This document shows positions 1 to 64,000 of a stretch of DNA of 64,000 nucleotides, piece by piece. The stretch lies in the NCBI RefSeq assembly GCF_000988165.1, contig NW_020169300.1, positions 1-64,000 on the forward strand, given 5' to 3'. Made by a program: the position numbers and the translations under genes. Under the pieces are notes generated by a model. The model was not told the origin of the DNA. It made no database searches and saw only the letters and a list, made by a program, of their open reading frames with translations. Numbering within the stretch: the stretch's first letter is position 1; each line of letters starts with the position of its first letter. The stretch comes from Vairimorpha ceranae. Lineage: Eukaryota; Microsporidia; Nosematidae.

Positions 1-3000
1 CATTAAAAAATAAAATTAATGAGGTCAAATAATTTTTTATTTTGAATCAATATTAGTTGATAAATTGTCATATAAAAAAATGTTTTTAAGCAAGCATTTA
101 TTTATCCATTTGAAAGTTAATAATGAAAAATAACTTTTTAGAAATAATAATAAAATCATTAAATTAATCATTTTTTTTCAATTTAAATATTATGAGTTGA
201 CACCAAAATATATTATAAAATAACTTTGTAATAAATAAAATACTGATTTAATACCAGAAGAGGAGTTACATATTTAATAATTATAATAATCTTATTAATA
301 ATTACAAGAAATTTTTATTTTTAAATAACTTGTAATGCTCTCGACAAGCTTTAAATCAATTAAAACTTAATTTAAAACTAATGGTTGCGGACAAAGATTA
401 GGTTTTATTTGAGTAAAGTAATCTTGTATTAAGCAAGACGTTCATATCTTAGGAAGCATATTTTATTCACAAAAAATAAACATCTCTTCAATATTGTTTT
501 AAAGTGTAATAGAATTTAATACTTTACCAAACTAAATGTATTTTAATTGTCGTTATTATTAACAAAAAATAATAAAAGGTGATAGAATGAAAGCAAAATA
601 AAATTAAGTATAATTGCATTTTTTTACATAAATAGTTTAATTTTTCATACAATTTTTTTTGCCAAATGCTTTATTTTAACTTATTTAAAAACGATTTAAA
701 CATTTAACTCATGAGTGATTGTTATTTAAATATTCCAGCTGTAATAGCCATACTATGATAATAAATTATACCTTAAGCTTTATTAAATTAAAATTCCCAC
801 AATCATAAGGGCCAAAATTAAATTTAAATAAAAAATTTATAATTGAAGGGCAAGAAAAAAAGAAATGAATGACAGAAAATATAACAATCAATATATTAGA
901 CAGCCCAAAGCAGGGGTAGGGAACTAAACTTATAAAAGCAAATAAAATAATTACATTGAAATTGTAAGTATTTTTGAGCTTTTTAAAACAAGGGTTTTCT
1001 CCCTTGAGCAGGACAATATTTCTAATCAAATCTGCAAATTTTGTTTAATAAGAAATATTTTGGTAACAGAAACTCTTTCTTTTTGTACTGTTATTAAAAC
1101 ACTAGTTATAAAAAAACACCACAATTTCAATGAAAGAATTTTTAAAAATTTCAAAGATAAAATTTTCTAGAATTGTTTTAATTTAAAATATAAATTACCA
1201 TAAATAGAAGTCGCAAATAAAATGCAACTTGATCCTCATCGAAGTTGTCGCAAACAATTAATAATTGATAGAATGATTCTATAAAAAACTTCAAAGGCAG
1301 TTTTTTGTCATATTTGTCAGCAATTGATAAAAGATATACAATAAAATACAAATTACAAGAACAGTTATATTAATGACTTCTATAGCTACCAATAGATTTT
1401 ATTTATTTAAAAATATTAAAGGAAATTTTGTTTAAATATCTATTTACATAAAACTACGTTTTTGTTAATATTTTTACCTTATTTTACAAAACGTTAAATA
1501 ATTGCCAAGATATGGCAATAAAATTTATCAGATTTCTGTAATAGACCAAATTTTGTGATTTATTGTTAAAGGTCTTGAAAAAATGATAAATTGAAAGGTT
1601 CGGGTTTAAATATTTAACTTTTACATTAGTTTGAAGTTTATAAAGCAGATTGTTAATTTGTGTAAAAAAAATTGTTTTCATTTGTAAAATGAAATCGAGA
1701 GGATTGAGAAGGAAAAACTTAAAATTAAATTATTGATGATTTTGCGAATAAGAAAAATAAAGAATTCGTTACTCTGGCAAAAGAAAGAATGTATGAATAT
1801 GTCAGATGTTATAATAAGGTTTGTTATTTGACTGGAATAAAATATAGACCTAAAAAGATTCTATATCTGCTGATATTTAACTTTCAAAAATTACGTTTAT
1901 AGAATAATAGAGCTGTGGCTAGCAAAATCTATCATAACTTTAATAACATTTATTCTACGATCTTTAAGACTTTCTGTGTATAAAAATTAAAAAGTTATTG
2001 TAAAGCAATTAGTAAAAAATATTGTTAAAACATATTCAATGTAGGAAACGAAAATCAAATTTTTAAAATTGGTGAATTAAAGATAAATTTAAGTAAAAGT
2101 AAAAATATATCCTGTAGAGATGCTTAAATTTTTGGGCTTGTTATGCGAGAAATTAACAAGCGAATTTTATTGTTACTAAAATATCATGTGAATAAAGGTA
2201 TAGCACCTATTTATATATTTATAGCGATTGCTAGAAAGCTATATTTATTTAAGAGGGGCTAATGTAAAACATTTAACTGTACATTATTATAAATTTTTAA
2301 AAGATTTATATACGAGTGTTTTAGTAAGCACTCAAGAAAAATACTTATTTGCTTTTAAAAAATATATTTATTATATGTATGCTTTAAAGCTTTCAATTCC
2401 CTTTTAGTAAGATTAAAATAAAACAATTATTGGATTAGCACTTAAACAGTTTTATTTTTAATATTAACATTTTATTGTGCTTAATCTTAGAAATTTCATT
2501 TTTAAGAATAAAAAAATTTATGGCCACCTTTTAGTTAATCTGCTTTACATTGTACATTCTTCTGCTCTGATTATATAAATATTTTTACTTTAAAGTAGAT
2601 TTTAATGCACTAATTATTTAATATCTATCAAAATACAAATGTGTTACAAGTTTACAGAAGTTATAAATAAATTCACTTGCTGAGAATGTTTATCTATTAA
2701 TTAAATTAAACTTTTTGAAAAATATTTTCAAATTTTAATTAATTAAATCTTCAAATTATATAAAAATATTTTAGAAGAAGCTATAAAATTAAGAAATTGC
2801 AAAATATGACTATAGGCAATACAATTAAGAACAAATAGTGTCAAATAGTAGGCATACTAATAATGTGGCTTAAAAAAATATTTTACATGCCAAAAATTTA
2901 TTTAAAACTTTTCAACTGAATATGAAAATTTTTGCAAATAAATTTTTAATTTTTTTAATTTATTTTGATGAAATTTTTAATGAAAGTGAAAATACCCCAA

Positions 3001-3004
3001 AATA
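1..3004. other. Gene-poor AT-rich stretch
   Basis: I see no supportable gene in these 3 kb. The short open frames on the minus strand (766-1029 and 1484-1681) have no C-rich start signal, no recognisable motif and the composition of chance AT-rich frames. Around 1750-1860 a short plus-strand frame reads like former coding sequence (residues such as KERMYEYVRCYNK) but is closed by stops on both sides, so it may be the relic of a decayed gene or element that I cannot identify. The next gene begins only after a clear CCCC block at about 2995-2999. Confidence 0.5.
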
Positions 3005-3739
3005 ATGATGAATTTAATTTATTTATTTTCTACTATTTATGGACTTTTATTAAGAGTAGAATACACAAAAGAATTAACTAAACAATCTAAAACATTTAAA
3101 ATAGATTCATTAGTAGGACTTGGGGATGAAAAGATGAAGGAATTGATAAATTTTGTAACGGAAGGGAAAAGAACTAAAAGCTTCGAAACAAATTTGCATT
3201 TTTTAAACACAGATACAATATTTAATTTTAAAAGCTTTCTTTACAATGCAGATGAAGTTAAAAAAGTAAAAATTTCTGCAACAATTGATAATAAAGTTGT
3301 TAAAGATAAATATTTTCCAATGTTAAAAATGTTGTTACGAATAAATTTGATTGTAAATAAAGATTGGAAAGTTTTTGATCAACTTGATCAAAAAATTGAA
3401 AAATTTAAAAATTTAGAAAATTGTAAGTACTATTGCTCTTGTAAATTTTCTACAAAAGATTTAGAAAATTGTGTGGATTTTCGAATTATATTGAAATTTT
3501 TAGAACAAAGTACAAATAAATCACTGTTTTATTTGACTAAGCAATTTATTATTTTTTATGGTGAAGAATATGATCTTGCTTTTAACAAGGAGCTCGAAGA
3601 ATTTATAGAGTTAGAAGAAGAAAAAATATTTGAATGTCATGATAATATTATTTTATTATTAGAAAATATTGATTTTAACAATTATGATAAATTAATATTT
3701 ACGAAAGAAGAGATAAAATTTTTAGAACTTATTAATTAA
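3005..3739 (+). CDS. Hypothetical secreted protein, 244 aa
   Basis: I do not recognise this gene. A CCCC block lies 6-10 bases before the ATG, which supports both the start and the reality of the gene. Residues 1-16 (MMNLIYLFSTIYGLLL) form a hydrophobic stretch typical of a cleaved signal peptide, so the product is probably secreted or ER-routed. The rest is a lysine- and glutamate-rich, mostly helical protein with no other membrane segment. It has a small cysteine cluster near residues 139-145 (CKYYCSC), two more cysteines at about 155 and 211, and an acidic ELEEFIELEEEK segment near 200. The gene stands alone, with about 1.1 kb of non-coding DNA downstream. A role at the parasite surface or as an exported protein is inference only. 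Confidence 0.7.
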   Translation: MMNLIYLFSTIYGLLLRVEYTKELTKQSKTFKIDSLVGLGDEKMKELINFVTEGKRTKSFETNLHFLNTDTIFNFKSFLYNADEVKKVKISATIDNKVVKDKYFPMLKMLLRINLIVNKDWKVFDQLDQKIEKFKNLENCKYYCSCKFSTKDLENCVDFRIILKFLEQSTNKSLFYLTKQFIIFYGEEYDLAFNKELEEFIELEEEKIFECHDNIILLLENIDFNNYDKLIFTKEEIKFLELIN

Positions 3740-4843
3740 AATATTTTTTTTTATATTGCAGTTTTAAATCATATTTTGAAATTTTTAGGTCAATATAAAT
3801 TTGCTAGACTCTTTTCAAGTAAAGATAAAGAAAGTTTAAAATTTTTCTATACTCCTGTCTTTGTATAAAAAAGTGTATAAAACTTTACAATTCTTTAAAA
3901 ACATTCTGATTTTTATTTTTTGTTTAACAAGGATATTTAATTTATCGTACCAATGTAACGTTTAACACTTATTTGTGCTTACAAATCTAATAACTGTTTT
4001 TCAAGGTCGAAATTCTGTAGTAAATGGATTTTAATTATCTTTAAACTTGCTTTGAGATATATTAGTATTTTTTACAAAGTAAAAGCTTTTACGTTATTCA
4101 ACGAATTATTTCAGTACAGCCTAAAGAATAAATTAATTTATAACAATTTTTATTTTGTTTGTGCAGAAATTTTTAATTCAACTATTGTTACAATTCCTTT
4201 GATGACTCATTAATTTTGCGTCACTTTAAATTGAATAATATTAAATTTAAAAAGAAGTAAAAGAACATAGAATTTTAAAATGTAGTGGATTTAAGAAATT
4301 TTTTAATTTACTTTGCGAATTAAAAGAATGACTATTTATAGACTACAAATAATAAGATGTTAAGGCAAAAACGTTTAATAGTAATTAAATATTATAACGT
4401 TTAAATTTGTTAATTGTTTTGACTAAAATGTCAACACAAACGTAATCATAAAATATCAGTTCTTTTAAGTAGCATTTTTATGCAATGTAAATAATTCATT
4501 TTTGAACTAATAAGTTATTATATAGTTAATTACAAAGTTGGTTTCAATAGATACTAAAAATAAATATAAAAGAAAACATATTTAATATTTATATATGAAA
4601 AATATATTGAGGTGTGATAAATTATAAATATTTTAATTATTTCATAAACTTATTAAACAATAGGATAATATTTAAAAATAATGATTACTTTTTTTAACTT
4701 TTTCTTTTAGAAAACATTATTTAAAAAAAGAGTGTTTAAGATAATATTGAATAAATACCAAGAAATAATATTTTAATTTGGCCTGTTTACATTTGATATA
4801 ATTTTTCTTAAGTTTTTACAAATAATATATTATTGTTACCCCC
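3740..4843. other. Intergenic, nothing recognised
   Basis: About 1.1 kb of AT-rich DNA with stops in all frames. I see no RNA gene or repeat. The last few bases before 4844 carry the CCCCC block of the next gene. Confidence 0.5.
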
Positions 4844-5320
4844 ATGTTTCAAAATGCAGAGAGACTACTGGCTGAACAACAAAATCTTAGAAAAAATAGA
4901 AAGTATATGTTCTACGCAATTCCCGTTTTTACAAAAAAAAATAATGTAACTTGGGAATGTGGATTTCCTGGTCCCGATTCTGATTTATTTAAAGGGTCTT
5001 ATTATACAGTTGAACTGAAATTTCTGCCAAAATATCCTTTAGAGCCCCCACGTGTCAAATTTAAAAATCCAGTTTATCATCCAAATGTGTATCAGGATGG
5101 TAATGTCTGTCTTGATATTATATCGTCAAAATGGAAACCTTCTATGAATGTTATGAGTATATTATCGGGTTTGCAACATTTTTTAGAAAATCCTAATATT
5201 AAAAGTCCTGCTAATGTTGACGCGGGTGTTTTATTTAGGAAAAATAAATTGTCCTACGATAAAAATGTTAGAGAAAATATACTGATGCATCATAGCAGTC
5301 CAAATTTTAGAAAAATGTAA
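4844..5320 (+). CDS. UBC9: E2 conjugating enzyme, UBC9-like (SUMO E2)
   Basis: The 158-residue protein is one UBC fold. The HPN tripeptide lies at 79-81 and the catalytic cysteine is Cys89 in the NVCLDI motif. UBC9-type features are the WECGFPG segment at 37-43, HPNVYQDGNVCL at 79-90, and PNIKSPAN at 117-124, which parallels the N-I-Q-D-P-A segment of SUMO E2s rather than ordinary ubiquitin E2s. The family accepts activated SUMO from the E1 as a thioester and passes it to target lysines, mainly in the nucleus. Length equals the usual 157-160 residues. A CCCCC block abuts the ATG. A plain ubiquitin E2 is the alternative. The next gene starts 18 bp after this stop, so the two may share a transcript or have overlapping UTRs. 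Confidence 0.88.
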   Translation: MFQNAERLLAEQQNLRKNRKYMFYAIPVFTKKNNVTWECGFPGPDSDLFKGSYYTVELKFLPKYPLEPPRVKFKNPVYHPNVYQDGNVCLDIISSKWKPSMNVMSILSGLQHFLENPNIKSPANVDAGVLFRKNKLSYDKNVRENILMHHSSPNFRKM

Positions 5321-5338
5321 TTTGTATCCCCTAAAACC

Positions 5339-5812
5339 ATGTTACAGAAAATCGAAAAAAATAAAGAAGATTTAGTTGATTTAATTTTGAATCCACATGT
5401 ACATGCAATAGAAGATACACTGAAAGAAATTTATTCTGATTGTTCTATAGATCGTAAAAATCAGTTAATTGATGAATTAACTTTGATTTTTACTAAAGAT
5501 GATATTTTGTACAATGCTAAAATTCAAGCTAAGTTTCCAGATCTAATAAATTTATTAAAAGAACAAGATCTTTACAATAACACATGTGTGCTTTTGAGCG
5601 ATATTGTACGTCATAAACCTGTTATACAAGATATTTTTTATCTTCTAAAAATATTTGATTACATAAATTTTGATAATTATAATCCTACAATTTCACTTAT
5701 CTTTAGTATGTGCTATGGAAATAAAAAGCTGACAGATTTTTATTTTGAAAAAATTTATCAAGAGGATAGGGACGGGAATAATGATCTTATAAAAATATTG
5801 GCTGATAATTAA
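5339..5812 (+). CDS. Hypothetical helical protein, 157 aa
   Basis: Not recognised. The protein is almost wholly alpha-helical, acidic and leucine/isoleucine-rich, without signal peptide or membrane segment. Its spacing of hydrophobic residues (for example LIDELTLIF, DLINLLKEQ, NTCVLLSDIV) resembles HEAT or armadillo-type helical hairpins, which suggests a protein-binding scaffold, but that is inference. It begins 18 bp after the UBC9-like gene, and the gap itself carries a TCCCC block about 8 bases before the ATG. It therefore has its own start signal even though it sits tight against its neighbour. Function unknown. Confidence 0.7.
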   Translation: MLQKIEKNKEDLVDLILNPHVHAIEDTLKEIYSDCSIDRKNQLIDELTLIFTKDDILYNAKIQAKFPDLINLLKEQDLYNNTCVLLSDIVRHKPVIQDIFYLLKIFDYINFDNYNPTISLIFSMCYGNKKLTDFYFEKIYQEDRDGNNDLIKILADN

Positions 5813-5946
5813 ATAATAAATATTTTTATAAAATTTTTTTTATTTAGCGATAACACTGTATAATTTTTTGATAAATTAATTCACTTACATACAACTATAA
5901 ATTTAACGTAAATCCATTTAAAAATTTTATAAAAATTCATTCTACT

Positions 5947-7128
5947 TTATTGAAATTCTGCAGGACGATTTTTAGTCTCCTTAAAAAGACAAACAACAAT
6001 AACTAAAAATACAGCCATAAATAAACTATTCACTAAAAATATATAGCTCCCAATCATAGTATACAAAGGCATATTAATAAAAGATAATAAAAAAGCAGAC
6101 ATCCAATTTACGCCAACTGTTAATCTCATCGCAGGCATACAATATTCTGGTGTAAAAATCTCATTCGTAATAAACCAAGGTATAGAACTTAAACCTATAT
6201 TGTAACCAAATACATATAAATAACAGATAAAAAGTTTAAGCTGCCCAAAACCCATTATTAGAGTAGATATAAGAACTATCGCTGTACTAATACACATAAA
6301 TATCTTTCTACCTACTTTATCTATAAAGCAACAGCTAATAACAGAAACCAGTGCAGAAAAAGCTAATGTAAAAGCACCCTGAATTTCCGCATCTGGCTGT
6401 TGCGACAAAATCTCCTCTATAAAAATCGTAAAAAAGTCTATACCACACGCGTGCTGAGCAATGTGAAAACAAACAGCCAAAAAAGTAGATCTAATAGCCC
6501 GCCTATTTTTTAAAAGCTGAGGAATTGTCGTATGATCAAATTCACCAGAAGACGATGGACACTTTTTAATTACAAATAACCCTATTGTGTGAATTATCAC
6601 AAGTAGAGTAATAAAAGTATATACAGAATCCCAAGCGGCGGAAGTATAGGTTATACAGAACACTTTACCTATTACTAGTCCAAGTACTATTCCTATTGAG
6701 TGAAAAGACATATAAAATCCTCTATTTCTATCATCAGTTATACTAAACACGTAACTAGGAACAATACAACACGAGATACCTGCTCCCAGTCCAATAATAA
6801 ATCTAGACATAAGTAAAATATAAATATCTTCAAAAAATAAGGTCAAACCACTTCCCAATAAATATGTCAGATTATTGATTATCAAGACAATCTTTCTATC
6901 CAAATCGTTTACAAGAAACACAAAATAGCTCGATATGAACGCACCTAAAAATACAATACTCGCAAAAAGGCTTTTATACACACCAAAACCAAAATAGAAA
7001 TTTTGAAGTTTAAAGTTGTCTTCTAGCCTAGGGTACAATACACTCTCAGATGTAAGGAATAATCCAAAAAGAAATGATGATAATGCTGCTATAATAGAAT
7101 AATAAAAAAGTTTTAGTTTTTCTTTCAT
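5947..7128 (-). CDS. MFS sugar transporter family protein
   Basis: The 393-residue protein has about 11-12 hydrophobic membrane segments and the signatures of the major facilitator sugar-porter family. These are a DRK loop after segment 2, SRFIIGLGAG followed by a P-x-Y stretch and an RG pair (residues 108-136), DKVGRKIF in the second half (269-276) and a terminal KETKNRP that matches the family's PETKG end. It probably imports host hexose or a related solute across the plasma membrane. It is shorter than fungal hexose transporters (around 500-550), mostly through clipped termini and loops. The start is supported by a CCCC block 8-12 bases upstream on the minus strand. Substrate cannot be read from the sequence. 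Confidence 0.85.
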   Translation of the reverse strand: MKEKLKLFYYSIIAALSSFLFGLFLTSESVLYPRLEDNFKLQNFYFGFGVYKSLFASIVFLGAFISSYFVFLVNDLDRKIVLIINNLTYLLGSGLTLFFEDIYILLMSRFIIGLGAGISCCIVPSYVFSITDDRNRGFYMSFHSIGIVLGLVIGKVFCITYTSAAWDSVYTFITLLVIIHTIGLFVIKKCPSSSGEFDHTTIPQLLKNRRAIRSTFLAVCFHIAQHACGIDFFTIFIEEILSQQPDAEIQGAFTLAFSALVSVISCCFIDKVGRKIFMCISTAIVLISTLIMGFGQLKLFICYLYVFGYNIGLSSIPWFITNEIFTPEYCMPAMRLTVGVNWMSAFLLSFINMPLYTMIGSYIFLVNSLFMAVFLVIVVCLFKETKNRPAEFQ

Positions 7129-8490
7129 TTGTCTAAGGGGTAAAAATATTTTTTTTAAAGAATCAATAATTTTTAATTAATTCGTTAAGCGTTTTAATTC
7201 GACATCACAACGTAAGAGTTTTAAAAAATATAATTAGTTAATACACTGCAAATTAAATGCATAACGAATATAACAAATAATTAAATGTTTTTTAATTTCA
7301 AGTAAGATTGTTTATAAATTAAAGTGGTGTTTATTTAAATAATTTATTAAAGTAAAATTTATTTTTTATAAAAAAATACTAAAAAACATGTACATTGTAG
7401 ATCAAAACTATTATTTTTGCTGAATTTTTAATGATAAATTTGTTTATTGTACTATAAGCAAATCTTATAGGTTTGTGATTATTAATTTTGTATTGTAATG
7501 TTTTAATCAGTGAAAATTCCCCTAATAATTTTTCCTAGTTTAAAGAAAGTGCCTCTTGTTACATTTAAAAAAAGTCAACTAGCTCTAATTAAGAATAGCA
7601 AAAGTGCATCCTTTAAAGTTTTATCTAAAGCTAAATAAAGCATTTATTTTATTGTCTAAAAAATTAATTATGTTTTTTTTAACATTTCACAATTTTTGTA
7701 TGAGATTATTTGTTATCAAAGACTGAATCCATAATATTAACTTTTGACATTTAAATATTAAATATTGTTCTATTAAATTTGACAGTAGTATCTTATTAAA
7801 TTATTAACACAAACGCTTATTATTAATGTTTAATGATTTAAATTTACGAAAAATTGAATTTATAAAAAAATGCCTTTTTTAAACTTTTATTTAAAAAAAA
7901 AGATAAATATTAAAAATATCAAAAACACGATTGTCTAAAAAATAGATGTATTTTTTTAGTAATCGGGTATTAAAACTTTTCTGGAAAAGTAAATATATCT
8001 TGGATTTATTATAATTTATTAAATTGTGTGTTTTTAAAAGTTTGACGGTTAAACATGATTTACCATATAAGGTAAAAATTTATCTATTTACTAAATAAAA
8101 AATTTCTTACACAAATTAATATAAACTTTTTTTTAAAACATGACGTTGAGTAACAATAAAATTGATGCACAGATACAAAGATTTATCTATTTAATCGTGT
8201 ACATCAAATAATTTTATAATTGGTTTATATTACCCCTTTAACACTACTCTAATAAAAAATATTATTATGAACATGACCCAATTATTATAGCTAAATCAAC
8301 ACGTTTTAAAATTCTTTTTATTTTTTTTAAAAATCATAAACCTATAAATAAACACAAAATTAAAATCTAAACTGCAGATAATTTTTATTCTCCAATAAAA
8401 CACAAATATGGTATCAATATTCTACTAGTATTAACTTATTGGTTTAAAAAAAATCAAAAAACTATTTAAAAAAAAAATTTGTAAACTCAC
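7129..8490. other. Intergenic, nothing recognised
   Basis: About 1.36 kb between the divergently transcribed transporter and repeat-protein genes. It must hold both promoters. A CCCC block at about 8232-8236 is followed 30 bases later by an ATG opening a frame of only seven codons, which I do not take as a gene. Confidence 0.5.
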
Positions 8491-9687
8491 ATGAAATTAA
8501 ATGTTGCTCTTATACTTGTAGTAAAATACATAGTCGCAGATAACTCTCAAGAGACATGTGAAAATGAGAAGAAAAAAATGGAAAAATCCTCATTTTTTGG
8601 TTTTTTTAGCAAAGGTGATTCAAAGGATTCAAATAAATTATCTTCAGAAACAACATCAACCTGTAATCTTACAAAAGAAGATGCAGTGATGTCTGTTTCA
8701 GAAAACCCTAAAACAGAAATGCCTATGACTTCATTACAAGAAGAATCTGAAAGTGAAAGTAAGCAAGAGTTATTTGGAAGTAGCAAGCCAGTAAGTTCAA
8801 GTGAACTTTGCGGTGGTTCAGAACCAGAGTCAAAATCTGAAACTTCAAGTAAATTATTTGGTAGTTCGGAGTCAAAGCCAGTAACCACAAATAAACTTTG
8901 CGGTGGTTCAGAACCAGAGTCAAAACCTGAAACTTCAAGTAAATTATTTGGTGGTTCGGAGTCAAATCCTACAACATCAAGTAAACTTTGTGGTGGTTCG
9001 GAGCCAGAGTCAAAACCTATGAGTGAATCAAAACCTGAAACTTCAAGTAAATTATTTGGAGGTTCAGATTCTAAATCAAAACCTAAATCATCGAGTGATC
9101 TCTGCGGGGGTTCGGAGCCAGAATCAAAACCTATGACTGAATCCAATCCTGAAACTTCGAGTAAATTATTTGGCGGTTCAGATTCTAAATCAAAACCTAA
9201 ATCATCGAGTGATCTCTGCGGGGGTTCGGAGCCAGAATCAAAACCTGTAAGTGAATCAAAACCTGAAACTTCAAGTAAATTATTTGGAGGTTCAGATTCT
9301 AAATCGAAATCTAAATCATCGAGTGATCTCTGCGGGGGTTCGAAGCCAGAATCAAAACCTGTAAGTGAATCTAATCCGGTAACATCAAGTAAATTGTGTG
9401 GCGGTTCAGAACCCGAGCCAACACCAGAAGGTAAGTCTACTACTTTGTTTGGAAGTTCCACCACTGCTAAACCATCAGATAGGCCATCCGAAAAAGAACA
9501 GTCATTAGAAGAAAAAGATAAATCGTTATTATTCGAAAAGTCAAATGCGAAACTTACGAGTGATGCAGAAGAGGAGCTTACCGAGAAATCTGCTGAAAGT
9601 TCTGAAGAAGATATTGCGGAAGAAAAAGGTTTATTCTTGTGGGGAAATAAAACTGAGACAGAAAACAAGAAAAAAAATCCTGTCTAG
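8491..9687 (+). CDS. Secreted low-complexity protein with alternating LFGGS/LCGGS repeats
   Basis: Residues 1-16 (MKLNVALILVVKYIVA) look like a cleavable signal peptide. The 398-residue protein is otherwise Ser/Lys/Glu/Pro-rich and disordered. Its centre carries seven LFGSS or LFGGS motifs and seven LCGGS motifs, nearly strictly alternating about 19 residues apart, with linkers such as SEPESKPETSSK. Three successive 38-residue units are almost identical at the DNA level. The single cysteine in each LCGGS gives an evenly spaced row of thiols, which could serve disulphide cross-linking in a spore wall or polar tube. That is inference; no known wall or tube protein is recognised. An FG-nucleoporin reading is possible (LFG spaced by polar linkers) but conflicts with the signal peptide. 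The ATG lacks a clear CCC block. Confidence 0.8.
   Translation: MKLNVALILVVKYIVADNSQETCENEKKKMEKSSFFGFFSKGDSKDSNKLSSETTSTCNLTKEDAVMSVSENPKTEMPMTSLQEESESESKQELFGSSKPVSSSELCGGSEPESKSETSSKLFGSSESKPVTTNKLCGGSEPESKPETSSKLFGGSESNPTTSSKLCGGSEPESKPMSESKPETSSKLFGGSDSKSKPKSSSDLCGGSEPESKPMTESNPETSSKLFGGSDSKSKPKSSSDLCGGSEPESKPVSESKPETSSKLFGGSDSKSKSKSSSDLCGGSKPESKPVSESNPVTSSKLCGGSEPEPTPEGKSTTLFGSSTTAKPSDRPSEKEQSLEEKDKSLLFEKSNAKLTSDAEEELTEKSAESSEEDIAEEKGLFLWGNKTETENKKKNPV
9037..9378 (+). repeat. Three tandem 114-bp coding repeats
   Basis: Three in-frame units start at 9037, 9151 and 9265, each 114 bp (38 codons). They begin with codons for ETSSKLFGGSDSK and contain SSDLCGG. Units differ by only a few substitutions, so they arose recently by in-frame duplication. 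Shorter, more diverged units flank them on both sides within the same gene. Confidence 0.9.
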
Positions 9688-10084
9688 ACATAGAATAAAT
9701 GTTTATATTTAAGTATTATTATTTTTATTTAGGTTATATTAATTTTAAAAATTAAGTATTCTTTATTAAAATAGCACTTAAGATTCTTAATTTAAATTTA
9801 TTGTGTGATTTAAATTAATTCTAATAAACCAAATGTTCCTTAATTCTAATTTTTATTTTTATATTCATTGTAAATACATTAAAAAATAGTTGATTAATTT
9901 CTTAATGTACTGTATTGTAATTTTATTTTTTGCTAGTTAATTGGAAATGCTTTTTTTCAAACAATGTGCAAAGTTACCTAGAAAGTTAATTAATTACATT
10001 TTAATTTTTATACCAACATAAAAAAAATATATATATTTTTTTAAACATATAGAAATTTTCTTGTTTCATTTATCACAAGCCGTC
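9688..10084. other. Intergenic, nothing recognised
   Basis: AT-rich 3' flank of the repeat-protein gene with T and A runs. No gene or RNA seen before the LINE fragment that begins near 10085. Confidence 0.5.
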
Positions 10085-10330
10085 CTCGAAACTTTCAAAC
10101 CGAGCCCGTCATCTTAAATTTTACCTTTTAAATACTTACTTCTAGCTCCAAATAAGCATCGGATCTTCGGCGGCTGGCGATAGTTAGGCTTTCCAGTGTC
10201 ATCTTGAAGACTCTTATTTGTATATATGCCTCGGTTTGGATTCTAATCCTAGGTCGTTTGCATATAGGCGATGGTAATTTGTTACTATACCATTCCACGC
10301 CATTACAAAAGGGATAATTTTAACTTATAA
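10085..10330 (-). mobile_element. Non-LTR retrotransposon (LINE) 3' fragment, decayed
   Basis: Read on the minus strand this piece encodes KIIPFVMAWNGIVTNYH at its upstream end and, after a frame change, TEAYIQIRVFKMTLESL. This is the tail following the reverse transcriptase domain of LINE-type elements, where an I-P-x-V-x-x-x-x-G-I/V block precedes an E-A-Y-x-Q helix. The frame change and the absence of any upstream reverse transcriptase show a 5'-truncated, dead copy. Its base composition is visibly less AT-rich than the flanks. A second copy of the same segment lies in opposite orientation at 42760-43180 and agrees closely in both DNA and peptide. Confidence 0.75.
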
Positions 10331-10560
10331 TTTTACATTGAGGCTGTATGATTTGCTAAAAGATCGTATTCATGTTTTTTCTCCGTTTCAACAGTGTGGT
10401 ATATTAATATAATATATATTATTTTAAAATCGCTAAATATAAAAATAATCATGCCCAATTAAAATCTTTAATTATATTTAAGTCAATTTACTTTAAGTTT
10501 TATTATAAATAAACCTTAAATTTTCAATTATTAATAAAAAAATATTTTTTATTCCCCTTT
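10331..10560. other. Intergenic 5' flank of the RanBP1-domain gene
   Basis: AT-rich sequence with a CCCC block at 10555-10558 immediately before the next ATG. Nothing else recognised. Confidence 0.5.
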
Positions 10561-11466
10561 ATGGGAGACCACCACACAAACCCCGATTTGCAAAAAAATA
10601 AAGAACGAAATGAAAACTGTGATATAATCTCTGAAAAGCATAAACGTGCAGATATAGAAAACAAAATAGAAACACTACAAAGTTTAGAAACCAAAGACAC
10701 AAAAACAAGTAAAGATGAACCATCTTCTGACAAAGTTGCACAATCGATTGATGATACTGTTTTTACCGAATACAGTTCAAAAAAAGAAAAACAAAGTAAT
10801 GAAGCTTTGAAAAATGTCAAGAATTCAGACTTACCTTCGGAAGATCCTGTTACAAGTAGTAAAATTTCCGATGAGTGTGTTTCTACCGCAATTGGTACAA
10901 AAGCATCAGAAGAAGAAAACATGAATTATGATACATCTTTGAGAATTTCTAAAACTAATGTAACTGAAGACGATAAAAAGTTAATAAATGGAAAAAGTTC
11001 TAATCTTTTTGGAGGAGATGTAAAAAAAGTCAAACTGTCAATAGATATTAATCAACCAGCAGATAATATTTTTATGAAAAATAAACCCAAATCAAAAGCA
11101 GTAACAAACTCCTCTTTTCTTACAAATGTTATAAAAAAAGAAGACATAGCAGAAAATATAGAAGTAGATAAAAGCCTTTTAGGTACATTACTTTTCGAAT
11201 CAAAATCTTTATTTTATAAATTTACCAATAAAAAATGGGAGAAAATAGGTACTGGCCACATATATATTTATAAAACACAAGAGCTAAGACTCATTTTTGT
11301 AAGAGACGGTCTTATGACTGTTTCATTTGACTTTTATAAAATTTTTGATATAAAGCCATCTGTAAAAGATAAAGGTGTACTATTTAAAATTCCTACGGGA
11401 GAATTGGTGTTATTAATGTTTGAAAAAGAAGATGAAAAAACAAAGTTCTTCGAGTTAATTAAATAA
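10561..11466 (+). CDS. RanBP1-domain protein, Nup2/Nup50-like
   Basis: The C-terminal ~95 residues (about 205-301) form a Ran-binding domain. SLFYKFTNKKWEKIGTG matches the conserved L-Y-x-F-x-x-x-W-K-E-R-G-x-G core, and the following LRLIFVRDGL fits the next strands. The preceding ~200 residues are polar, Lys/Ser/Glu-rich and disordered, with one LFGG (SSNLFGG, near 150) followed by a basic patch. This matches the layout of the FG nucleoporins Nup2/Nup50, which bind RanGTP and help release and recycle import cargo at the nuclear pore. Free cytosolic RanBP1 proteins lack such a long tail. The ATG follows a CCCC block by two bases. No coiled coil or membrane segment is seen. Confidence 0.8.
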   Translation: MGDHHTNPDLQKNKERNENCDIISEKHKRADIENKIETLQSLETKDTKTSKDEPSSDKVAQSIDDTVFTEYSSKKEKQSNEALKNVKNSDLPSEDPVTSSKISDECVSTAIGTKASEEENMNYDTSLRISKTNVTEDDKKLINGKSSNLFGGDVKKVKLSIDINQPADNIFMKNKPKSKAVTNSSFLTNVIKKEDIAENIEVDKSLLGTLLFESKSLFYKFTNKKWEKIGTGHIYIYKTQELRLIFVRDGLMTVSFDFYKIFDIKPSVKDKGVLFKIPTGELVLLMFEKEDEKTKFFELIK

Positions 11467-11576
11467 CTTTATACATCAAAACGCGTAAAGTTTTTATAAT
11501 AAATTTATTTTTTTACTTATTTTTATTATAAATAGTAACGAATCGTAAGTTTAAACTTACTAAGTATTTACCCTTT

Positions 11577-11912
11577 ATGGCAATTGTAAAAATTAAAGAT
11601 TTAAAAATTTTTATAAAGAATGTTGATGTAGAATTTATAATCTTAAAACTACTAGAAACTACTCTAACCAAAGACAATGATAAAATATACACTTATTTAG
11701 TAGCCGACGAATCTGGTTCTATTGAAGCTTCTATTTGGAATATATTACTTGACATTGGAGATATAATTTACATTTACGATGCGTATGTGTCATCTTTTAA
11801 AGAACGAAAAAGAATATTTAAGAGTGGTAATGGATATATTAGAAGAATTGGTGAGATAAAAAAGGAATTTATTCTTAATGAAGAACACAAGAAATTATTT
11901 TCTTTTAGCTAA
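11577..11912 (+). CDS. SOSS-B-like single-strand DNA-binding OB-fold protein
   Basis: The whole 111-residue protein is one OB fold of the hSSB1/SOSS-B (NABP) type. The pattern of FIILKLLE, then TYLVADESGSIEASIWN, then GDIIYIYDAYVSSFKER, ending GYIRRIGEI, follows the order of conserved strands in SOSS-B (V-A-D-x-T-G-S-I-x-x-S-x-W, then G-D-I-I, then G-x-x-x-x-I-G). In animals the family binds single-stranded DNA in repair and in the Integrator-linked SOSS complex. Here only the OB fold remains and the disordered tail is missing. A CCC block lies three bases before the ATG. It might also work as a general ssDNA or RNA binder. Confidence 0.8.
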   Translation: MAIVKIKDLKIFIKNVDVEFIILKLLETTLTKDNDKIYTYLVADESGSIEASIWNILLDIGDIIYIYDAYVSSFKERKRIFKSGNGYIRRIGEIKKEFILNEEHKKLFSFS

Positions 11913-12158
11913 ACTACAAGGTAAAGTTATAAATTATCTGTAAATTATAATTTATTTGTAAAATTATGTTTCTATACAAGTAATCAAATACAAATTTTTG
12001 TTTTAACTTTTATTTAATCATATTTGTTATTACGCGCTTTTTAATACGAAACATCTGATCATTTTAATGCATCAAATAAAAAAATTTTAATTTTCCTTTT
12101 TTTATCATTGGTTTTTCCCCTTTAAATTAAATATAAAAATACTTGTTACTAACCCCGT

Positions 12159-14189
12159 ATGAAAAATTATATATTAAACACAAAACTTATTTACTATGCA
12201 TCAAGACTTAATGAAAAGGATGCCCACGCCGCATTTTTAGGTGCACAATATAAAAAATCAGGCAGTCCTAATAAGTCATCAAAAATTGATCTTCAATATG
12301 AAAAGGTAACAGATTCAATAAATTTGTATATGAAACCTAGGTGTTATGTTAATAATTATATTTACGATAAAAATGCGATATATGTTGGTGTTCTTGATAC
12401 AGATTGGACGATAAAAGAATCGGATTACGATTATATCAAAAAAATATGCGAAAAACACAATATTATACCCATATTTAACGGTCCTGGTGATTTTAGTCAA
12501 CTAATTACTGATATCTTAGATGCTAATACTTTTACTTACACGCATTCCAAATTAAATCATGCTGAGTTATATGACTTATATTGCAAATTTAACAACCAGG
12601 TATTAAAGGAATTAGGAGATGTTAAAGATACTGATATTGTATGGGCACAAGATTATAACTTTATACACACACTTGCGCACTTTAAAAATACTATTTTAAC
12701 AATTTCTAGATTTAATGAATTATGGAAATGTATACCATTCTACAATTTGTTACTGGATGATATTTTAAAAGTTAAAATATTAGATTTCTGCTGTAAAAAT
12801 GAAATAAAAGATTTTAAAACGTTTGTGTCGTACACCTATTTTACTGAAAAGCATGGTAATCCTGAACTTGTTTCTATTGATAAAGGAATAGACAAAGATT
12901 TTATTGATAGAACCTTTCTTAAAGATATACATATTGAAAAAAATACAATTGTAATCCCTTATGATTCTCTACATCATTTAATATGTATTGACAAGTATAT
13001 TAATAAATATGATGTGCCTTTACAAGTAAATTTATTAAACATAAATAACAAGAAAGTAAGCCAAGATGTATTAAATTACGTAAATTATTTACAACTAAAA
13101 ACTGAAGTAAAAGTATGTACACCCAAATCAAACGAGGATTTCTTAAAAATTTTAAGTCGGTGTCATATAGGATTTTATAAGTCTTTAGAAAATTATTTTA
13201 GTTATTTTAATCGTCACGTCGTAGCAAGTAGCGTTTATGATTACGAAAGCGTCGCAGATGAAATTTATAAAAAATTACATTTCGTTGAACAAAATAACGA
13301 ATGTGTACCTGATTTAAAAGATTATGTAACAGAATTATTTAGCAAAATACAAAGTAGAAGTGAAGTTGAATATAAAAACAAAACTGTTGATTTTTCTAAT
13401 ATAAGCAATTTAAGTACACCGCGCATCAAAAGACAGATTATTTTTGACAAAAACAGTGATAAGGGACCATCTGACAGTACAACTAGTCAATCTATTAATA
13501 CCATTTTGTATAAAGATCTGCCTTTGGAGGATGTCTGTGCAATCATTTTAGATTATGATGGTACACTTGTGCCTGTATGTGATGATCCAAAAGATGCTAT
13601 ACTTCCCGACTCCCACAAAGAAATACTTCTTAATCTAAATAAAAAAATAAAAGTTGTTATAAGTTCTGGACGATCGCGCGAAGACATGGACAGATTTGTT
13701 CCTTCAAATTTAGAAGTGTTTTCAGAACATTGCACATTTGTACGCATTAATAACGAATGGCGCAGACTACTTCCTAAGATAAACTTTGATCTTGAGTACC
13801 GAATAGCAAGATTTTACGAGGAGAGAACACCAGGAAGTTTTATAGAAAAAAAAAGTAATGGATTTGTATTTCATTACAGAAGTTGTGAGCCATCTTTAGG
13901 ATTTTCACAGGCACAAAAACTTTATACTGATTTAATTAAGATTTCCCCACACATTAAATTAGGCAAAAAAATCGTTGAGTACAAAGTTGGAAACAAAAAT
14001 GATATTTTTAAATATTATCGTAAGAATTTAATAATTTGTGGAGATGACGTTACTGATGAAGATATGTTTGATAATAGCAGAGGATTGACTATAAGGGTGG
14101 GATATTGTGAGAAAACGAATGCAGATTATTACGTAAATGATGTTGATGAAATGATACATTTATTGCAGCAATTGGCAACATCAAAATAA
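12159..14189 (+). CDS. TPS2: Trehalose-6-phosphate phosphatase (TPS2 type)
   Basis: Two domains are seen. Residues 1 to about 400 are a diverged GT20 (trehalose-phosphate synthase-like) domain. Its WAQDYNF segment sits where active synthases have W-V-H-D-Y, and the donor-binding residues are mostly lost, as in fungal Tps2. Residues about 455-676 are a HAD-family phosphatase: nucleophile motif DYDGT at 465-469, SSGRSR from 502, and GDDVTDED from 628. It removes phosphate from trehalose-6-phosphate, the last step of trehalose synthesis, trehalose being a main sugar of microsporidian spores. The start follows a CCCC block. The partner synthase TPS1 is 4.6 kb downstream on the other strand. The stop lies four bases from the stop of the convergent gene, so the transcripts must overlap. 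Confidence 0.95.
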   Translation: MKNYILNTKLIYYASRLNEKDAHAAFLGAQYKKSGSPNKSSKIDLQYEKVTDSINLYMKPRCYVNNYIYDKNAIYVGVLDTDWTIKESDYDYIKKICEKHNIIPIFNGPGDFSQLITDILDANTFTYTHSKLNHAELYDLYCKFNNQVLKELGDVKDTDIVWAQDYNFIHTLAHFKNTILTISRFNELWKCIPFYNLLLDDILKVKILDFCCKNEIKDFKTFVSYTYFTEKHGNPELVSIDKGIDKDFIDRTFLKDIHIEKNTIVIPYDSLHHLICIDKYINKYDVPLQVNLLNINNKKVSQDVLNYVNYLQLKTEVKVCTPKSNEDFLKILSRCHIGFYKSLENYFSYFNRHVVASSVYDYESVADEIYKKLHFVEQNNECVPDLKDYVTELFSKIQSRSEVEYKNKTVDFSNISNLSTPRIKRQIIFDKNSDKGPSDSTTSQSINTILYKDLPLEDVCAIILDYDGTLVPVCDDPKDAILPDSHKEILLNLNKKIKVVISSGRSREDMDRFVPSNLEVFSEHCTFVRINNEWRRLLPKINFDLEYRIARFYEERTPGSFIEKKSNGFVFHYRSCEPSLGFSQAQKLYTDLIKISPHIKLGKKIVEYKVGNKNDIFKYYRKNLIICGDDVTDEDMFDNSRGLTIRVGYCEKTNADYYVNDVDEMIHLLQQLATSK

Positions 14190-14193
14190 ATCT

Positions 14194-15144
14194 TTATTTT
14201 TTTCTTTTCACTTTTAAAACCGTAAAAAAAGAAGATTCTACGCTTTTTTTCGATCTATCAAATTCTTTAAGTGCAAATGGTTCTAAATTTAATATTTTTA
14301 CTAAAGCTTTACTAGAATTTTCAATATGTTTAGGAGTTTTAAAAGAAAGTTTACGCAACAGTTCTTGTAAATTATCTGTCAATTTAGTATTTACATTTTC
14401 TTTGTCAACATGTGCCAAGTTTTGTTCACTACACCTGCGTATTGTTTCATTATTATTACAATAAAGAATTGTTTTATTATTGTTCGTATTTTTTTTGATT
14501 TTATTTACACCAATTTCCGCATATTTAGTATGTTTAAATAAGTTATCTGTATCCTTAAAATCTTCTTTTGTTTCGTTATTAAACTCTATTTGTAAATTAT
14601 TATTGTTTTCTCGGTTCATACTAAATATTATACAACCTTTTATAAAATCTGCTCTACAACATAAAATTGTAAATAACTTATCAAGATCAATATCCCCTAC
14701 TTTATTTAAAATTTTTGATATCGGTTCATCTTCAAATCTAACTATTTCGTAACTTGACGTAAAAATATCTTTTAAATAATTTTTACTATTAGATTTTAAA
14801 ACGTATATTATATTTCTAGAGTTTAGGATAGAAAATATATCATTCCAATAAGACTCAAGATCTTTTAGTACTTTTTTAATATCACTATTAAATACGTAAA
14901 ATCTTTTAGATATACCAAAACAATATATTAATTTACATTGATTACAATATTCACTTAATATTGTAAGAATAAAATCCTTACTTTTACAACTATTTGAATA
15001 TCCTGTGCTATCTAATTTATCAATATAACAAGTATTATCTTTGATATAAAATGATAGAAAATAAATAGCGATTTTATTTTCAAACAACACAAACGAATGT
15101 AAAAAACAGTTGTCAATTTTCCTAGCTTCTTTGTAAATTTCCAT
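14194..15144 (-). CDS. Rtt109-like histone acetyltransferase (probable)
   Basis: The start chosen is the ATG at 15144 (MEIYKEAR), because a TCCC block sits just before it; the frame is open a little further upstream but has no ATG there. The 316-residue protein shows two segments that fit fungal Rtt109. The first is YIDKLDSTGYSNS (about 40-52), matching the V-S-K-A-D-T-N/T-G-Y strand. The second is a stretch near 150-185 (GDIDLDKLFTILCCRADF then GCIIF) resembling the F-W-x-x-x-x-x-R-Q-E-C-x-x-G-x-x-V-G-F block. Rtt109 acetylates new histone H3 during nucleosome assembly. The C-terminal 120 residues are polar and basic, ending KVKRKK. Similarity is moderate; an unrelated protein cannot be excluded. 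Confidence 0.5.
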   Translation of the reverse strand: MEIYKEARKIDNCFLHSFVLFENKIAIYFLSFYIKDNTCYIDKLDSTGYSNSCKSKDFILTILSEYCNQCKLIYCFGISKRFYVFNSDIKKVLKDLESYWNDIFSILNSRNIIYVLKSNSKNYLKDIFTSSYEIVRFEDEPISKILNKVGDIDLDKLFTILCCRADFIKGCIIFSMNRENNNNLQIEFNNETKEDFKDTDNLFKHTKYAEIGVNKIKKNTNNNKTILYCNNNETIRRCSEQNLAHVDKENVNTKLTDNLQELLRKLSFKTPKHIENSSKALVKILNLEPFALKEFDRSKKSVESSFFTVLKVKRKK

Positions 15145-15694
15145 ATGAAAGGGATGCAAAAAATTGAGAACAATTTTATGACAACTGTACTTTGGTAGTT
15201 AAACTTTATATGTAAGTTATAAAAATTGTAAAAAGCATTTAGTTAAAAAAATAATTACAATGTAAAAGATTTTAATAAATTTTTAAAGCAGGATTTACAC
15301 AATCCTTTGCTTTAAAACCAAGAATTGACGAAAACAAATAAGTGTTATATAAAAGAAATTTTATACAAATTTTCAATTTATTTCGATTAGGCCAATTTAT
15401 AAAAAATATCACTATAAAGGTTTTTGCTAATTTTAAATCCCAATGATTCCCGTATGCTAGTAAAATTAAGTAAATTTACTAAAGCTATATTAATTGACTT
15501 ATTTTATAAAATTATAAAGAAAAGATTTTAAAGCCTAATTAATTAGATGTAAGGATAAAAGGAAAGGGATGATTGTAAAAACTACAATATCCAATTTATT
15601 ATAGTTATGTACTAAAAACAAATTTTATATAATTTCTCTTAAACTTTACTGCATTTGATACACTTACTAACTTTTACTATTTTTTTACCCTTGT
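15145..15694. other. Divergent promoter region, nothing else seen
   Basis: About 550 bp between two divergently transcribed genes. It carries the C-rich start blocks of both at its edges (about 15151 on the minus strand and 15688 on the plus strand). No RNA gene or repeat recognised. Confidence 0.5.
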
Positions 15695-16666
15695 ATGAAC
15701 AGTAGATCTATTAATAAATTTATAAAAGACAAAAATTTTAGAAAACTTTCCGTTACCTTTAAACCTTTTATCCCCAAACATAATTATTATGATATTACTC
15801 CACCTTTCGACCATATTATCAATAAACATGTTTTTTATACAAAAAATAAAAATTTTAATAATGCGGTGGAAGTTCTTAAAACAGCTTGTGTCCTTTTTGA
15901 CTGCCAATGCAGAGATGAGGCATCTGTTATTTTTAAGTACATTATAAAAAATTGTATATTTCATATTGAGACAGATGAAGATATTAGATCACTTATAAAA
16001 ATTACATTAGAAATATATAAGCATACTAAATACCACACACTTGCCAATATTCTGTTTAAATTATATTTTAGGATTCAAAATCTAGAATTGGCGTATAATT
16101 TTCTTCTTATTACCAGTAATAACCGTATACATAAAAAGGACTATTATATTTATAATTTGTATAAAGGATTACTACTATTTTATAAGGGAGATCTAGAAGA
16201 GTCGAGTAAATGTATTAATTTGTCTTTTAAAAGTAAAAAAATACGTAAAGAAGGGTTTTTATTATTTTTTATTATTAATTTAATTAATAATAAATATATT
16301 AAAACTGAAGATGAAATGTTGTTAAATCTGAAAATTATTGTAAGAGAGGGGCTGTTTACACATATTTATAACATCTTAGATGAGTTAGAAGGATTTTTTG
16401 TAAAATTTAATATATCCTTAATAGTAAGAAATTATCTACCACAGTTATGTTTTGCGAATCTTATAAAAAGAATATTTTATTTAAAAAACGAGGATTATAA
16501 ATTAAATTTAGAGTATCTTTTAGAAGTTATAGATCTAGATTATGAAGAATTAATAAGTATGGTGTGTTGTGTTATAGAAAGTAATTTAGTAAAAGGATAC
16601 ATTAGTGTTAATAAGAACATGATGGTATTTAGTAGAAGAGATCCTTTTCCGCTAAAATTTTTTTAA
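15695..16666 (+). CDS. PCI-domain protein, Thp1/PCID2 family (TREX-2)
   Basis: The 323-residue protein matches PCID2/Thp1 along its second half. YKGLLLFYKGDLEESSKCIN parallels the repeat that precedes the PCI domain, and NLIKRIFYL lies in the PCI helix bundle. LVKGYISVNKNMMVFSRRDPFP at the end corresponds to the family's G-H-V-K-G-Y-I-S ... V-V-S-K-x-x-P-F-P terminus. In yeast and animals this protein pairs with Sac3 and Dss1 in TREX-2, which links transcription to mRNA export at the nuclear pore. The N-terminal part is shortened compared with about 400 residues in animals. The start follows an ACCC block by four bases. The conserved tail makes the assignment firm. Confidence 0.88.
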   Translation: MNSRSINKFIKDKNFRKLSVTFKPFIPKHNYYDITPPFDHIINKHVFYTKNKNFNNAVEVLKTACVLFDCQCRDEASVIFKYIIKNCIFHIETDEDIRSLIKITLEIYKHTKYHTLANILFKLYFRIQNLELAYNFLLITSNNRIHKKDYYIYNLYKGLLLFYKGDLEESSKCINLSFKSKKIRKEGFLLFFIINLINNKYIKTEDEMLLNLKIIVREGLFTHIYNILDELEGFFVKFNISLIVRNYLPQLCFANLIKRIFYLKNEDYKLNLEYLLEVIDLDYEELISMVCCVIESNLVKGYISVNKNMMVFSRRDPFPLKFF

Positions 16667-16964
16667 TAAATTTTATACATATTTTTTGTAATTGGATTTA
16701 TTTAACATTTTTTGCGTCTCAAAGTTCTGATAAGTTTTATACAAGTCAGTATTTATACATAGTGGTTGACATTAAAATATTAGCACTATTTTACTTTTAA
16801 CTTATTTTTATTATCTGTAAATTATAAAAATACAAAATTTTTACAATGAATAAAATATATCAACATTAGAAATTGATATACAGTTATTTTAAAATAAAAA
16901 AAAGTGTAAATTTGTAAAAAAGATGTAATACTTTTTAAGTCAAAAACTTTTTTTTTACCCTCAT

Positions 16965-17483
16965 ATGGAAATTTACAAATACAATGAAAATAAAGCAGAA
17001 ATAAACAGAAGGAAGCTACTTAAACCATTTGGTAACACCAAACAAATAACTATTACAGACAAAGTTACAAATTTTCCATTTACACGTTGTACAAATGAAA
17101 AAATCGAAATTAAAACACCGGTTGAACAAGATTTTGTAGCTTATGTACCAAATATTTCTATTAAGCCTAAAGAACAGACTTCTAGCTCTACTGCTTATGT
17201 TCCTCCTGTCAGTCATGTTTCTTCTGATGTTATTAGCGTTAAAATATCTAATTACGATATAAATATTAAGAAAGACGAGCTGTATAAAATTATTTGTCGG
17301 CACACTAATGTTAAATTTGGAAAATTTCATATGGTTTTTGATAGAGAAACGGGAATTAGCAGGGGATATTGCTTTGTCAGTGTAAATAGTAAAGAGGAAG
17401 CGAATCAATTACTTAATGACCTTAAGGTAGTCATTATAGACAATTTACGCTTATGTGTAGAATTAGCAAAAAATAAAACGTAA
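16965..17483 (+). CDS. Translation initiation factor eIF3 subunit G
   Basis: Residues 89-170 are an RRM with RNP2 ISVKISNY (90-97) and RNP1 RGYCFVSV (133-140), ending VELAKNK, which parallels the V-E-W-A-K end of eIF3g. N-terminal hallmarks are RRKLLKPFGN (15-24), matching eIF3g's A-R-R-K-x-W-x-K-F-G, and AYVPP (77-81), matching its Y-V-P-P linker. The zinc-knuckle region between them has shrunk to FPFTRC with only one cysteine, so the zinc site is lost. At 172 residues it is about half of the animal protein. eIF3g helps the 43S complex in scanning and recycling. A CCC block precedes the ATG. Confidence 0.85.
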   Translation: MEIYKYNENKAEINRRKLLKPFGNTKQITITDKVTNFPFTRCTNEKIEIKTPVEQDFVAYVPNISIKPKEQTSSSTAYVPPVSHVSSDVISVKISNYDINIKKDELYKIICRHTNVKFGKFHMVFDRETGISRGYCFVSVNSKEEANQLLNDLKVVIIDNLRLCVELAKNKT

Positions 17484-17632
17484 ATTTATTCTTTTTAGCT
17501 TTTTTGATTTTTAAAGATCACGTGTCTAAGGAATTTATACGTTTACTTCTCAACTGAATACTCGTAAATTTTTTTTTGCTATCAGTTTTATTACTGTAGT
17601 ATACAAATACAAAACATATCACTCAATAAAGT

Positions 17633-18283
17633 TTATTTAGCTATTTTACTTGAAATAAAGAAATTTTTAACACTTTTGTTGAAATAAAATATCGTAACAA
17701 ACAATATCACAATTTTCAATAAAGAAATCCTAAACACAAGCTTAGAAATATAATTATATAACATAAGATACTTGGCTTCGTCTTTTTCTCCCGCTTTCTC
17801 CATCTCAAAGTTCTGTCTTGCAAATGAAAGCAATTCCTCGACTTTTTGTGTTAAGACAGTCATCTGGTAATCAACACCCGACACAATCTCTTCGCTTTTA
17901 GGATTTCCTTCAAATATCTCCACCTTAAGACCATAAAAATCTGGAACTTTAATATCTACATTAAATATAAAGGAATAGAATCCCGCACCTTTGTAAGAGG
18001 TAAAAAAGAATACATTATGTGAATCATACTTTCTATCATGAAAAAGCTCTTCTTTTTTATTGCCAGAAAGTCCATCCATTTTAAAAATAGTCAAAGATGT
18101 TTCAAAGGGCACATTAGACTCAACTTCACTCCATTGGAGTCTTTCCACATTTTTTACCATTAGTGTTGTTTTAACAAGTACAACTGTCTTTTCTTCCAAA
18201 TTCTTGCAGATTTCTAAATCTTCTTTTGGATTTATTAAAAAAATACTAGCATAAAGTGGTGAGAGTAACAAAAATAGATTCAT
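17633..18283 (-). CDS. p24/emp24 family cargo receptor
   Basis: Architecture is that of p24 proteins. A short signal peptide (about 1-12, MNLFLLLSPLYA) is followed by a lumenal GOLD-like beta domain (about 15-125, with FFFTSYKGAGFYSF in the place of the F-T-A-x-x-x-G-x-Y-x-F strand). A coiled coil (about 140-180), one membrane segment (about 184-202) and a short cytosolic tail (FFISSKIAK) complete it. The tail has a phenylalanine pair but lacks a clear dilysine. Members cycle between ER and Golgi in COPI and COPII vesicles and select lumenal cargo. The disulphide usual in GOLD domains is absent, since only Cys26 is seen. The start is preceded by an ACCCC block touching the ATG. Confidence 0.8.
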   Translation of the reverse strand: MNLFLLLSPLYASIFLINPKEDLEICKNLEEKTVVLVKTTLMVKNVERLQWSEVESNVPFETSLTIFKMDGLSGNKKEELFHDRKYDSHNVFFFTSYKGAGFYSFIFNVDIKVPDFYGLKVEIFEGNPKSEEIVSGVDYQMTVLTQKVEELLSFARQNFEMEKAGEKDEAKYLMLYNYISKLVFRISLLKIVILFVTIFYFNKSVKNFFISSKIAK

Positions 18284-18773
18284 GGGGTTAAAAATAAAAT
18301 AATTTTAAAAAGTGAAAAATTGCTTAAATTATAATAAGATAATATAGTAAATGTAATATTTCTGGAGTTAGTTAAAAACATGTTTATTGATAAAAGAATT
18401 CTTTTATATTTATTGTAGAATAATAATCTGTGAGGTTCCGATGTATCAAATACAGAATACTTATAGTATTAATCAGAACCGTTTGCACAAAAGTTGTGTT
18501 GTTCTACTAAATTATTTTCTTTTCGATTTGACACATATTGATCCAAACAATATGTTATACCCGAATGAATAATTTAATATAAACACAACAAATAAAGAAC
18601 ATAGAAATATTATAACAGCATTTAATACCAATACAAGTATTATTAAAACTTATATTTAATTATCATTTATACGCTTTTTTATACTAGCCATATAAAATAA
18701 AACTAAAAAAACGACAATGCCTGTGTTTAATGACAAATAAACTCTTATTAAATTCAATTAAAATAATAAAAAT
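18284..18773. other. Intergenic, nothing recognised
   Basis: About 490 bp between two minus-strand genes. A 61-codon plus-strand frame at 18387-18572 has no start signal or family resemblance and I do not count it. Confidence 0.5.
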
Positions 18774-20153
18774 TTATTTTTTCTTTATCGCAGATTCCCA
18801 GTTTTCATCTAACATATCTAAATTATCTTCTGCCCATTTAAAACTAGTAAATTTGTATACATTATCTTTATTTATTTTATATCTTCTTTTTCTTTCCTTT
18901 TTTGGCATCTCTAAGGCTTCCTTTAACCCTTCACATATGCTTTCTGTATTCCAAGGATTGACACTCACACATCCAGGCAAGGTAGAAGATACACCTGTAA
19001 ATTCACTCAGTACTAATATTCCTTGTGTATCATAAGAACAGCTTATATATTCTAAAGCTACTAAATTCATACCATCCCTTAAACTTGTAATTAACAGTGC
19101 ATCAGAGATATAATATAATGCGCAAAGTGTATTAAAATCAACAGAATTATTTAATAAATAGATATTTGTACTGTCTACATCTCCTATTGTACTATTTGTA
19201 CCAGATACAAGATTATTTATACAGTTTACATATCCTTTATATTCAACAACCCCCATTCTACTGGGAACACTAATCTGTAAAAATACAGTATTATTTTTGT
19301 AGTCGGGATATTTCTCTAGAAATCTTTTAAATCCTGCTACACGGTTAGGAATTCCTTTAATATAATCAGATCTATCTACTCCCAGTATAATAGTCTTATT
19401 TTTAAATTTATCTTTAAAATATTCTATACGTTCTTTTGTTTTATCTTCTTTAAGACACTTGGTAAATATATTAGGATCAATACCTATTGGTATAGCATCT
19501 ACTTTACTATTACAAGAAAGACCATTGGCTTTACAACATTCAATAAAATTCGCTACATATTCATGACTGTGAAATGAAATTAAATTTGCAGCCAACATAC
19601 CTTCTAATAATTCTTTTCTACAGCCCAATTTATTAAAACTAATACTACTTGGAAATGTTGTGTGAAGAAAAAACATTATCTTAATATTTTTTTTATATTC
19701 TCTAATTATTTCAGGTAGTAACATTAAATGGTAGTCGTGAACCCAAATAATATCATCATCTTCTGCTTCTTTAAGTATTGCTTGACAAAATATTTTATTA
19801 TAAGTTTTATACGCTTCGTAGTATTTATCGACTACCACCATGTCGTCGCAAAAATAGTGTAACATCGGCCATAAAATTCCGTTGCAAAATTTGTTATACG
19901 TTTTTTCATTTAGTTCTGGATCAATAAAAATGGGATAAAAGTTATATTTTGTTCTGCAATCATTGTAAATAGTATCTTTATCTTTGTCACTTAGTCCTTT
20001 ACTGCTCAAATTACCGAACCATTTAAATTTAATCCTACTATTTATTGATTGCAAGCCAGTTACTAATCCACCAGCACTATGTATATAATCAAAACCGTTA
20101 TCTGTACGTTTTAAAGTTATAGGTAGTCTATTGCTCACAACTATAAGTTTCAT
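18774..20153 (-). CDS. TPS1: Trehalose-6-phosphate synthase (GT20)
   Basis: A complete 459-residue GT20 enzyme, close to the usual 460-500. Seen in order are SNRLPITLKR (7-16), AGGLVTGL (27-34), WVHDYHLMLLP, HTTFPSS, GVDRSDYIKGIPNRV and SLRDGMNLVALEY, all donor- or acceptor-site motifs of active synthases. It joins UDP-glucose (or another NDP-glucose) to glucose-6-phosphate. The product is dephosphorylated by the TPS2 protein encoded 4.6 kb away, so both steps of the pathway are linked here. The N-terminal SNRLP follows the initiator Met closely, as is normal. A TCCC block lies about 8 bases upstream of the ATG, with another CCCC block 35 bases further out. Confidence 0.97.
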   Translation of the reverse strand: MKLIVVSNRLPITLKRTDNGFDYIHSAGGLVTGLQSINSRIKFKWFGNLSSKGLSDKDKDTIYNDCRTKYNFYPIFIDPELNEKTYNKFCNGILWPMLHYFCDDMVVVDKYYEAYKTYNKIFCQAILKEAEDDDIIWVHDYHLMLLPEIIREYKKNIKIMFFLHTTFPSSISFNKLGCRKELLEGMLAANLISFHSHEYVANFIECCKANGLSCNSKVDAIPIGIDPNIFTKCLKEDKTKERIEYFKDKFKNKTIILGVDRSDYIKGIPNRVAGFKRFLEKYPDYKNNTVFLQISVPSRMGVVEYKGYVNCINNLVSGTNSTIGDVDSTNIYLLNNSVDFNTLCALYYISDALLITSLRDGMNLVALEYISCSYDTQGILVLSEFTGVSSTLPGCVSVNPWNTESICEGLKEALEMPKKERKRRYKINKDNVYKFTSFKWAEDNLDMLDENWESAIKKK

Positions 20154-20318
20154 TTTTAAGGGAAAGTAAAGTTCTTTTATATAAAAAAAGGGGTTAAATG
20201 ATTATTATTGATAAATTAATAAGAAAGGGGCAAGATAACAAGAATTAAATGTGATATAAAGTGATGAAATAAAAATTGGTGTAAATTAAAAGAATAAAAT
20301 GGCATAAAATGTTGTTAT

Positions 20319-20864
20319 TTAATTAAATACTTTGTATCCTTTATAAATCGCAACAATACTACTTAATAAATAATCAAAACGCACGATGAAAGTGCTAAGT
20401 AAATTCAGTAAGTTCGTTATAAGAAAGTTACAATAAAATAACCCACTAAGCGATTTTAAACCCATTAAATATGTCAGGTTATACAATAAGCTATTAATAA
20501 TTCCTAGAATAAGTAGATTAAATGTACGTACACTAAGCTTTTTAAAAATATACAGACTTAAAAAATTAGCAAATAATAAGAAAGAATTGTTATAATTGCA
20601 TGTCTGTATGTATAAAATCTTATCTCTTAAACTATAATTCTTCCCTATCATATTTCTAATAACTTCTAAGGTGGAGATCATAACAATTAAATATGTAAGA
20701 AAAATAAAAAGAAAAATACCTTTATCATCTGATACATTAATAATTGTATTTTTGTAAACTATCTCAGAAAATTTACGAATTAAAGGAGTATCTAGTAAAT
20801 AAAAAATCATAAAAAGTGATACTAATGATGTAAATTGTGCTATGATAATTTGTCCAAACTCCAT
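20319..20864 (-). CDS. Multi-pass membrane protein, possibly BAP31/Yet-like
   Basis: The 181-residue protein has about five hydrophobic segments. The first part (segment, short loop, FLFIFLTYLIVMISTLEVIRNM, a polar loop, then NNSFLLFANFLSLYIFKKL near 90-110) follows the N-terminal three-segment layout of BAP31/Yet proteins. These are ER membrane proteins with an I-D-A-V-R-E-like motif after segment 2. The cytosolic coiled coil of that family is missing and instead one or two more hydrophobic segments follow, so the likeness is weak. No signal peptide is seen. A CCCC block lies 7-10 bases before the ATG, which makes a real gene likely even though the function is open. Confidence 0.6.
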   Translation of the reverse strand: MEFGQIIIAQFTSLVSLFMIFYLLDTPLIRKFSEIVYKNTIINVSDDKGIFLFIFLTYLIVMISTLEVIRNMIGKNYSLRDKILYIQTCNYNNSFLLFANFLSLYIFKKLSVRTFNLLILGIINSLLYNLTYLMGLKSLSGLFYCNFLITNLLNLLSTFIVRFDYLLSSIVAIYKGYKVFN

Positions 20865-21952
20865 TTTAAGGGGTAAAAAAAAGTTAAATAGAAAACATGT
20901 ATCAAATAAAATGTATATTTTATATACATATTTACTGTTAAAATTTTAATACACTTGAGAGCACTTACATGAATTATAGGAAGTGCAATAATTAAAAAAT
21001 AATGAAAGAATTATAAAAAAATACTTAGACTTACTTTAAATAAAATATTTTTGTAATATAAATTTGTTTAAATTACAAGAATTTAAAAACTTTTATAAAT
21101 TTAAATTTAATTTCTGTGAAACCAAAAATTGCTGTATATGAAATATACAGGACAACAAATATCGATATGATAAATTAATACATATTGTCAAAGGGTTTAT
21201 TATTTTGCACTTATATATATCTTATTGGTTCAAATAAAGCTTTGTCATGCACATTTAATTTGTAAATAATTTTATAGGTTACTTTTTTAATGTAAGTAAA
21301 TACAGGATTACATTAAGAGTTAGATATATACTTATTATAAAGAAATTATAGCTTATAAATAAATTATTCTATATTTTTATATACATTAATTGTTTAAATA
21401 TGTATTTTACCTGTGTCTTTAAAATAAATAGAATTCATTATATGTTTTACAATTCTAAAAATAGTAGCAGTAATTATTTTACTTAAAAATTTATCTTTAT
21501 TTTAAAATATTCTAATTTACTTATTTTTGTTTAAAGGCATTCCTTGCTAAAAAATTAAAATAATTTTTTTAACTTGTAAACACATGTAAAAAATTTATAT
21601 CTTTAAAATAATTTTGTCTTTATATATTTCTTTATATTGAAATTTATATTTGTTTTATTTTTGATATTTTTGACATTTTTAAAGTTTATTTTGAGGGGAT
21701 TATATTAATTAAAAGTAAAATTTGTATAATTAATTAGTAACATTTTACAATAAAAACACAAGCATATTATATAAATTCCATAAATTTAATTTTTTGTTTT
21801 GTGTTTGCTTAAATAAACATTTGTTATTCAACATGAAACATATTACTATATATTAGTTCTTAGTATAAATATATTTATCAAACTTATTTAATATGTTATG
21901 TTTGTTTATAAACAATACAATATTTAGATAAAAATCAATACACCTTATTTCT
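20865..21952. other. Intergenic, nothing recognised
   Basis: About 1.1 kb of AT-rich DNA holding the divergent 5' flanks of the membrane-protein and CCCH genes. No RNA gene, repeat or recognisable frame seen. Confidence 0.5.
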
Positions 21953-22960
21953 ATGAAAAAAGGCGGGAAACTTTTTAATTTAAATATAAGTAGTCCTATT
22001 GAGGGTGTAGATAAATATTTCTCTTCTAAAATGTCCTGTAAAAATATTTCCGAATCTTTAAAATGTAAATCGCTTTTAGAATATAAAGGTCTATTATGTG
22101 CTATATCTCCTAATAATAAATCTAAAGCGGTTTCGTCAAAAGAATACTTTTACAACAAAAAAATACAGCTTTATAAGACAGAAATATGTAGAAGTCATTC
22201 AGAGACGGGATATTGTAAATATGAATCAAAATGCCAATTTGCGCACGATGTAAACGAATTGCGCATTGTAAATAGACATCCACGTTATAAAACAGAAACC
22301 TGCCGCACTTTTTGGGAAGAAGGAAGTTGTCCGTATGGAAAACGATGCTGTTTTATACACATAAAAAATAAATCTTTAGAAAAAGAAAGAAGTAGTTTAG
22401 AATCTTCCTTATTCGTGGCGGAAAATGTAAATACAATTATAAAAGATATTAATTGTACAAGCAATTTTTTAAAATTACCAACAAAATCATTTTTACAACT
22501 AAATTACGAAGAATTGGATACTAAAAGTGCTGATAATCAAATTAATATAAGTACAGACCAAAGAAAAAAAAGTTCAAAAAAAAACTGTGATGATTTAAAT
22601 GAAAACAATCCAAGTATATTTCAAAATGAAGATTTATTTGACGATATGATGTTTTCGTCTATTGACCAATTAAATTATAAAAATACATCCGAAATTAAAA
22701 AACAAAGTTCAGATTTAAACACCAAAAATAAAATAACATTAGATTTTAAAAATCTTGTATTTGAAGATTATGAATTTGATAGAGAAAGACAAATCGATGA
22801 AAAACTTTATTCATCTGATGTATCTCCTAAAGAAAATGTTATATTTGACACCTTAATTTTTTCACAGCGAAAATCTTTTTGGGAAAATAATGAAAATCTA
22901 CTATGGACTTTATCACCTTTATTTTATGCTAATAATAATCACATATGGAATAGAAAATAA
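21953..22960 (+). CDS. Tandem CCCH zinc-finger protein, TTP/TIS11 family
   Basis: Two perfectly spaced C-x8-C-x5-C-x3-H fingers occupy residues 79-98 and 117-136, each preceded by the signature YKTE (74-77 and 112-115) and joined by an 18-residue linker containing NRHPR. This is the exact arrangement of TTP/ZFP36 and yeast Cth2, which bind AU-rich elements in mRNA 3' regions and promote decay. In a genome this AU-rich, target choice must depend on more than AU content. The rest is polar and disordered. The last 20 residues are hydrophobic-aromatic ([13 protein letters not shown]) and could be a decay-factor docking motif, which is inference. Only a CC pair precedes the ATG, a weak form of the start block. 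Confidence 0.92.
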
Positions 22961-23053
22961 AATTGTTATATTCAAATAAATATTTGTATATAAAATATAG
23001 CTAGTTTTACAAAATAAAAAATAGTGAATTAATTCTAATTTAAAAAATAAAAT

Positions 23054-23656
23054 TTATTTTTTTGTAGACTTTTTATATTTAAATGTACACATTACATCAT
23101 AAAAATACATTTTATCTTCGTCAATTTTACATATCATATATTCGTTATTTGTAAACTGTATTCCTTCATATATTGCTCCTTCTTTCTCACCGACTAAATA
23201 TTTGTGCAAATCGCTCTGAGAAAAATCTTCAACCTTAAAAATTTTTTCTTCTAATTCCAAATCATCAGATTGTAAAACGCAGTATTTATCTTCATCACCT
23301 CCATAAAAAACGTCGTAAACACTTTTGACTTTTACATTTTTGTCAAGTGGATGCTCGTATTCATAAACAGTGTCGAATGACTCTAAAATGTATGTTTCAA
23401 AATCGTATTCCTTTTCGTAAATTTTATTTTTTTTTGTTCCTAGATCTTCAATGTTTCCACAAAGATCGTCAAGAACAATTTTCATAAGATTAACATCAAG
23501 TAGTTCAAAAGGATCAGTATAAATTGTAGGAGGTAAAAATGTCTCAAGTGAATTATCATGATCTTTAAAATCAGTATTTAAAGATGGTTCTATGTAACAC
23601 AATCCTGGTAAAGGAAGAGGAATATCATTTACCCATTTGAATTTTTTATCAGACAT
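23054..23656 (-). CDS. Hypothetical acidic protein, possible Paf1
   Basis: The 200-residue protein is acidic, without signal peptide or membrane segment. Residues 5-25 (FKWVNDIPLPLPGLCYIEP) resemble the start of Paf1, where a Y/F-x-N-x-L-P-x-P-P-x-P-P-K-L-L segment opens the conserved domain, and PPTIYTDPFELLDVNL (about 42-57) could match the following I-D-L region. Paf1 is a core subunit of the RNA polymerase II elongation complex. The likeness rests on these short stretches only, so treat the name as a hypothesis. A TACCC block lies five bases before the ATG. The gene is 59 bp downstream of the Hel2-like gene on the same strand, suggesting tight packing or read-through. Confidence 0.7.
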   Translation of the reverse strand: MSDKKFKWVNDIPLPLPGLCYIEPSLNTDFKDHDNSLETFLPPTIYTDPFELLDVNLMKIVLDDLCGNIEDLGTKKNKIYEKEYDFETYILESFDTVYEYEHPLDKNVKVKSVYDVFYGGDEDKYCVLQSDDLELEEKIFKVEDFSQSDLHKYLVGEKEGAIYEGIQFTNNEYMICKIDEDKMYFYDVMCTFKYKKSTKK

Positions 23657-23715
23657 AAAAAGGGTATTAAACTAAAAAAATAAATAAAATTACATCTTAT
23701 TACAAAATATCAAAA

Positions 23716-24981
23716 TTATTTTTTTTTAGTAGATTTCAATTCTATTATTTTAAATCCTACCTTTTTTTCTGGTTGTCTAACAGAATTTGTACGTGTATCA
23801 ACACTTTTACTTTCAAATTTAGGAAATTTAATCTGCTTCTCTAAAATTTTATAATAAGCAGTCATTTCAATCTGTACATCTTCAAAATACAATTCTTTAA
23901 GTAATTTTAATAAAATTGTTTCATTCATTAAAAGTTTAAGATCTGAACATCCATCTTTAACAGATAGTCGTTTATTAATAATTTTTTCAATAATTTCAAT
24001 AACTTCATCCTGATTTTTTACTATTAGCCTTTTAATTATAGAACTACGTATTGATTGCTTTCTTTTCATTTCTAAAATTTTAGACCTGTCTAAAAAATTT
24101 GGTAAATCTTTCTTTGTAATATTACTAGCAAATTCATTTGTAGAAAAATTTATTGCTGGATTATTCAAAACGTAACTCTTAATATTATTTTGAGAACTAA
24201 GATAATATGGATCAAAAAACGGGACAGTACAAGATTTATATGATGGTATATCGCTAAGTTTAGTGCTCTGTTTATGAAATTTAAGTAAATGTTCTAACAA
24301 TTCTGTTTTATATGGAAAGGCATAAGCTTTGATATTTATACAGTACTGATAAGTACAGCAATAATGTCCATTTTTAAAATGTAATTCTAAATCTCCAAAA
24401 TTATTGTAGTATCTATTTTTATATCCAAGAATATCGCATATTGTACATGATAGATGAAATTGATTACAATGCTGTTTAGCACTGATCTCATCATATAAAT
24501 ATATATTACAAAAAGGACAATATATATGACCTTTAAACCCGCTTTCATTAAGTTTACCATTTTTATGATGTCTTAAAGTACTAACACTGTACAATTCGTG
24601 CTCAAACCAAAATTGCTTTTTATTGTCTGTGCATTCAAAACATAGCAAAAAAGCATGAGTTTCTCGATAATGAGATCTAAGCTCGTAAGTATTTTTAAGT
24701 ATTAAATGACATTTTTTACATTTATGTAACAATAAGTTATAGCATTTATTTCTACAGTCTTCATTTTGATAAACAATATCTTCCTCTCTGATATTTTCTT
24801 TGATTTTAGAACGCAAATTTTTAATACAAAATATTTTTGATTTTTGTTTACACAACGGACAATCAGTATTTTCATATAATTTTAGCAATCGTACACCACA
24901 TGAAATACAAACTGTGTGTTTGCACTCGTATTCTACTATATAATAAGATTTAGAAATACAAATAACACATTCTAAAGTCAT
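23716..24981 (-). CDS. HEL2: E3 ubiquitin ligase Hel2/ZNF598
   Basis: An N-terminal RING (Cys5, Cys8, Cys20, His22, Cys25, Cys28, Cys41, Cys44) is followed by a row of C2H2-like fingers. ELRSHYRETHAFLLCFEC is one; the next stretch contains HELYSVSTLRHHKNG and GFKGHIYCPFCNIYLY, followed by CTICD and NFGDLELHFKNGHYCC. Order and spacing match ZNF598/Hel2, including the W-Y-S-x-x-D-L-x-x-H and G-H-P-x-C-x-F-C pieces. This ligase marks 40S proteins of collided ribosomes and starts ribosome-associated quality control. The C-terminal half is lysine-rich and shorter than in yeast (421 against about 640 residues). A CCACCCC block touches the ATG. Upstream lie diverged tandem repeats. Confidence 0.92.
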   Translation of the reverse strand: MTLECVICISKSYYIVEYECKHTVCISCGVRLLKLYENTDCPLCKQKSKIFCIKNLRSKIKENIREEDIVYQNEDCRNKCYNLLLHKCKKCHLILKNTYELRSHYRETHAFLLCFECTDNKKQFWFEHELYSVSTLRHHKNGKLNESGFKGHIYCPFCNIYLYDEISAKQHCNQFHLSCTICDILGYKNRYYNNFGDLELHFKNGHYCCTYQYCINIKAYAFPYKTELLEHLLKFHKQSTKLSDIPSYKSCTVPFFDPYYLSSQNNIKSYVLNNPAINFSTNEFASNITKKDLPNFLDRSKILEMKRKQSIRSSIIKRLIVKNQDEVIEIIEKIINKRLSVKDGCSDLKLLMNETILLKLLKELYFEDVQIEMTAYYKILEKQIKFPKFESKSVDTRTNSVRQPEKKVGFKIIELKSTKKK

Positions 24982-25004
24982 AGGGGTGGTAAAATCGAAG
25001 ATTT

Positions 25005-25250
25005 TATAAATCTAAATTTTTGATATAAAATATGTAAAGCATAGAATTTGCGAAAATTTTAGATGTAACGTAAATTTAATATCAAAATTTATAAAAAATA
25101 AGTCAAGCGTGAAGTTTACGAAAATAAAAACGTAAATTTAATAGTGGCTTTAATAAAAAAGTATTCTATGTCTAAAACAATATAAATGTAACGTAAATTT
25201 AATAATAGAATCTATGTAAAATGTTCTATTTTAGATAAAATTTCTGATTA
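25005..25250. repeat. Diverged ~61-bp tandem repeats upstream of HEL2
   Basis: The 18-mer ATGTAACGTAAATTTAAT occurs exactly at 25063-25080 and 25186-25203, with a 14-base core again at 25129-25142. The cores are 62 and 61 bases apart. Parts between them also align (for example TTTGCGAAAATT against TTTACGAAAATA), so these are three to four decayed units of about 61 bp filling the gap upstream of the Hel2-like gene and downstream of the Myb gene. They may be plain tandem duplication or a spaced protein-binding array. Confidence 0.7.
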
Positions 25251-25294
25251 AAAACAGGCCAGATCAACAAAAAAATAGCATTTTAAATATTTCA

Positions 25295-25867
25295 CTACAT
25301 ACCATCTTTTCTATATGGACTCTGACCAGAAATTTTTCTTACTTTAATACGATTTCTGGCATTTTCATTCTTATGATATGTTGCTATATACAAATGATAC
25401 CAAAATTTACCAGCTTCTTCATAACAAATTTTTATATATTTTGTTTCTCCTGATGTGTAATTCTTAGTATATGCACATTTAAAAGCTGCTTCGTAAGGCA
25501 ACTTGGCTCTATAAATAACTTTTTCTCCCATTTTGCAAACTGGGTTATTATTCTGATCCACTTCCCACCAATCTTGCTTAGATCTTTTTTGATATGTCGT
25601 TTGTTTTTCTAATATTCTAACTTTATCACTTAAGTCTTTCATACGACGATTTGGATTTAAATCGTCTTTAAACGAATCTAGTATCTGTTTCCAATGTCCT
25701 TTACCATACTTTTTTAGACCTTCAACCAAAATTTCTTCTTCTTCGGGAGTCCATACTATTCCTTTACGTTTATCAGCATATGCCAAAATGTCTCTAAAAT
25801 CGTCTTCTGGTCGACAAGCAATATGAAGTTCGAGTTTTTCTATTTTTTCATCATCTGAATTATTCAT
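25295..25867 (-). CDS. Myb/SANT protein of the telomere-repeat-binding type
   Basis: A single Myb/SANT domain spans about residues 38-88: VWTPEEEEILVEGLKKYGKG, then HWKQIL, then RRMKDLSDKVRIL. The D-L-S/K-D-K-x-R end is the telobox signature of TRF, Tbf1 and Taz1-like proteins that contact telomeric or similar double-stranded repeats. The second half (90-190) is basic, with tryptophan-rich DWWEVD and KFWYHLY segments, and has no family I recognise; it could be another binding module. At 190 residues it is far shorter than fungal telomere proteins and lacks an obvious dimerisation domain. An ACCC block precedes the ATG by four bases. A general transcription-factor role is the alternative. Confidence 0.8.
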   Translation of the reverse strand: MNNSDDEKIEKLELHIACRPEDDFRDILAYADKRKGIVWTPEEEEILVEGLKKYGKGHWKQILDSFKDDLNPNRRMKDLSDKVRILEKQTTYQKRSKQDWWEVDQNNNPVCKMGEKVIYRAKLPYEAAFKCAYTKNYTSGETKYIKICYEEAGKFWYHLYIATYHKNENARNRIKVRKISGQSPYRKDGM

Positions 25868-26049
25868 GTAAGGGTTACAAAACTGACCTCTTTATATTTA
25901 TAGCTTAAAAGTATTAAGAAACGTTTGTAGCTAAAAGTATGCAATAAAGTAAAAATTGAATAAAAATAAATCGATCAAAAAATTAAGACAAAAATTAAAA
26001 CAATATAATGAATGGCAAATATCCCTGTAATAAAATTTTACAAAAGTAT

Positions 26050-27606
26050 TTATTTCTTAGAATAATCAATTTCTGGATGATTGCCCACACCATCGCACAT
26101 ATCATAGACAAGTTGAGCTACTTTAAGAGCTAATACATCAGCATCTCGTTGATTTACACATTCTGCAAAAACTCGTACAACATCTTCTGTCCCTGATGGT
26201 CGAATAAACGCTCTTCCTTCAAATTTTGTAAGTTCTTCGTTAATTTTATCTTGCAAAGCTTTTGGTGTTGTTACCTCGTTTTTATCATTTGTAATAATAG
26301 ACCTCTTATTTTGTATTTTAACAACTAAGTTTCTTGATCCATTCTCTTTGTATTCTTTTAATTTATCAGTAGAACTTAATATACATTTGAAGATCAAAAG
26401 ATTAGCAAGTGCATCTCCAATATTGGGATCAAAAAGCTTAGACAAAACTTCTAAAATTTTATGTTCATTTGTTTTATCTGATGTAAATGCTTGTATGGCA
26501 ACATTAGAAAACATTACACTCCCGTGACCATTTGGTTCAAAATAAATACCAATATCATATTTTTTTGCAGCTTTAGCAAAATTTTTAACTCCTGTCTGCA
26601 CCATTTCAGTTTTAAAATTTTTTAAAGCACTAAAACAGCCACTGTTAGTGTAAAAAGATAAAATAACACCTATTTGCAAATCAATTTCTAATTTTTGTAA
26701 TACTCTGTGAAAATAATTTGCAATTAATACGGCTTGCGCATCGCCATCCAACATAAGAAATCCATTTTGAAGAGTAAAAAGGATAAGTCGATCGGCATCG
26801 CCATCAAAACTAGCAAATAAAGTGCTATCATTATTATTTTTAAAATTATATTGCAATAGAGGAAGAGCGCTATGAGTTTTAACATAATCTGCACCACAGT
26901 CATTGTTTATAATACCATTTTTATCGTTAATTATAGTTATATTAAATTCATCAACTATATTTTTCTCAATAATACCATTAGCAGTATCTACAAAAACTGG
27001 TAAATCGCACTGTGTCAAATCTTTTAATGTACGAAAATTACTAACAAGATGTTGAATATATATTTTCTTATCTACTAAACAATTTGCCATATTTGAATGG
27101 CGAATTAAAAAATGCATTTGTGGCGTGCTTACTTCGCCATAGTCTTCTACAATACAGTCAACCTGTAATAAAACAGATTTAATATGTTCTACAAGGGCCT
27201 CCCCCGATTTTCGTGTATCTCTACCGATTACAACATGTCCCGTAATGCCGTCATTTATATCGCAAATATTACTGTTTTTTCTTAAAATTTTATTCAGCAT
27301 ATTATGAAAATCTTTGTCTTCGCAATTTACTAAATCATCACTACATTTTTCCCAAGATTTATCAAGTATGTTTCCGTTGTGATCAATAAATTTTATTCCA
27401 TTGTAGCTTACAGGATTATGACTAGCAGTAATCATCAACCCTATACGTTTACCTGCAAAAGATGCCGATCTTAAATATGCGATGAACGAAGCCCTGCATA
27501 TTATATTTGTAAGATCGTCTGTATTGCTTCTGTATCCGGCTGTACCATAAAAAGCTTTATTTAATGGTTTTTTTAGATTATCTGTTATTTTTATTTTTTT
27601 GTTCAT
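26050..27606 (-). CDS. PCM1: Phosphoacetylglucosamine mutase
   Basis: A full-length (518 residues) alpha-D-phosphohexomutase of the PAGM/AGM1 class. The active-site serine loop is TASHNPVSYNG with Ser62, the metal-binding loop is SFDGDADR near 265-272, and the phosphate-binding loop is RPSGTEDVVRV near the C terminus. It converts GlcNAc-6-phosphate to GlcNAc-1-phosphate, the step before UDP-GlcNAc, and so feeds chitin synthesis for the endospore wall and any GlcNAc-bearing glycans. PAGM rather than phosphoglucomutase is indicated by the T-A-S-H-N-P serine loop and by GTAGYR near the N terminus. An ACCC block lies six bases before the ATG. Confidence 0.93.
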   Translation of the reverse strand: MNKKIKITDNLKKPLNKAFYGTAGYRSNTDDLTNIICRASFIAYLRSASFAGKRIGLMITASHNPVSYNGIKFIDHNGNILDKSWEKCSDDLVNCEDKDFHNMLNKILRKNSNICDINDGITGHVVIGRDTRKSGEALVEHIKSVLLQVDCIVEDYGEVSTPQMHFLIRHSNMANCLVDKKIYIQHLVSNFRTLKDLTQCDLPVFVDTANGIIEKNIVDEFNITIINDKNGIINNDCGADYVKTHSALPLLQYNFKNNNDSTLFASFDGDADRLILFTLQNGFLMLDGDAQAVLIANYFHRVLQKLEIDLQIGVILSFYTNSGCFSALKNFKTEMVQTGVKNFAKAAKKYDIGIYFEPNGHGSVMFSNVAIQAFTSDKTNEHKILEVLSKLFDPNIGDALANLLIFKCILSSTDKLKEYKENGSRNLVVKIQNKRSIITNDKNEVTTPKALQDKINEELTKFEGRAFIRPSGTEDVVRVFAECVNQRDADVLALKVAQLVYDMCDGVGNHPEIDYSKK

Positions 27607-28001
27607 AATAAGGGTATTTAAAAAAATTAATATATAAACATAGTTGTTAAATAGTTTGTTTAGGATTTAAAAAATAGCCTATTAAAAACTGTTGTAAAAT
27701 AATTTATCAAAAAAAACAAACATCAATAAAAAACAAAAAAACAAATTTGTATTTTTAAAAATTTTATAGCAAAAAAAGTTACTTTTACATTTAAACTAAC
27801 ATTACAAATAAATAATAACAAACATAATTAAAGAGATCCATAGTGTAGTACATTTACTTAAAAAATATAATGAAGCATTTTTAACAGACTTTAAAATTAG
27901 AAAAAACCACAAACTTTTATAAAAGATGTAAAATTTTTTTAATTTAAAAATAAAAAACACATTTTAATAATTAATAATAAAATTAATTCATATTATTAAA
28001 T
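27607..28001. other. Intergenic, nothing recognised
   Basis: About 395 bp of A-rich sequence between two minus-strand genes, containing the ACCC start block of the mutase at its left edge. No other feature seen. Confidence 0.5.
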
Positions 28002-29342
28002 TTAATTTGTCCAAGGATTTTCTTCTTCAATTTTAATAACACGTCCTTTGCCTGTACTACATGGCAATTGTTTTGTTAATTCTTGTTCACATTCAAATGT
28101 TTGTGTTTCAATTTTCTCTTGCATTGCAAAATAAATATCATAGCAACTACCTAACGAGAACATTTTAATTTTTAACATATTAATACCAAAAATGCTTGAT
28201 ATACCGTTTTGTGACTTTTCATCAACTGTAATAATATTTCTATCTTTGTCTATTTTTATACTTTTATCTTGTAAATTAATGCTTATGTAAATCTTATTAA
28301 TTAATTTATCAATATTATCGCAAACATCTTTTGCAAGAAGCATAATATTTTTTTCATCATTTTGATTTAAAAACTTTCTTTTTGCATCAAAAAGTCCAAT
28401 AAATGATTTATTATTAGACATCTTTAGCTTTTTAATAATTGACGAGTGCTTTTGAATTAATTTTGGAATATTTTGGAAATCAAAAAAATGAATAAATCTT
28501 GATCTAGTTACAGAAATAAATAATAAAATCCAATCACCTGTAATTCCTTTCTTTAATTTGCATATACCGAACTTTATAGGTTCAATATTTTTATAAATAT
28601 TTATATTTTTTTTAATTAACTCGTTACTTAAATTAGTTATAATCCCTTCATAAGCATTTATGACTTTTGCTTCTATAATTTCCTTTTTTGTGTCCGAAAC
28701 CGCATCGAAAAATTTATCTTTTTCTGTAAATGTATTAATTTTTACGTGTGATACATCGTACAAGTTGTTAAATAGTATTTTTTGCGATTTGCAAAACTTT
28801 GTAATTATCTGTAAGTATAAATCTTGGGTATTAAGAAATTTATCATTGTAAATTGATATCATATTAGAAATTATAGAAGTGTTATTTTTTTCGTATGTAT
28901 ACATATTTTTTATAGCCATTTTTAGGCGAATGTCTGTCAACCATGGATCTTTATTTTTCATCCAGCTGTGTAAATGGGCTTTTTTGGCTTCATCTAATTC
29001 TTTTAGCTGTTGTTCATTTTGTTTAATTACTTCTGATAAATTGATTTCAATAATAGAAATTTCTTCATTTATTTGATACATTAAATCTTTAAGATCATTT
29101 GAAATGTTATTATGCATTAACAAAGATTGTTCATACGTGTCTCTTTGTTTTTCGCCACCTTCTATTAGCGAAATTAAATTCATGTCATTCCACGATGAAT
29201 CTCGAGGTATTTGAATAGCTTGAGTTAATATTTCCGTTGACTTTTTCGCAATTGTACTAATAAGTTCGAAATAATTTGATATAAATTCTGCTTTGTCTTT
29301 TAGTATTTTATAAAATACTAAAATTTGTCTAAGCTCATCCAT
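28002..29342 (-). CDS. Probable BAR-PH protein (Slm/Ask10-like)
   Basis: The first ~250 residues of this 446-residue protein are long amphipathic helices of the F-BAR/BAR kind, with a KDPWLTDIRLK segment at 131-141. A D-P-W-L/x-x-E/D motif in the second helix is typical of fungal Slm and Ask10 proteins. From about 256 a PH-like strand pattern follows (FGICKLKKG, WILLFISVTRSRFIHFF), where F-V-L-T-x-x-x-F-L-H-x-F is expected. In yeast these proteins bind PI(4,5)P2 at the plasma membrane and act with TORC2. The assignment rests on layout and short motifs, so it is tentative. Unusually the ATG has no C-rich block; instead an 18-base sequence ending 29370 is shared with the HEL2 upstream repeats. 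Confidence 0.55.
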   Translation of the reverse strand: MDELRQILVFYKILKDKAEFISNYFELISTIAKKSTEILTQAIQIPRDSSWNDMNLISLIEGGEKQRDTYEQSLLMHNNISNDLKDLMYQINEEISIIEINLSEVIKQNEQQLKELDEAKKAHLHSWMKNKDPWLTDIRLKMAIKNMYTYEKNNTSIISNMISIYNDKFLNTQDLYLQIITKFCKSQKILFNNLYDVSHVKINTFTEKDKFFDAVSDTKKEIIEAKVINAYEGIITNLSNELIKKNINIYKNIEPIKFGICKLKKGITGDWILLFISVTRSRFIHFFDFQNIPKLIQKHSSIIKKLKMSNNKSFIGLFDAKRKFLNQNDEKNIMLLAKDVCDNIDKLINKIYISINLQDKSIKIDKDRNIITVDEKSQNGISSIFGINMLKIKMFSLGSCYDIYFAMQEKIETQTFECEQELTKQLPCSTGKGRVIKIEEENPWTN

Positions 29343-29790
29343 ATTGATAAATTAAAAAAGTATTCTATGTATACAAATTTGAAACAAATATGAAACAATT
29401 TAAAAGTGTTTTTTTTTCTGATTTAAATGGTCAATTGGTTATATTATTCAACAGTTAACATTTACAGTGTAATTTTTAAAAGTTGTGGTATTATAACCAC
29501 TGAAGATATTGTAAGACAATGATTTATGAGACATGAAGTTTCTTTTCTGTAATTTTGATTTTAAAAATAACTGACATGCTGTAGATAATACCACAAAGTG
29601 CTAAGAAAAATAGCAAACCCTTGTAATATATAAAAAATATGTTCTATTTACATTTATATTTTTTTAAAATTTCTAAGCGTAACAGCTTTATTACATTTTA
29701 AGTTAAACGTGTGTCAGTAAAAATTTAATAAATAAAGAACACTTACGGTTTAAAGAAGATTACAAAAAATGTAATATTTTTAATTGTACA
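29343..29790. other. Intergenic, nothing recognised
   Basis: About 450 bp, slightly less AT-rich than average around 29480-29640. It holds the 18-mer TAAAAAAGTATTCTATGT at 29353-29370, also found at 25154-25171. No gene or RNA identified. Confidence 0.5.
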
Positions 29791-31203
29791 CTATTTTCCT
29801 CCCAAACAACTTTTGATAATTTCAATACACTCTTCTCTAAGCTCATTATCAAATTTTATTGTTTGATAATTTCTTAAACATTCAACTGTTTCTCCGTTAC
29901 ATGTAATAATTATCCTAATTTTATTAGTAAAATCAAAAATTAGTGTACTGTCTGCCATCACAAAAAGCAGGCCTCCTTTAATTTTTCTAATTTTCATTAT
30001 AAAAGACGGTTTACAATCTGAATATTCAAAATCGTGTAAAAATGTATCTATAAAATAATTAAGTACCCTGTAAGATGGCATTAAATCTTCAGGAATATTT
30101 TCTTTAAAATGTTCCTCTTTCAAAAAAGTTTTTTTACCATCTATTACATCTGTCTGTATAAAAATTACACTATGTTTTGTTAACATTATATTTTTTTTAT
30201 CATTAAAATAAAATCCGCGAATTCCTGATTTTAATACATAACCTATTCCTTTTAATTTACTGACAGGTAAACTAAATAGAACGTAATCTGATTCTACAAC
30301 AGATTCTGTATATTTGTGTGTGACAATATTTTTATAAATTCGCAATAAAAAATGTTCTCTTTTATTTAAAAACTTGTGCTCTTTAATTTCTTCTAGACCT
30401 GGTCTTTCCATTGGATCAAGTGTAAGAATGGAAGATATTAAGTCTATGGCTTCACTTGATAAATCACAATCTTCAGGAAAAATATAATTATTTTTTTTAA
30501 TTTCTTTGTAAATTTCTTCTACATTCTTTTTTTGGAAAGGCGGAACACCAACTAGAAGCGTATAAATGATTACACCAAGTGACCAGATATCTACTTCGTA
30601 TGAATGTCCTCCATCTTTACCAAATAAAATTTCAGGCGCAATGTAATTCGGCGTACCACACATTGTAACTTTTCGCTCACCTTCTTTTATTTTTGCAGAT
30701 AATCCAAAATCACCAATCTTTACATTCATTTTCGAGTCTAAAAACAAATTTCCAAGTTTTAAATCTCTATGTACAACATGAACATCATTGTGTAAATAAA
30801 GTAATCCATTGATAATTTGTTTAACAAAATTAATTACATATTTTTCTTTTAATTTCCCATTACGTTTTAGTAAAGCATCAAGCCCTCCTCGCTCACACAA
30901 TTCCAAAATCATAAAAATGTAATCTTCGTTGCGAAAATGCTTGTACATTTTTACAATATTTGGATGATCGAGCCCTTTGTGTATTTCAATCTCAGATTTT
31001 AGTTTTTCGTGTACTTTTTTGCTTTTTATATCTTTTAATTTAATTATTTTCATAGCATAATTTTCACCATTATCATTTTCTATAAGATAGCATTGAGCAT
31101 AAGCCCCTCTTCCTAATAATTTTTTAAGAGAGTAGTTAGTTTGGTTTTCAGGATCTAATATCTTTGTATTTAATTGAAAATATAATTCAACTTTAGAGGC
31201 CAT
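29791..31203 (-). CDS. Polo-like kinase
   Basis: The kinase domain (about 25-275) carries the glycine loop GRGAYAQCYL (31-40), Lys52, HRDLKLGN with Asp147, DFG at 165-167, and an activation loop VTMCGTPNYIAPE with Thr180 at the position phosphorylated in PLK1. After it, a compact polo-box region is seen. GIGYVLKSGIRGFYFNDKKN with following IMLT is a clear first polo box, and the final ~70 residues (LLFVMADSTLIFDFTN onward) are a shortened second. Such kinases drive mitotic entry, spindle-pole function and exit. At 470 residues it is well below the fungal Cdc5 length, mainly from a lost linker. The start has a TCCC block. It is divergent from the CID gene across 139 bp. Confidence 0.93.
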   Translation of the reverse strand: MASKVELYFQLNTKILDPENQTNYSLKKLLGRGAYAQCYLIENDNGENYAMKIIKLKDIKSKKVHEKLKSEIEIHKGLDHPNIVKMYKHFRNEDYIFMILELCERGGLDALLKRNGKLKEKYVINFVKQIINGLLYLHNDVHVVHRDLKLGNLFLDSKMNVKIGDFGLSAKIKEGERKVTMCGTPNYIAPEILFGKDGGHSYEVDIWSLGVIIYTLLVGVPPFQKKNVEEIYKEIKKNNYIFPEDCDLSSEAIDLISSILTLDPMERPGLEEIKEHKFLNKREHFLLRIYKNIVTHKYTESVVESDYVLFSLPVSKLKGIGYVLKSGIRGFYFNDKKNIMLTKHSVIFIQTDVIDGKKTFLKEEHFKENIPEDLMPSYRVLNYFIDTFLHDFEYSDCKPSFIMKIRKIKGGLLFVMADSTLIFDFTNKIRIIITCNGETVECLRNYQTIKFDNELREECIEIIKSCLGGK

Positions 31204-31342
31204 CTAAGGGATACCTTTTTTGAAAATTTTATTAAAAAAACATTAAAATTTTATTGGTACTCTTTTGATCTAAAAAGTAGAATGTTTTTGAATTTACTAA
31301 TTTTTTCATTTTAAATATTTATTTTGTAATTTTTTAATCCTT

Positions 31343-31720
31343 ATGACTTTCTTTTCAAAAGATTATTTTTTAAAATTATTGAAAGAATTAACAATTGCCG
31401 ATGAACAAATAAAATCTTTAGGAGTGTATGTGATTTCATTTAAAGAGGAATATGATAATATTTTAGAAGCTTATTCTTTTCTGTACAAGGATTCTAGTAT
31501 ACATCATAAACTTGTTTTGCTATATTTAGCAAATCAAATATTGCAGAGTGTTAAAGGCAATGATGATAGCATTTCTGGTTTGCAAAACGGGTTTAAAAAG
31601 TTTATTATTGAAAACTTTTTTAAGTCTAAGAGGGAAGCTTTGCCATATAGTACTATTTGTGAGAAATTTAATGATTTGGAAAGAGTCTGGAAAGAGAGAG
31701 GTGTTGTAAAATTGCAATAA
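31343..31720 (+). CDS. CTD-interacting domain (CID) protein, Rtt103/Pcf11-like
   Basis: All 125 residues form a CID, the helical domain that binds the phosphorylated C-terminal repeat of RNA polymerase II. The central LVLLYLANQILQSVKG matches the conserved L-x-L-x-Y-L-x-N-D-I-L-Q-x-S/N-K helix, with Asn kept and the following Asp replaced by Gln. FNDLERVWKERGVV near the end matches the L-x-x-I-W-x-E-R-x-V/I-x motif. The domain stands alone, while Rtt103, Nrd1 and Pcf11 carry further domains, so it may be a minimal transcription-termination factor. Only a CC pair precedes the ATG. It shares a 139-bp divergent promoter with the Polo kinase. Confidence 0.82.
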   Translation: MTFFSKDYFLKLLKELTIADEQIKSLGVYVISFKEEYDNILEAYSFLYKDSSIHHKLVLLYLANQILQSVKGNDDSISGLQNGFKKFIIENFFKSKREALPYSTICEKFNDLERVWKERGVVKLQ

Positions 31721-33092
31721 AAGTTTTGTTAAAAATTTTAAGTTCATGAAATTTCTGACTACTTACATTTAAAGTTTTTTATTTATTTAAAAAGTTCAGC
31801 ATCTAACAAAATTAAATTATTTTTTAAGTACTATTTTAGTAGTGTTTGAACTGATTTATACTTTAATTATGTATATTGCATTAACTACTGTATTTAATAC
31901 ATAAATTTTCTAAAACAGATATACTTTATTTTATTTATTAGATAATTAACAAAGTAACAGTTTTTTAGTGCATTTTTTTCATCAATTTCGTTCAACATAA
32001 ATTTTTGTTCAAAAACATTTACGATCTTTTTTTGTTCTGTTTCTAAGCAGAATGTTTATTTATGCCCGTTCTATAACTTCAATAGTATTAGTATGTACAT
32101 TTTATTTTTTATTTCCACATTCTTTGCTATGATTAACTGTTTTATAAGCAAAAAAAATGTTCTTTAATTAACTACGTGCTTTTCATCAATCAGAATAAAC
32201 AATGACATATAAATTACTTTAAACTTTTGAATTTTACAATATTCTCTTTTTAACAGTAATTTAAAATTATCTTTTTTTTTTACACTACCAAAAATCTATA
32301 TTCTTTTAAAGTAATTTCCTTTGTGTACATTATTTGTTTAATTTTCTCTTACCTATTTTAATAACGTTGCATATTCCTCCAAACTAAAAAATACAAAGTA
32401 AATAGCATAAATAAAGATACTAAACATATAAATAATATCCTTCCCTTATTCATTGAGAATCCGATTATATATGTATAAATTTGTATGAAATATTATTAAG
32501 CAACTAAAAATTTAAATACTGTGCTCAATAAAAAGGTTTTCAAATAAAAAAAAATATTTTTACAAATTTTAATTCAAAAGGATATTTTAGACTGAAGCCT
32601 TATGATATTTTTTTATATTATTTTATCATTATTAAGTATTATAAATAGTGTTTAAAACGATCTATAAACAGTAAAGCACTTTTGTATCTAAAATACAGCT
32701 AGCTAAATTTTTGTATGTTTATGATTTCATAAATGAACTAGCTTAACTTGACATAAATATCTTTATTTTTTTACAAATTATTTCTCAATCGATGTAAAAA
32801 AGGCTTTTTACATTTCATGTACTTTTGCGTCATATTTTTATTAATAGCATCGAAATGATGTTTTTTTGCAATCTTTTTTTGTGTGCAAAATTTTAAAAAT
32901 AAGGAAATAAAGAAGGGGCAATTAAATTTTTGTAATTTTGAGGTTCAATATTTGAAAAGTTTTATATGGACAAATCTTACAGAAAGATTTAATTTATATA
33001 ATTTATTTAAGTAAATAATAAATATTTAGATATTTATATTTTTATTATGAAAAATTAGAATAAATTTTTCTATTTTTTAAGTTTTATCCCTT
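31721..33092. other. Intergenic, mostly featureless
   Basis: About 1.37 kb of AT-rich DNA. The only item that stands out is a 31-codon minus-strand frame at 32358-32453, listed separately. A TCCC start block for the next gene lies at 33086-33090. Confidence 0.5.
32358..32453 (-). CDS. Possible 31-aa single-membrane-segment microprotein
   Basis: This small frame encodes MNKG, one hydrophobic segment (residues 5-24: RILFICLVSLFMLFTLYFLV), then WRNMQRY and a stop. A lone tail-anchored-like segment with positive flanks is the design of tiny membrane subunits of larger complexes. There is no C-rich block before the ATG, and chance frames of this length are expected in AT-rich DNA, so the evidence is weak. 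Confidence 0.2.
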   Translation of the reverse strand: MNKGRILFICLVSLFMLFTLYFLVWRNMQRY

Positions 33093-33974
33093 ATGTCAAA
33101 CTTTTACGAACTTAAACACGAAACAATTGTAGATGTTCATAGGGCACAAACACGAACTTTTAACGAAATGATGGAAAATATAAAATTAGACATAATTAAG
33201 AAAGAACATCTTGTTTTAGAATTCGATCTAGTTGGTGTAGATTGCTCTGTTGCTAATGCATTGAGACGAATATTGATTAATGAAATTCCTACATTTGCAA
33301 TCGAAAATGTTTTTATTTTTGATAATACAAGTGTTCTTCCTGATGAATTTTTAGCTCATCGTCTTGGTCTTATTCCTCTTGATATCTGTCCAGATTTAGA
33401 AGTAGGAGATTTCCATTTTGAATTAAAGAAGACTAATACCAGTTCTGAAGTTATGACAGTTACTTCTAATGACATTAAATATATTAAAAAAGATGGGCAA
33501 CCAGATATAGAAATATCTAAGGACATTCCTATTGCTAAACTAGCACCTAAACAAGCTTTAATAATTGAAATGGTTGCGTGCAAAAATGTTGGTCGTGTGC
33601 ATGCAAAGTGGAGCCCCGTTTGCACTGCTGCGTATCGCCTTATGCCGATTATTAAGATTGAAGATTTTTATGATGAAGAAGCAGAGAAGTTACAAAAATG
33701 TTTTAGCCCTGGTGTCATATCTTTAGTAAAAGAAGGAGAAAGTTATAAAGCTATTGTATCTGAGCCTAGAAAAGATACAGTTAGTAGAGAAGTTTTTAGA
33801 CATAAAGAATTTGAAAATAAGGTATTTTTAGGTAGAAAGAATGACCATTTTATTTTTACTGTTGAAAGTCTAGTTCTTGACCCAATATATCTTGTAAAAA
33901 AAGCCTTACAAATTATAAATAAAAAATTAGACCATTTAAAAGGAGAATTGCGTGAATTTCAAAACACCAATTAA
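33093..33974 (+). CDS. RPC40: RNA polymerase I and III subunit RPAC1 (AC40)
   Basis: A 293-residue alpha-like polymerase subunit. Its dimerisation domain is split around an insert domain. CSVANALRRILINEIPTFAIE (about 51-71) is the RPB3/alpha motif, and HRLGLIPL follows. HAKWSPVCTAAYR is the A-K-W-S-P-V-x-T-A motif diagnostic of the AC40/RPAC1 and RPB3 group. AC40 rather than RPB3 is suggested by the FNEMMENIKLDI lead-in and the absence of the cysteine zinc site that RPB3 carries. With AC19 it forms the assembly platform of polymerases I and III. It is some 40 residues shorter than the yeast protein. A TCCC block lies three bases before the ATG. Confidence 0.92.
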   Translation: MSNFYELKHETIVDVHRAQTRTFNEMMENIKLDIIKKEHLVLEFDLVGVDCSVANALRRILINEIPTFAIENVFIFDNTSVLPDEFLAHRLGLIPLDICPDLEVGDFHFELKKTNTSSEVMTVTSNDIKYIKKDGQPDIEISKDIPIAKLAPKQALIIEMVACKNVGRVHAKWSPVCTAAYRLMPIIKIEDFYDEEAEKLQKCFSPGVISLVKEGESYKAIVSEPRKDTVSREVFRHKEFENKVFLGRKNDHFIFTVESLVLDPIYLVKKALQIINKKLDHLKGELREFQNTN

Positions 33975-34538
33975 AGTATATTTAAGTTATATTTATTAAT
34001 TTATGTTTTTTTAATTGCATATGACCTTTTTGTTTTTTTAAAAAAGCTACAATCAACTTATTTTTAAATTAATAATAAAACTTCTAATTTAATTATATTA
34101 ATTGACTAAATCTTTTATATCAATAAATTACAATTATGTGATAAATCAATTAGTTATTAAAAAGTATTGTTTAAAAAAAATATCGCTCTATAAGTCATTA
34201 ATAAAAGTAATATATAACAATTATATTTTATCAAATGTTATGTTCTGTAATTAAGATTAATATTAAAATTGATTTAAGAAAGGAGCGATAAAATTAAAAA
34301 CACTTTAGATATAATTGATCTTATTATAAATGTATTTAAAGCTAAAGTTGTACTTATTGATCAAAAATAATACTGTAATAATAATAAATTAATATAAATA
34401 AATTAATGACATTTAAAAAAAATTAATATTTATTTACAGACATTCTTGTTTAGATAAAAATAATATAAACAAACAAATGGCTTTTTTATTTTAATTAAAT
34501 TTTGTATTATAAAAAATTGATAAAAAAGGGTAAGCAAA
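33975..34538. other. Intergenic, nothing recognised
   Basis: About 560 bp of AT-rich DNA. A GGG triplet, not a CCC block, lies about ten bases before the next ATG. Confidence 0.5.
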
Positions 34539-35600
34539 ATGCATTTTGAAGAATCTTATCCATTAAATAATAAAAGTCTACAAAAATATAGCAATAAAGA
34601 AATTAGGTGTGTTTTTGTAAAAGAAAAAAATTATTTTGACAGAATGAGGGAAGTTGTATATTTTTTTTTAGCTTGTTTATCTTTACTGTTTATTGGAGGT
34701 CTTTATTCTGTTATTAAATCTTTTACAACTCAGAAAGAAAATCAAATTGATTTGTTTCTTCCTGTGACTGCTGATGTTTTTAAAAATGAAGAATATTTTG
34801 GTAAAGATCAATTGTTTGAAGAAACAATTTCTGATATGACAAAAATTATTAAGCTTACAGAAACTAAATCTGAAAAAGAACTTAAAACGTATGTTAAAGC
34901 ATCTTCTAGGAATTATTTACTTAGTGGTCCAGCAGGTACAGGGAAAACGCAATTTGTTAAATGTTTGATTTACAAACTTGACAGGCATTTGGCAGAAATT
35001 TACCAAAATTTGTCAAAAAATTATGTACGTGCGTTTTTTATAACGCCAAGTTCGCTTGAAGATAAATATATTGGCGAAACAGAAAAAAAAATTAAAGAAC
35101 TTTTTAATATTGCTAGAGATGGTAAGGATTGTATGGCAACTATTTTGTTTTTAGATGAAATTGATGGGTATTTTGGTACAAGAACACACAATGAACATCA
35201 GCACTATACAAAAAGTAAAACAGAATTTTTAAATTTTATGAGTGGAATTAATGAGAATTTAATGAGTAACGTTTTTATATTCGGGGCTACGAATCTTATA
35301 AAAAATATTGATAGTGCATTTATTAGGCGAATGGGTTCCCAAATTGAATTTTCTTTGCCTGATCAAGTTGAATTAACTTGGATGATAGAAAAGATTACAA
35401 ATTCTTGGCCTAAAGTGAAAGGATCTAATTCTGATCTATTAATTAAAGAATGCGCTATAATACTTTCTAGACATAAATGTACTCAAGCTTATGTTACAGA
35501 ACTTCTTGCAAGGATCAGACTTAAATTCTGCGATACTTTAGCTGATAATCCTTCAATTGATCTTATTAGAGAGTTTTATGACATTGTTCGAAGATTGTAA
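34539..35600 (+). CDS. Membrane-anchored AAA ATPase, Msp1/ATAD1-like
   Basis: One membrane segment (about 38-60) precedes a single AAA domain. Walker A is GPAGTGKT (130-137), pore-loop region SSLEDKYIGE (171-180), Walker B LFLDEID (203-209), sensor-1 segment FGATN, and AFIRRMG supplies the arginine-finger pair. An N-terminal anchor, one AAA ring domain and the D-K-Y/W-x-G-E pore loop fit Msp1/ATAD1. That enzyme pulls mislocalised tail-anchored proteins out of the outer membrane of mitochondria (here it would be mitosomes) or from other organelle membranes. Length of 353 is close to the family's 360. Other meiotic-clade AAA proteins are the alternative. The usual CCC block before the ATG is absent. 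Confidence 0.72.
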   Translation: MHFEESYPLNNKSLQKYSNKEIRCVFVKEKNYFDRMREVVYFFLACLSLLFIGGLYSVIKSFTTQKENQIDLFLPVTADVFKNEEYFGKDQLFEETISDMTKIIKLTETKSEKELKTYVKASSRNYLLSGPAGTGKTQFVKCLIYKLDRHLAEIYQNLSKNYVRAFFITPSSLEDKYIGETEKKIKELFNIARDGKDCMATILFLDEIDGYFGTRTHNEHQHYTKSKTEFLNFMSGINENLMSNVFIFGATNLIKNIDSAFIRRMGSQIEFSLPDQVELTWMIEKITNSWPKVKGSNSDLLIKECAIILSRHKCTQAYVTELLARIRLKFCDTLADNPSIDLIREFYDIVRRL

Positions 35601-35749
35601 TGCGGAAATTTACCGCACTTTCAATGGATTTTTTATATTAAATTTTAATAAACTTTTTGATGCTTAATTGATTTTTAATTTATTTTTTTGAAAAAAGTAT
35701 GTAAGAGATATTTATTCTTATTTGTAAAATTTTATTATAACAATGAATG

Positions 35750-36547
35750 TTAAAACTTTAATGCACACAGAATTAGAAAGAATGTATTTAACAGAGACAG
35801 AATCTCAAATATAAAACTTAACAGCTGTTTATACTGCTCTTTATAAATTACAACATACACAATATAATAAATGCTAAAGCAGCTAAATATTGTATTAACA
35901 ATACAGAAAGCAAGTATAGTTTTTTTTAAGTTATTTATATATTTTCTAAATGCCTCGACAATTAATAAAACTGGCAATTTTACAAACGAATAAATCGCGT
36001 AGAAATCGGTAGAAAATGTTTGTAGAGTTGAAATGATGCGCAACCCCAAGAAAACTTTAGTGGCATTTGTAATGGCGTAAACTAATTGTAAAAGAACAAA
36101 ATAAAATATAACGTCGGGGTCTAAACTTACTTGTTTGTTGTACCTCGTATAAATTAAACTATGCTCAAGGCGTGCGAGGTAACCTATTAACATCCACGCG
36201 ACAAACGAAAGAGCGAAATAAACTATAAAAATCGAATTGAATCCAAATTGGGCTGCCAAAAGCAACCAAATTATTAAATCTATTAATTTAACTATTAATA
36301 CTTGGAACACGTTATTTATATCTTTGGTGAAAAAAAAATTTGATACATACGAAATTTCTAGAAGAGTTATTAGTTTTGTGTATAAGACTTGGTATCTGTA
36401 TGTTGCTAGTTCAATATCTGTTTGAGGAGATTTCTCAAAGCTTTTTAAAACATAAAGCGAAAGAATCATCTCCATAATTATATTCGCTATGGCATAAAAT
36501 ATGTATAAATACAATATACAGGTTTTTAATTTTATTTTAATATTCAT
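35750..36547 (-). CDS. Multi-pass membrane protein, local family member 1
   Basis: The 265-residue protein has about seven or eight hydrophobic segments and almost no soluble part. It is a clear paralogue of the proteins at 37686-38507 and, more distantly, 40510-41310. Members 1 and 2 align nearly without gaps. They share YxKLxxLLEhxxxxNF/I (about 57-72) and the polar loop HSLIYTRYNKQVSLDPDVI (129-147), in which R/K-Y-N-x-Q-x-S-x-D-P-D is the best-kept motif. I recognise no known transporter or receptor family, so it is probably restricted to this lineage. A TCCC block lies six bases before the ATG. Confidence 0.75.
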   Translation of the reverse strand: MNIKIKLKTCILYLYIFYAIANIIMEMILSLYVLKSFEKSPQTDIELATYRYQVLYTKLITLLEISYVSNFFFTKDINNVFQVLIVKLIDLIIWLLLAAQFGFNSIFIVYFALSFVAWMLIGYLARLEHSLIYTRYNKQVSLDPDVIFYFVLLQLVYAITNATKVFLGLRIISTLQTFSTDFYAIYSFVKLPVLLIVEAFRKYINNLKKTILAFCIVNTIFSCFSIYYIVYVVIYKEQYKQLLSFIFEILSLLNTFFLILCALKF

Positions 36548-37685
36548 TATAAGGGATTAAAAATTTAATTTATATAAATTAAAAAAAGATCTTTTATCTA
36601 TCAATATAAAGAATGTTTACATAACAGTTCAAACTTTACTTATTTTGTAAATAGACACATAAAATGATTCATATTAAAATAAACAAAAAAACATTTAATT
36701 AATTTAGATGTAAAAAAGAAACTTTAAAAAACATCTTGTTTTGATTAAATTTAAAGCTTTTAATTTATTTTCGTCCTTCTTAATCATCCACGCATTTCTA
36801 TTAAACAAAATATTAATTAATATAAATAATGTTATAATTTTATTTGGGTGTATGAGTGATATGAGTTTTGCATTCTTATAAACAATTGATTTTTAAACAA
36901 TATATTTTTATTTAAGAAGTATTGTATGGTGATAAATAAATTTAAAAAAAATATTACATGCTCATAATTTGATAAATGAAAATAATTTAAATCGAAATAT
37001 CTTTGTTTGATTAACGAATGACTTATTAAATGATTTTTTATTTTTATATTAGAATACTTAGGACAATACAAAATTTAGAATACACAATTTTAAGCAAATT
37101 TTAGGTATGCTAGACAAAAAGATATAATTTACATAATTTGACTTTGTTGTAAACGTATACATTCTCAAATTACTTCTTATATTTTTAATTTGACAAAGCG
37201 TAATCATCAAATCTAAATATTTAAAAATAAGATTAATGTAATATTTATATAACATTTTAAATATTTTTAAAAATATCGAATATAAAAAATAGTCTATTAA
37301 AACCTTATGAACAAAAACCTCTTTTAAATTACAAGAGAGTGATTAAGAAAAATATAATTTATTATTTGAGATTTTAAAAATTACAAACTGCGACATTCAA
37401 GAACCAATATAATAGTAAAACTTGTTTTCTGAAGCGCATTTTTCACAGTTGAATGTGTCTGAAAAAAATTTAACAATATTTATATTTAAGCAGATTACAA
37501 GATTTAGTAGCTTAAAAAATTTTGGTTGAAAAATATTAATTTTAATCATATTTTAATTTATAAAAGAAACAAATTTTAAACTTTTTGTAAAACTAGAATT
37601 AAATTTATAAAAATTTTATCAAACTAGTTAACGTTGGAATATAAAAAAATTATTTACATTTAATTTACAAAATTGAGCACACTTT
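36548..37685. other. Intergenic, nothing recognised
   Basis: About 1.1 kb between two membrane-protein paralogues. Two short minus-strand frames (36832-37071 and 37058-37255) show no start block or protein-like composition. Confidence 0.5.
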
Positions 37686-38507
37686 TTAAATTCTAGACAG
37701 TCCTTTTCTTTTACTAATAAATAAATAAATCATACATAATACCATATCAGTAAGTGTTAACCATTCTATTAAAAAAGAAACTAATTTTTGAAAAAATATT
37801 TTTTGTATAAGCACATAAGATATATAGAAAATCCCAAATATATTAATAATCAATAAGAGTACTGTTAATATTAAAATTTTCATAAAATTTCTTGGTTCAC
37901 GCCTTGTAAAAACATCATATCCTAGTAAACATATAAATTTTACCATTGTATATATAAAGTTAAGATTTACATCTTTAAAAAGTGTTTGGAACAGAATACG
38001 CAAGGTTAAAAATATTCTTATGGCATTTAAAAGTGCGGTTATAATTTGATTAATAATATGTAAAGTTATAATATCCGGATCCATGCTTATCTGATGATTA
38101 TATTTTCTATAAATTATACTATGGGCGTGTTCCGTTATAAACCCTAATAATATAAATTGAGATACAGAGCATATTGCAAAACATATATATTCGGATCCAA
38201 AATAATATCTGATAGCTAAAAAAAGCCATATTGATATTCTTATAAGCTTAATAACTATTATCTGATAAATTGAATTTTTAGTTTTTGCAAAAATGAAATT
38301 TGTAAGAAAAAATACTTCTAACAGTTGAAGTAATTTTGGGTATAAGACTTCATAAATAAGGTAAGCGGGGATACTAGAGGAGTTGTTTGATTTGAAAAAA
38401 TCTTCTAAAATTTGTTTTGTCAAAAAAACTTCTAGTACTAAATTTACAACATACAGAACACTGTAAAGTGCAATTATCGAATTAAATGAAATTGAAAACT
38501 TATTCAT
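37686..38507 (-). CDS. Multi-pass membrane protein, local family member 2
   Basis: A 273-residue, seven- or eight-segment protein. It is the closest relative of the product at 35750-36547. The alignment holds from the first segment to the end, including LYPKLLQLLEVFFLTNF (about 55-71), IKLIRISIWLFLAIR (86-100) and the loop HSIIYRKYNHQISMDPDII (129-147). The conserved loop lies between segments four and five and is the only strongly polar conserved stretch, so it is the likeliest functional site. Substrate or partner is unknown. An ACCCC block touches the ATG. Confidence 0.75.
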   Translation of the reverse strand: MNKFSISFNSIIALYSVLYVVNLVLEVFLTKQILEDFFKSNNSSSIPAYLIYEVLYPKLLQLLEVFFLTNFIFAKTKNSIYQIIVIKLIRISIWLFLAIRYYFGSEYICFAICSVSQFILLGFITEHAHSIIYRKYNHQISMDPDIITLHIINQIITALLNAIRIFLTLRILFQTLFKDVNLNFIYTMVKFICLLGYDVFTRREPRNFMKILILTVLLLIINIFGIFYISYVLIQKIFFQKLVSFLIEWLTLTDMVLCMIYLFISKRKGLSRI

Positions 38508-40112
38508 GGGGTTAATTTAAAAAAAATAATATATAAAAAAATATAAACGTTTAAATTTGAAATTTGTTAAATGCAAAAATTAATATTGATTTGTTTTTTT
38601 GTTGTGCAATGTCGATGATTACTTTCGTCACTTTAAATGCAAACAAAAAATAAATTAAAACTTAAAAAACGAAAAATAAATATATTTAAAGATAAACAAA
38701 GATTTAGACTTTTTATAACAGGAATTAAAACAAAAAAGAATAATTTTATGCTTATAACTACCATAACCTAAAATTTAATAATGTATAAAAAATATCATTA
38801 TTATACTATTCTAATATCCAAAATTAGTTATTTTTGATCTTTAATGTTAGTTTCATGCAATTTTTATAATAAATGATTTATATCATACAATCTTTTTAAA
38901 ACTTTTATTCGAAATTAAATTGCACCTTGTTATATACGTAAAAATTTAAAGCCTTTTGTCAACATTTTTAGTTTCAATTTTTCCACATTAAATTCATAAA
39001 TTGTATACATAACGGTGTATTAAGCTATTTGTCACGAATATTTGACATATATTAATGTTGTATAGATAGATTAGTGTTTCATAACTTGATAAATTGGCTT
39101 TAAGTATAAATTAAATACAAGTAGTCGTTAAAATAATATATTTGTAATTAAATTGTTTATAAGTATTTTATTAAATAATTTATTTTTATAATTTTTGATG
39201 AACTTTTTGCCTTATATATGTTTGATTTTGCAAAAATAAAATTAATATATTTTATGGCATGAAATATCCATTTAAATGCACAGTTAAAGATAAACTCTTT
39301 TAGAATTAGTTTATTAATCAGTTAAATTTTTTTAATATTAAAATAACCTTCTTAGTATTTGTCTTACTGTACTCTTTTATAAAGTTCGAGATAAAATTTA
39401 AATTTTAAAAAAAGATTTTTTCGACATGTGGTATCTAATTGGTTAAAAAACATTTTTTAGATTCTTTTTTAATAATGTAATAAAAATATACTAAAAATTA
39501 AACTTTTAATTTTAAATCAATTTCATAAATTGTTATTGTTAATATTCTATTTATTTATATGATAATTTTCCCTAATTTTTGGAAATAAGCAAATAAGGAA
39601 AGAAACAACCCTTTGAAAATAAAAGTTATTTCTTTTTCTTTTACATCATATGCTTTTTATATATAAAATATTTTTAAGATTCTGTGTCGCAAAAATATCT
39701 ACATTTTTATAATGATTTACTATGTAATTTCGTAAATATAATGCAATTTTTTTAAAAGATTAGATTAAAAATTTATTTTTTATTTTTAATATAATTGAAT
39801 CCACAAAAAAATAAGAGAATGTACTTACGTATTGTGTACATTTATACTTTTGCTTGTACTTTTGAAAAAAATTTACTTGAGCTAAATTATTTTTACAAAA
39901 AGAATTAAGTATTATGAGTTTTGCCTGTTTTGTTATTGGAAATAAATGTCATTAAAGTGTCAGTACATTTAATTTATAATAAAACTAGTAAATAGCTATT
40001 AATATACACAAAAACATCAAGAGTTTTTTTTAAAAAAAATATATTGTAATACTTTATTACATGTTTATCAATATAATATAAATTTTAAAGTTTGTAAATT
40101 TGTGAATACTTA
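38508..40112. other. Intergenic, nothing recognised
   Basis: About 1.6 kb of AT-rich DNA. Two C-rich triplets (near 39570 and 39608) are not followed by a usable ATG. No RNA gene or repeat recognised. Confidence 0.5.
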
Positions 40113-40397
40113 ATGTCAGCCGACGATAAGGCACGCAATAAAACTGATAATCAAAAGTCAGGAACAGTTAAAAAACTGGTCAGCCGGCTTGGATACCAGC
40201 CAAAACATTTTAAAGTATTCAGCAGGAAAAGAATGATTTTGAGTAATCAAAAAAATACTAATCCTGGAAAAAGAAGTGCAAAAAAATATTATTTAGCTAT
40301 TTCATATTATTTTTATCTAAATCAAATCTATTTAAGTCAAACTTTTACAACCCAGAATAAAAAAAGCAACAATAAAGTAAAAGAAGCTATAACTTGA
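40113..40397 (+). CDS. Doubtful small basic ORF, 94 aa
   Basis: The frame encodes a strongly basic protein: MSADDKARNKTDNQKSG, then VKKLVSRLGYQPKHFKVF, then lysine-rich sequence. The first 45 codons use GC-bearing codons (GCC, GAC, CGC, CTG, GTC, CGG, CAG) far more than any neighbour, which makes this patch stand out. The later part drifts to the usual AT-rich look. There is no C-rich start block and I recognise no family. It could be a recently acquired fragment, part of a mobile element, or a chance frame over an RNA gene. Confidence 0.3.
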   Translation: MSADDKARNKTDNQKSGTVKKLVSRLGYQPKHFKVFSRKRMILSNQKNTNPGKRSAKKYYLAISYYFYLNQIYLSQTFTTQNKKSNNKVKEAIT

Positions 40398-40509
40398 CTA
40401 AAAAGAAATAATTACAAACAAACAATATTAGTTATAATGATTTATTCACTCCTGCTCATACTATAATATTTATTTATTTTTTGTTTCAAAATTTAGTAGC
40501 TAAATTAAA

Positions 40510-41310
40510 CTATGTAATTATTACTTTCTTATTTAATACAGTTCTATAATACAATAAGATCACAATTGTAGTGAAGCAAGATTCTAAAACAAATAAAACA
40601 CTTGTTTTCTCAAGGCCAAATTTTATCGTTAGTGGCACAATTACTAGTATACCAAAAAACCACATTGTTCCCATTAACATATTTGTCCATTGAAAAAATG
40701 ACAACCTGTCTAAATGACTTTTATAGAGCAAGTAATCAATATATAAAACTAAGAATTTTAGAATATGAAAAACACAGAATGGATTTCGGCCAGTTGAAAA
40801 AAAATCTGTCATTATTAAAAATACTGACCATATTAAGGAAGCATTTTTACATGAATTTATCATTTCATCCACCACATGTAGTTTTATTTTTAAGTAATCT
40901 ATTCCTATTTTTCTATTGTAACTGTGAAAAATAATATCGTTTCTATTTTCCATAGAAAATATTAAAAAAAATAAAGTTATAATTTGTAATATAATATGAA
41001 AAATAATAAAATTACAATATTCATACATAAAACCTAGATACAAACTAAAGATTATAGAAAAAATTCGAGTTATTTTTATCTGTTGTTGAAATGCAATGCT
41101 TTTGTAAAAAAAATGCTTAGAATACAAACTTACCTCCATAATTAGCAAAACTTTTGTAAAAGTAAGGATATATTTATAAAGCACTATTTTTTTTGAGCAT
41201 TCTGGAAGTGTCTCTACACAATCTAACACGCATCTAGTGACAAGCAGTTCCATTATAGTATTAGATAAGTATAAAATAAAATAGATTACATGTTTTGTAT
41301 GAAAATTCAT
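40510..41310 (-). CDS. Multi-pass membrane protein, local family member 3
   Basis: The start chosen is the ATG at 41310 (MNFHTKHV), since a TCCC block lies three to six bases before it; the frame is open for a few codons further but without ATG. The 266-residue product has seven or eight hydrophobic segments laid out like the two paralogues upstream. It keeps the loop in altered form (DIIFHSYNRKIGIDYLKI at about 125-142), where the D-P-D of the others has changed. It is the most diverged of the three. All three lie on the minus strand, as expected of an old tandem array since spread by non-coding expansion. Function unknown. Confidence 0.7.
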   Translation of the reverse strand: MNFHTKHVIYFILYLSNTIMELLVTRCVLDCVETLPECSKKIVLYKYILTFTKVLLIMEVSLYSKHFFYKSIAFQQQIKITRIFSIIFSLYLGFMYEYCNFIIFHIILQIITLFFLIFSMENRNDIIFHSYNRKIGIDYLKIKLHVVDEMINSCKNASLIWSVFLIMTDFFSTGRNPFCVFHILKFLVLYIDYLLYKSHLDRLSFFQWTNMLMGTMWFFGILVIVPLTIKFGLEKTSVLFVLESCFTTIVILLYYRTVLNKKVIIT

Positions 41311-42759
41311 TGAGGGATTAATACAACACAAAAATTATATATTAGAATAAATTAAATATTGTATAAAACATATTGGATAATACAAAAAAAATAAATACAA
41401 ATTTACTGTTATTGTTTATAAACAACAATTTGAATCTTAAAGTAATTTGTTTAAACTTAATATTAAGATATATTTATTGTTAAATTACATTAAAAATTAA
41501 TTAAAAATATTATTTATTTGTGTAAACAAACATCAAACATTCATTTAAATACTAATCTTGAATAAACGCTTTAAAATAATGAATAAAGTAATAAAACGAA
41601 AAATTAAAAAAAGTATTAATAAATTTTTTGCAAATATTTGATTTATAAGTTTAATTTTAAATTTGTATCAAAATTTTGTCCACAGTTATTTTTATAAAAA
41701 TCAATGTCGAGAAAAAATTTAGTGAAAAATTTATATGTCTTTAATTTATCAAATCACAAGGTAAAACAAAATTAAATGACAGTTTTTGAGGAATATTTTA
41801 AATAAGTAAACGTAGTGAAAAAATTTACCTATACACAAATGTTTCATTTTATAAATTCAGATAGAATTTTTTTTTGGTTTACTTTTCAAAAGTTATGTTT
41901 AGCGTAAATTGTGTATTTAATAACTATAAACTTTATAAGATTGTTTAAAAGAGCTAATAAGATAAAAAAGATATAATTTTTAATCATCTTATAGCAAAAG
42001 AATTTTTATACTTTTTATCTAAAATACTAAATATAATTTTTATAATTTATTTATATCCTTAAATAAGACAATGTTAGTGTGGCTAATGCTTTATTAAGAA
42101 AATAATTTAATAGAATCAAAAAAAGATTTATACTTTCAGCTTTACAAAAAGCTATACTTTTTTAACTTATTATAAAAAATGAATTGTACTAACAATTAAT
42201 TGATAAAGTGATTTTAAAGTTGAAAAAAAATTTATTAATATTTGATATTTATACTTAAATTTAACAAAATCTAGAAATCTATATTCAAAATTAATATATT
42301 TTATATAAAAATAAAAGATTAAATATATAGGTATATATAAATTTAAATTATAATAATAATGTTGATGGTAAAAAAGAATAAATTTTGGCACTAGGTTAAA
42401 TTAATACCGATAAATATTTTTTATCTGTAAACACCTTACAAAGCAAATTATATAATTAATTACAAAAAACAAAAAAATAATTCTTATACCATTTTATGCA
42501 CAAAGAAATGTACATGCATAATTTAAATATTATTAAATATATATTTAATGAATCTTTTGGGTGGAACATGTGACTACTTAATGCGTTATAATGCTTGCAC
42601 ATGATTATATGAGACGTATAATGGAGTTCTACAGTGTATTCATTTACAATTATGTATAAATTATAACTTAAATCTTGTAGAAGATCAAGAACCATACCTC
42701 AGGAGATTATTGCAAATAAAGATATCAAAATAGGGGATTATAGTAGAATCTAGGCAAAT
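41311..42759. other. Intergenic, nothing recognised
   Basis: About 1.45 kb, very AT-rich with long A and T runs. Short minus-strand frames at 42170-42391 and 42456-42695 lack start blocks and look like chance. Confidence 0.5.
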
Positions 42760-43180
42760 ATGGTAATCAAATATAATAAGCCAGATATATTTATTGTGGA
42801 TACAATTAAGAAAGAAATTACAATAGCAGAAGTTGAAATTATTGTATTTAAAAACCTTCTACACTGTTGAAACGAAGAAGAAACATAAAAACGATCTTCT
42901 TTCGAATCATAGAGCCTCAATTTATAAGTATAAGTCTAAAATTATCCCTTATGTAATGACGTGGGATAGTATAGTAACAAATTACCACCGCCCATATGCA
43001 AATGACTAGGATTGGGGTTCCGAACTGAGGCATATGTACAAACAAGAGTTCTCAAAATGGAATTGGAAAGCCTAACTATCGCCAATCGCCGAAGCCTTGA
43101 TGCTTACCTGGAGCTAGAAGTAAGTATTGAAAAGGGAAGCTTTAAGATGATGGATTTGATTTTGGAAGCTTTGAAGACTG
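42760..43180 (+). mobile_element. Non-LTR retrotransposon (LINE) 3' fragment, decayed
   Basis: The start of this piece encodes NKPDIFIVDTIKKEITIAEV, matching the R/K-P-D-I-x-V-x-D ... I-I-E/D-V segment after the reverse transcriptase palm of LINE-type elements. After stops and frame changes it gives KIIPYVMTWDSIVTNYH and then EAYVQTRVLKMELES. The reverse transcriptase proper is missing, so this is a dead 5'-truncated copy. Its 3' half (about 42940-43160) is closely similar to the minus-strand copy at 10085-10330. The 60-codon frame at 43012-43194 is simply part of this tail. It ends some 190 bp before the first gene of the 100-residue secreted family. Confidence 0.8.
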
Positions 43181-43300
43181 CATGTAATGAATAAAGAAGA
43201 AAACTTTTTATATACCCTAATAAATATATTTAATTACCTTAAAATATAAAAAAAGAGCTCATTAATGTAGTAAATATCACAATTTGTTACAAGAATAACA

Positions 43301-43320
43301 CTTTTACTTTATATTTTAAA
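43301..43320 (+). promoter_or_regulatory. Conserved upstream motif of the 100-aa gene family
   Basis: The sequence TTTTACTTTATATTTTAAA recurs with few changes about 65-85 bases before the ATG of four of the five family genes: here, 47142-47161, 54117-54136 and 61018-61037. A weaker version precedes the gene at 58473. A TATA-like core and fixed position suggest a shared promoter element. Confidence 0.55.
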
Positions 43321-43366
43321 TACAGTGCTTGATTTTTTTACAAAAAAATTGCAAACCACCCCTCAA

Positions 43367-43669
43367 ATGAATATTTGGTTCTTTATACTTGTAGTATTTT
43401 CATTAAATTTATCAACAAGTTGTTATCGAAGCAACGAGTTAAAAGATAGGAGAGAAATTGTGAGCGAATTATCAAAAAAAATTAAAACTCTACATATGCT
43501 TAATGATTTGTATAAAATAAACGAGGTTGAATTTGAAAAAAGACTATTAGCTTTAATTCATTCAGTTTCAGTATTAAATTGTTGCTGTATTAATAATTGT
43601 GAATATAATTCTTTGGTGACTGGTATTGTCAAAGAACAAGGTAAATATCTTAATAAGGTTTTTTATTAA
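43367..43669 (+). CDS. Small secreted cysteine protein, 100-aa family member A
   Basis: The start is the ATG at 43367, three to six bases after a CCCC block; the frame extends 14 codons further upstream but that part is not shared with the relatives. The product is exactly 100 residues. It has a signal peptide (1-18, MNIWFFILVVFSLNLSTS), Cys19 at the expected mature N terminus, a charged helical middle, Cys72-73-74 in NCCCINNCEY, Cys78, and the ending VFY. Five such genes lie in the same orientation between 43 and 61.4 kb. No known family is recognised. The design (signal peptide, small size, fixed cysteines, variable middle) suggests a secreted or surface protein that meets the host; that is inference. 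Confidence 0.85.
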   Translation: MNIWFFILVVFSLNLSTSCYRSNELKDRREIVSELSKKIKTLHMLNDLYKINEVEFEKRLLALIHSVSVLNCCCINNCEYNSLVTGIVKEQGKYLNKVFY

Positions 43670-44059
43670 AAATATTTATAATAAATTTTTTACAAGATCT
43701 ATTATCCCATCGCTTTTTATTACAAAAATTGTAATACTTAAATAACATAGATTACACTTTATTAAAAATTTTTATATATGCTGTCTAAAGTATTTAAAAA
43801 CATTAAGGGTTTAAAAACGATAAATTTTACAAAATAATTAGCACATTTTCAAAGAAGACTACCTGTTGTTTTTGTTTTATAATTATTTTAAAAAACACTA
43901 AAGACAAAGGAGACTTGTGATCTGATAATAGAAGGCCATAATACCTTTTTTACAAAAAATAAATGACGTTAATGTCTTCAAAAATAATTCTAAAAATTAA
44001 ATATTGAAAAAAAAACATTAAGAGGCAAATTTATATTTGTTTTATGAGTTTAAATGAAA
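43670..44059. other. Intergenic, nothing recognised
   Basis: 3' flank of family member A. It has a TTTTTACAA-type stretch also seen after the other members but no gene. Confidence 0.4.
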
Positions 44060-44600
44060 GCATATGCATGTAACAGTATTGGCAAAGTTCTGGCCAGTAT
44101 TGAAAGGACAATTGTAATAATTTAACCTTAGAACAAAAAGATTTAATAATTGTAAAAATAGATTTGTTTGACTAATACATTGATTAGATCATTCGAGAAG
44201 AGACCAAATGCTTTTTGACTGTTATAAACCAGGAATTGTTAGCTTTATCTATTTTTAAAAAATGTTTGTAAAAATTTCATCAAAAAAAAATATAAAATAA
44301 GCTATCTTATACAAGGAGTTTGTGTTTTTGGCTTTGTCGAAAGAAAAAATAAAAAGGTGTACCTTTTTTTTGGTTTTTTAATATTTCTACATTTACATTT
44401 ACAATTTTTCATTAAAGGTATGTAGAGCGAGAAACTACAATCTATAGGGATTTAAGAAAAAAATTTATAAAAATTAACATAAATTTAATTACGAGACTGC
44501 TCACCTCAGTGGATTCCTTAAAAGGTTGAATACAAATCACTAACCTATACCTGGTAAGATATATGTTGTTAATAATTTTGCTAATTGATATGAGCCCAAA
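44060..44600 (+). repeat. Dispersed repeat R1, copy 1 (decayed former coding unit)
   Basis: This stretch aligns in the same direction with 59745-60215. Shared landmarks in order are a segment encoding VLAKFWPVLK, a TGCTTTTTGA stretch, TTTGTGTTTTTGGCYTTGTCG, and GATAAGATATATGTT-like sequence near the right end. Both copies have stops in all frames. It looks like the remains of one gene or element duplicated within the array. The family is not recognised. Confidence 0.6.
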
Positions 44601-44829
44601 GAACCTGTAATGTCATTAAGTTGTCCTTTAGCATAATTGTCGTAATACAATTTAAGTTGATTCTATGTTTTTGACTTGTATTGTTTCTAAATGTTTTGGT
44701 CTTCTGGTGTTGCAAGATAAATATTTTTGAAACATAATAATTTTATTATTAAAACAGTCTGTGCTGTTTCGTTAAAACGAGAGAAGAAAATTAATGTACA
44801 CTAAAATGCTTTTTTGAATTGTATGTTGC

Positions 44830-45460
44830 ATCTTTGCGTGTGTATATATTGTTTTATTTTAAATTCTAGACTTTTTTAATTGAAAAAATCTGCAATATCG
44901 CACATTTTGAATCAAAATTTATGATTAAAACTTATAAAAAATTTACAAATAATGTATGTTTATAGAGAATTGTCTCATGCTATACATTACTGTTTTAAAA
45001 AGAAAATTGAAACAGAATTTTTAAATTTAAAAAAAAAATTTAAAAATAAAAAAATGTTAAAATTCAAACTTTTTATAATAATTTGATTGATGACTAGCTT
45101 AAGCTATCCCGTTTATAATAGGATGATAATAGGTTATCCTATCCCATTTAAAACAAAATTACAAATATTACGTGTGATCTTTCGTTATCCATGTGTGTTA
45201 CCTCTTTTGAGCTTGTATGTATTGTTTTAAATTACAAGAAAGTCTTATTTTTATAAATTAAAATTTGTACCATTACACATTTTTCAATTTTAATAACTGA
45301 ATAAAATTAAAGAAACATACACAAATATATTGTGCCGCGCTTATAGAAATAACTTTACGAAAATGTTACTCCTTTTGTATTGAAAATACAAAGAAGCTTT
45401 TAAATTAAAAAAATGAAGAGCTAAAAAATAAAACAATATACAAATTCAAACTTTTGGATC
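44830..45460 (+). repeat. Dispersed non-coding repeat R2, copies 1a and 1b
   Basis: Two tandem diverged units. Landmarks are GAGCTTGTATGTATTGTT (or GTGTGTATATATTGTT), TTGTGCCGCGCTTATAGAAA and an AAATTCAAACTTTTTATA end followed by GACTAGCTTAAGCTAT. The same order recurs at 51290-51600 and partly at 59200-59400. No coding capacity seen. Confidence 0.5.
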
Positions 45461-45637
45461 AGGTCTATTAGACGGTTTGATTTTAATTCAGGTCCATTAG
45501 GCACCCCGTAAAAAGAAAAAAAATCAAAACTTAAATAATTTTATAATAGATGTAAATTTATCATTTGCACGAAGATCCTAAACATAAACTTTTGTAAAAA
45601 TGCTTTTCTTTGTTCTAAGGTTAAAACTATCAATTTT

Positions 45638-46451
45638 TTAATGGTATTTTCTTTGTTCGAAGGGTAAATTCATCATTTTTTTAGTGGCCAATTTCAGTTT
45701 ATTGTTACAAAACTCCACATTTTGAGTATTTGTGCCAGTATTACGATCAACAAAGCAATATTTATGACAAACTGTTTGATGCTGATATATATTTAATTCA
45801 TTTAGTGATGAATAAGACTTCCATTCATCTGTTACTATAATACTCCTAGGAATTACAATCTGATTTATTATATATAGTAATACTTCTGCAGAACGATTTT
45901 CAACAATAACAGAATAACCCAAAGCTAAAACAAAAAAAGTACCAACAAATACTTAAGCCCAGCACGCAGGTATGTGTCGACTATGATGATTTTTCGCATT
46001 AAAATTTAATTTTGTCTCGTCAATTTTCACGATAATGTTTGGACTGCTAAGTTTATTAAGATGATCTACAAAATATTGTTTAATCATTAAGGCTATAATT
46101 TTTTTAAAGCTAATAACAGCCCTTTTTTAATTTGGACTAGCCCTATAATAGCTGTAAACATAAGGCCTAATGAAAAATAATAGACGCCTTTAAAATAGTT
46201 TTAAGATAAATTCTAAATGACGAAAGAATAGAACTATATCTTATAGACAGAGTGGTTTGATATTTAATATATGCATATTGTATGTATCTCCACCCAAATT
46301 CATCTATATGCCGTTTACTAATCTTGAAGGCAATGTTTATATTGAAATAAATGCAAAGCTGCTGGTTTTTTAATATGTTATATCTAAATAACATTATTAT
46401 GATTTCGTAGTTGCTCATCAAGGCAATTTTGTCTCCTATATTTCGATTCAT
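45638..46451 (-). mobile_element. Merlin/ISXO2-type DDE transposon relic, copy 1
   Basis: On the minus strand the pieces of a transposase appear in order. First comes DEFGWRYIQYAYIKYQTTLS with following SSILSSFRI (N-terminal region, where W-R-C and S-I-R-x-x-S-F-F are expected). Next is a segment with VKIDETKLNF (first catalytic Asp), then IVTDEWKSYSSLNEL (second Asp) with the H-K-Y-x-F-V-D and T-G-T-N-T-Q-N-V-E (Glu) segment. This is the IS1595/ISXO2 layout of eukaryotic Merlin transposons. Frameshifts and stops separate the pieces, so the copy is dead. Terminal inverted repeats were not found by eye. A second copy of the same family is at 47985-48720. Confidence 0.85.
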
Positions 46452-46609
46452 TTAAAGGTTAAAAGATATGCAAAAAAGTAAAAAATAGCAGATCCATTAG
46501 ACGCTCCAATGGGATCGATTATTAATCCGACCTAAAATTTTTTATTATTGATGAATTAAGTTTTGCTTTTAATAGGACTAAAACTGCAAAATGCTCATGT
46601 GCTTTTTCT

Positions 46610-47600
46610 TATTTCAATTGTATGTTACAGGTTTAGAGCAAAATCTCATGTAATATTTTTTATTCCTTCTTTTTATACTATTAAAATTTGTTATGGCACA
46701 CTTCTTTCAATTAACTTATTAATTTTAACCATATTTAAATACAGACAAATTTGTTTTGTGCATAAAATGATAAATATTTTAATAATACTACCATTTTTAA
46801 ATTAAAAAATAAAAATTCTTAAAAAAGGGGTTAAAAATTAAATCAAATTTTTCTTATCTTTTTAATATATAAAATAAATTGCATTTTAGAGCTTTGTCTT
46901 CTTTAAATGCACCAATTATATTTTTAAATTATAAAACATGATAAACTTAATATTTCTTTTTTATAAAGGCCAATCTAATTCAAATAATTATTTTATTTGG
47001 TAGTATTTCACATAAATTTACCAAATATTAAGAACCAAAATAAAATTTAAGTAAAAATTTTATACTTTTTAATAAATATTTTCTTAAACAATTAACATTA
47101 ATTCTGATACTGTTTATTTGCATATTAAAAAATAAGTTCATTTTTACATTATATTTTAAATATAATGCGTAGTATTTTTACAAATAAAGTTACAAATCAC
47201 CCCTTGTATGAATATTTGGTTCTTTATAATTACAGTATCCTCATTAAATCTACCGACAAGTTGATATCAGGGCAACGAGTTGGAAACCAAAAGAGAAATT
47301 GTAGAGGATATTTTGATTGAAATTCACTTTTTGATTTTTCTATATGACGATTACAAAGTGGACGAGGATGAATTTAAAATAAGACTATTGTGTTTAATTC
47401 ATTCAGTCTCGGCAGCAAATTGTTGCTGCATTGATAATTGCGAATATAATTCTTTTGTGACAGATATTGTAGAGGAACACAGTGAATATCTTAATAAAAT
47501 TTTTTATTAAAAATCTTTTACTTAATTTTTTTAATTAAGCATTTTTACAAAGTTTAACAAAAATTTGTGATTTTTATAATTAACTTAGATTATAATTAAT
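46610..47600 (+). repeat. Segmental duplication, copy 1
   Basis: This ~1-kb block matches 53584-54575 in the same direction, about 6.97 kb away. From the left edge to the middle of the family gene I see only one substitution (T46763 against C) and one C in the start block before the genes diverge. The match resumes in the 3' flank. The frame at 46563-46805 lies inside the block and is also kept in copy 2, but it has no start block and I do not treat it as a gene. Confidence 0.9.
47208..47510 (+). pseudogene. 100-aa secreted family member B, nonsense at codon 19
   Basis: From the ATG at 47208 (CCCC block four to seven bases upstream) the frame matches the other members codon for codon for 100 codons, except that codon 19 at 47262-47264 is TGA where all relatives have TGT for Cys19. 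Downstream the frame stays open through the CCC-I-D-N-CEY motif to the family ending IFY. With one stop and no frameshift the inactivation looks recent, or the base may be a sequencing error. The signal peptide part is identical in DNA to member C at 54183, while the mature part differs at many codons. Confidence 0.85.
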
Positions 47601-47984
47601 TTATTAGAAGTTTTAAAGACTCTGTATCCTGTATTAAATAAAGACAATGAAAGAAAGTATTTTTAATTTTATTTAACTAAACTTTTTATCTATTAAAGTT
47701 TTTCTAATAATCTTAATATTTGTGAATTTGAAATTTTTTTAATTATTCAACCCACCTATTTACAAAACTTTATTAATTTCTTATTTTTTATTTAAGTTTG
47801 GTATTTCTAAAAAATTGGTAGGATTTCTTAGAATTAATGCCAACTTATTTCACACTGTACTTTTAAAATTCAATATAGATTATTAAAAAAATAAAAACAG
47901 GTTCTCCCAGTCCCCCGTAAAAACAACAATTTAAATAATTATATAAAAGACAAAAATTTTTCACTAGTATGCCGCTCTCTAAAC
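47601..47984. other. Intergenic, nothing recognised
   Basis: AT-rich DNA between family member B and the second Merlin relic. A CCCCC run at 47912-47916 on the plus strand is not followed by an ATG within 20 bases. Confidence 0.4.
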
Positions 47985-48720
47985 ATAAATTCTAATAAAA
48001 TCGCCTTTCTTTAAGCTCTAGCTAATCCATTTCTTGCTTTAATTTGAGCCTTAAGCCTGTTATTATAAGAAACTACGCCTGAGTATGCACGCCAGTAATA
48101 GGATCTACAAAAAAATTGTATTTATGACAAACAGTGTAATATTCATAATCAACTGAGTTAGATAAGTTTTTATAAGCTTTCCATTCATCGTAGGGTATAA
48201 TACCGCCGGCCTTAACAACAGAATTTATTATAGAAATAAGAACGGTTGCAAATATAGATTTTACAATAATAGCATATCCCAGTGCAGATTAAATGATGTA
48301 TCTACGGTGCAAAAACACCAAAAGGCCTGTGAAGAGTTATTTTTATGACCAAAAACATCATAATTCAACTTGGTTTCATCTATTTGCACAAAAATATAAG
48401 GACATTCTAGTTTAATAGAATTGTTTGTGAAAAATACGGCATTTCGTTCGATATAATTTTGCTGCTTGATTAAAGGGGTTTTCCCGAAGCCTAAAAGTTT
48501 AATGATTTTATAATAATTTTTACCATACGCACAGTAATTGATTGATTTACGTATTTTTTTAATATCATTTTAAAATAGTAGAGCTAAGAATTGGAACACA
48601 GAAAGTGGTTGTCTGGTAGTTCTTACAAGCATATAAGGAGCATCTCCACTCAAACTTGTCAGGAATTTTAGAACTATGCATTAGGCGCATATTTTTATGG
48701 CAAAACTTACAAGTCTATTC
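47985..48720 (-). mobile_element. Merlin/ISXO2-type DDE transposon relic, copy 2
   Basis: The same transposase as at 45638-46451, in the same orientation and more damaged. Recognisable pieces on the minus strand are KFEWRC followed by ACKNYQTT (N-terminal), VQIDETKLNYDVFGHKN (first Asp), and DEWKAYKNLSN (second Asp) with a following H-K-Y-x-F-F-V-D segment, broken by several frame changes. The two copies differ at many positions, so they come from separate or old insertions. Confidence 0.8.
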
Positions 48721-49475
48721 ACATCTGATTAAACTTCATTTAAAAATAAAGTTTACATTTCGCTTTCACCTGCTTTAATAATTTAATCTAATTCTGCTTT
48801 TTCAACGCATAAAAAGTATAAAATTTGAAAATTTAATATGATATAATATTTTTCGCTAGTCTTCGACGGTGAATTGGTAAGACTTGATCCATTAAATATC
48901 GAGCAACAACTAGCTGTTTTGTTAGTCTGCTTTAATTTTTTAAAAAGTGTTTAGGAAAAGTACTTTTTTTTATAACGTAAGTTTTACAATGAAATACAAC
49001 GAAAGTATTCTAAGTCTTATCATATTTCAATGGATATGCTAATGGGATATTTGCAATTTTGAAGTATGTAAAAACATGCTTTATCTTTAAATCACAATTC
49101 TCAAAAGTAACACAGCCATTTTCAAGTTTAACTTTTGTAAGGATTTTTCTAAATTCTTGTTTAATTATTATTATTTAAGTTTACTTATTTTTTTAGAATT
49201 TTGTTTATTTTTTAAAAATTCATGCCATTTTTACTTTTTATTAAATTTGTGATTTTAATTAAATTTTTATAATGTAAAAGTCAAAAAAATTTGCTAACAG
49301 ATATAAAATAAAATAAAATAAACAAATACATATTTACTGATAAATCATATGCTAGATTGTATCATGCCACTAAGATTATTATTATAAATCATAAACGTTT
49401 ATTCTATTTTATTTTTAAAAATTTTATTTAGCTAATTATAGATTTTTAGAAAGATTTTTAAATATACCCCTCAAA
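48721..49475. other. Intergenic, nothing recognised
   Basis: About 750 bp between the Merlin relic and the split secreted gene. No gene or RNA recognised. The CCCC block of the next gene lies at 49467-49470. Confidence 0.45.
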
Positions 49476-50800
49476 ATGTTTAAATTCTTTTACTTTTTTA
49501 CAGGCATATGTACCTCAACAAATAATGAATCGATCAATACTACGGAATCTGTTGCAAGTGATATAAATGAAAATATCAAAAAAATAAATATCAATATAAT
49601 CAAATTCTAAAGGGAAACGATAGCACAAATCAATTTTTAGGACAAGAGAACTGTAAGCTGGGGAAAACAAATGGAAATACCTTAGATTTAGAAAAAGAAA
49701 TACAATTTAACAATAGAATAAGCTCTACCGCAGATAATCCCATTTTTTATACAATGAATTTTAAGTGCTTTCAAGATAATAACAACACTACAAATAATGA
49801 ACCTGTTGAAAACCCTAACATGAAAAAACGTAAATTAGATGGTAATAGTAAATTTGTAACGCTTGAAAATAAAGAACATCCATTACAAATTTTTCAAAAT
49901 AGTCCAAAGATATACTATGGTAGTACATCTAACTGTTTTAAATCTCAAAAACAGTATGATGGATTATTAAACTCTGATAAAGCGATAAATGACCAAAGTG
50001 AAAATAAAAATTGTATAGATATTATAATATATAAAGATAACAATGATTTACTGAATAAGATTTATAATTATTATACTGAAATATTTAATATGTATCTAAT
50101 TTCTATAAAAAATTTAAATAACAATCCTGTATTTCAAAATGAAAGAGTACAATTTAATAACCAACAATTGACAAATTTAGATATATTTTTGGATTTTTTT
50201 AAAGAGATTCTAGGTCATGGTAAATCTTTATTTGACAAAGCCAAAAATGAGAAAATTTCAATTCCAAAAAAAGATTTCTTTTTTGGAAATATAGACAAAA
50301 AATTTCTATCTGAATTATCAAAGCTTAAAACCCTATATGATTCGAAGGGAAGAACCATAAACAATAGCATTGAACGTCATATAAAAAATATAGAAGAGAA
50401 TTCTTTTTTTAAAGAATCTTCATGTGAGTCCATTAAAAGATTAATAATAGAATGCAATATGTTTATAAAAGAGGTAGTAAAGCATTTCATGTATTTTAAA
50501 TCGGCTGTTTACTTGAATGAGAAAAATTTAAGTTTAATTTATTATGAATGTAAAGATATCTCACAAAGATTTGCAGTTATTTCACGAGATGTACATCTAG
50601 AATGTATTGTTGTAATTATAAAAATGCTAATTGAAAGATTAGAACACTTTCGAGATTTTTTAGGTAAGATAAATCGTAATTTAATTATGTTTTTTAATTC
50701 TGTGGCATGTTTGTCTACAGATATTAAATGGTTAATTTCCTCTTTAAAAGACATTATGGATAGTATTGATAAAAAATATGAATGTAGAGAGCTTAACTAA
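49476..50800 (+). pseudogene. Secreted helical protein gene, split by a frameshift
   Basis: A CCCC block at 49467-49470 marks the ATG at 49476, which opens a 44-codon frame with a short signal-like start (MFKFFYFFTGICTS) and ends at a stop at 49608-49610. From 49571 another frame is open without interruption to 50800, and translates to similar Asn/Ser/Thr/Lys-rich sequence before the internal Met at 49754. One gene of about 440 codons is therefore split by a single missing base, most simply in the A7 run at 49578-49584. The main part (residues after 49754, 348 codons) is polar then helical and coiled-coil-like, with YECKDISQRF and conserved-looking cysteines. No family is recognised. Real mutation, sequencing error and slippage are all possible. 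Confidence 0.75.
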
Positions 50801-51289
50801 TATATTTTATAAATATTAAATTTATTAGACGTTTTTATATTATGTTAAAAAAATATCTTTGCATTATTTTACAATTAATAAAAAAAATTATCATTCTTAT
50901 GCATATATTCAGTCTAAAGTACTTAAGATGACAGTGTAAAGCTTAACTGTGGAAAACCCGAGGAAAATTCAACTAAAAAAGGTGTTTAGATATAAATGAG
51001 TGAACAAAAAAAAGAAGTTGAACCAATTGATAGGCAGGTACTTACTGAACATTATGTGTATATAATAAAAAATTAATATTATTATATCTAAAGTAAATTA
51101 TTTTTATACTTTCATTAGTATTGCTATTAGAATAGTAAATTACAACTTAGAAAGAACAAATAAATCACAGTAAGATAAGGCTTATTGAAAATTTTCATAG
51201 TAAATATAATAAAAAATGTATTGCAGTATACAATAATTTATGTATTATAACTTAACTTTCTTTTAATAAAAAATTTTACAAATTTTAAA
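50801..51289. other. Intergenic, nothing recognised
   Basis: Holds a 26-codon frame at 50996-51076 (MSEQKKEVEPIDRQVLTEHY...) of coding-like composition but no start block; possibly a gene scrap. Confidence 0.4.
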
Positions 51290-51600
51290 TAGAAAGGTCA
51301 AAAAATAAATAAATGTTCAGATTCAAACTTTTTATATATATTGACTAGCTTGGCTATACCATTTTAATGTGATGAAAAAACGATAAATCTCTTTTTCTTA
51401 GTTTACGTTATGTCTTTGAGCTTGTATGTATTGTTCAATAGTATAAAATGCACTCTTAATCAATAATTTACCTTTACAATAGTCACTGTTCTATGATTTA
51501 AATTTTTTGATAAAATTAAAGGAGATGCACAAAAATATTGTGCTGTGCTTACAGAAATAAACTTAACGCTAGCTGCCTTTTTCACTAAATTATTTTTGTA
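51290..51600 (+). repeat. Dispersed non-coding repeat R2, copy 2
   Basis: Shares with 44830-45460 the ordered landmarks ATTCAAACTTTTTATA, TTGACTAGCTTGGCTAT, TTGAGCTTGTATGTATTGTT and TTGTGCTGTGCTTACAGAAAT. The copy ends where the MULE relic begins, so R2 may be the left flank or terminal part of that element. Confidence 0.55.
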
Positions 51601-51608
51601 CCCCTAAG

Positions 51609-53010
51609 ATGAAAATCAACCTTAGTAAAAATATTATAAAAAGCATAAGAGATGGATTAAAAATTGGATATGAAAGCTATTTTTATAATTTTTTAATCAT
51701 TTTTTTTTAACTTTAATAGATGGAGATGTTATAAAAGAAGTTGTAAATCTTAGGTGCTAAGTAACCTATAAAATTAACCTATATCTCTATCTGAGCATAA
51801 CCATTTGGCTAATGAAAATAAAATTTTATAAACTATAATATTAGAAGAAGCACTCATATTACGTGTTTAGAATCGTCAAAGGATATTATTTTTAATGTTT
51901 TATAAAAAAATGATGAAAGTGAAATAGAAATCAAATACAAATATTAAATAGATAAAATTATTAAATTTGGAAAATTTAATAATTTTTCACTATCTTCTGA
52001 TTATGATATTCCAAAAGGATTATTATACACAGTAAGTGGCAAGCCATTTTTGCTTTTTGATACCGGGATGGATGATTCTGAAAGAATTTAAATCTTCTTG
52101 GCAAATGAAAATATTGAACATCTCAAAAACAACACTATTATATGTTGTGATGGGACTTTTAAGACTGCTCCAACTAGCTTTGAACAAATATTTACTTTTC
52201 AATGTAGATTTTTAATGAATTTAAGTCTTTGGTATATTGTATTATGAAGAGAAGAATTACAGCTTGTTATATTAAAACTTTGACATAGTTAAGAGATGTT
52301 AAACTGACAGATAAACATAACATAATTTTGGACTTTAAACAAAATTCGTTAAAAGCCTTTTAATTAATTTTTACTAATAATCAATGTATGGACGTGTACT
52401 TCATCTAGGCCAAATTTTTGAAAAAAAATCACGCAGGCGGGTATGCAAGTAAATATAAAAGCGACAAAAGTTTTCGTTTAAATATAAAAATGCTTCTGTC
52501 GTTGACGTTTGTATCACCTTCTTTTGTATTGTTAGAGACTATAAGGCTTAAAAATTATTTTTGACTGAAAAATGCAGTTTATCATTGAAAATTTTTGACT
52601 AGTTTTATAATTTGTATCTTTTTAATGATGCAAATACAAACAATTGCATTGGCTTTTGCAATGCTTATAAAAGAACTATAAACAATACTCCTAAAACAAA
52701 TAGTTTACGAGGATTTCAAAGACAATTGAATTCATTTACTAATAGTTAAGATTCAGTAATTTCGCTATTTTTCTAAAACTTTAAAAAAAGAAATTTTAGC
52801 AGAAAATTTTTTCATTACTTTCTTGTACAAATGAGATAGGAAAAAAAGACAAAATGCATGCTATAGTCTGTGATTATGAAAAATATTTCGGAAATGATTG
52901 CTTAAAATGCATTGCTTTAAACTTTAATTCAACTGAACTATTTAATTTTATGAAACATTATTTAAACTTTTAAAATTGAATTATTTGCCAGGAATGCGGC
53001 CAATGGAGAG
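51609..53010 (+). mobile_element. Mutator-like (MULE) transposon relic
   Basis: Pieces of a MULE transposase occur in order with many stops and frame changes. A start with a zinc-finger-like lead (IKSIRDGLKIGYESYFYN, later SEHNHLANEN) comes first. Then follow the catalytic-core piece GKPFLLFDTGMDDSERI, ICCDGTFKTAPTSFEQIFTF (D-G-T-F-x-x-A-P-x-x-F-x-Q, diagnostic of the family), LGQIFEKK and FRLNIKMLLSLTFVSPSFV (C-terminal F-x-x-x-I-R-M-L-x-A-L-A-F-V-P). Notably the first ATG at 51609 follows a CCCC block at 51601-51604, the same start signal host genes use. The copy is dead. No terminal inverted repeats were seen by eye. Confidence 0.88.
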
Positions 53011-53583
53011 GTAGATCTCATCACATTAAGTATACGTGGGCCTATTCCTGACGTTCCGTAAGATTTGAAATTGGAATGAGAAATAGTATATTTTAAATGA
53101 TATCTATTTACATTTCTCCGAGATGTTCTTTGAGGACTATCTTTTCTAAATCTTTCGGTTTGACCGACTCATTGATTATCTCCTTGTGTATACATAGTAT
53201 TAAGGGTAAATTTCTTTTTATAATTTTATTTGTTGACACAACAAACATACATAAAGAAGAAACATATGGTAGAAAAAATTACTACAAAAATATAAAAAGG
53301 GCATCATTTTTAATAAAAATTGCTCCCAAAATTCTCCACCATAAAAATTCTTTTTTTATAACAAAGAAGTACAAAAATTATTTAGTTAAAAAAGCGGCAA
53401 GCCTAAACTTCACAATAATCCTAAGTTGTATTTTACTTTTTTAAATATAAAATTAAGTTAGAATTTGACAAAATTTTAATAAAAAGATTAAAAAATTAAC
53501 TTAATATTATAATTCAAACTGTAATATATACTAGCTTATAATTTTCAGTATAAACAAAATTTAATAAAATGTTTGCTTTCTTT
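53011..53583. other. Intergenic, nothing certain
   Basis: The 115-codon frame at 53097-53444 is lysine-, isoleucine- and phenylalanine-rich with no start block or recognisable motif. I leave it out as a gene. GGCCTATTCCTGAC near 53039 resembles GGCCTTATTCCTGAC near 56930 and may mark an element edge. Confidence 0.4.
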
Positions 53584-54575
53584 TATTTCAATTGTATGTT
53601 ACAGGTTTAGAGCAAAATCTCATGTAATATTTTTTATTCCTTCTTTTTATACTATTAAAATTTGTTATGGCACACTTCTTTCAATTAACTTATTAATTTT
53701 AACCATATTTAAATACAGACAAATTTGTTTTGTGCACAAAATGATAAATATTTTAATAATACTACCATTTTTAAATTAAAAAATAAAAATTCTTAAAAAA
53801 GGGGTTAAAAATTAAATCAAATTTTTCTTATCTTTTTAATATATAAAATAAATTGCATTTTAGAGCTTTGTCTTCTTTAAATGCACCAATTATATTTTTA
53901 AATTATAAAACATGATAAACTTAATATTTCTTTTTTATAAAGGCCAATCTAATTCAAATAATTATTTTATTTGGTAGTATTTCACATAAATTTACCAAAT
54001 ATTAAGAACCAAAATAAAATTTAAGTAAAAATTTTATACTTTTTAATAAATATTTTCTTAAACAATTAACATTAATTCTGATACTGTTTATTTGCATATT
54101 AAAAAATAAGTTCATTTTTACATTATATTTTAAATATAATGCGTAGTATTTTTACAAATAAAGTTACAAATCACCCCCTTGTATGAATATTTGGTTCTTT
54201 ATAATTACAGTATCCTCATTAAATCTACCGACAAGTTGTTATCAGGGCAGCGAGTTGGAAACTAAAAGAGAAATTGTGAAAGAATTTGTGGTTGAGATTC
54301 GCAAATTGTATGCTTTATATGAGGATTACAAAGTGGACGAGGATGAATTTAAAAAAAGACTATTGTGTTTAGTTAATTCAATCTCGGCAGCAAATTGCTG
54401 CTGCATTGATAATTGCGAATATTATTCTTTTGTGCGAACTAATATCGAGGAACACATTGAATATCTTGAAGAAGTTTTTTATTAAAAATTTTTTACTTAA
54501 TTTTTTTAATTAAGCATTTTTACAAAGTTTAACAAAAATTTGTAATTTTTATAATTATCTCAGATTTTAATTTAT
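53584..54575 (+). repeat. Segmental duplication, copy 2
   Basis: Direct duplicate of 46610-47600, carrying family member C. Near identity covers about 600 bp of 5' flank and the first 18 codons of the gene. The 3' flank is also matched for roughly 80-90 bp before it drifts. The left edge is sharp at TATTTCAATTGTATG. Confidence 0.9.
54183..54485 (+). CDS. Small secreted cysteine protein, 100-aa family member C
   Basis: An intact 100-codon member with a CCCCC block just before the ATG. Signal peptide MNIWFFIITVSSLNLPTS (1-18), Cys19, Cys72-74 and Cys78 in ANCCCIDNCEY, and ending EVFY are all present. It is the duplicate partner of the disrupted copy at 47208. By hand the mature parts differ by 24 amino-acid replacing codons against 5 silent ones, while flanks and signal peptide are nearly identical. 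That imbalance points to selection for change, or to import of the mature part from another paralogue by recombination. The conserved promoter-like motif lies 66 bases upstream. The cellular role is unknown. Confidence 0.88.
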   Translation: MNIWFFIITVSSLNLPTSCYQGSELETKREIVKEFVVEIRKLYALYEDYKVDEDEFKKRLLCLVNSISAANCCCIDNCEYYSFVRTNIEEHIEYLEEVFY

Positions 54576-55294
54576 TAAAAATTTAATTAAGTCTGTGTTC
54601 TGCATTGAAGACCATAAAAGTACTTTATATTTAGATAAAAAAATCATAACATGCTTACTTGTATTAATTGGTGAAATTAGAAACTATTTTACAAATATAA
54701 AACTTATTAAACATTAATCTTAAAAAGTAATTGGTGCGTTTTTATTTTTTTTAGATTTATCTAAAACAGAAGCTACAAATAGATAAAAAATTATTTAAAT
54801 ATGAAATAAAATAAACAATTAAATAGTCTTTAAACTTTATTAGTTTGGTCATGTACTCCCTAAAGAATAATTCTCTGCATGATATTTCCGTCAAAATTAT
54901 ATTCAACTAAACTCTTTAATATTGTCGCGAGCCACGCTGATGACGCTTGGAGATTTGGCTGGAACTGGTTCTAGAAAAGTTGAACACGCTTTTCTAAAAA
55001 ATTTAAATATAATTATTTGCAAAAAGTTTTGAAAGATCTATCTCTTTTAGACGCACTAGAAGACCCCGTAGACCAGATACATTTTAAATTTATAATTAAA
55101 AGAAGAATTTAGCAAAAATAGTTTAAATTTTTTTGTTTATGTTTATATGCATTTATTTTGTGATAATAATTGAATAAATTGAAAATTATATAATTTAGTA
55201 CTATATCTAATTTCTCTAATTTATGTTATACTAAAAAAATAATATAACTATACACCTATTCAAAAAATAAATCTAAAAAATTAGCAATATATAT
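54576..55294. other. Intergenic with possible LTR scrap
   Basis: AT-rich except for 54920-55090, which is less AT-rich. TATTGTCGCG at 54920-54929 repeats at 55292-55301 and may be the first bases of a second LTR copy. No gene seen. Confidence 0.4.
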
Positions 55295-55660
55295 TGTCGC
55301 GCGCACAGAGCGCGACCATGCTTTTTTTTATTTTTTTAAAACTCAAAATTTACATTTTTGTATCGATTTGAACTTTCGTATTATATATCTTATATTATTT
55401 ATATTGATTATTCTTATGTAGGTGATAATGTCATATAGAAATTCGCTTTCCTATATTAATTACGATTTTAAATGTATTACACACCACATAAACAAACTAA
55501 TCAATACAGATAGATACATATATAATATATATATGTATTCTACAGAATTACTACCCGTCAGCTTTTTACGAACGCAAGACACAATTTCCTTCAGGGATTT
55601 AAATAAAGGCTTGTCTATACGCCTTTGCAGGCCACCGTGCGAATTGAACATATACAACAA
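55295..55660 (+). repeat. Possible LTR with GC-rich terminal hairpin
   Basis: The stretch opens with TGTCGCGCGC and contains a perfect 7-bp stem, GTCGCGC (55296-55302) and GCGCGAC (55310-55316), remarkable in such AT-rich DNA. Further on, TTTAAATAAAGGCTTGTC near 55599 looks like a promoter or poly(A) region, and ACATATACAACA near 55650 could be the end. A Ty3-type integrase relic begins about 200 bp later, so this is best read as its LTR. The 82-codon frame at 55422-55670 falls inside and is probably not a gene. Confidence 0.35.
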
Positions 55661-55859
55661 CAAGGTCTAAGTTTTTTTGAAATAACAACTTGACCATAGT
55701 TACTGCTAATTTGATTTGGATTTTATAAAAAATAATACACAAGGAAATTTTTTAAATTATTCTTATGAGGCCTACGATCAAACCACAAGAAGAATACGAT
55801 AACATCGTAAATATTCTTAAGGCGAAAATACGACAGTAGATGGCAACAAACATACTAAG

Positions 55860-56650
55860 TATTGTTTGAAAAGGAAGGCCGAGCTGTTTATCTTGATAGA
55901 TAATTTACTTTATCTGAAAGATACAGAAAATGGTCATAAACGGGTGTTTAAGAAGAAGCAGTAATTTTTATAAAAACAGAAGTACAAAAACTGCACAATC
56001 AAAACCATTATGGTCATAATCGTCTTTAATAGTTGTGCAAAGAATTTTACTTTTCAATTCCTAGATGTGCTGTTAGAAAGGTTTGTAATGAGTGTAATAT
56101 CTACTTACAAGCTAAGCCACTGAAGATAAAGGAGAAGTTTAAGCATATTTTGGCTAAGAAACCCTTTGAGAGATTAATCATTGATCTTGTTGATATAAGG
56201 ACTTACGCAGAACAAAATAATTTTTTTAGTTGAATACTTATAAGTATAACTGTATATTCTAAATATACAATTACTTATGCCATCAAAAGTAAGACTGCAG
56301 CTAAGGTTCTTTCAAATCTTAACATGACTTTTTATAAACTTGATGATCCTCAAATAATTCATTGTGATAACGGAAAAGAATTTAGAAACTCTTGTTTGAT
56401 TGATTTTTGTAAGGAAAAAAACATTATTCTGATACATGTAAGGCCGAGACATTCACAAGGTCAAATCGAACGATTTAACCAAACACTTACACGTTATTTG
56501 CAAAAGCATCTGTGTAATGGCGTGTTTGCTACCGGTAAAAATTGGACTGCGCTTTTGGATAAGGTGTTTTATGAGTATAATATAGCTATACATTCTGCAA
56601 CTAATAAGTCACCTTTCAATCCATTTTTGATAGAAATGGGTTCAATACTG
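55860..56650 (+). mobile_element. Ty3/gypsy integrase relic
   Basis: Broken pieces of an LTR-retrotransposon integrase occur in order. An HHCC zinc module comes first (YGHNR at about 56009-56023, then CNECNIY near 56087). Then follow ERLIIDLVDIRTY (first catalytic Asp), IIHCDNGKEF (second Asp, near 56345) and QGQIERFNQTLTRYLQKHLC (Glu, near 56460), ending NIAIHSATNKSPF. Stops between 56030 and 56310 split the frame. No protease, reverse transcriptase or RNase H was seen upstream, so most of the element has been deleted. The core at 56324-56653 remains open for 109 codons but cannot act alone. Confidence 0.88.
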
Positions 56651-56653
56651 TAA

Positions 56654-58472
56654 CATGTCCTATAGATAGTAGCATTGTTGATTCGGATAAGAATCATATT
56701 GATATACAAGTTAAAATATTGAAGAGGATAATAATAAGGACATTAGTACAGTTGGAACAAAACATGGGTTTATTTATTATAAAATATTTACAGAAGACAA
56801 ATCAAATGTCTCACAGTGCAGAATAATTATTTGACAGCTAAGTATTCCTACAATATCTTCTTCTTATAATTTACACAGAACTTAGGAAACAGATTTATGT
56901 CCCTTGAGCGATTGTGATCTACCTAGCCACTGGCCTTATTCCTGACATTTACTTTGCTTTTATATCTAAGCTTCTATTACAGCCAAGAGTAAATATCATG
57001 GGAGGTTACATTATTTTCCTCTTTAATATTCTAATGAAGAACTATTACGAATCTTCTTGCAGATAATCAAGTTATTCCAAATTTTGAGTTCTTTTTTAAA
57101 TTGTAATGACATAAAAGACTATACCATTTTATGTTACTATATATTGAAACTTCTTTGTTTACACTATAATTTAATAATAATAATTATAATATTTAAATTT
57201 TAATAATATATTAAAAAAAATATTTCAAAAAGAAAAGTAATGAACTTTTAAAGAAATCCTAAAATTTATTAAATAAATAATATTGTCGTATTTATGGTAA
57301 AGCAATTCCTATTTAAAAAAATCCCTGAGTAAATTCTTTATTAATGGTTCTCTATGGCTTTATTTACCAGATTGGTTCTTGTAATTAATGTTACTAATTT
57401 TACTATTAAAATGCTCTTCTAATACTTTCTTTTTTTTTGTCGGATATAAAATAAAAATTTATTTTTCTAGAAAATTCATAATTTTTTAAGCATTAAAAAT
57501 TAAATTTTGTTGCATGTGAAAAAATACCACAAATATGAATAAAAATAATTTAACTAAAACAAAAATTTACAATAAAAGCCTTTTAAAGCTTTTATTAAAA
57601 AATGGCCATGTTTCTTTTTGACTTTGTGATAATAAATTACTAATATTTAATATTTGTTAAAATTATATATATAAGATTTTTTGCCATTAACGGTGTGTTA
57701 TACTTAGATACTTAATTATTTTTATTGTTTACATAACACTAAACGTAATATTTATCTTACTCAATATTACAATTATTATTATAGCTTAAGGTAAATTTTC
57801 TTAATTAATGTATCAAACCATTGTTTATTTGTGTATTTAAAATATTAATAAGTTTGCAATGGATACCCAGAAGATATTCATATGAAAAGCTACAAAAACT
57901 ATCAAAATAAACAAAATTCTTTAAAAGCTTTTAAAATCTAGCACTATGTAAGTATTATTTAAAAAATTTATTATTTATACCTTTATTTTTAATTGAATGA
58001 GTGATAATTGCGCAATAAAGATTTTGAAATAAACAACATTTAAAAGCAACTTTTACTTTATTTATATTAACATTTTATTAACTAAACTGATAAAGTTTAT
58101 TTGACAACTAAACAATTAATGAAATTTTATACGAAAAACAAGCTTTTTACATTATTTTTTATAATTGACTTAATTTAAAATTTTAAAAAATGTTATAAGA
58201 AAAGTTGGCTTTTTACTAATAACAAACCAATTCTAACTATCAATAAAAAGATTTTAATTGTTTATGCAAATCTGATCTAGTAAAGTTGCATCATTTTAAC
58301 AACAAAAGTCAAGTTTAATTTAAAATTTGTAGACTTCTTAATTTAATTTCTTTTTAAATTAATTTTTTATTTATTTAGTTTTTTTTCGCATATGTTTTAA
58401 AATATCACTTTTGCGTCATATTATAAATACGGAGTGTGATTCTTACAATAAAAGTTAAAAATTACCCCTCTT
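56654..58472. other. Gene-poor stretch between Ty3 relic and family member D
   Basis: About 1.8 kb. A short frame near 56745-56840 (TVGTKHGFIYYKIF) reads like former transposon coding sequence. The rest is AT-rich without features. The 5' flank of member D lies at the right edge, with a weak form of the family's upstream motif (CATATGTTTTAAAATAT near 58389-58405). Confidence 0.4.
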
Positions 58473-58775
58473 ATGAACATTTGGTTATTTATAATTACCG
58501 TATCCTCATTAAATTTGCCAGAAAGTTGTTATCAAGGCGACGAGTTAGATGCCAAAATCGAACTAATAACAGGTTTAGTAATTGAAATTAATTTATTACA
58601 AGTTCTAAATGCGAAACAGGAAGTAGGCGAGGTTGAATATAAGAAAACAATTTTACAATTAATCCAATCAATATCAGCAGAAAATTGCTGTTGCATTGAT
58701 GCTTGTGAATATAATTATTTTGTTAATGACGTAATCAAAAAACATAGCAGTCTTCTTGATAAAATTTTTTATTAA
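58473..58775 (+). CDS. Small secreted cysteine protein, 100-aa family member D
   Basis: Intact at 100 codons, with an ACCCC block three to seven bases before the ATG. Signal peptide MNIWLFIITVSSLNLPES, Cys19, ENCCCIDACEY with Cys72-74 and Cys78, and ending DKIFY are kept. The middle (residues 23-68) differs strongly from members A-C, with LVIEINLLQVL and VEYKKTILQLIQ retaining only the hydrophobic pattern. The length is identical to the others without indels, which argues for a tightly packed fold in which cysteines and hydrophobic spacing matter and surface residues vary. Flanks are more diverged than those of B and C, so this is an older copy. Confidence 0.87.
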   Translation: MNIWLFIITVSSLNLPESCYQGDELDAKIELITGLVIEINLLQVLNAKQEVGEVEYKKTILQLIQSISAENCCCIDACEYNYFVNDVIKKHSSLLDKIFY

Positions 58776-59199
58776 AGAATTTTTAACTTAAATTTTATAA
58801 TTAAGCATTTTTAGCAAAGTAAATCACATCAATTTTTTTACAAAAAACTGTAATACTTCATGATTAGCAAAGGTAACAATTCATTAAAAATTTTAATTAT
58901 GTTTGTCTTGTATTGAAGAACATGTAAGTAAATTTAATTTATTCAACTAAACTTTTTATTTTATTTAAGTTTTCTTGATAATGCTAATATTTGTAAATTT
59001 ACTGTTTTTTAATTAAACATCTCTCAATTTTACAAAAATTAATTTATTTCTTACAATGTTACATCCATCCATTAAAAACAGGATGTTAAATATGCTTAGA
59101 TAATTTATGTGGTTGTTTTTTTTTAAATGTATAGTATTTTGTTGTAGCAACCCCTTTTTGTATTAAATTTGAAAGTTTACTTTCTTTTACTATAAATTA
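58776..59199. other. Intergenic, nothing recognised
   Basis: Begins with the family 3' flank (TTATAATTAAGCATTTTTA shared with members B and C). No gene follows. Confidence 0.4.
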
Positions 59200-59400
59200 A
59201 TTCTACGATTCTTGTACTCTTTACAATTTAAAAATTTGAATAATCGAAAAAAAAGTAAGAAAAATACTTAATTTTTTGTGCCGTACATGAAATAATTAAC
59301 TTAAAAAACTTTTTCTTATTTTAAAATGTAAGATTGATACAAATTTAAAAAGGATAGGTTAAAGAATAAATGTTCAAATTCAAACTTTTTAATCAAGATT
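59200..59400 (+). repeat. Dispersed non-coding repeat R2, copy 3 (partial)
   Basis: Has TTGTGCCGTACATGAAATAA near 59276 and AATAAATGTTCAAATTCAAAC near 59368, the same two landmarks in the same order as at 45330-45450 and 51300-51560. More decayed than the other copies. Confidence 0.45.
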
Positions 59401-59744
59401 ATACTATTTTTAGTATTTAATAGAAGCATATTGACGTGAGTCTTAGAGATAGCATTTATCCTTAAATACTCCTATAACACACTAATCATAATTGTGTTGA
59501 TAGATGGCCTGTTCCGACAGTTTAATAATTTCTTCTGAGTTTTTTAGTTTTACCTAAAAAGAATTTTTTTTAATGAACATGTTTTATTTATCAATTTTTT
59601 AGATAGTCTTACTACCTTTAAGTAAACAATCATTTTTAAAAAAGTCCTGTCATTATTACGTATTAAAGATTTTAAATTATTGTGCTAAAATTTAATTAAA
59701 TTTCTTTATAATCTTTCGACCATCACATTGTATTATACCGCACG

Positions 59745-60215
59745 TATACAGTGTTAGCATTAGCAAAATTCTGGCCAGTATTGAAGAAATCATTTAAAAT
59801 ACTTACATTTTTAGATAAAAAAGACCTGCTTCTTGTAAACAGAGATTTATTAGACTACCCCTTTAATTCAATCTTACAAATGATTAAGTGCTTTTTGATT
59901 GCTATTAAGTCATGCATCGTTAATTGTTTCTATTTGTAAAAATCGTTGATTTAAATTTTGACAAAAGATATTTATATAAAATGTTTGTGTTTTTGGCCTT
60001 GTCGAAAGTAAAAAGAATATACTTCTTTTTTAATTTTTTACAATTTTTGATTAAAGTTGTGTGGCGTAAAAGAATCCAATCTAAAAAGATTGGTGGAAGA
60101 TTATTTAAATATACATTAATTAATCACAAAACTGCTTACCACTGTGATTCTTTACAGAATAGAACAGAACTTATCAATATATACTTGATAAGATATATGT
60201 TATAAAAAAATTGTG
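59745..60215 (+). repeat. Dispersed repeat R1, copy 2 (decayed former coding unit)
   Basis: Better preserved than copy 1. It encodes LAKFWPVLKKSFKILTFLDK followed by KDLLLVNRDLL in one frame, and after a break IGGRLFKYTLINHKTAYH with NRTELINIYLIRYML in another. Together these suggest a former protein of at least 140 residues. I do not recognise the family. The direct partner is at 44060-44600, 15.7 kb away, and both sit in gaps of the 100-residue gene array. Confidence 0.6.
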
Positions 60216-61101
60216 CTAATTACCATTCAATGTACAACTGCATGAATCTTCTAAAAAAATTTACAAAAATTTTATTAAAAAAGTTATTTTTTTTTATTTT
60301 TACATTTCAACATTATTTTTTGAATAATAAATTAATTATTGATTAATTCTTATTACAATACTTCACTTCATTAGATTTATTTTAAGCACAACATAATTTT
60401 CAGGTTATGTTACACATCATAGTTTTTATTTTTTAGAAAATTTCGTGTACTTTATAATTTGTAAGACTGGGAAATCGCACCATGATAAAGTTCAAATCAA
60501 AACATTGCTCTAGAAAAAAAAAATAATTTTGTTACATTTCTGCTACCTATAATTTTAAGTGCACAAATATTCCCTACTGCAAAATATAATTGTAGTAAAG
60601 AGATACATTTTATGTGGCTTTAATATTATAACTTCCATTTCAACCAAGAATGAATGTTATGAGTAGTTTAACTTAACACTTATTTTTACTTAAATCGATA
60701 AAATTTTAAAAAATCAAACAATTGAGAAAAAATTTTATAGTAAAATAAAAGCTTTTGTGTTGTCTATAAATATTTATACAAATTGAGGTTTTTTAAAAAT
60801 GTTAAAAAGGAAAATTCGTTTTTTCAAACAGCAAGTCATATTTTTTTATCAAAAAAAAGTTTTACTTGTTTATTAAATTAAATTTTTAAATTTATTATAT
60901 TGTGACAGCAAAAATCAATTTTTTATTAAAAATACAATACTGTCAAATTTATTTTCACTATAAACACTAAAATTAATTCTAAGATGGTTTTTTGCACATG
61001 GAACACAATATTAACGCTTTTACTTTATATTTTAAATATTTTATACCTTTTTAGATTAAAATATTATTTTTTTACAAGTAAAATTGTAAATACCCTCTTA
61101 A
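60216..61101. other. Intergenic, weak repeat
   Basis: Around 60555-60680 a TTTTAAGTGCACAAATATTC stretch resembles TTTTAAGTACACAGATATTC near 61980, with loose similarity for about 120 bp after each. The two flank family member E. No gene seen. The shared upstream motif is at 61018-61037. Confidence 0.4.
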
Positions 61102-61404
61102 ATGAACATTTGGTTTTTTATAATAACAGTATCTTCATTAAATTTGTCAAAAAGTTGTTATCAAGAAAACAAGCTTCAAGAAAAAAAACAAATTGTGACA
61201 AATTTATTGTTTGAAATTCATGATTTAATTACTTCATATAATTTAAGCAAAATTGAAAGAAATGAACTTGATAAAGTCCTATTTTCTTATATTAATTTAA
61301 TATCATCATTCAATTGCTGTTGTATTGACGATTGTGAATATAATTCTTTTATAACTGGTATTGTTAAAGGCCTAGGAGGATATTTTAGTAAAATTTTTTA
61401 TTAA
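61102..61404 (+). CDS. Small secreted cysteine protein, 100-aa family member E
   Basis: Intact at 100 codons, an ACCC block before the ATG. Signal peptide MNIWFFIITVSSLNLSKS, Cys19, FNCCCIDDCEY with Cys72-74 and Cys78, and ending SKIFY are conserved. The middle is again diverged (KQIVTNLLFEIHDLITSY). It is the last member in the window and closest to member A in its 5' flank (TTTTACTTTATATTTTAAATA at 61018). A different frame at 60984-61214 overlaps the start and is only a shadow. The signal peptide DNA stays much more alike across all five members than the mature part. Confidence 0.87.
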   Translation: MNIWFFIITVSSLNLSKSCYQENKLQEKKQIVTNLLFEIHDLITSYNLSKIERNELDKVLFSYINLISSFNCCCIDDCEYNSFITGIVKGLGGYFSKIFY

Positions 61405-62656
61405 AGATTCTTGTTTTAAATTTTTTAATTAAGCCTTTTTTTTAGATTTAATTTATTTTTTTAAATTTAAAAATTAAGATACTTTACGATTGGTAAATAT
61501 TAAAATGTAATGAATCAAATACACTTATGTAGACTGTTTGATCATCACCGGTGTTTATATAAACAAACCACAAGGAGTATATGTAGTCTTATCGTTTATA
61601 ATACTCTTTAATTATTAAAATAATCTTTATCTTTTTTATTCGTTTGTTTAAATCGATTTACAATACTATATAAATAAATTTGTACGCTAAGAAGTTATAA
61701 ATCGCAGATGAAGAATAGAAAAAACTAAATAAATTGTATTTATATTACCACTTTTCTTTAAACTCAGCATCAAATAATTATACTTAATATGCAATGTAAA
61801 ATGTTAAAAAAAACTAGCGATTTTAGAAAATGTAAAACAGAAAAAAATGATAAATTTTTAACAAGTGTGAGAACTTGTTTGTGTTTATTTTCTAATATAA
61901 AAGCTTACATGATATCAAAAAACTTTTTAAATAGTAAAAATTAAACTTATTTTTTTTTTAATTGTATATAAGCTTAAATTTTAAGTACACAGATATTCTT
62001 TCCCATAAAATTAGATGAATAAGAAAATTATTTTAAAGTTCAGTTTTATGTAATTTTCATATTTAGGTTTAATTGCAATTAAAATAAATGTTATAAGTAA
62101 TTTGTTCTTCTTTATATTTCTCCAATAAACATCTTACAAATTTTTGTGATCATCATTTTTATCTGTGACTTTAAATATTTTTCTGTATTTTAAACAGCAT
62201 ATTGAACTTTACAACTTCGTTTAAGCATTTAGTAACTTATCTTTATAGTATATTTTAATTAAATAGTATAATAAATTATATTAAATTTAACTTGACAATT
62301 TTATTAATATTGAATATAGTTGTAATTTAAATACCTAAAAATTAACTTTATAGCGTCTTGTGTGAAGGCTATATTAAAAAAAAAATTAATATTTTTTTAA
62401 TAAACATGGCATTAGACAACTCCACCAGCCTGTTTTTTAGATTTAAAAAAGCTTTATAAAAAATTTCTGCACTTACACTACAAGCTAAAGTTAATGCAAA
62501 ATATTTTTAAAACATAGTTATCTAGCAATTGCAAAAAATTAAATGATTTTTAAATACATTAAAAATTCTCAAATTATTACTTTATTTTAGTTTTTATGTT
62601 GCCTTAAAAATATGAAAAATATTAAATAACATAATAATTGAAAATGTCGGGATTGA
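61405..62656. other. Intergenic, nothing recognised
   Basis: About 1.25 kb. It begins with the family 3' flank (TTTTTAATTAAGCCTTTTT). Near 61980-62110 lies the second copy of the weak repeat also seen at 60555. The rest is featureless AT-rich DNA up to the tRNA. Confidence 0.45.
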
Positions 62657-62728
62657 GGCCCGGTAGTCTAGCGGTATGATATCTGCTTTGGGAGCAGAAG
62701 GTCCCGGGTTCGATCCCCGGCCGGGCCC
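62657..62728 (+). tRNA. tRNA-Pro (UGG)
   Basis: A complete cloverleaf. Acceptor strands GGCCCGG (62657-62663) and CCGGGCC (62721-62727) pair fully, the D arm contains TAGTCTAGCGGTATGA, and the anticodon stem TCTGC/GCAGA encloses loop TTTGGGA with anticodon TGG at 62689-62691. The T arm is CCGGG-TTCGATC-CCCGG. The GC-rich body is conspicuous in the AT-rich surroundings. No intron. The internal A and B boxes are intact. A T6 run at 62736 would end polymerase III transcription. Confidence 0.97.
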
Positions 62729-62735
62729 GTTTATC

Positions 62736-62741
62736 TTTTTT
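62736..62741 (+). terminator. RNA polymerase III terminator (T run)
   Basis: Six T residues eight bases after the tRNA 3' end, the usual polymerase III stop signal. Confidence 0.7.
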
Positions 62742-62837
62742 ATTTTTAAACAATTAAAGCATTATTTATAATTAAATTTTGCCTATACAGCAAAATTGTA
62801 TAGTTCAAAAATACAAAATAATTACTATAACCTTTAA

Positions 62838-63362
62838 TTAATTTACTATCCTTCCTACTAATATTTTATATATCCTCTCAAATGTTTGCTTAACATAAAT
62901 ATCAGTCTCTTCATTATTAAATTTGACAAATTCAAAGTGGTCGTGGATATTTCCAGTAAACATTTGCTTAACAGTATCTAGTTCAGGATTATCAAGGTAT
63001 GATCCTCTACAAAGAACTGTAACAATATCATTTTTAGTTCTTACTTCAGATTCCTCAACATATTCTCGTATTGCACCAATCGATTCTTTACTATCCGCAT
63101 CCATAGAGTAAATAACTGCTGATTCAACAGAAGAATGCAATCCAATAAGAGTTTTTATCATTGGAGTAATAATATGAGCATGAATGATTAATTCTATGTC
63201 ATAAAAAGTAATAACATATTCAGAAAACTTAGTAAGCTTTATTTCTTTATCAAACCCCGATACAATATGAACAAGTACATTCTTAATATCTTCTTCCAAT
63301 CCTACAACTGAGATAATATATTTTGGAATATCTTTTTGCAAACAAGAACAAATATTTCCCAT
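62838..63362 (-). CDS. Arf-like protein lacking GTP-binding motifs (pseudo-GTPase)
   Basis: The start chosen is the ATG at 63362, directly after an ACCC block three bases away; the frame runs 28 codons further upstream but is not needed. The 174-residue product opens MGNICSC, with a myristoylation glycine at 2 and cysteines at 5 and 7 that could be palmitoylated, followed by an Arf-like strand IISVVGLEED. Arf hallmarks are altered: the P-loop G-L-D-A-A-G-K-T is replaced by GLEEDIKN (21-28), W-D-V-G-G-Q by FYDIELII (53-60), and N-K-Q-D by CRGSYLD (118-124). VIYSMDADSKESIGAIREYVEE (83-104) still follows the Arf V-V-D-S-x-D-R-x-R-x-x-E-A-R-x-E-L helix. It is probably membrane-bound and unable to bind GTP. 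The assignment is by pattern. Confidence 0.55.
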   Translation of the reverse strand: MGNICSCLQKDIPKYIISVVGLEEDIKNVLVHIVSGFDKEIKLTKFSEYVITFYDIELIIHAHIITPMIKTLIGLHSSVESAVIYSMDADSKESIGAIREYVEESEVRTKNDIVTVLCRGSYLDNPELDTVKQMFTGNIHDHFEFVKFNNEETDIYVKQTFERIYKILVGRIVN

Positions 63363-64000
63363 TAAGGGTAAAAATATTAACGAAATAAAAGCATAAATTA
63401 AAATAAATACAACACTGTGTAAAAATGCAATAGATATTTGACTCAATGTTTATAAAAGATTTGTGTAAACAAATATAACGAATAAATTTTATTTAAGACA
63501 TATTTTATTTTTGTAAAAACGTAAGTTTGCAAAATTTACATCAAATTTATTCAAAATAAATTCCTTATTCATAAACACAAAACTAAGAAATTTACGAATT
63601 TATGTTAACAGTTTTAACTAATAGTTTTATTTATTAAGCGTGTTAAATGCTTTATTCAAGTCGTTTTTTTTATTCTAAACATATCCATATTTAGGTTAGT
63701 ATAAAAAAATTATTCTAAATAAATTTTGTATTGTAATTTTTACCAACTAATACATTTCATATTGTAAGAACTTTAATTTTTTGTTTGCCTTTAGTTCAAA
63801 ACTACATTTTTTTATTAATCGTATTTAAATTTTTATAATAAAAATTAAAGTTAGTAATTGATGCATCTAAAGCTATAGGATTGTATTTTTAAACTGAATG
63901 ATGGTTTTTAAGAAAAATTAATATGTAAATATTTTTTTGTACAAATACTGCATTCTAACTTTAAATGTTAACATTATAAATATAATAAGCTATTAGCGTA
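63363..64000. other. Intergenic to window end, nothing recognised
   Basis: About 640 bp of AT-rich DNA upstream of the Arf-like gene. No feature identified before the window ends. Confidence 0.5.

Follow-up and report, generated by a model that had tools for sequence, protein, structure and literature searches.

A family of five short, putatively secreted cysteine proteins in Vairimorpha ceranae as a candidate for contact with the honey bee

Introduction

Vairimorpha ceranae is an important parasite of the honey bee. In the window analysed here (64,000 nucleotides of contig NW_020169300.1), five short genes of equal length lie apart from each other on one strand, and it can be asked whether they form a genuine family and what kind of protein such a family would encode. 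In a first-pass annotation they had been read as secreted cysteine proteins of no recognised family, spread among dead transposons and possibly facing the host.

Results

Five copies with a common frame and fixed cysteines

The five proposed genes are all found in the sequence as plus-strand frames of 100 codons followed by TAA (g1 to g5, Table 1). The MNIW start, Cys72, Cys73, Cys74 and Cys78 of the NCCCI-xx-CEY motif and the terminal FY are present in each of them, as had been described, and Cys19 is kept in four, codon 19 of g2 being an in-frame TGA, which is the stop noted earlier. The conserved cysteines are five in number (19, 72–74 and 78), with a sixth in g3 at residue 62. Because the pairwise DNA identity among the copies is 64–87%, and because a search of the 4.56-Mb V. 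ceranae genome with copy 3 returns these five places only (E 1.6e-25 or better), the family is beyond chance.

Table 1 Gene copies and associated features, with positions in the window
Feature	Position	Strand	Basis
Copy g1, 100 codons and TAA	43367..43669	+	sequence, genome search
Copy g2, frame with TGA at codon 19; open allele in protein database	47208..47510	+	
Copy g3, 100 codons and TAA	54183..54485	+	sequence, genome search
Copy g4, 100 codons and TAA	58473..58775	+	sequence, genome search
Copy g5, 100 codons and TAA	61102..61404	+	sequence, genome search
CCCC promoter-type motif before g1	43359..43362	+	
CCCC promoter-type motif before g2	47200..47203	+	
CCCCC promoter-type motif before g3	54174..54178	+	
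CCCC promoter-type motif before g4	58465..58468	+	
CCC promoter-type motif before g5	61093..61095	+	
Duplication unit containing g2; identity of 88.8% with 53574-54766	46600..47812	+	
Duplicated unit round g3	53574..54766	+	
Upstream DNA and codons 1-18 of g2 (5' tract), almost the same as in g3	46607..47261	+	
Matching 5' tract of g3	53581..54236	+	
Codons 33-47 of g2 (variable segment 1); identity of 62% with both g3 and g5	47304..47348	+	
Variable segment 1 (codons 33-47) of g3	54279..54323	+	
Variable segment 2 (codons 81-98) of g2; nearer g1 (0.80) than g3 (0.76)	47448..47501	+	

A credible sixth copy was not found by protein or DNA search of the 4.56-Mb genome, the assembly of which may be incomplete. 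A match at C66:15130-15315 (E 0.009, 31% over residues 3–68, one internal TAA) was rejected, since this locus holds a long frame that by eye is a phosphatase-like gene. The DNA search gives nine rows, five of them the copies; three matches of 58–66 bp, on C39, C62 and C40, belong to a repeat located in the unit's 5' part, and a 57-bp minus-strand match lies within the 3' flank of g5.

Directly before each copy there is a promoter motif of the CCC type, which is described in the available text of PMC2685015 and PMC11592040. Of 31 ORFs of the window that were examined, 24, including the four intact copies, have this motif at most 20 bases upstream. When the ORFs between the copies were scanned, an IS1595-type transposase piece was found at 45638-45922 (E 7e-10), together with a weak integrase piece at 56324-56653 (E 1.5e-4, below Pfam's cut-off); among the ORFs scanned, these two pieces represent the dead transposons proposed to lie there.

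Searches for relatives

A profile of four sequences, run against the protein database, yields six matches from 163 candidates; two are the window's own proteins, and the sole named one is G9O61_00g022280 [Vairimorpha ceranae]. For a control gene, V. necatrix, N. bombycis, N. granulosis and Encephalitozoon are named among the best 120 of 2265 matches, and V. apis is not named among these. When residues 40–100 of copy 4 are used as a lone query, the only candidate is its own allele and the other four copies are missed; relatives at about 50% identity can therefore escape such a search. Within the searches made, it is supported that the family is without a named relative, and they give no relative outside the species by which changes among the copies could be polarised.

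None of the five proteins (g1, g3, g4, g5 and the open g2 allele described below) matches a curated Pfam-A family above its cut-off. The best score, for g3 and PF21919 (phage portal, E 7.7e-4), is 18.5 bits, the cut-off being 27, and this family is also matched by the open g2 allele (14.1 bits); g1 and g4 match no Pfam family. The profile, PDB-sequence and PDB-fold searches are likewise without a convincing match, which agrees with the initial view that no known family can be recognised, and the family is not described in the titles and abstract starts of the best-ranked literature matches.

The only named database record of the family seems to carry a false intron of 45 nt, through which the putative signal peptide loses its end; this is a practical point for annotation.

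The in-frame TGA of g2

The database protein of g2 (P0006) is open through all 100 codons, and g2 is therefore not broken in every strain. It could also be proposed that g2 is translated despite its TGA by a UGA-reading tRNA, all five copies then being active. The 56 tRNA matches examined do include one gene with a UCA anticodon (C39:41883-41967), and such a tRNA was reported by Cornman et al. (PMC2685015, available in part); moreover, TGA is the terminator in two of the 75 ORFs that reach 120 aa and in none of the 52 that reach 200 aa, the numbers for TAG being 9 and 7. This tRNA, however, looks leucine-type rather than tRNA-Sec, as its acceptor stem and its A73 are those of Leu-CAA and Leu-UAA. 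Concerning a selenoprotein reading of codon 19, the tRNA-Sec and SepSecS expected in the genome are not found: none of the 25 RF01852 matches listed passes the cut-off, the UCA tRNA is absent from them, and the genome search does not find SepSecS. In 199 kb, no ORF of at least 150 aa composed of two pieces of at least 60 aa is read through TGA, and the same test gives two for TAG (one place in two loci) and eight for TAA. TGA is therefore not a general sense codon, and general reassignment of UGA was rejected on this count. Plain loss of one allele is enough to account for the codon, and translation through it is very improbable.

Purifying selection and variable segments

When indel events are summed over the ten pairs of copies, in pieces of fixed length and with end gaps included, the coding part has 0, the 5' flank 40 (over 160 bp) and the 3' flank 29 (over 100 bp). 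In the codon models the whole-gene omega is 0.43, and omega=1 is rejected (2dlnL 18.0, p 2e-5). A model with separate omegas for blocks of residues, being 0.10 (1–20), 0.87 (21–66), 0.22 (67–80) and 0.46 (81–100), is better than a single omega by 2dlnL 62 (3 df), and the order of the block values is stable when any single copy is omitted. Neutrality is rejected for residues 1–20 (p 3e-12) and 67–80 (p 1e-6), and residues 21–66 are near neutral, their omega not being different from 1 (p 0.54). These data make the genes look real, and they show that the start and the cysteine motif are under purifying selection and that change is fast in residues 21–66 and in a portion of the tail. The middle had been said to vary freely without indels; the second part of this statement is borne out, and the word "freely" is a little strong because I39, L42, E55 and S68 are also invariant in all five copies. 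M2a is preferred over M1a with 2dlnL 7.86 (p about 0.02, sites 41 and 43) for five sequences, with 3 of 15 trees tried and a model without recombination, which is a weak signal of selection above neutral at variable sites.

These values also bear on the idea of a decaying cluster of duplicates, in which passengers were multiplied with mobile DNA, one copy was stopped and the others are drifting. The near-neutral middle, the TGA in g2 and the transposase and weak integrase pieces between the copies would be expected of such a cluster, but the rejection of omega=1 for the whole gene and for both conserved blocks, a coding part free of indels between flanks that have many, and the existence of an open g2 allele would not, and decay is quite unlikely.

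A mosaic of g2 and g3

In the upstream DNA, g2 and g3 differ by two mismatches and one gap in 601 bp, and codon 19 is the first codon that differs. In codons 33–47, g2 is no closer to g3 than to g5. Among the codons with an unchanged residue, four of 57 third positions differ, compared with two of 601 upstream bases (p 7e-4), and the 3' flank is likewise more diverged than the upstream part. For this one pair it is thus shown that similarity is far greater in promoter and start than in body and 3' flank, a pattern expected if the 5' part was recently copied or homogenised. The body is not clearly faster than the 3' flank, with 38/240 against 9/96 in an ungapped count (p 0.16), or against 20/110 in a second ungapped count (p 0.64); only the gapped alignment of the 3' flank (5 mismatches in 96) leans toward a faster body. 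Selection alone was set aside as the cause of this pattern because silent positions and the 3' flank also differ more than the upstream part. The nearly identical 5' parts and the diverged codons 33–47 suggest that the 5' part has undergone gene conversion and that two segments change fast.

Predicted structure

The start of the proteins is hydrophobic by eye, and no basic residue separates Met from the hydrophobic stretch. The helices agree between two AlphaFold models that have different copies as lead sequence; both models are of low confidence (mean pLDDT 64 and 62) and come from one shared alignment of seven sequences. The hydrophobic moment is significant for residues 79–98 only (p 0.008), and not for 24–47 (p 0.33) or 53–71 (p 0.40); a variable face on every helix was rejected, as it failed for two of the three.

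The proteins might instead be secreted without being directed at the host, as structural components, joined through their cysteines, of the parasite surface, the polar tube or the spore wall; the middle would then vary because it is no more than a helical spacer. Fixed cysteines beside a middle with an omega near, and not above, 1 fit a loosely constrained spacer, and an odd number of cysteines could leave one for an intermolecular link; the clustering of changes in two segments and the M2a signal, however, exceed what a spacer needs, and a curated Pfam family over cut-off is lacking, although this last point is not decisive. Such a structural role is somewhat unlikely.

Discussion

The explanation that we favour, to which we give about an even chance, is that of a family of small secreted V. 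ceranae proteins that arose by duplication of a unit and whose variable segments meet a changing partner. A unit of about 0.6–1.2 kb, with promoter, gene and 3' flank, would have been duplicated. The hydrophobic start would be a signal peptide, and the mature chain, with some 80 residues, is predicted as a helical bundle with helices near 22–47, 53–71 and 78–99, which a predicted cysteine cluster between helices 2 and 3 would pin. The variable segments, predicted on helix 1 and the C-terminal helix, would be the parts that meet this partner. It would most likely be a molecule of the honey bee, located within or around the infected gut cell. Copy-to-copy gene conversion would keep the control region and the signal peptide alike, and the variable parts would meanwhile drift, be exchanged or be selected apart. 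That the array as a whole diversifies by conversion, with a common promoter and signal peptide and with variable segments exchanged or selected apart by the host, is unlikely on present evidence; if true, this microsporidian would have a small repertoire of interchangeable secreted variants.

The five-gene family can reasonably be put forward as a candidate for host contact. The secreted, host-facing reading of the first-pass annotation is upheld in part, in that the family is real, its start secretion-like, its cysteines fixed and its middle variable; secretion, a variable surface and contact with the host are still inferred. Having a conserved frame and two marked variable segments, the five short genes can be searched for in existing RNA-seq data and proteomes, and a comparison between isolates would address whether gene conversion is a route by which microsporidian secreted families diversify.

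The small secreted cysteine-containing effectors of filamentous fungi are short and have a secretion-like start, fixed cysteines and a variable body. The likeness to the present family lies in these features and is one of functional type, but no sequence or fold match was found, and for the five copies a helical protein with one cysteine cluster is predicted. Species- or genus-specific families enriched in targeting signals are common in microsporidia according to the available part of PMC5423893, so that lineage-specific secreted families are already known there and the kind itself is not new. With the host-exposed clade-specific proteins of Nematocida, as described in that part, the V. ceranae family shares an apparent restriction to a lineage, within the searches made, a secretion-like start, fast change, several paralogues and the lack of a known domain. 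The large Nematocida families have at least 10 members, compared with five here, and their host exposure was measured by tagging (PMC5423893), whereas that of the V. ceranae family is putative. The multi-gene families of N. ceranae described by Cornman et al. in 2009 are from the same species and are likewise without homologues in general databases; compared by description, in the available text of PMC2685015, they have at least 10 members each, nearly all on short contigs, and their authors suspect them to be mobile elements.

Five 100-codon genes and their relatives

Frames of exactly 100 codons are found at all five positions where the first-pass annotation had placed genes of a small cysteine protein family on one strand (g1-g5, numbered in window order), and the sequence features it had listed are present in each of them: the MNIW start, the N-CCC-I-x-x-C-E-Y motif at residues 71-80 and the FY end. 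Codon 19 encodes cysteine in g1, g3, g4 and g5 and is a stop in g2, as was also noted then. Pairwise DNA identity among the five copies is 64-87%, and at the protein level the remaining intact copies (g3, g4 and g5) share 46-55% identity with g1. When the g3 protein is searched against its own genome (4,559,957 bases, 116 contigs), g1-g5 are the only matches with an E-value of 1 or less, with the best candidates alone being scored in an assembly that may be incomplete. The g5 query gives one weak additional match in the same genome, which was rejected as a sixth copy.

Features of the window and of other contigs (C39, C40, C62, C93) of the same genome
Feature	Location	Strand	Description
g1	starts 43367	+	100-codon frame
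g2	starts 47208	+	100-codon frame, TGA at codon 19
g3	starts 54183	+	100-codon frame
g4	starts 58473	+	100-codon frame
g5	starts 61102	+	100-codon frame
Three paralogues	35750-36547, 37686-38507, 40510-41331	-	Beside the array; hydrophobic, probably multi-pass membrane proteins; 35% and 25% identity; no Pfam match
398-aa protein	8491-9687	+	Secretion-like start, LFGGS / LCGGSEPES repeats; FG-nucleoporin model match over Pfam cut-off, probably due to composition
348-aa ORF	49754-50800	+	Within the array; no family match over cut-off
Inverted duplicate	42824-43266 and 10435-9989		About 450 bp, 77% identical; the former directly upstream of g1
UCA-anticodon tRNA gene	C39:41883-41967 (L070:64-148)		One of 56 genome tRNA matches
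Second leucine-like tRNA	C93:14659-14742 (L076)		ACA (Cys-codon) anticodon by ARAGORN
58-66 bp repeat	C39:41561-41621, C62:136407-136464, C40:118414-118479		Occurs also in the g2 unit (5' part), 85-86% identical; UCA tRNA gene about 260 bp from the C39 copy

The five proteins scanned (g2 as its open allele) score below every Pfam and NCBIfam cut-off, in line with the first reading, in which no known family was recognised, and a description of the family is absent among the best-ranked literature matches. The protein database gives six matches, two of which are the window's own proteins; the one that is named, G9O61_00g022280, is labelled a hypothetical protein of Vairimorpha ceranae. The absence of named relatives is informative, because a control gene query finds V. 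necatrix, N. bombycis, N. granulosis and Encephalitozoon in this database. Distant relatives may well be missed, since a search with partial g4 finds its own allele and misses the other four copies.

Three to five consecutive C residues precede the ATG by 5-9 bases in all five copies, and an AT-rich block common to them is seen by eye about 45-80 bases upstream. Among 31 window ORFs, chosen by us and not counting three that were left out for overlap with a longer ORF, CCC occurs at most 20 bases upstream in 24, GGG in one and neither in six. The CCC run is a known Nosema motif (PMC2685015, PMC11592040), tied to active transcription (PMC11592040).

Coding constraint

The variable middle had been described as free of indels, and this is borne out: summed over the 10 pairs, there are no coding indel events, against 40 in 160 bp of 5' flank and 29 in 100 bp of 3' flank (fixed-length pieces, end gaps included). 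Codon models were fitted with our own maximum-likelihood code (GY94, F3x4, the TGA codon as missing data, best of three trees tried). A single omega is 0.43, and omega = 1 is rejected (2ΔlnL 18.0, p 2e-5). A four-block model is far better (2ΔlnL 62, 3 df), with omega values of 0.10 (codons 1-20), 0.87 (21-66, not different from 1, p 0.54), 0.22 (67-80) and 0.46 (81-100), and the block order is kept on dropping any one copy. A class with omega above 1 (sites 41 and 43) is weakly supported by M2a over M1a (2ΔlnL 7.86, p about 0.02), a test that can be inflated by recombination, which is likely here.

The g2/g3 mosaic

By self-comparison, the shared unit around each gene ranges from about 0.6 kb (g1) to 1.2 kb (g2/g3); other stretches between the genes also match one another, less strongly (59756-60221 and 44075-44586, for instance, are 66% identical). 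The closest pair is g2/g3, and its differences are clustered. The upstream 601 bp contain two mismatches and one gap, and the first 18 codons are identical; in codons 21-100, 38 of 240 bases differ. Including codon 19, 30 codons differ, 25 of them by a non-synonymous change or a stop. At third positions of codons with unchanged residues, 4/57 differ as compared with 2/601 upstream bases (p 7e-4). Divergence in the 3' flank likewise exceeds that of the upstream sequence, with 5 mismatches in 96 and a 4-nt gap when aligned with gaps, and 9/96, or 20/110 for a longer piece (p 2e-15 versus upstream), without gaps. Compared with the two ungapped counts for this flank, change in the gene body is not clearly faster (p 0.16 and 0.64). 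As silent positions and the 3' flank both differ more than the upstream sequence, it is the 5' tract that is odd, being too alike. Selection at the protein level alone does not account for this tract; gene conversion or copying of the promoter and start would explain it.

Within the body, codons 48-66 are 95% identical between g2 and g3, and codons 33-47 only 62%, the same as for g2/g5 (range over ten pairs, 42-62%). In codons 81-98, g2 is nearer to g1 (80%) than to g3 (76%). The divergence of codons 33-47 beyond that of 48-66 may reflect either selection or exchange with a copy since lost; none of the copies in this genome matches as a donor.

The stop codon of g2

The sequence of G9O61_00g022280 is that of g2 apart from 15 absent codons. 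The missing 45 nt start with GT, end with AG and contain the TGA, and appear to be a false annotation intron placed to step over the stop, which would then also be present in the underlying assembly. We take G9O61 to be the locus prefix of the 2021 long-read genome. RNA-seq support is stated for all 2,280 predicted genes of that genome (PMC8206274), which, given this prefix, makes expression of g2 likely. The stop is polymorphic, since the database match P0006 is a g2 allele whose frame stays open over the full 100 codons. Two further matches, P0005 and P0008, differ by one residue from g3 and g4, respectively.

It is possible that UGA is read by a leucine tRNA. The UCA-anticodon tRNA has the acceptor stem and A73 of Leu-CAA and Leu-UAA and a long variable arm, which we assume to be leucine identity elements, and it looks leucine-type. 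A UCA tRNA in N. ceranae was also reported by Cornman et al., who took it for selenocysteine (PMC2685015, 2009). The UCA tRNA of the present genome does not appear in the list of 25 tRNA-Sec matches, all of which stay below the cut-off, and a search of the genome for SepSecS was negative. In 43 loci (199 kb, window included), TGA terminates 2/75 ORFs of at least 120 aa and 0/52 of at least 200 aa (TAG, 9 and 7). Reading through TGA joins no two pieces of at least 60 aa in these 199 kb (TAG, 2; TAA, 8), and UGA therefore keeps its general role as a stop. Judged from these sequences, the simplest view is that g2 is a loss allele.

Predicted structure and comparison with microsporidian families

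AlphaFold was run with g3 and with g5 as the lead sequence, both times on one set of seven sequences. The two models concur in placing helices near residues 22-47, 53-71 and 78-99, with the cysteine cluster between helices 2 and 3; both are of low confidence (mean pLDDT 64 and 62). Among solved structures there is no convincing fold or sequence match. When the variable residues were tested for a position opposite the hydrophobic face, the angles came out at 160, 115 and 136 degrees. Because the hydrophobic moment is significant for 79-98 alone (p 0.008; 24-47, p 0.33; 53-71, p 0.40), a variable exposed face on the helices is suggested rather than established. The favoured interpretation is of a small, secreted helical protein whose cysteine core is fixed and whose contact segments change, and which would face the bee; the chief alternative is a structural protein, of the spore wall or of another kind.

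Reinke et al. (PMC5423893) describe large families as widespread in microsporidia; most of these are restricted to one genus or species, and signal peptides or membrane segments are enriched among them. With five members, g1-g5 fall outside the definition of a large family used there, but the type matches.
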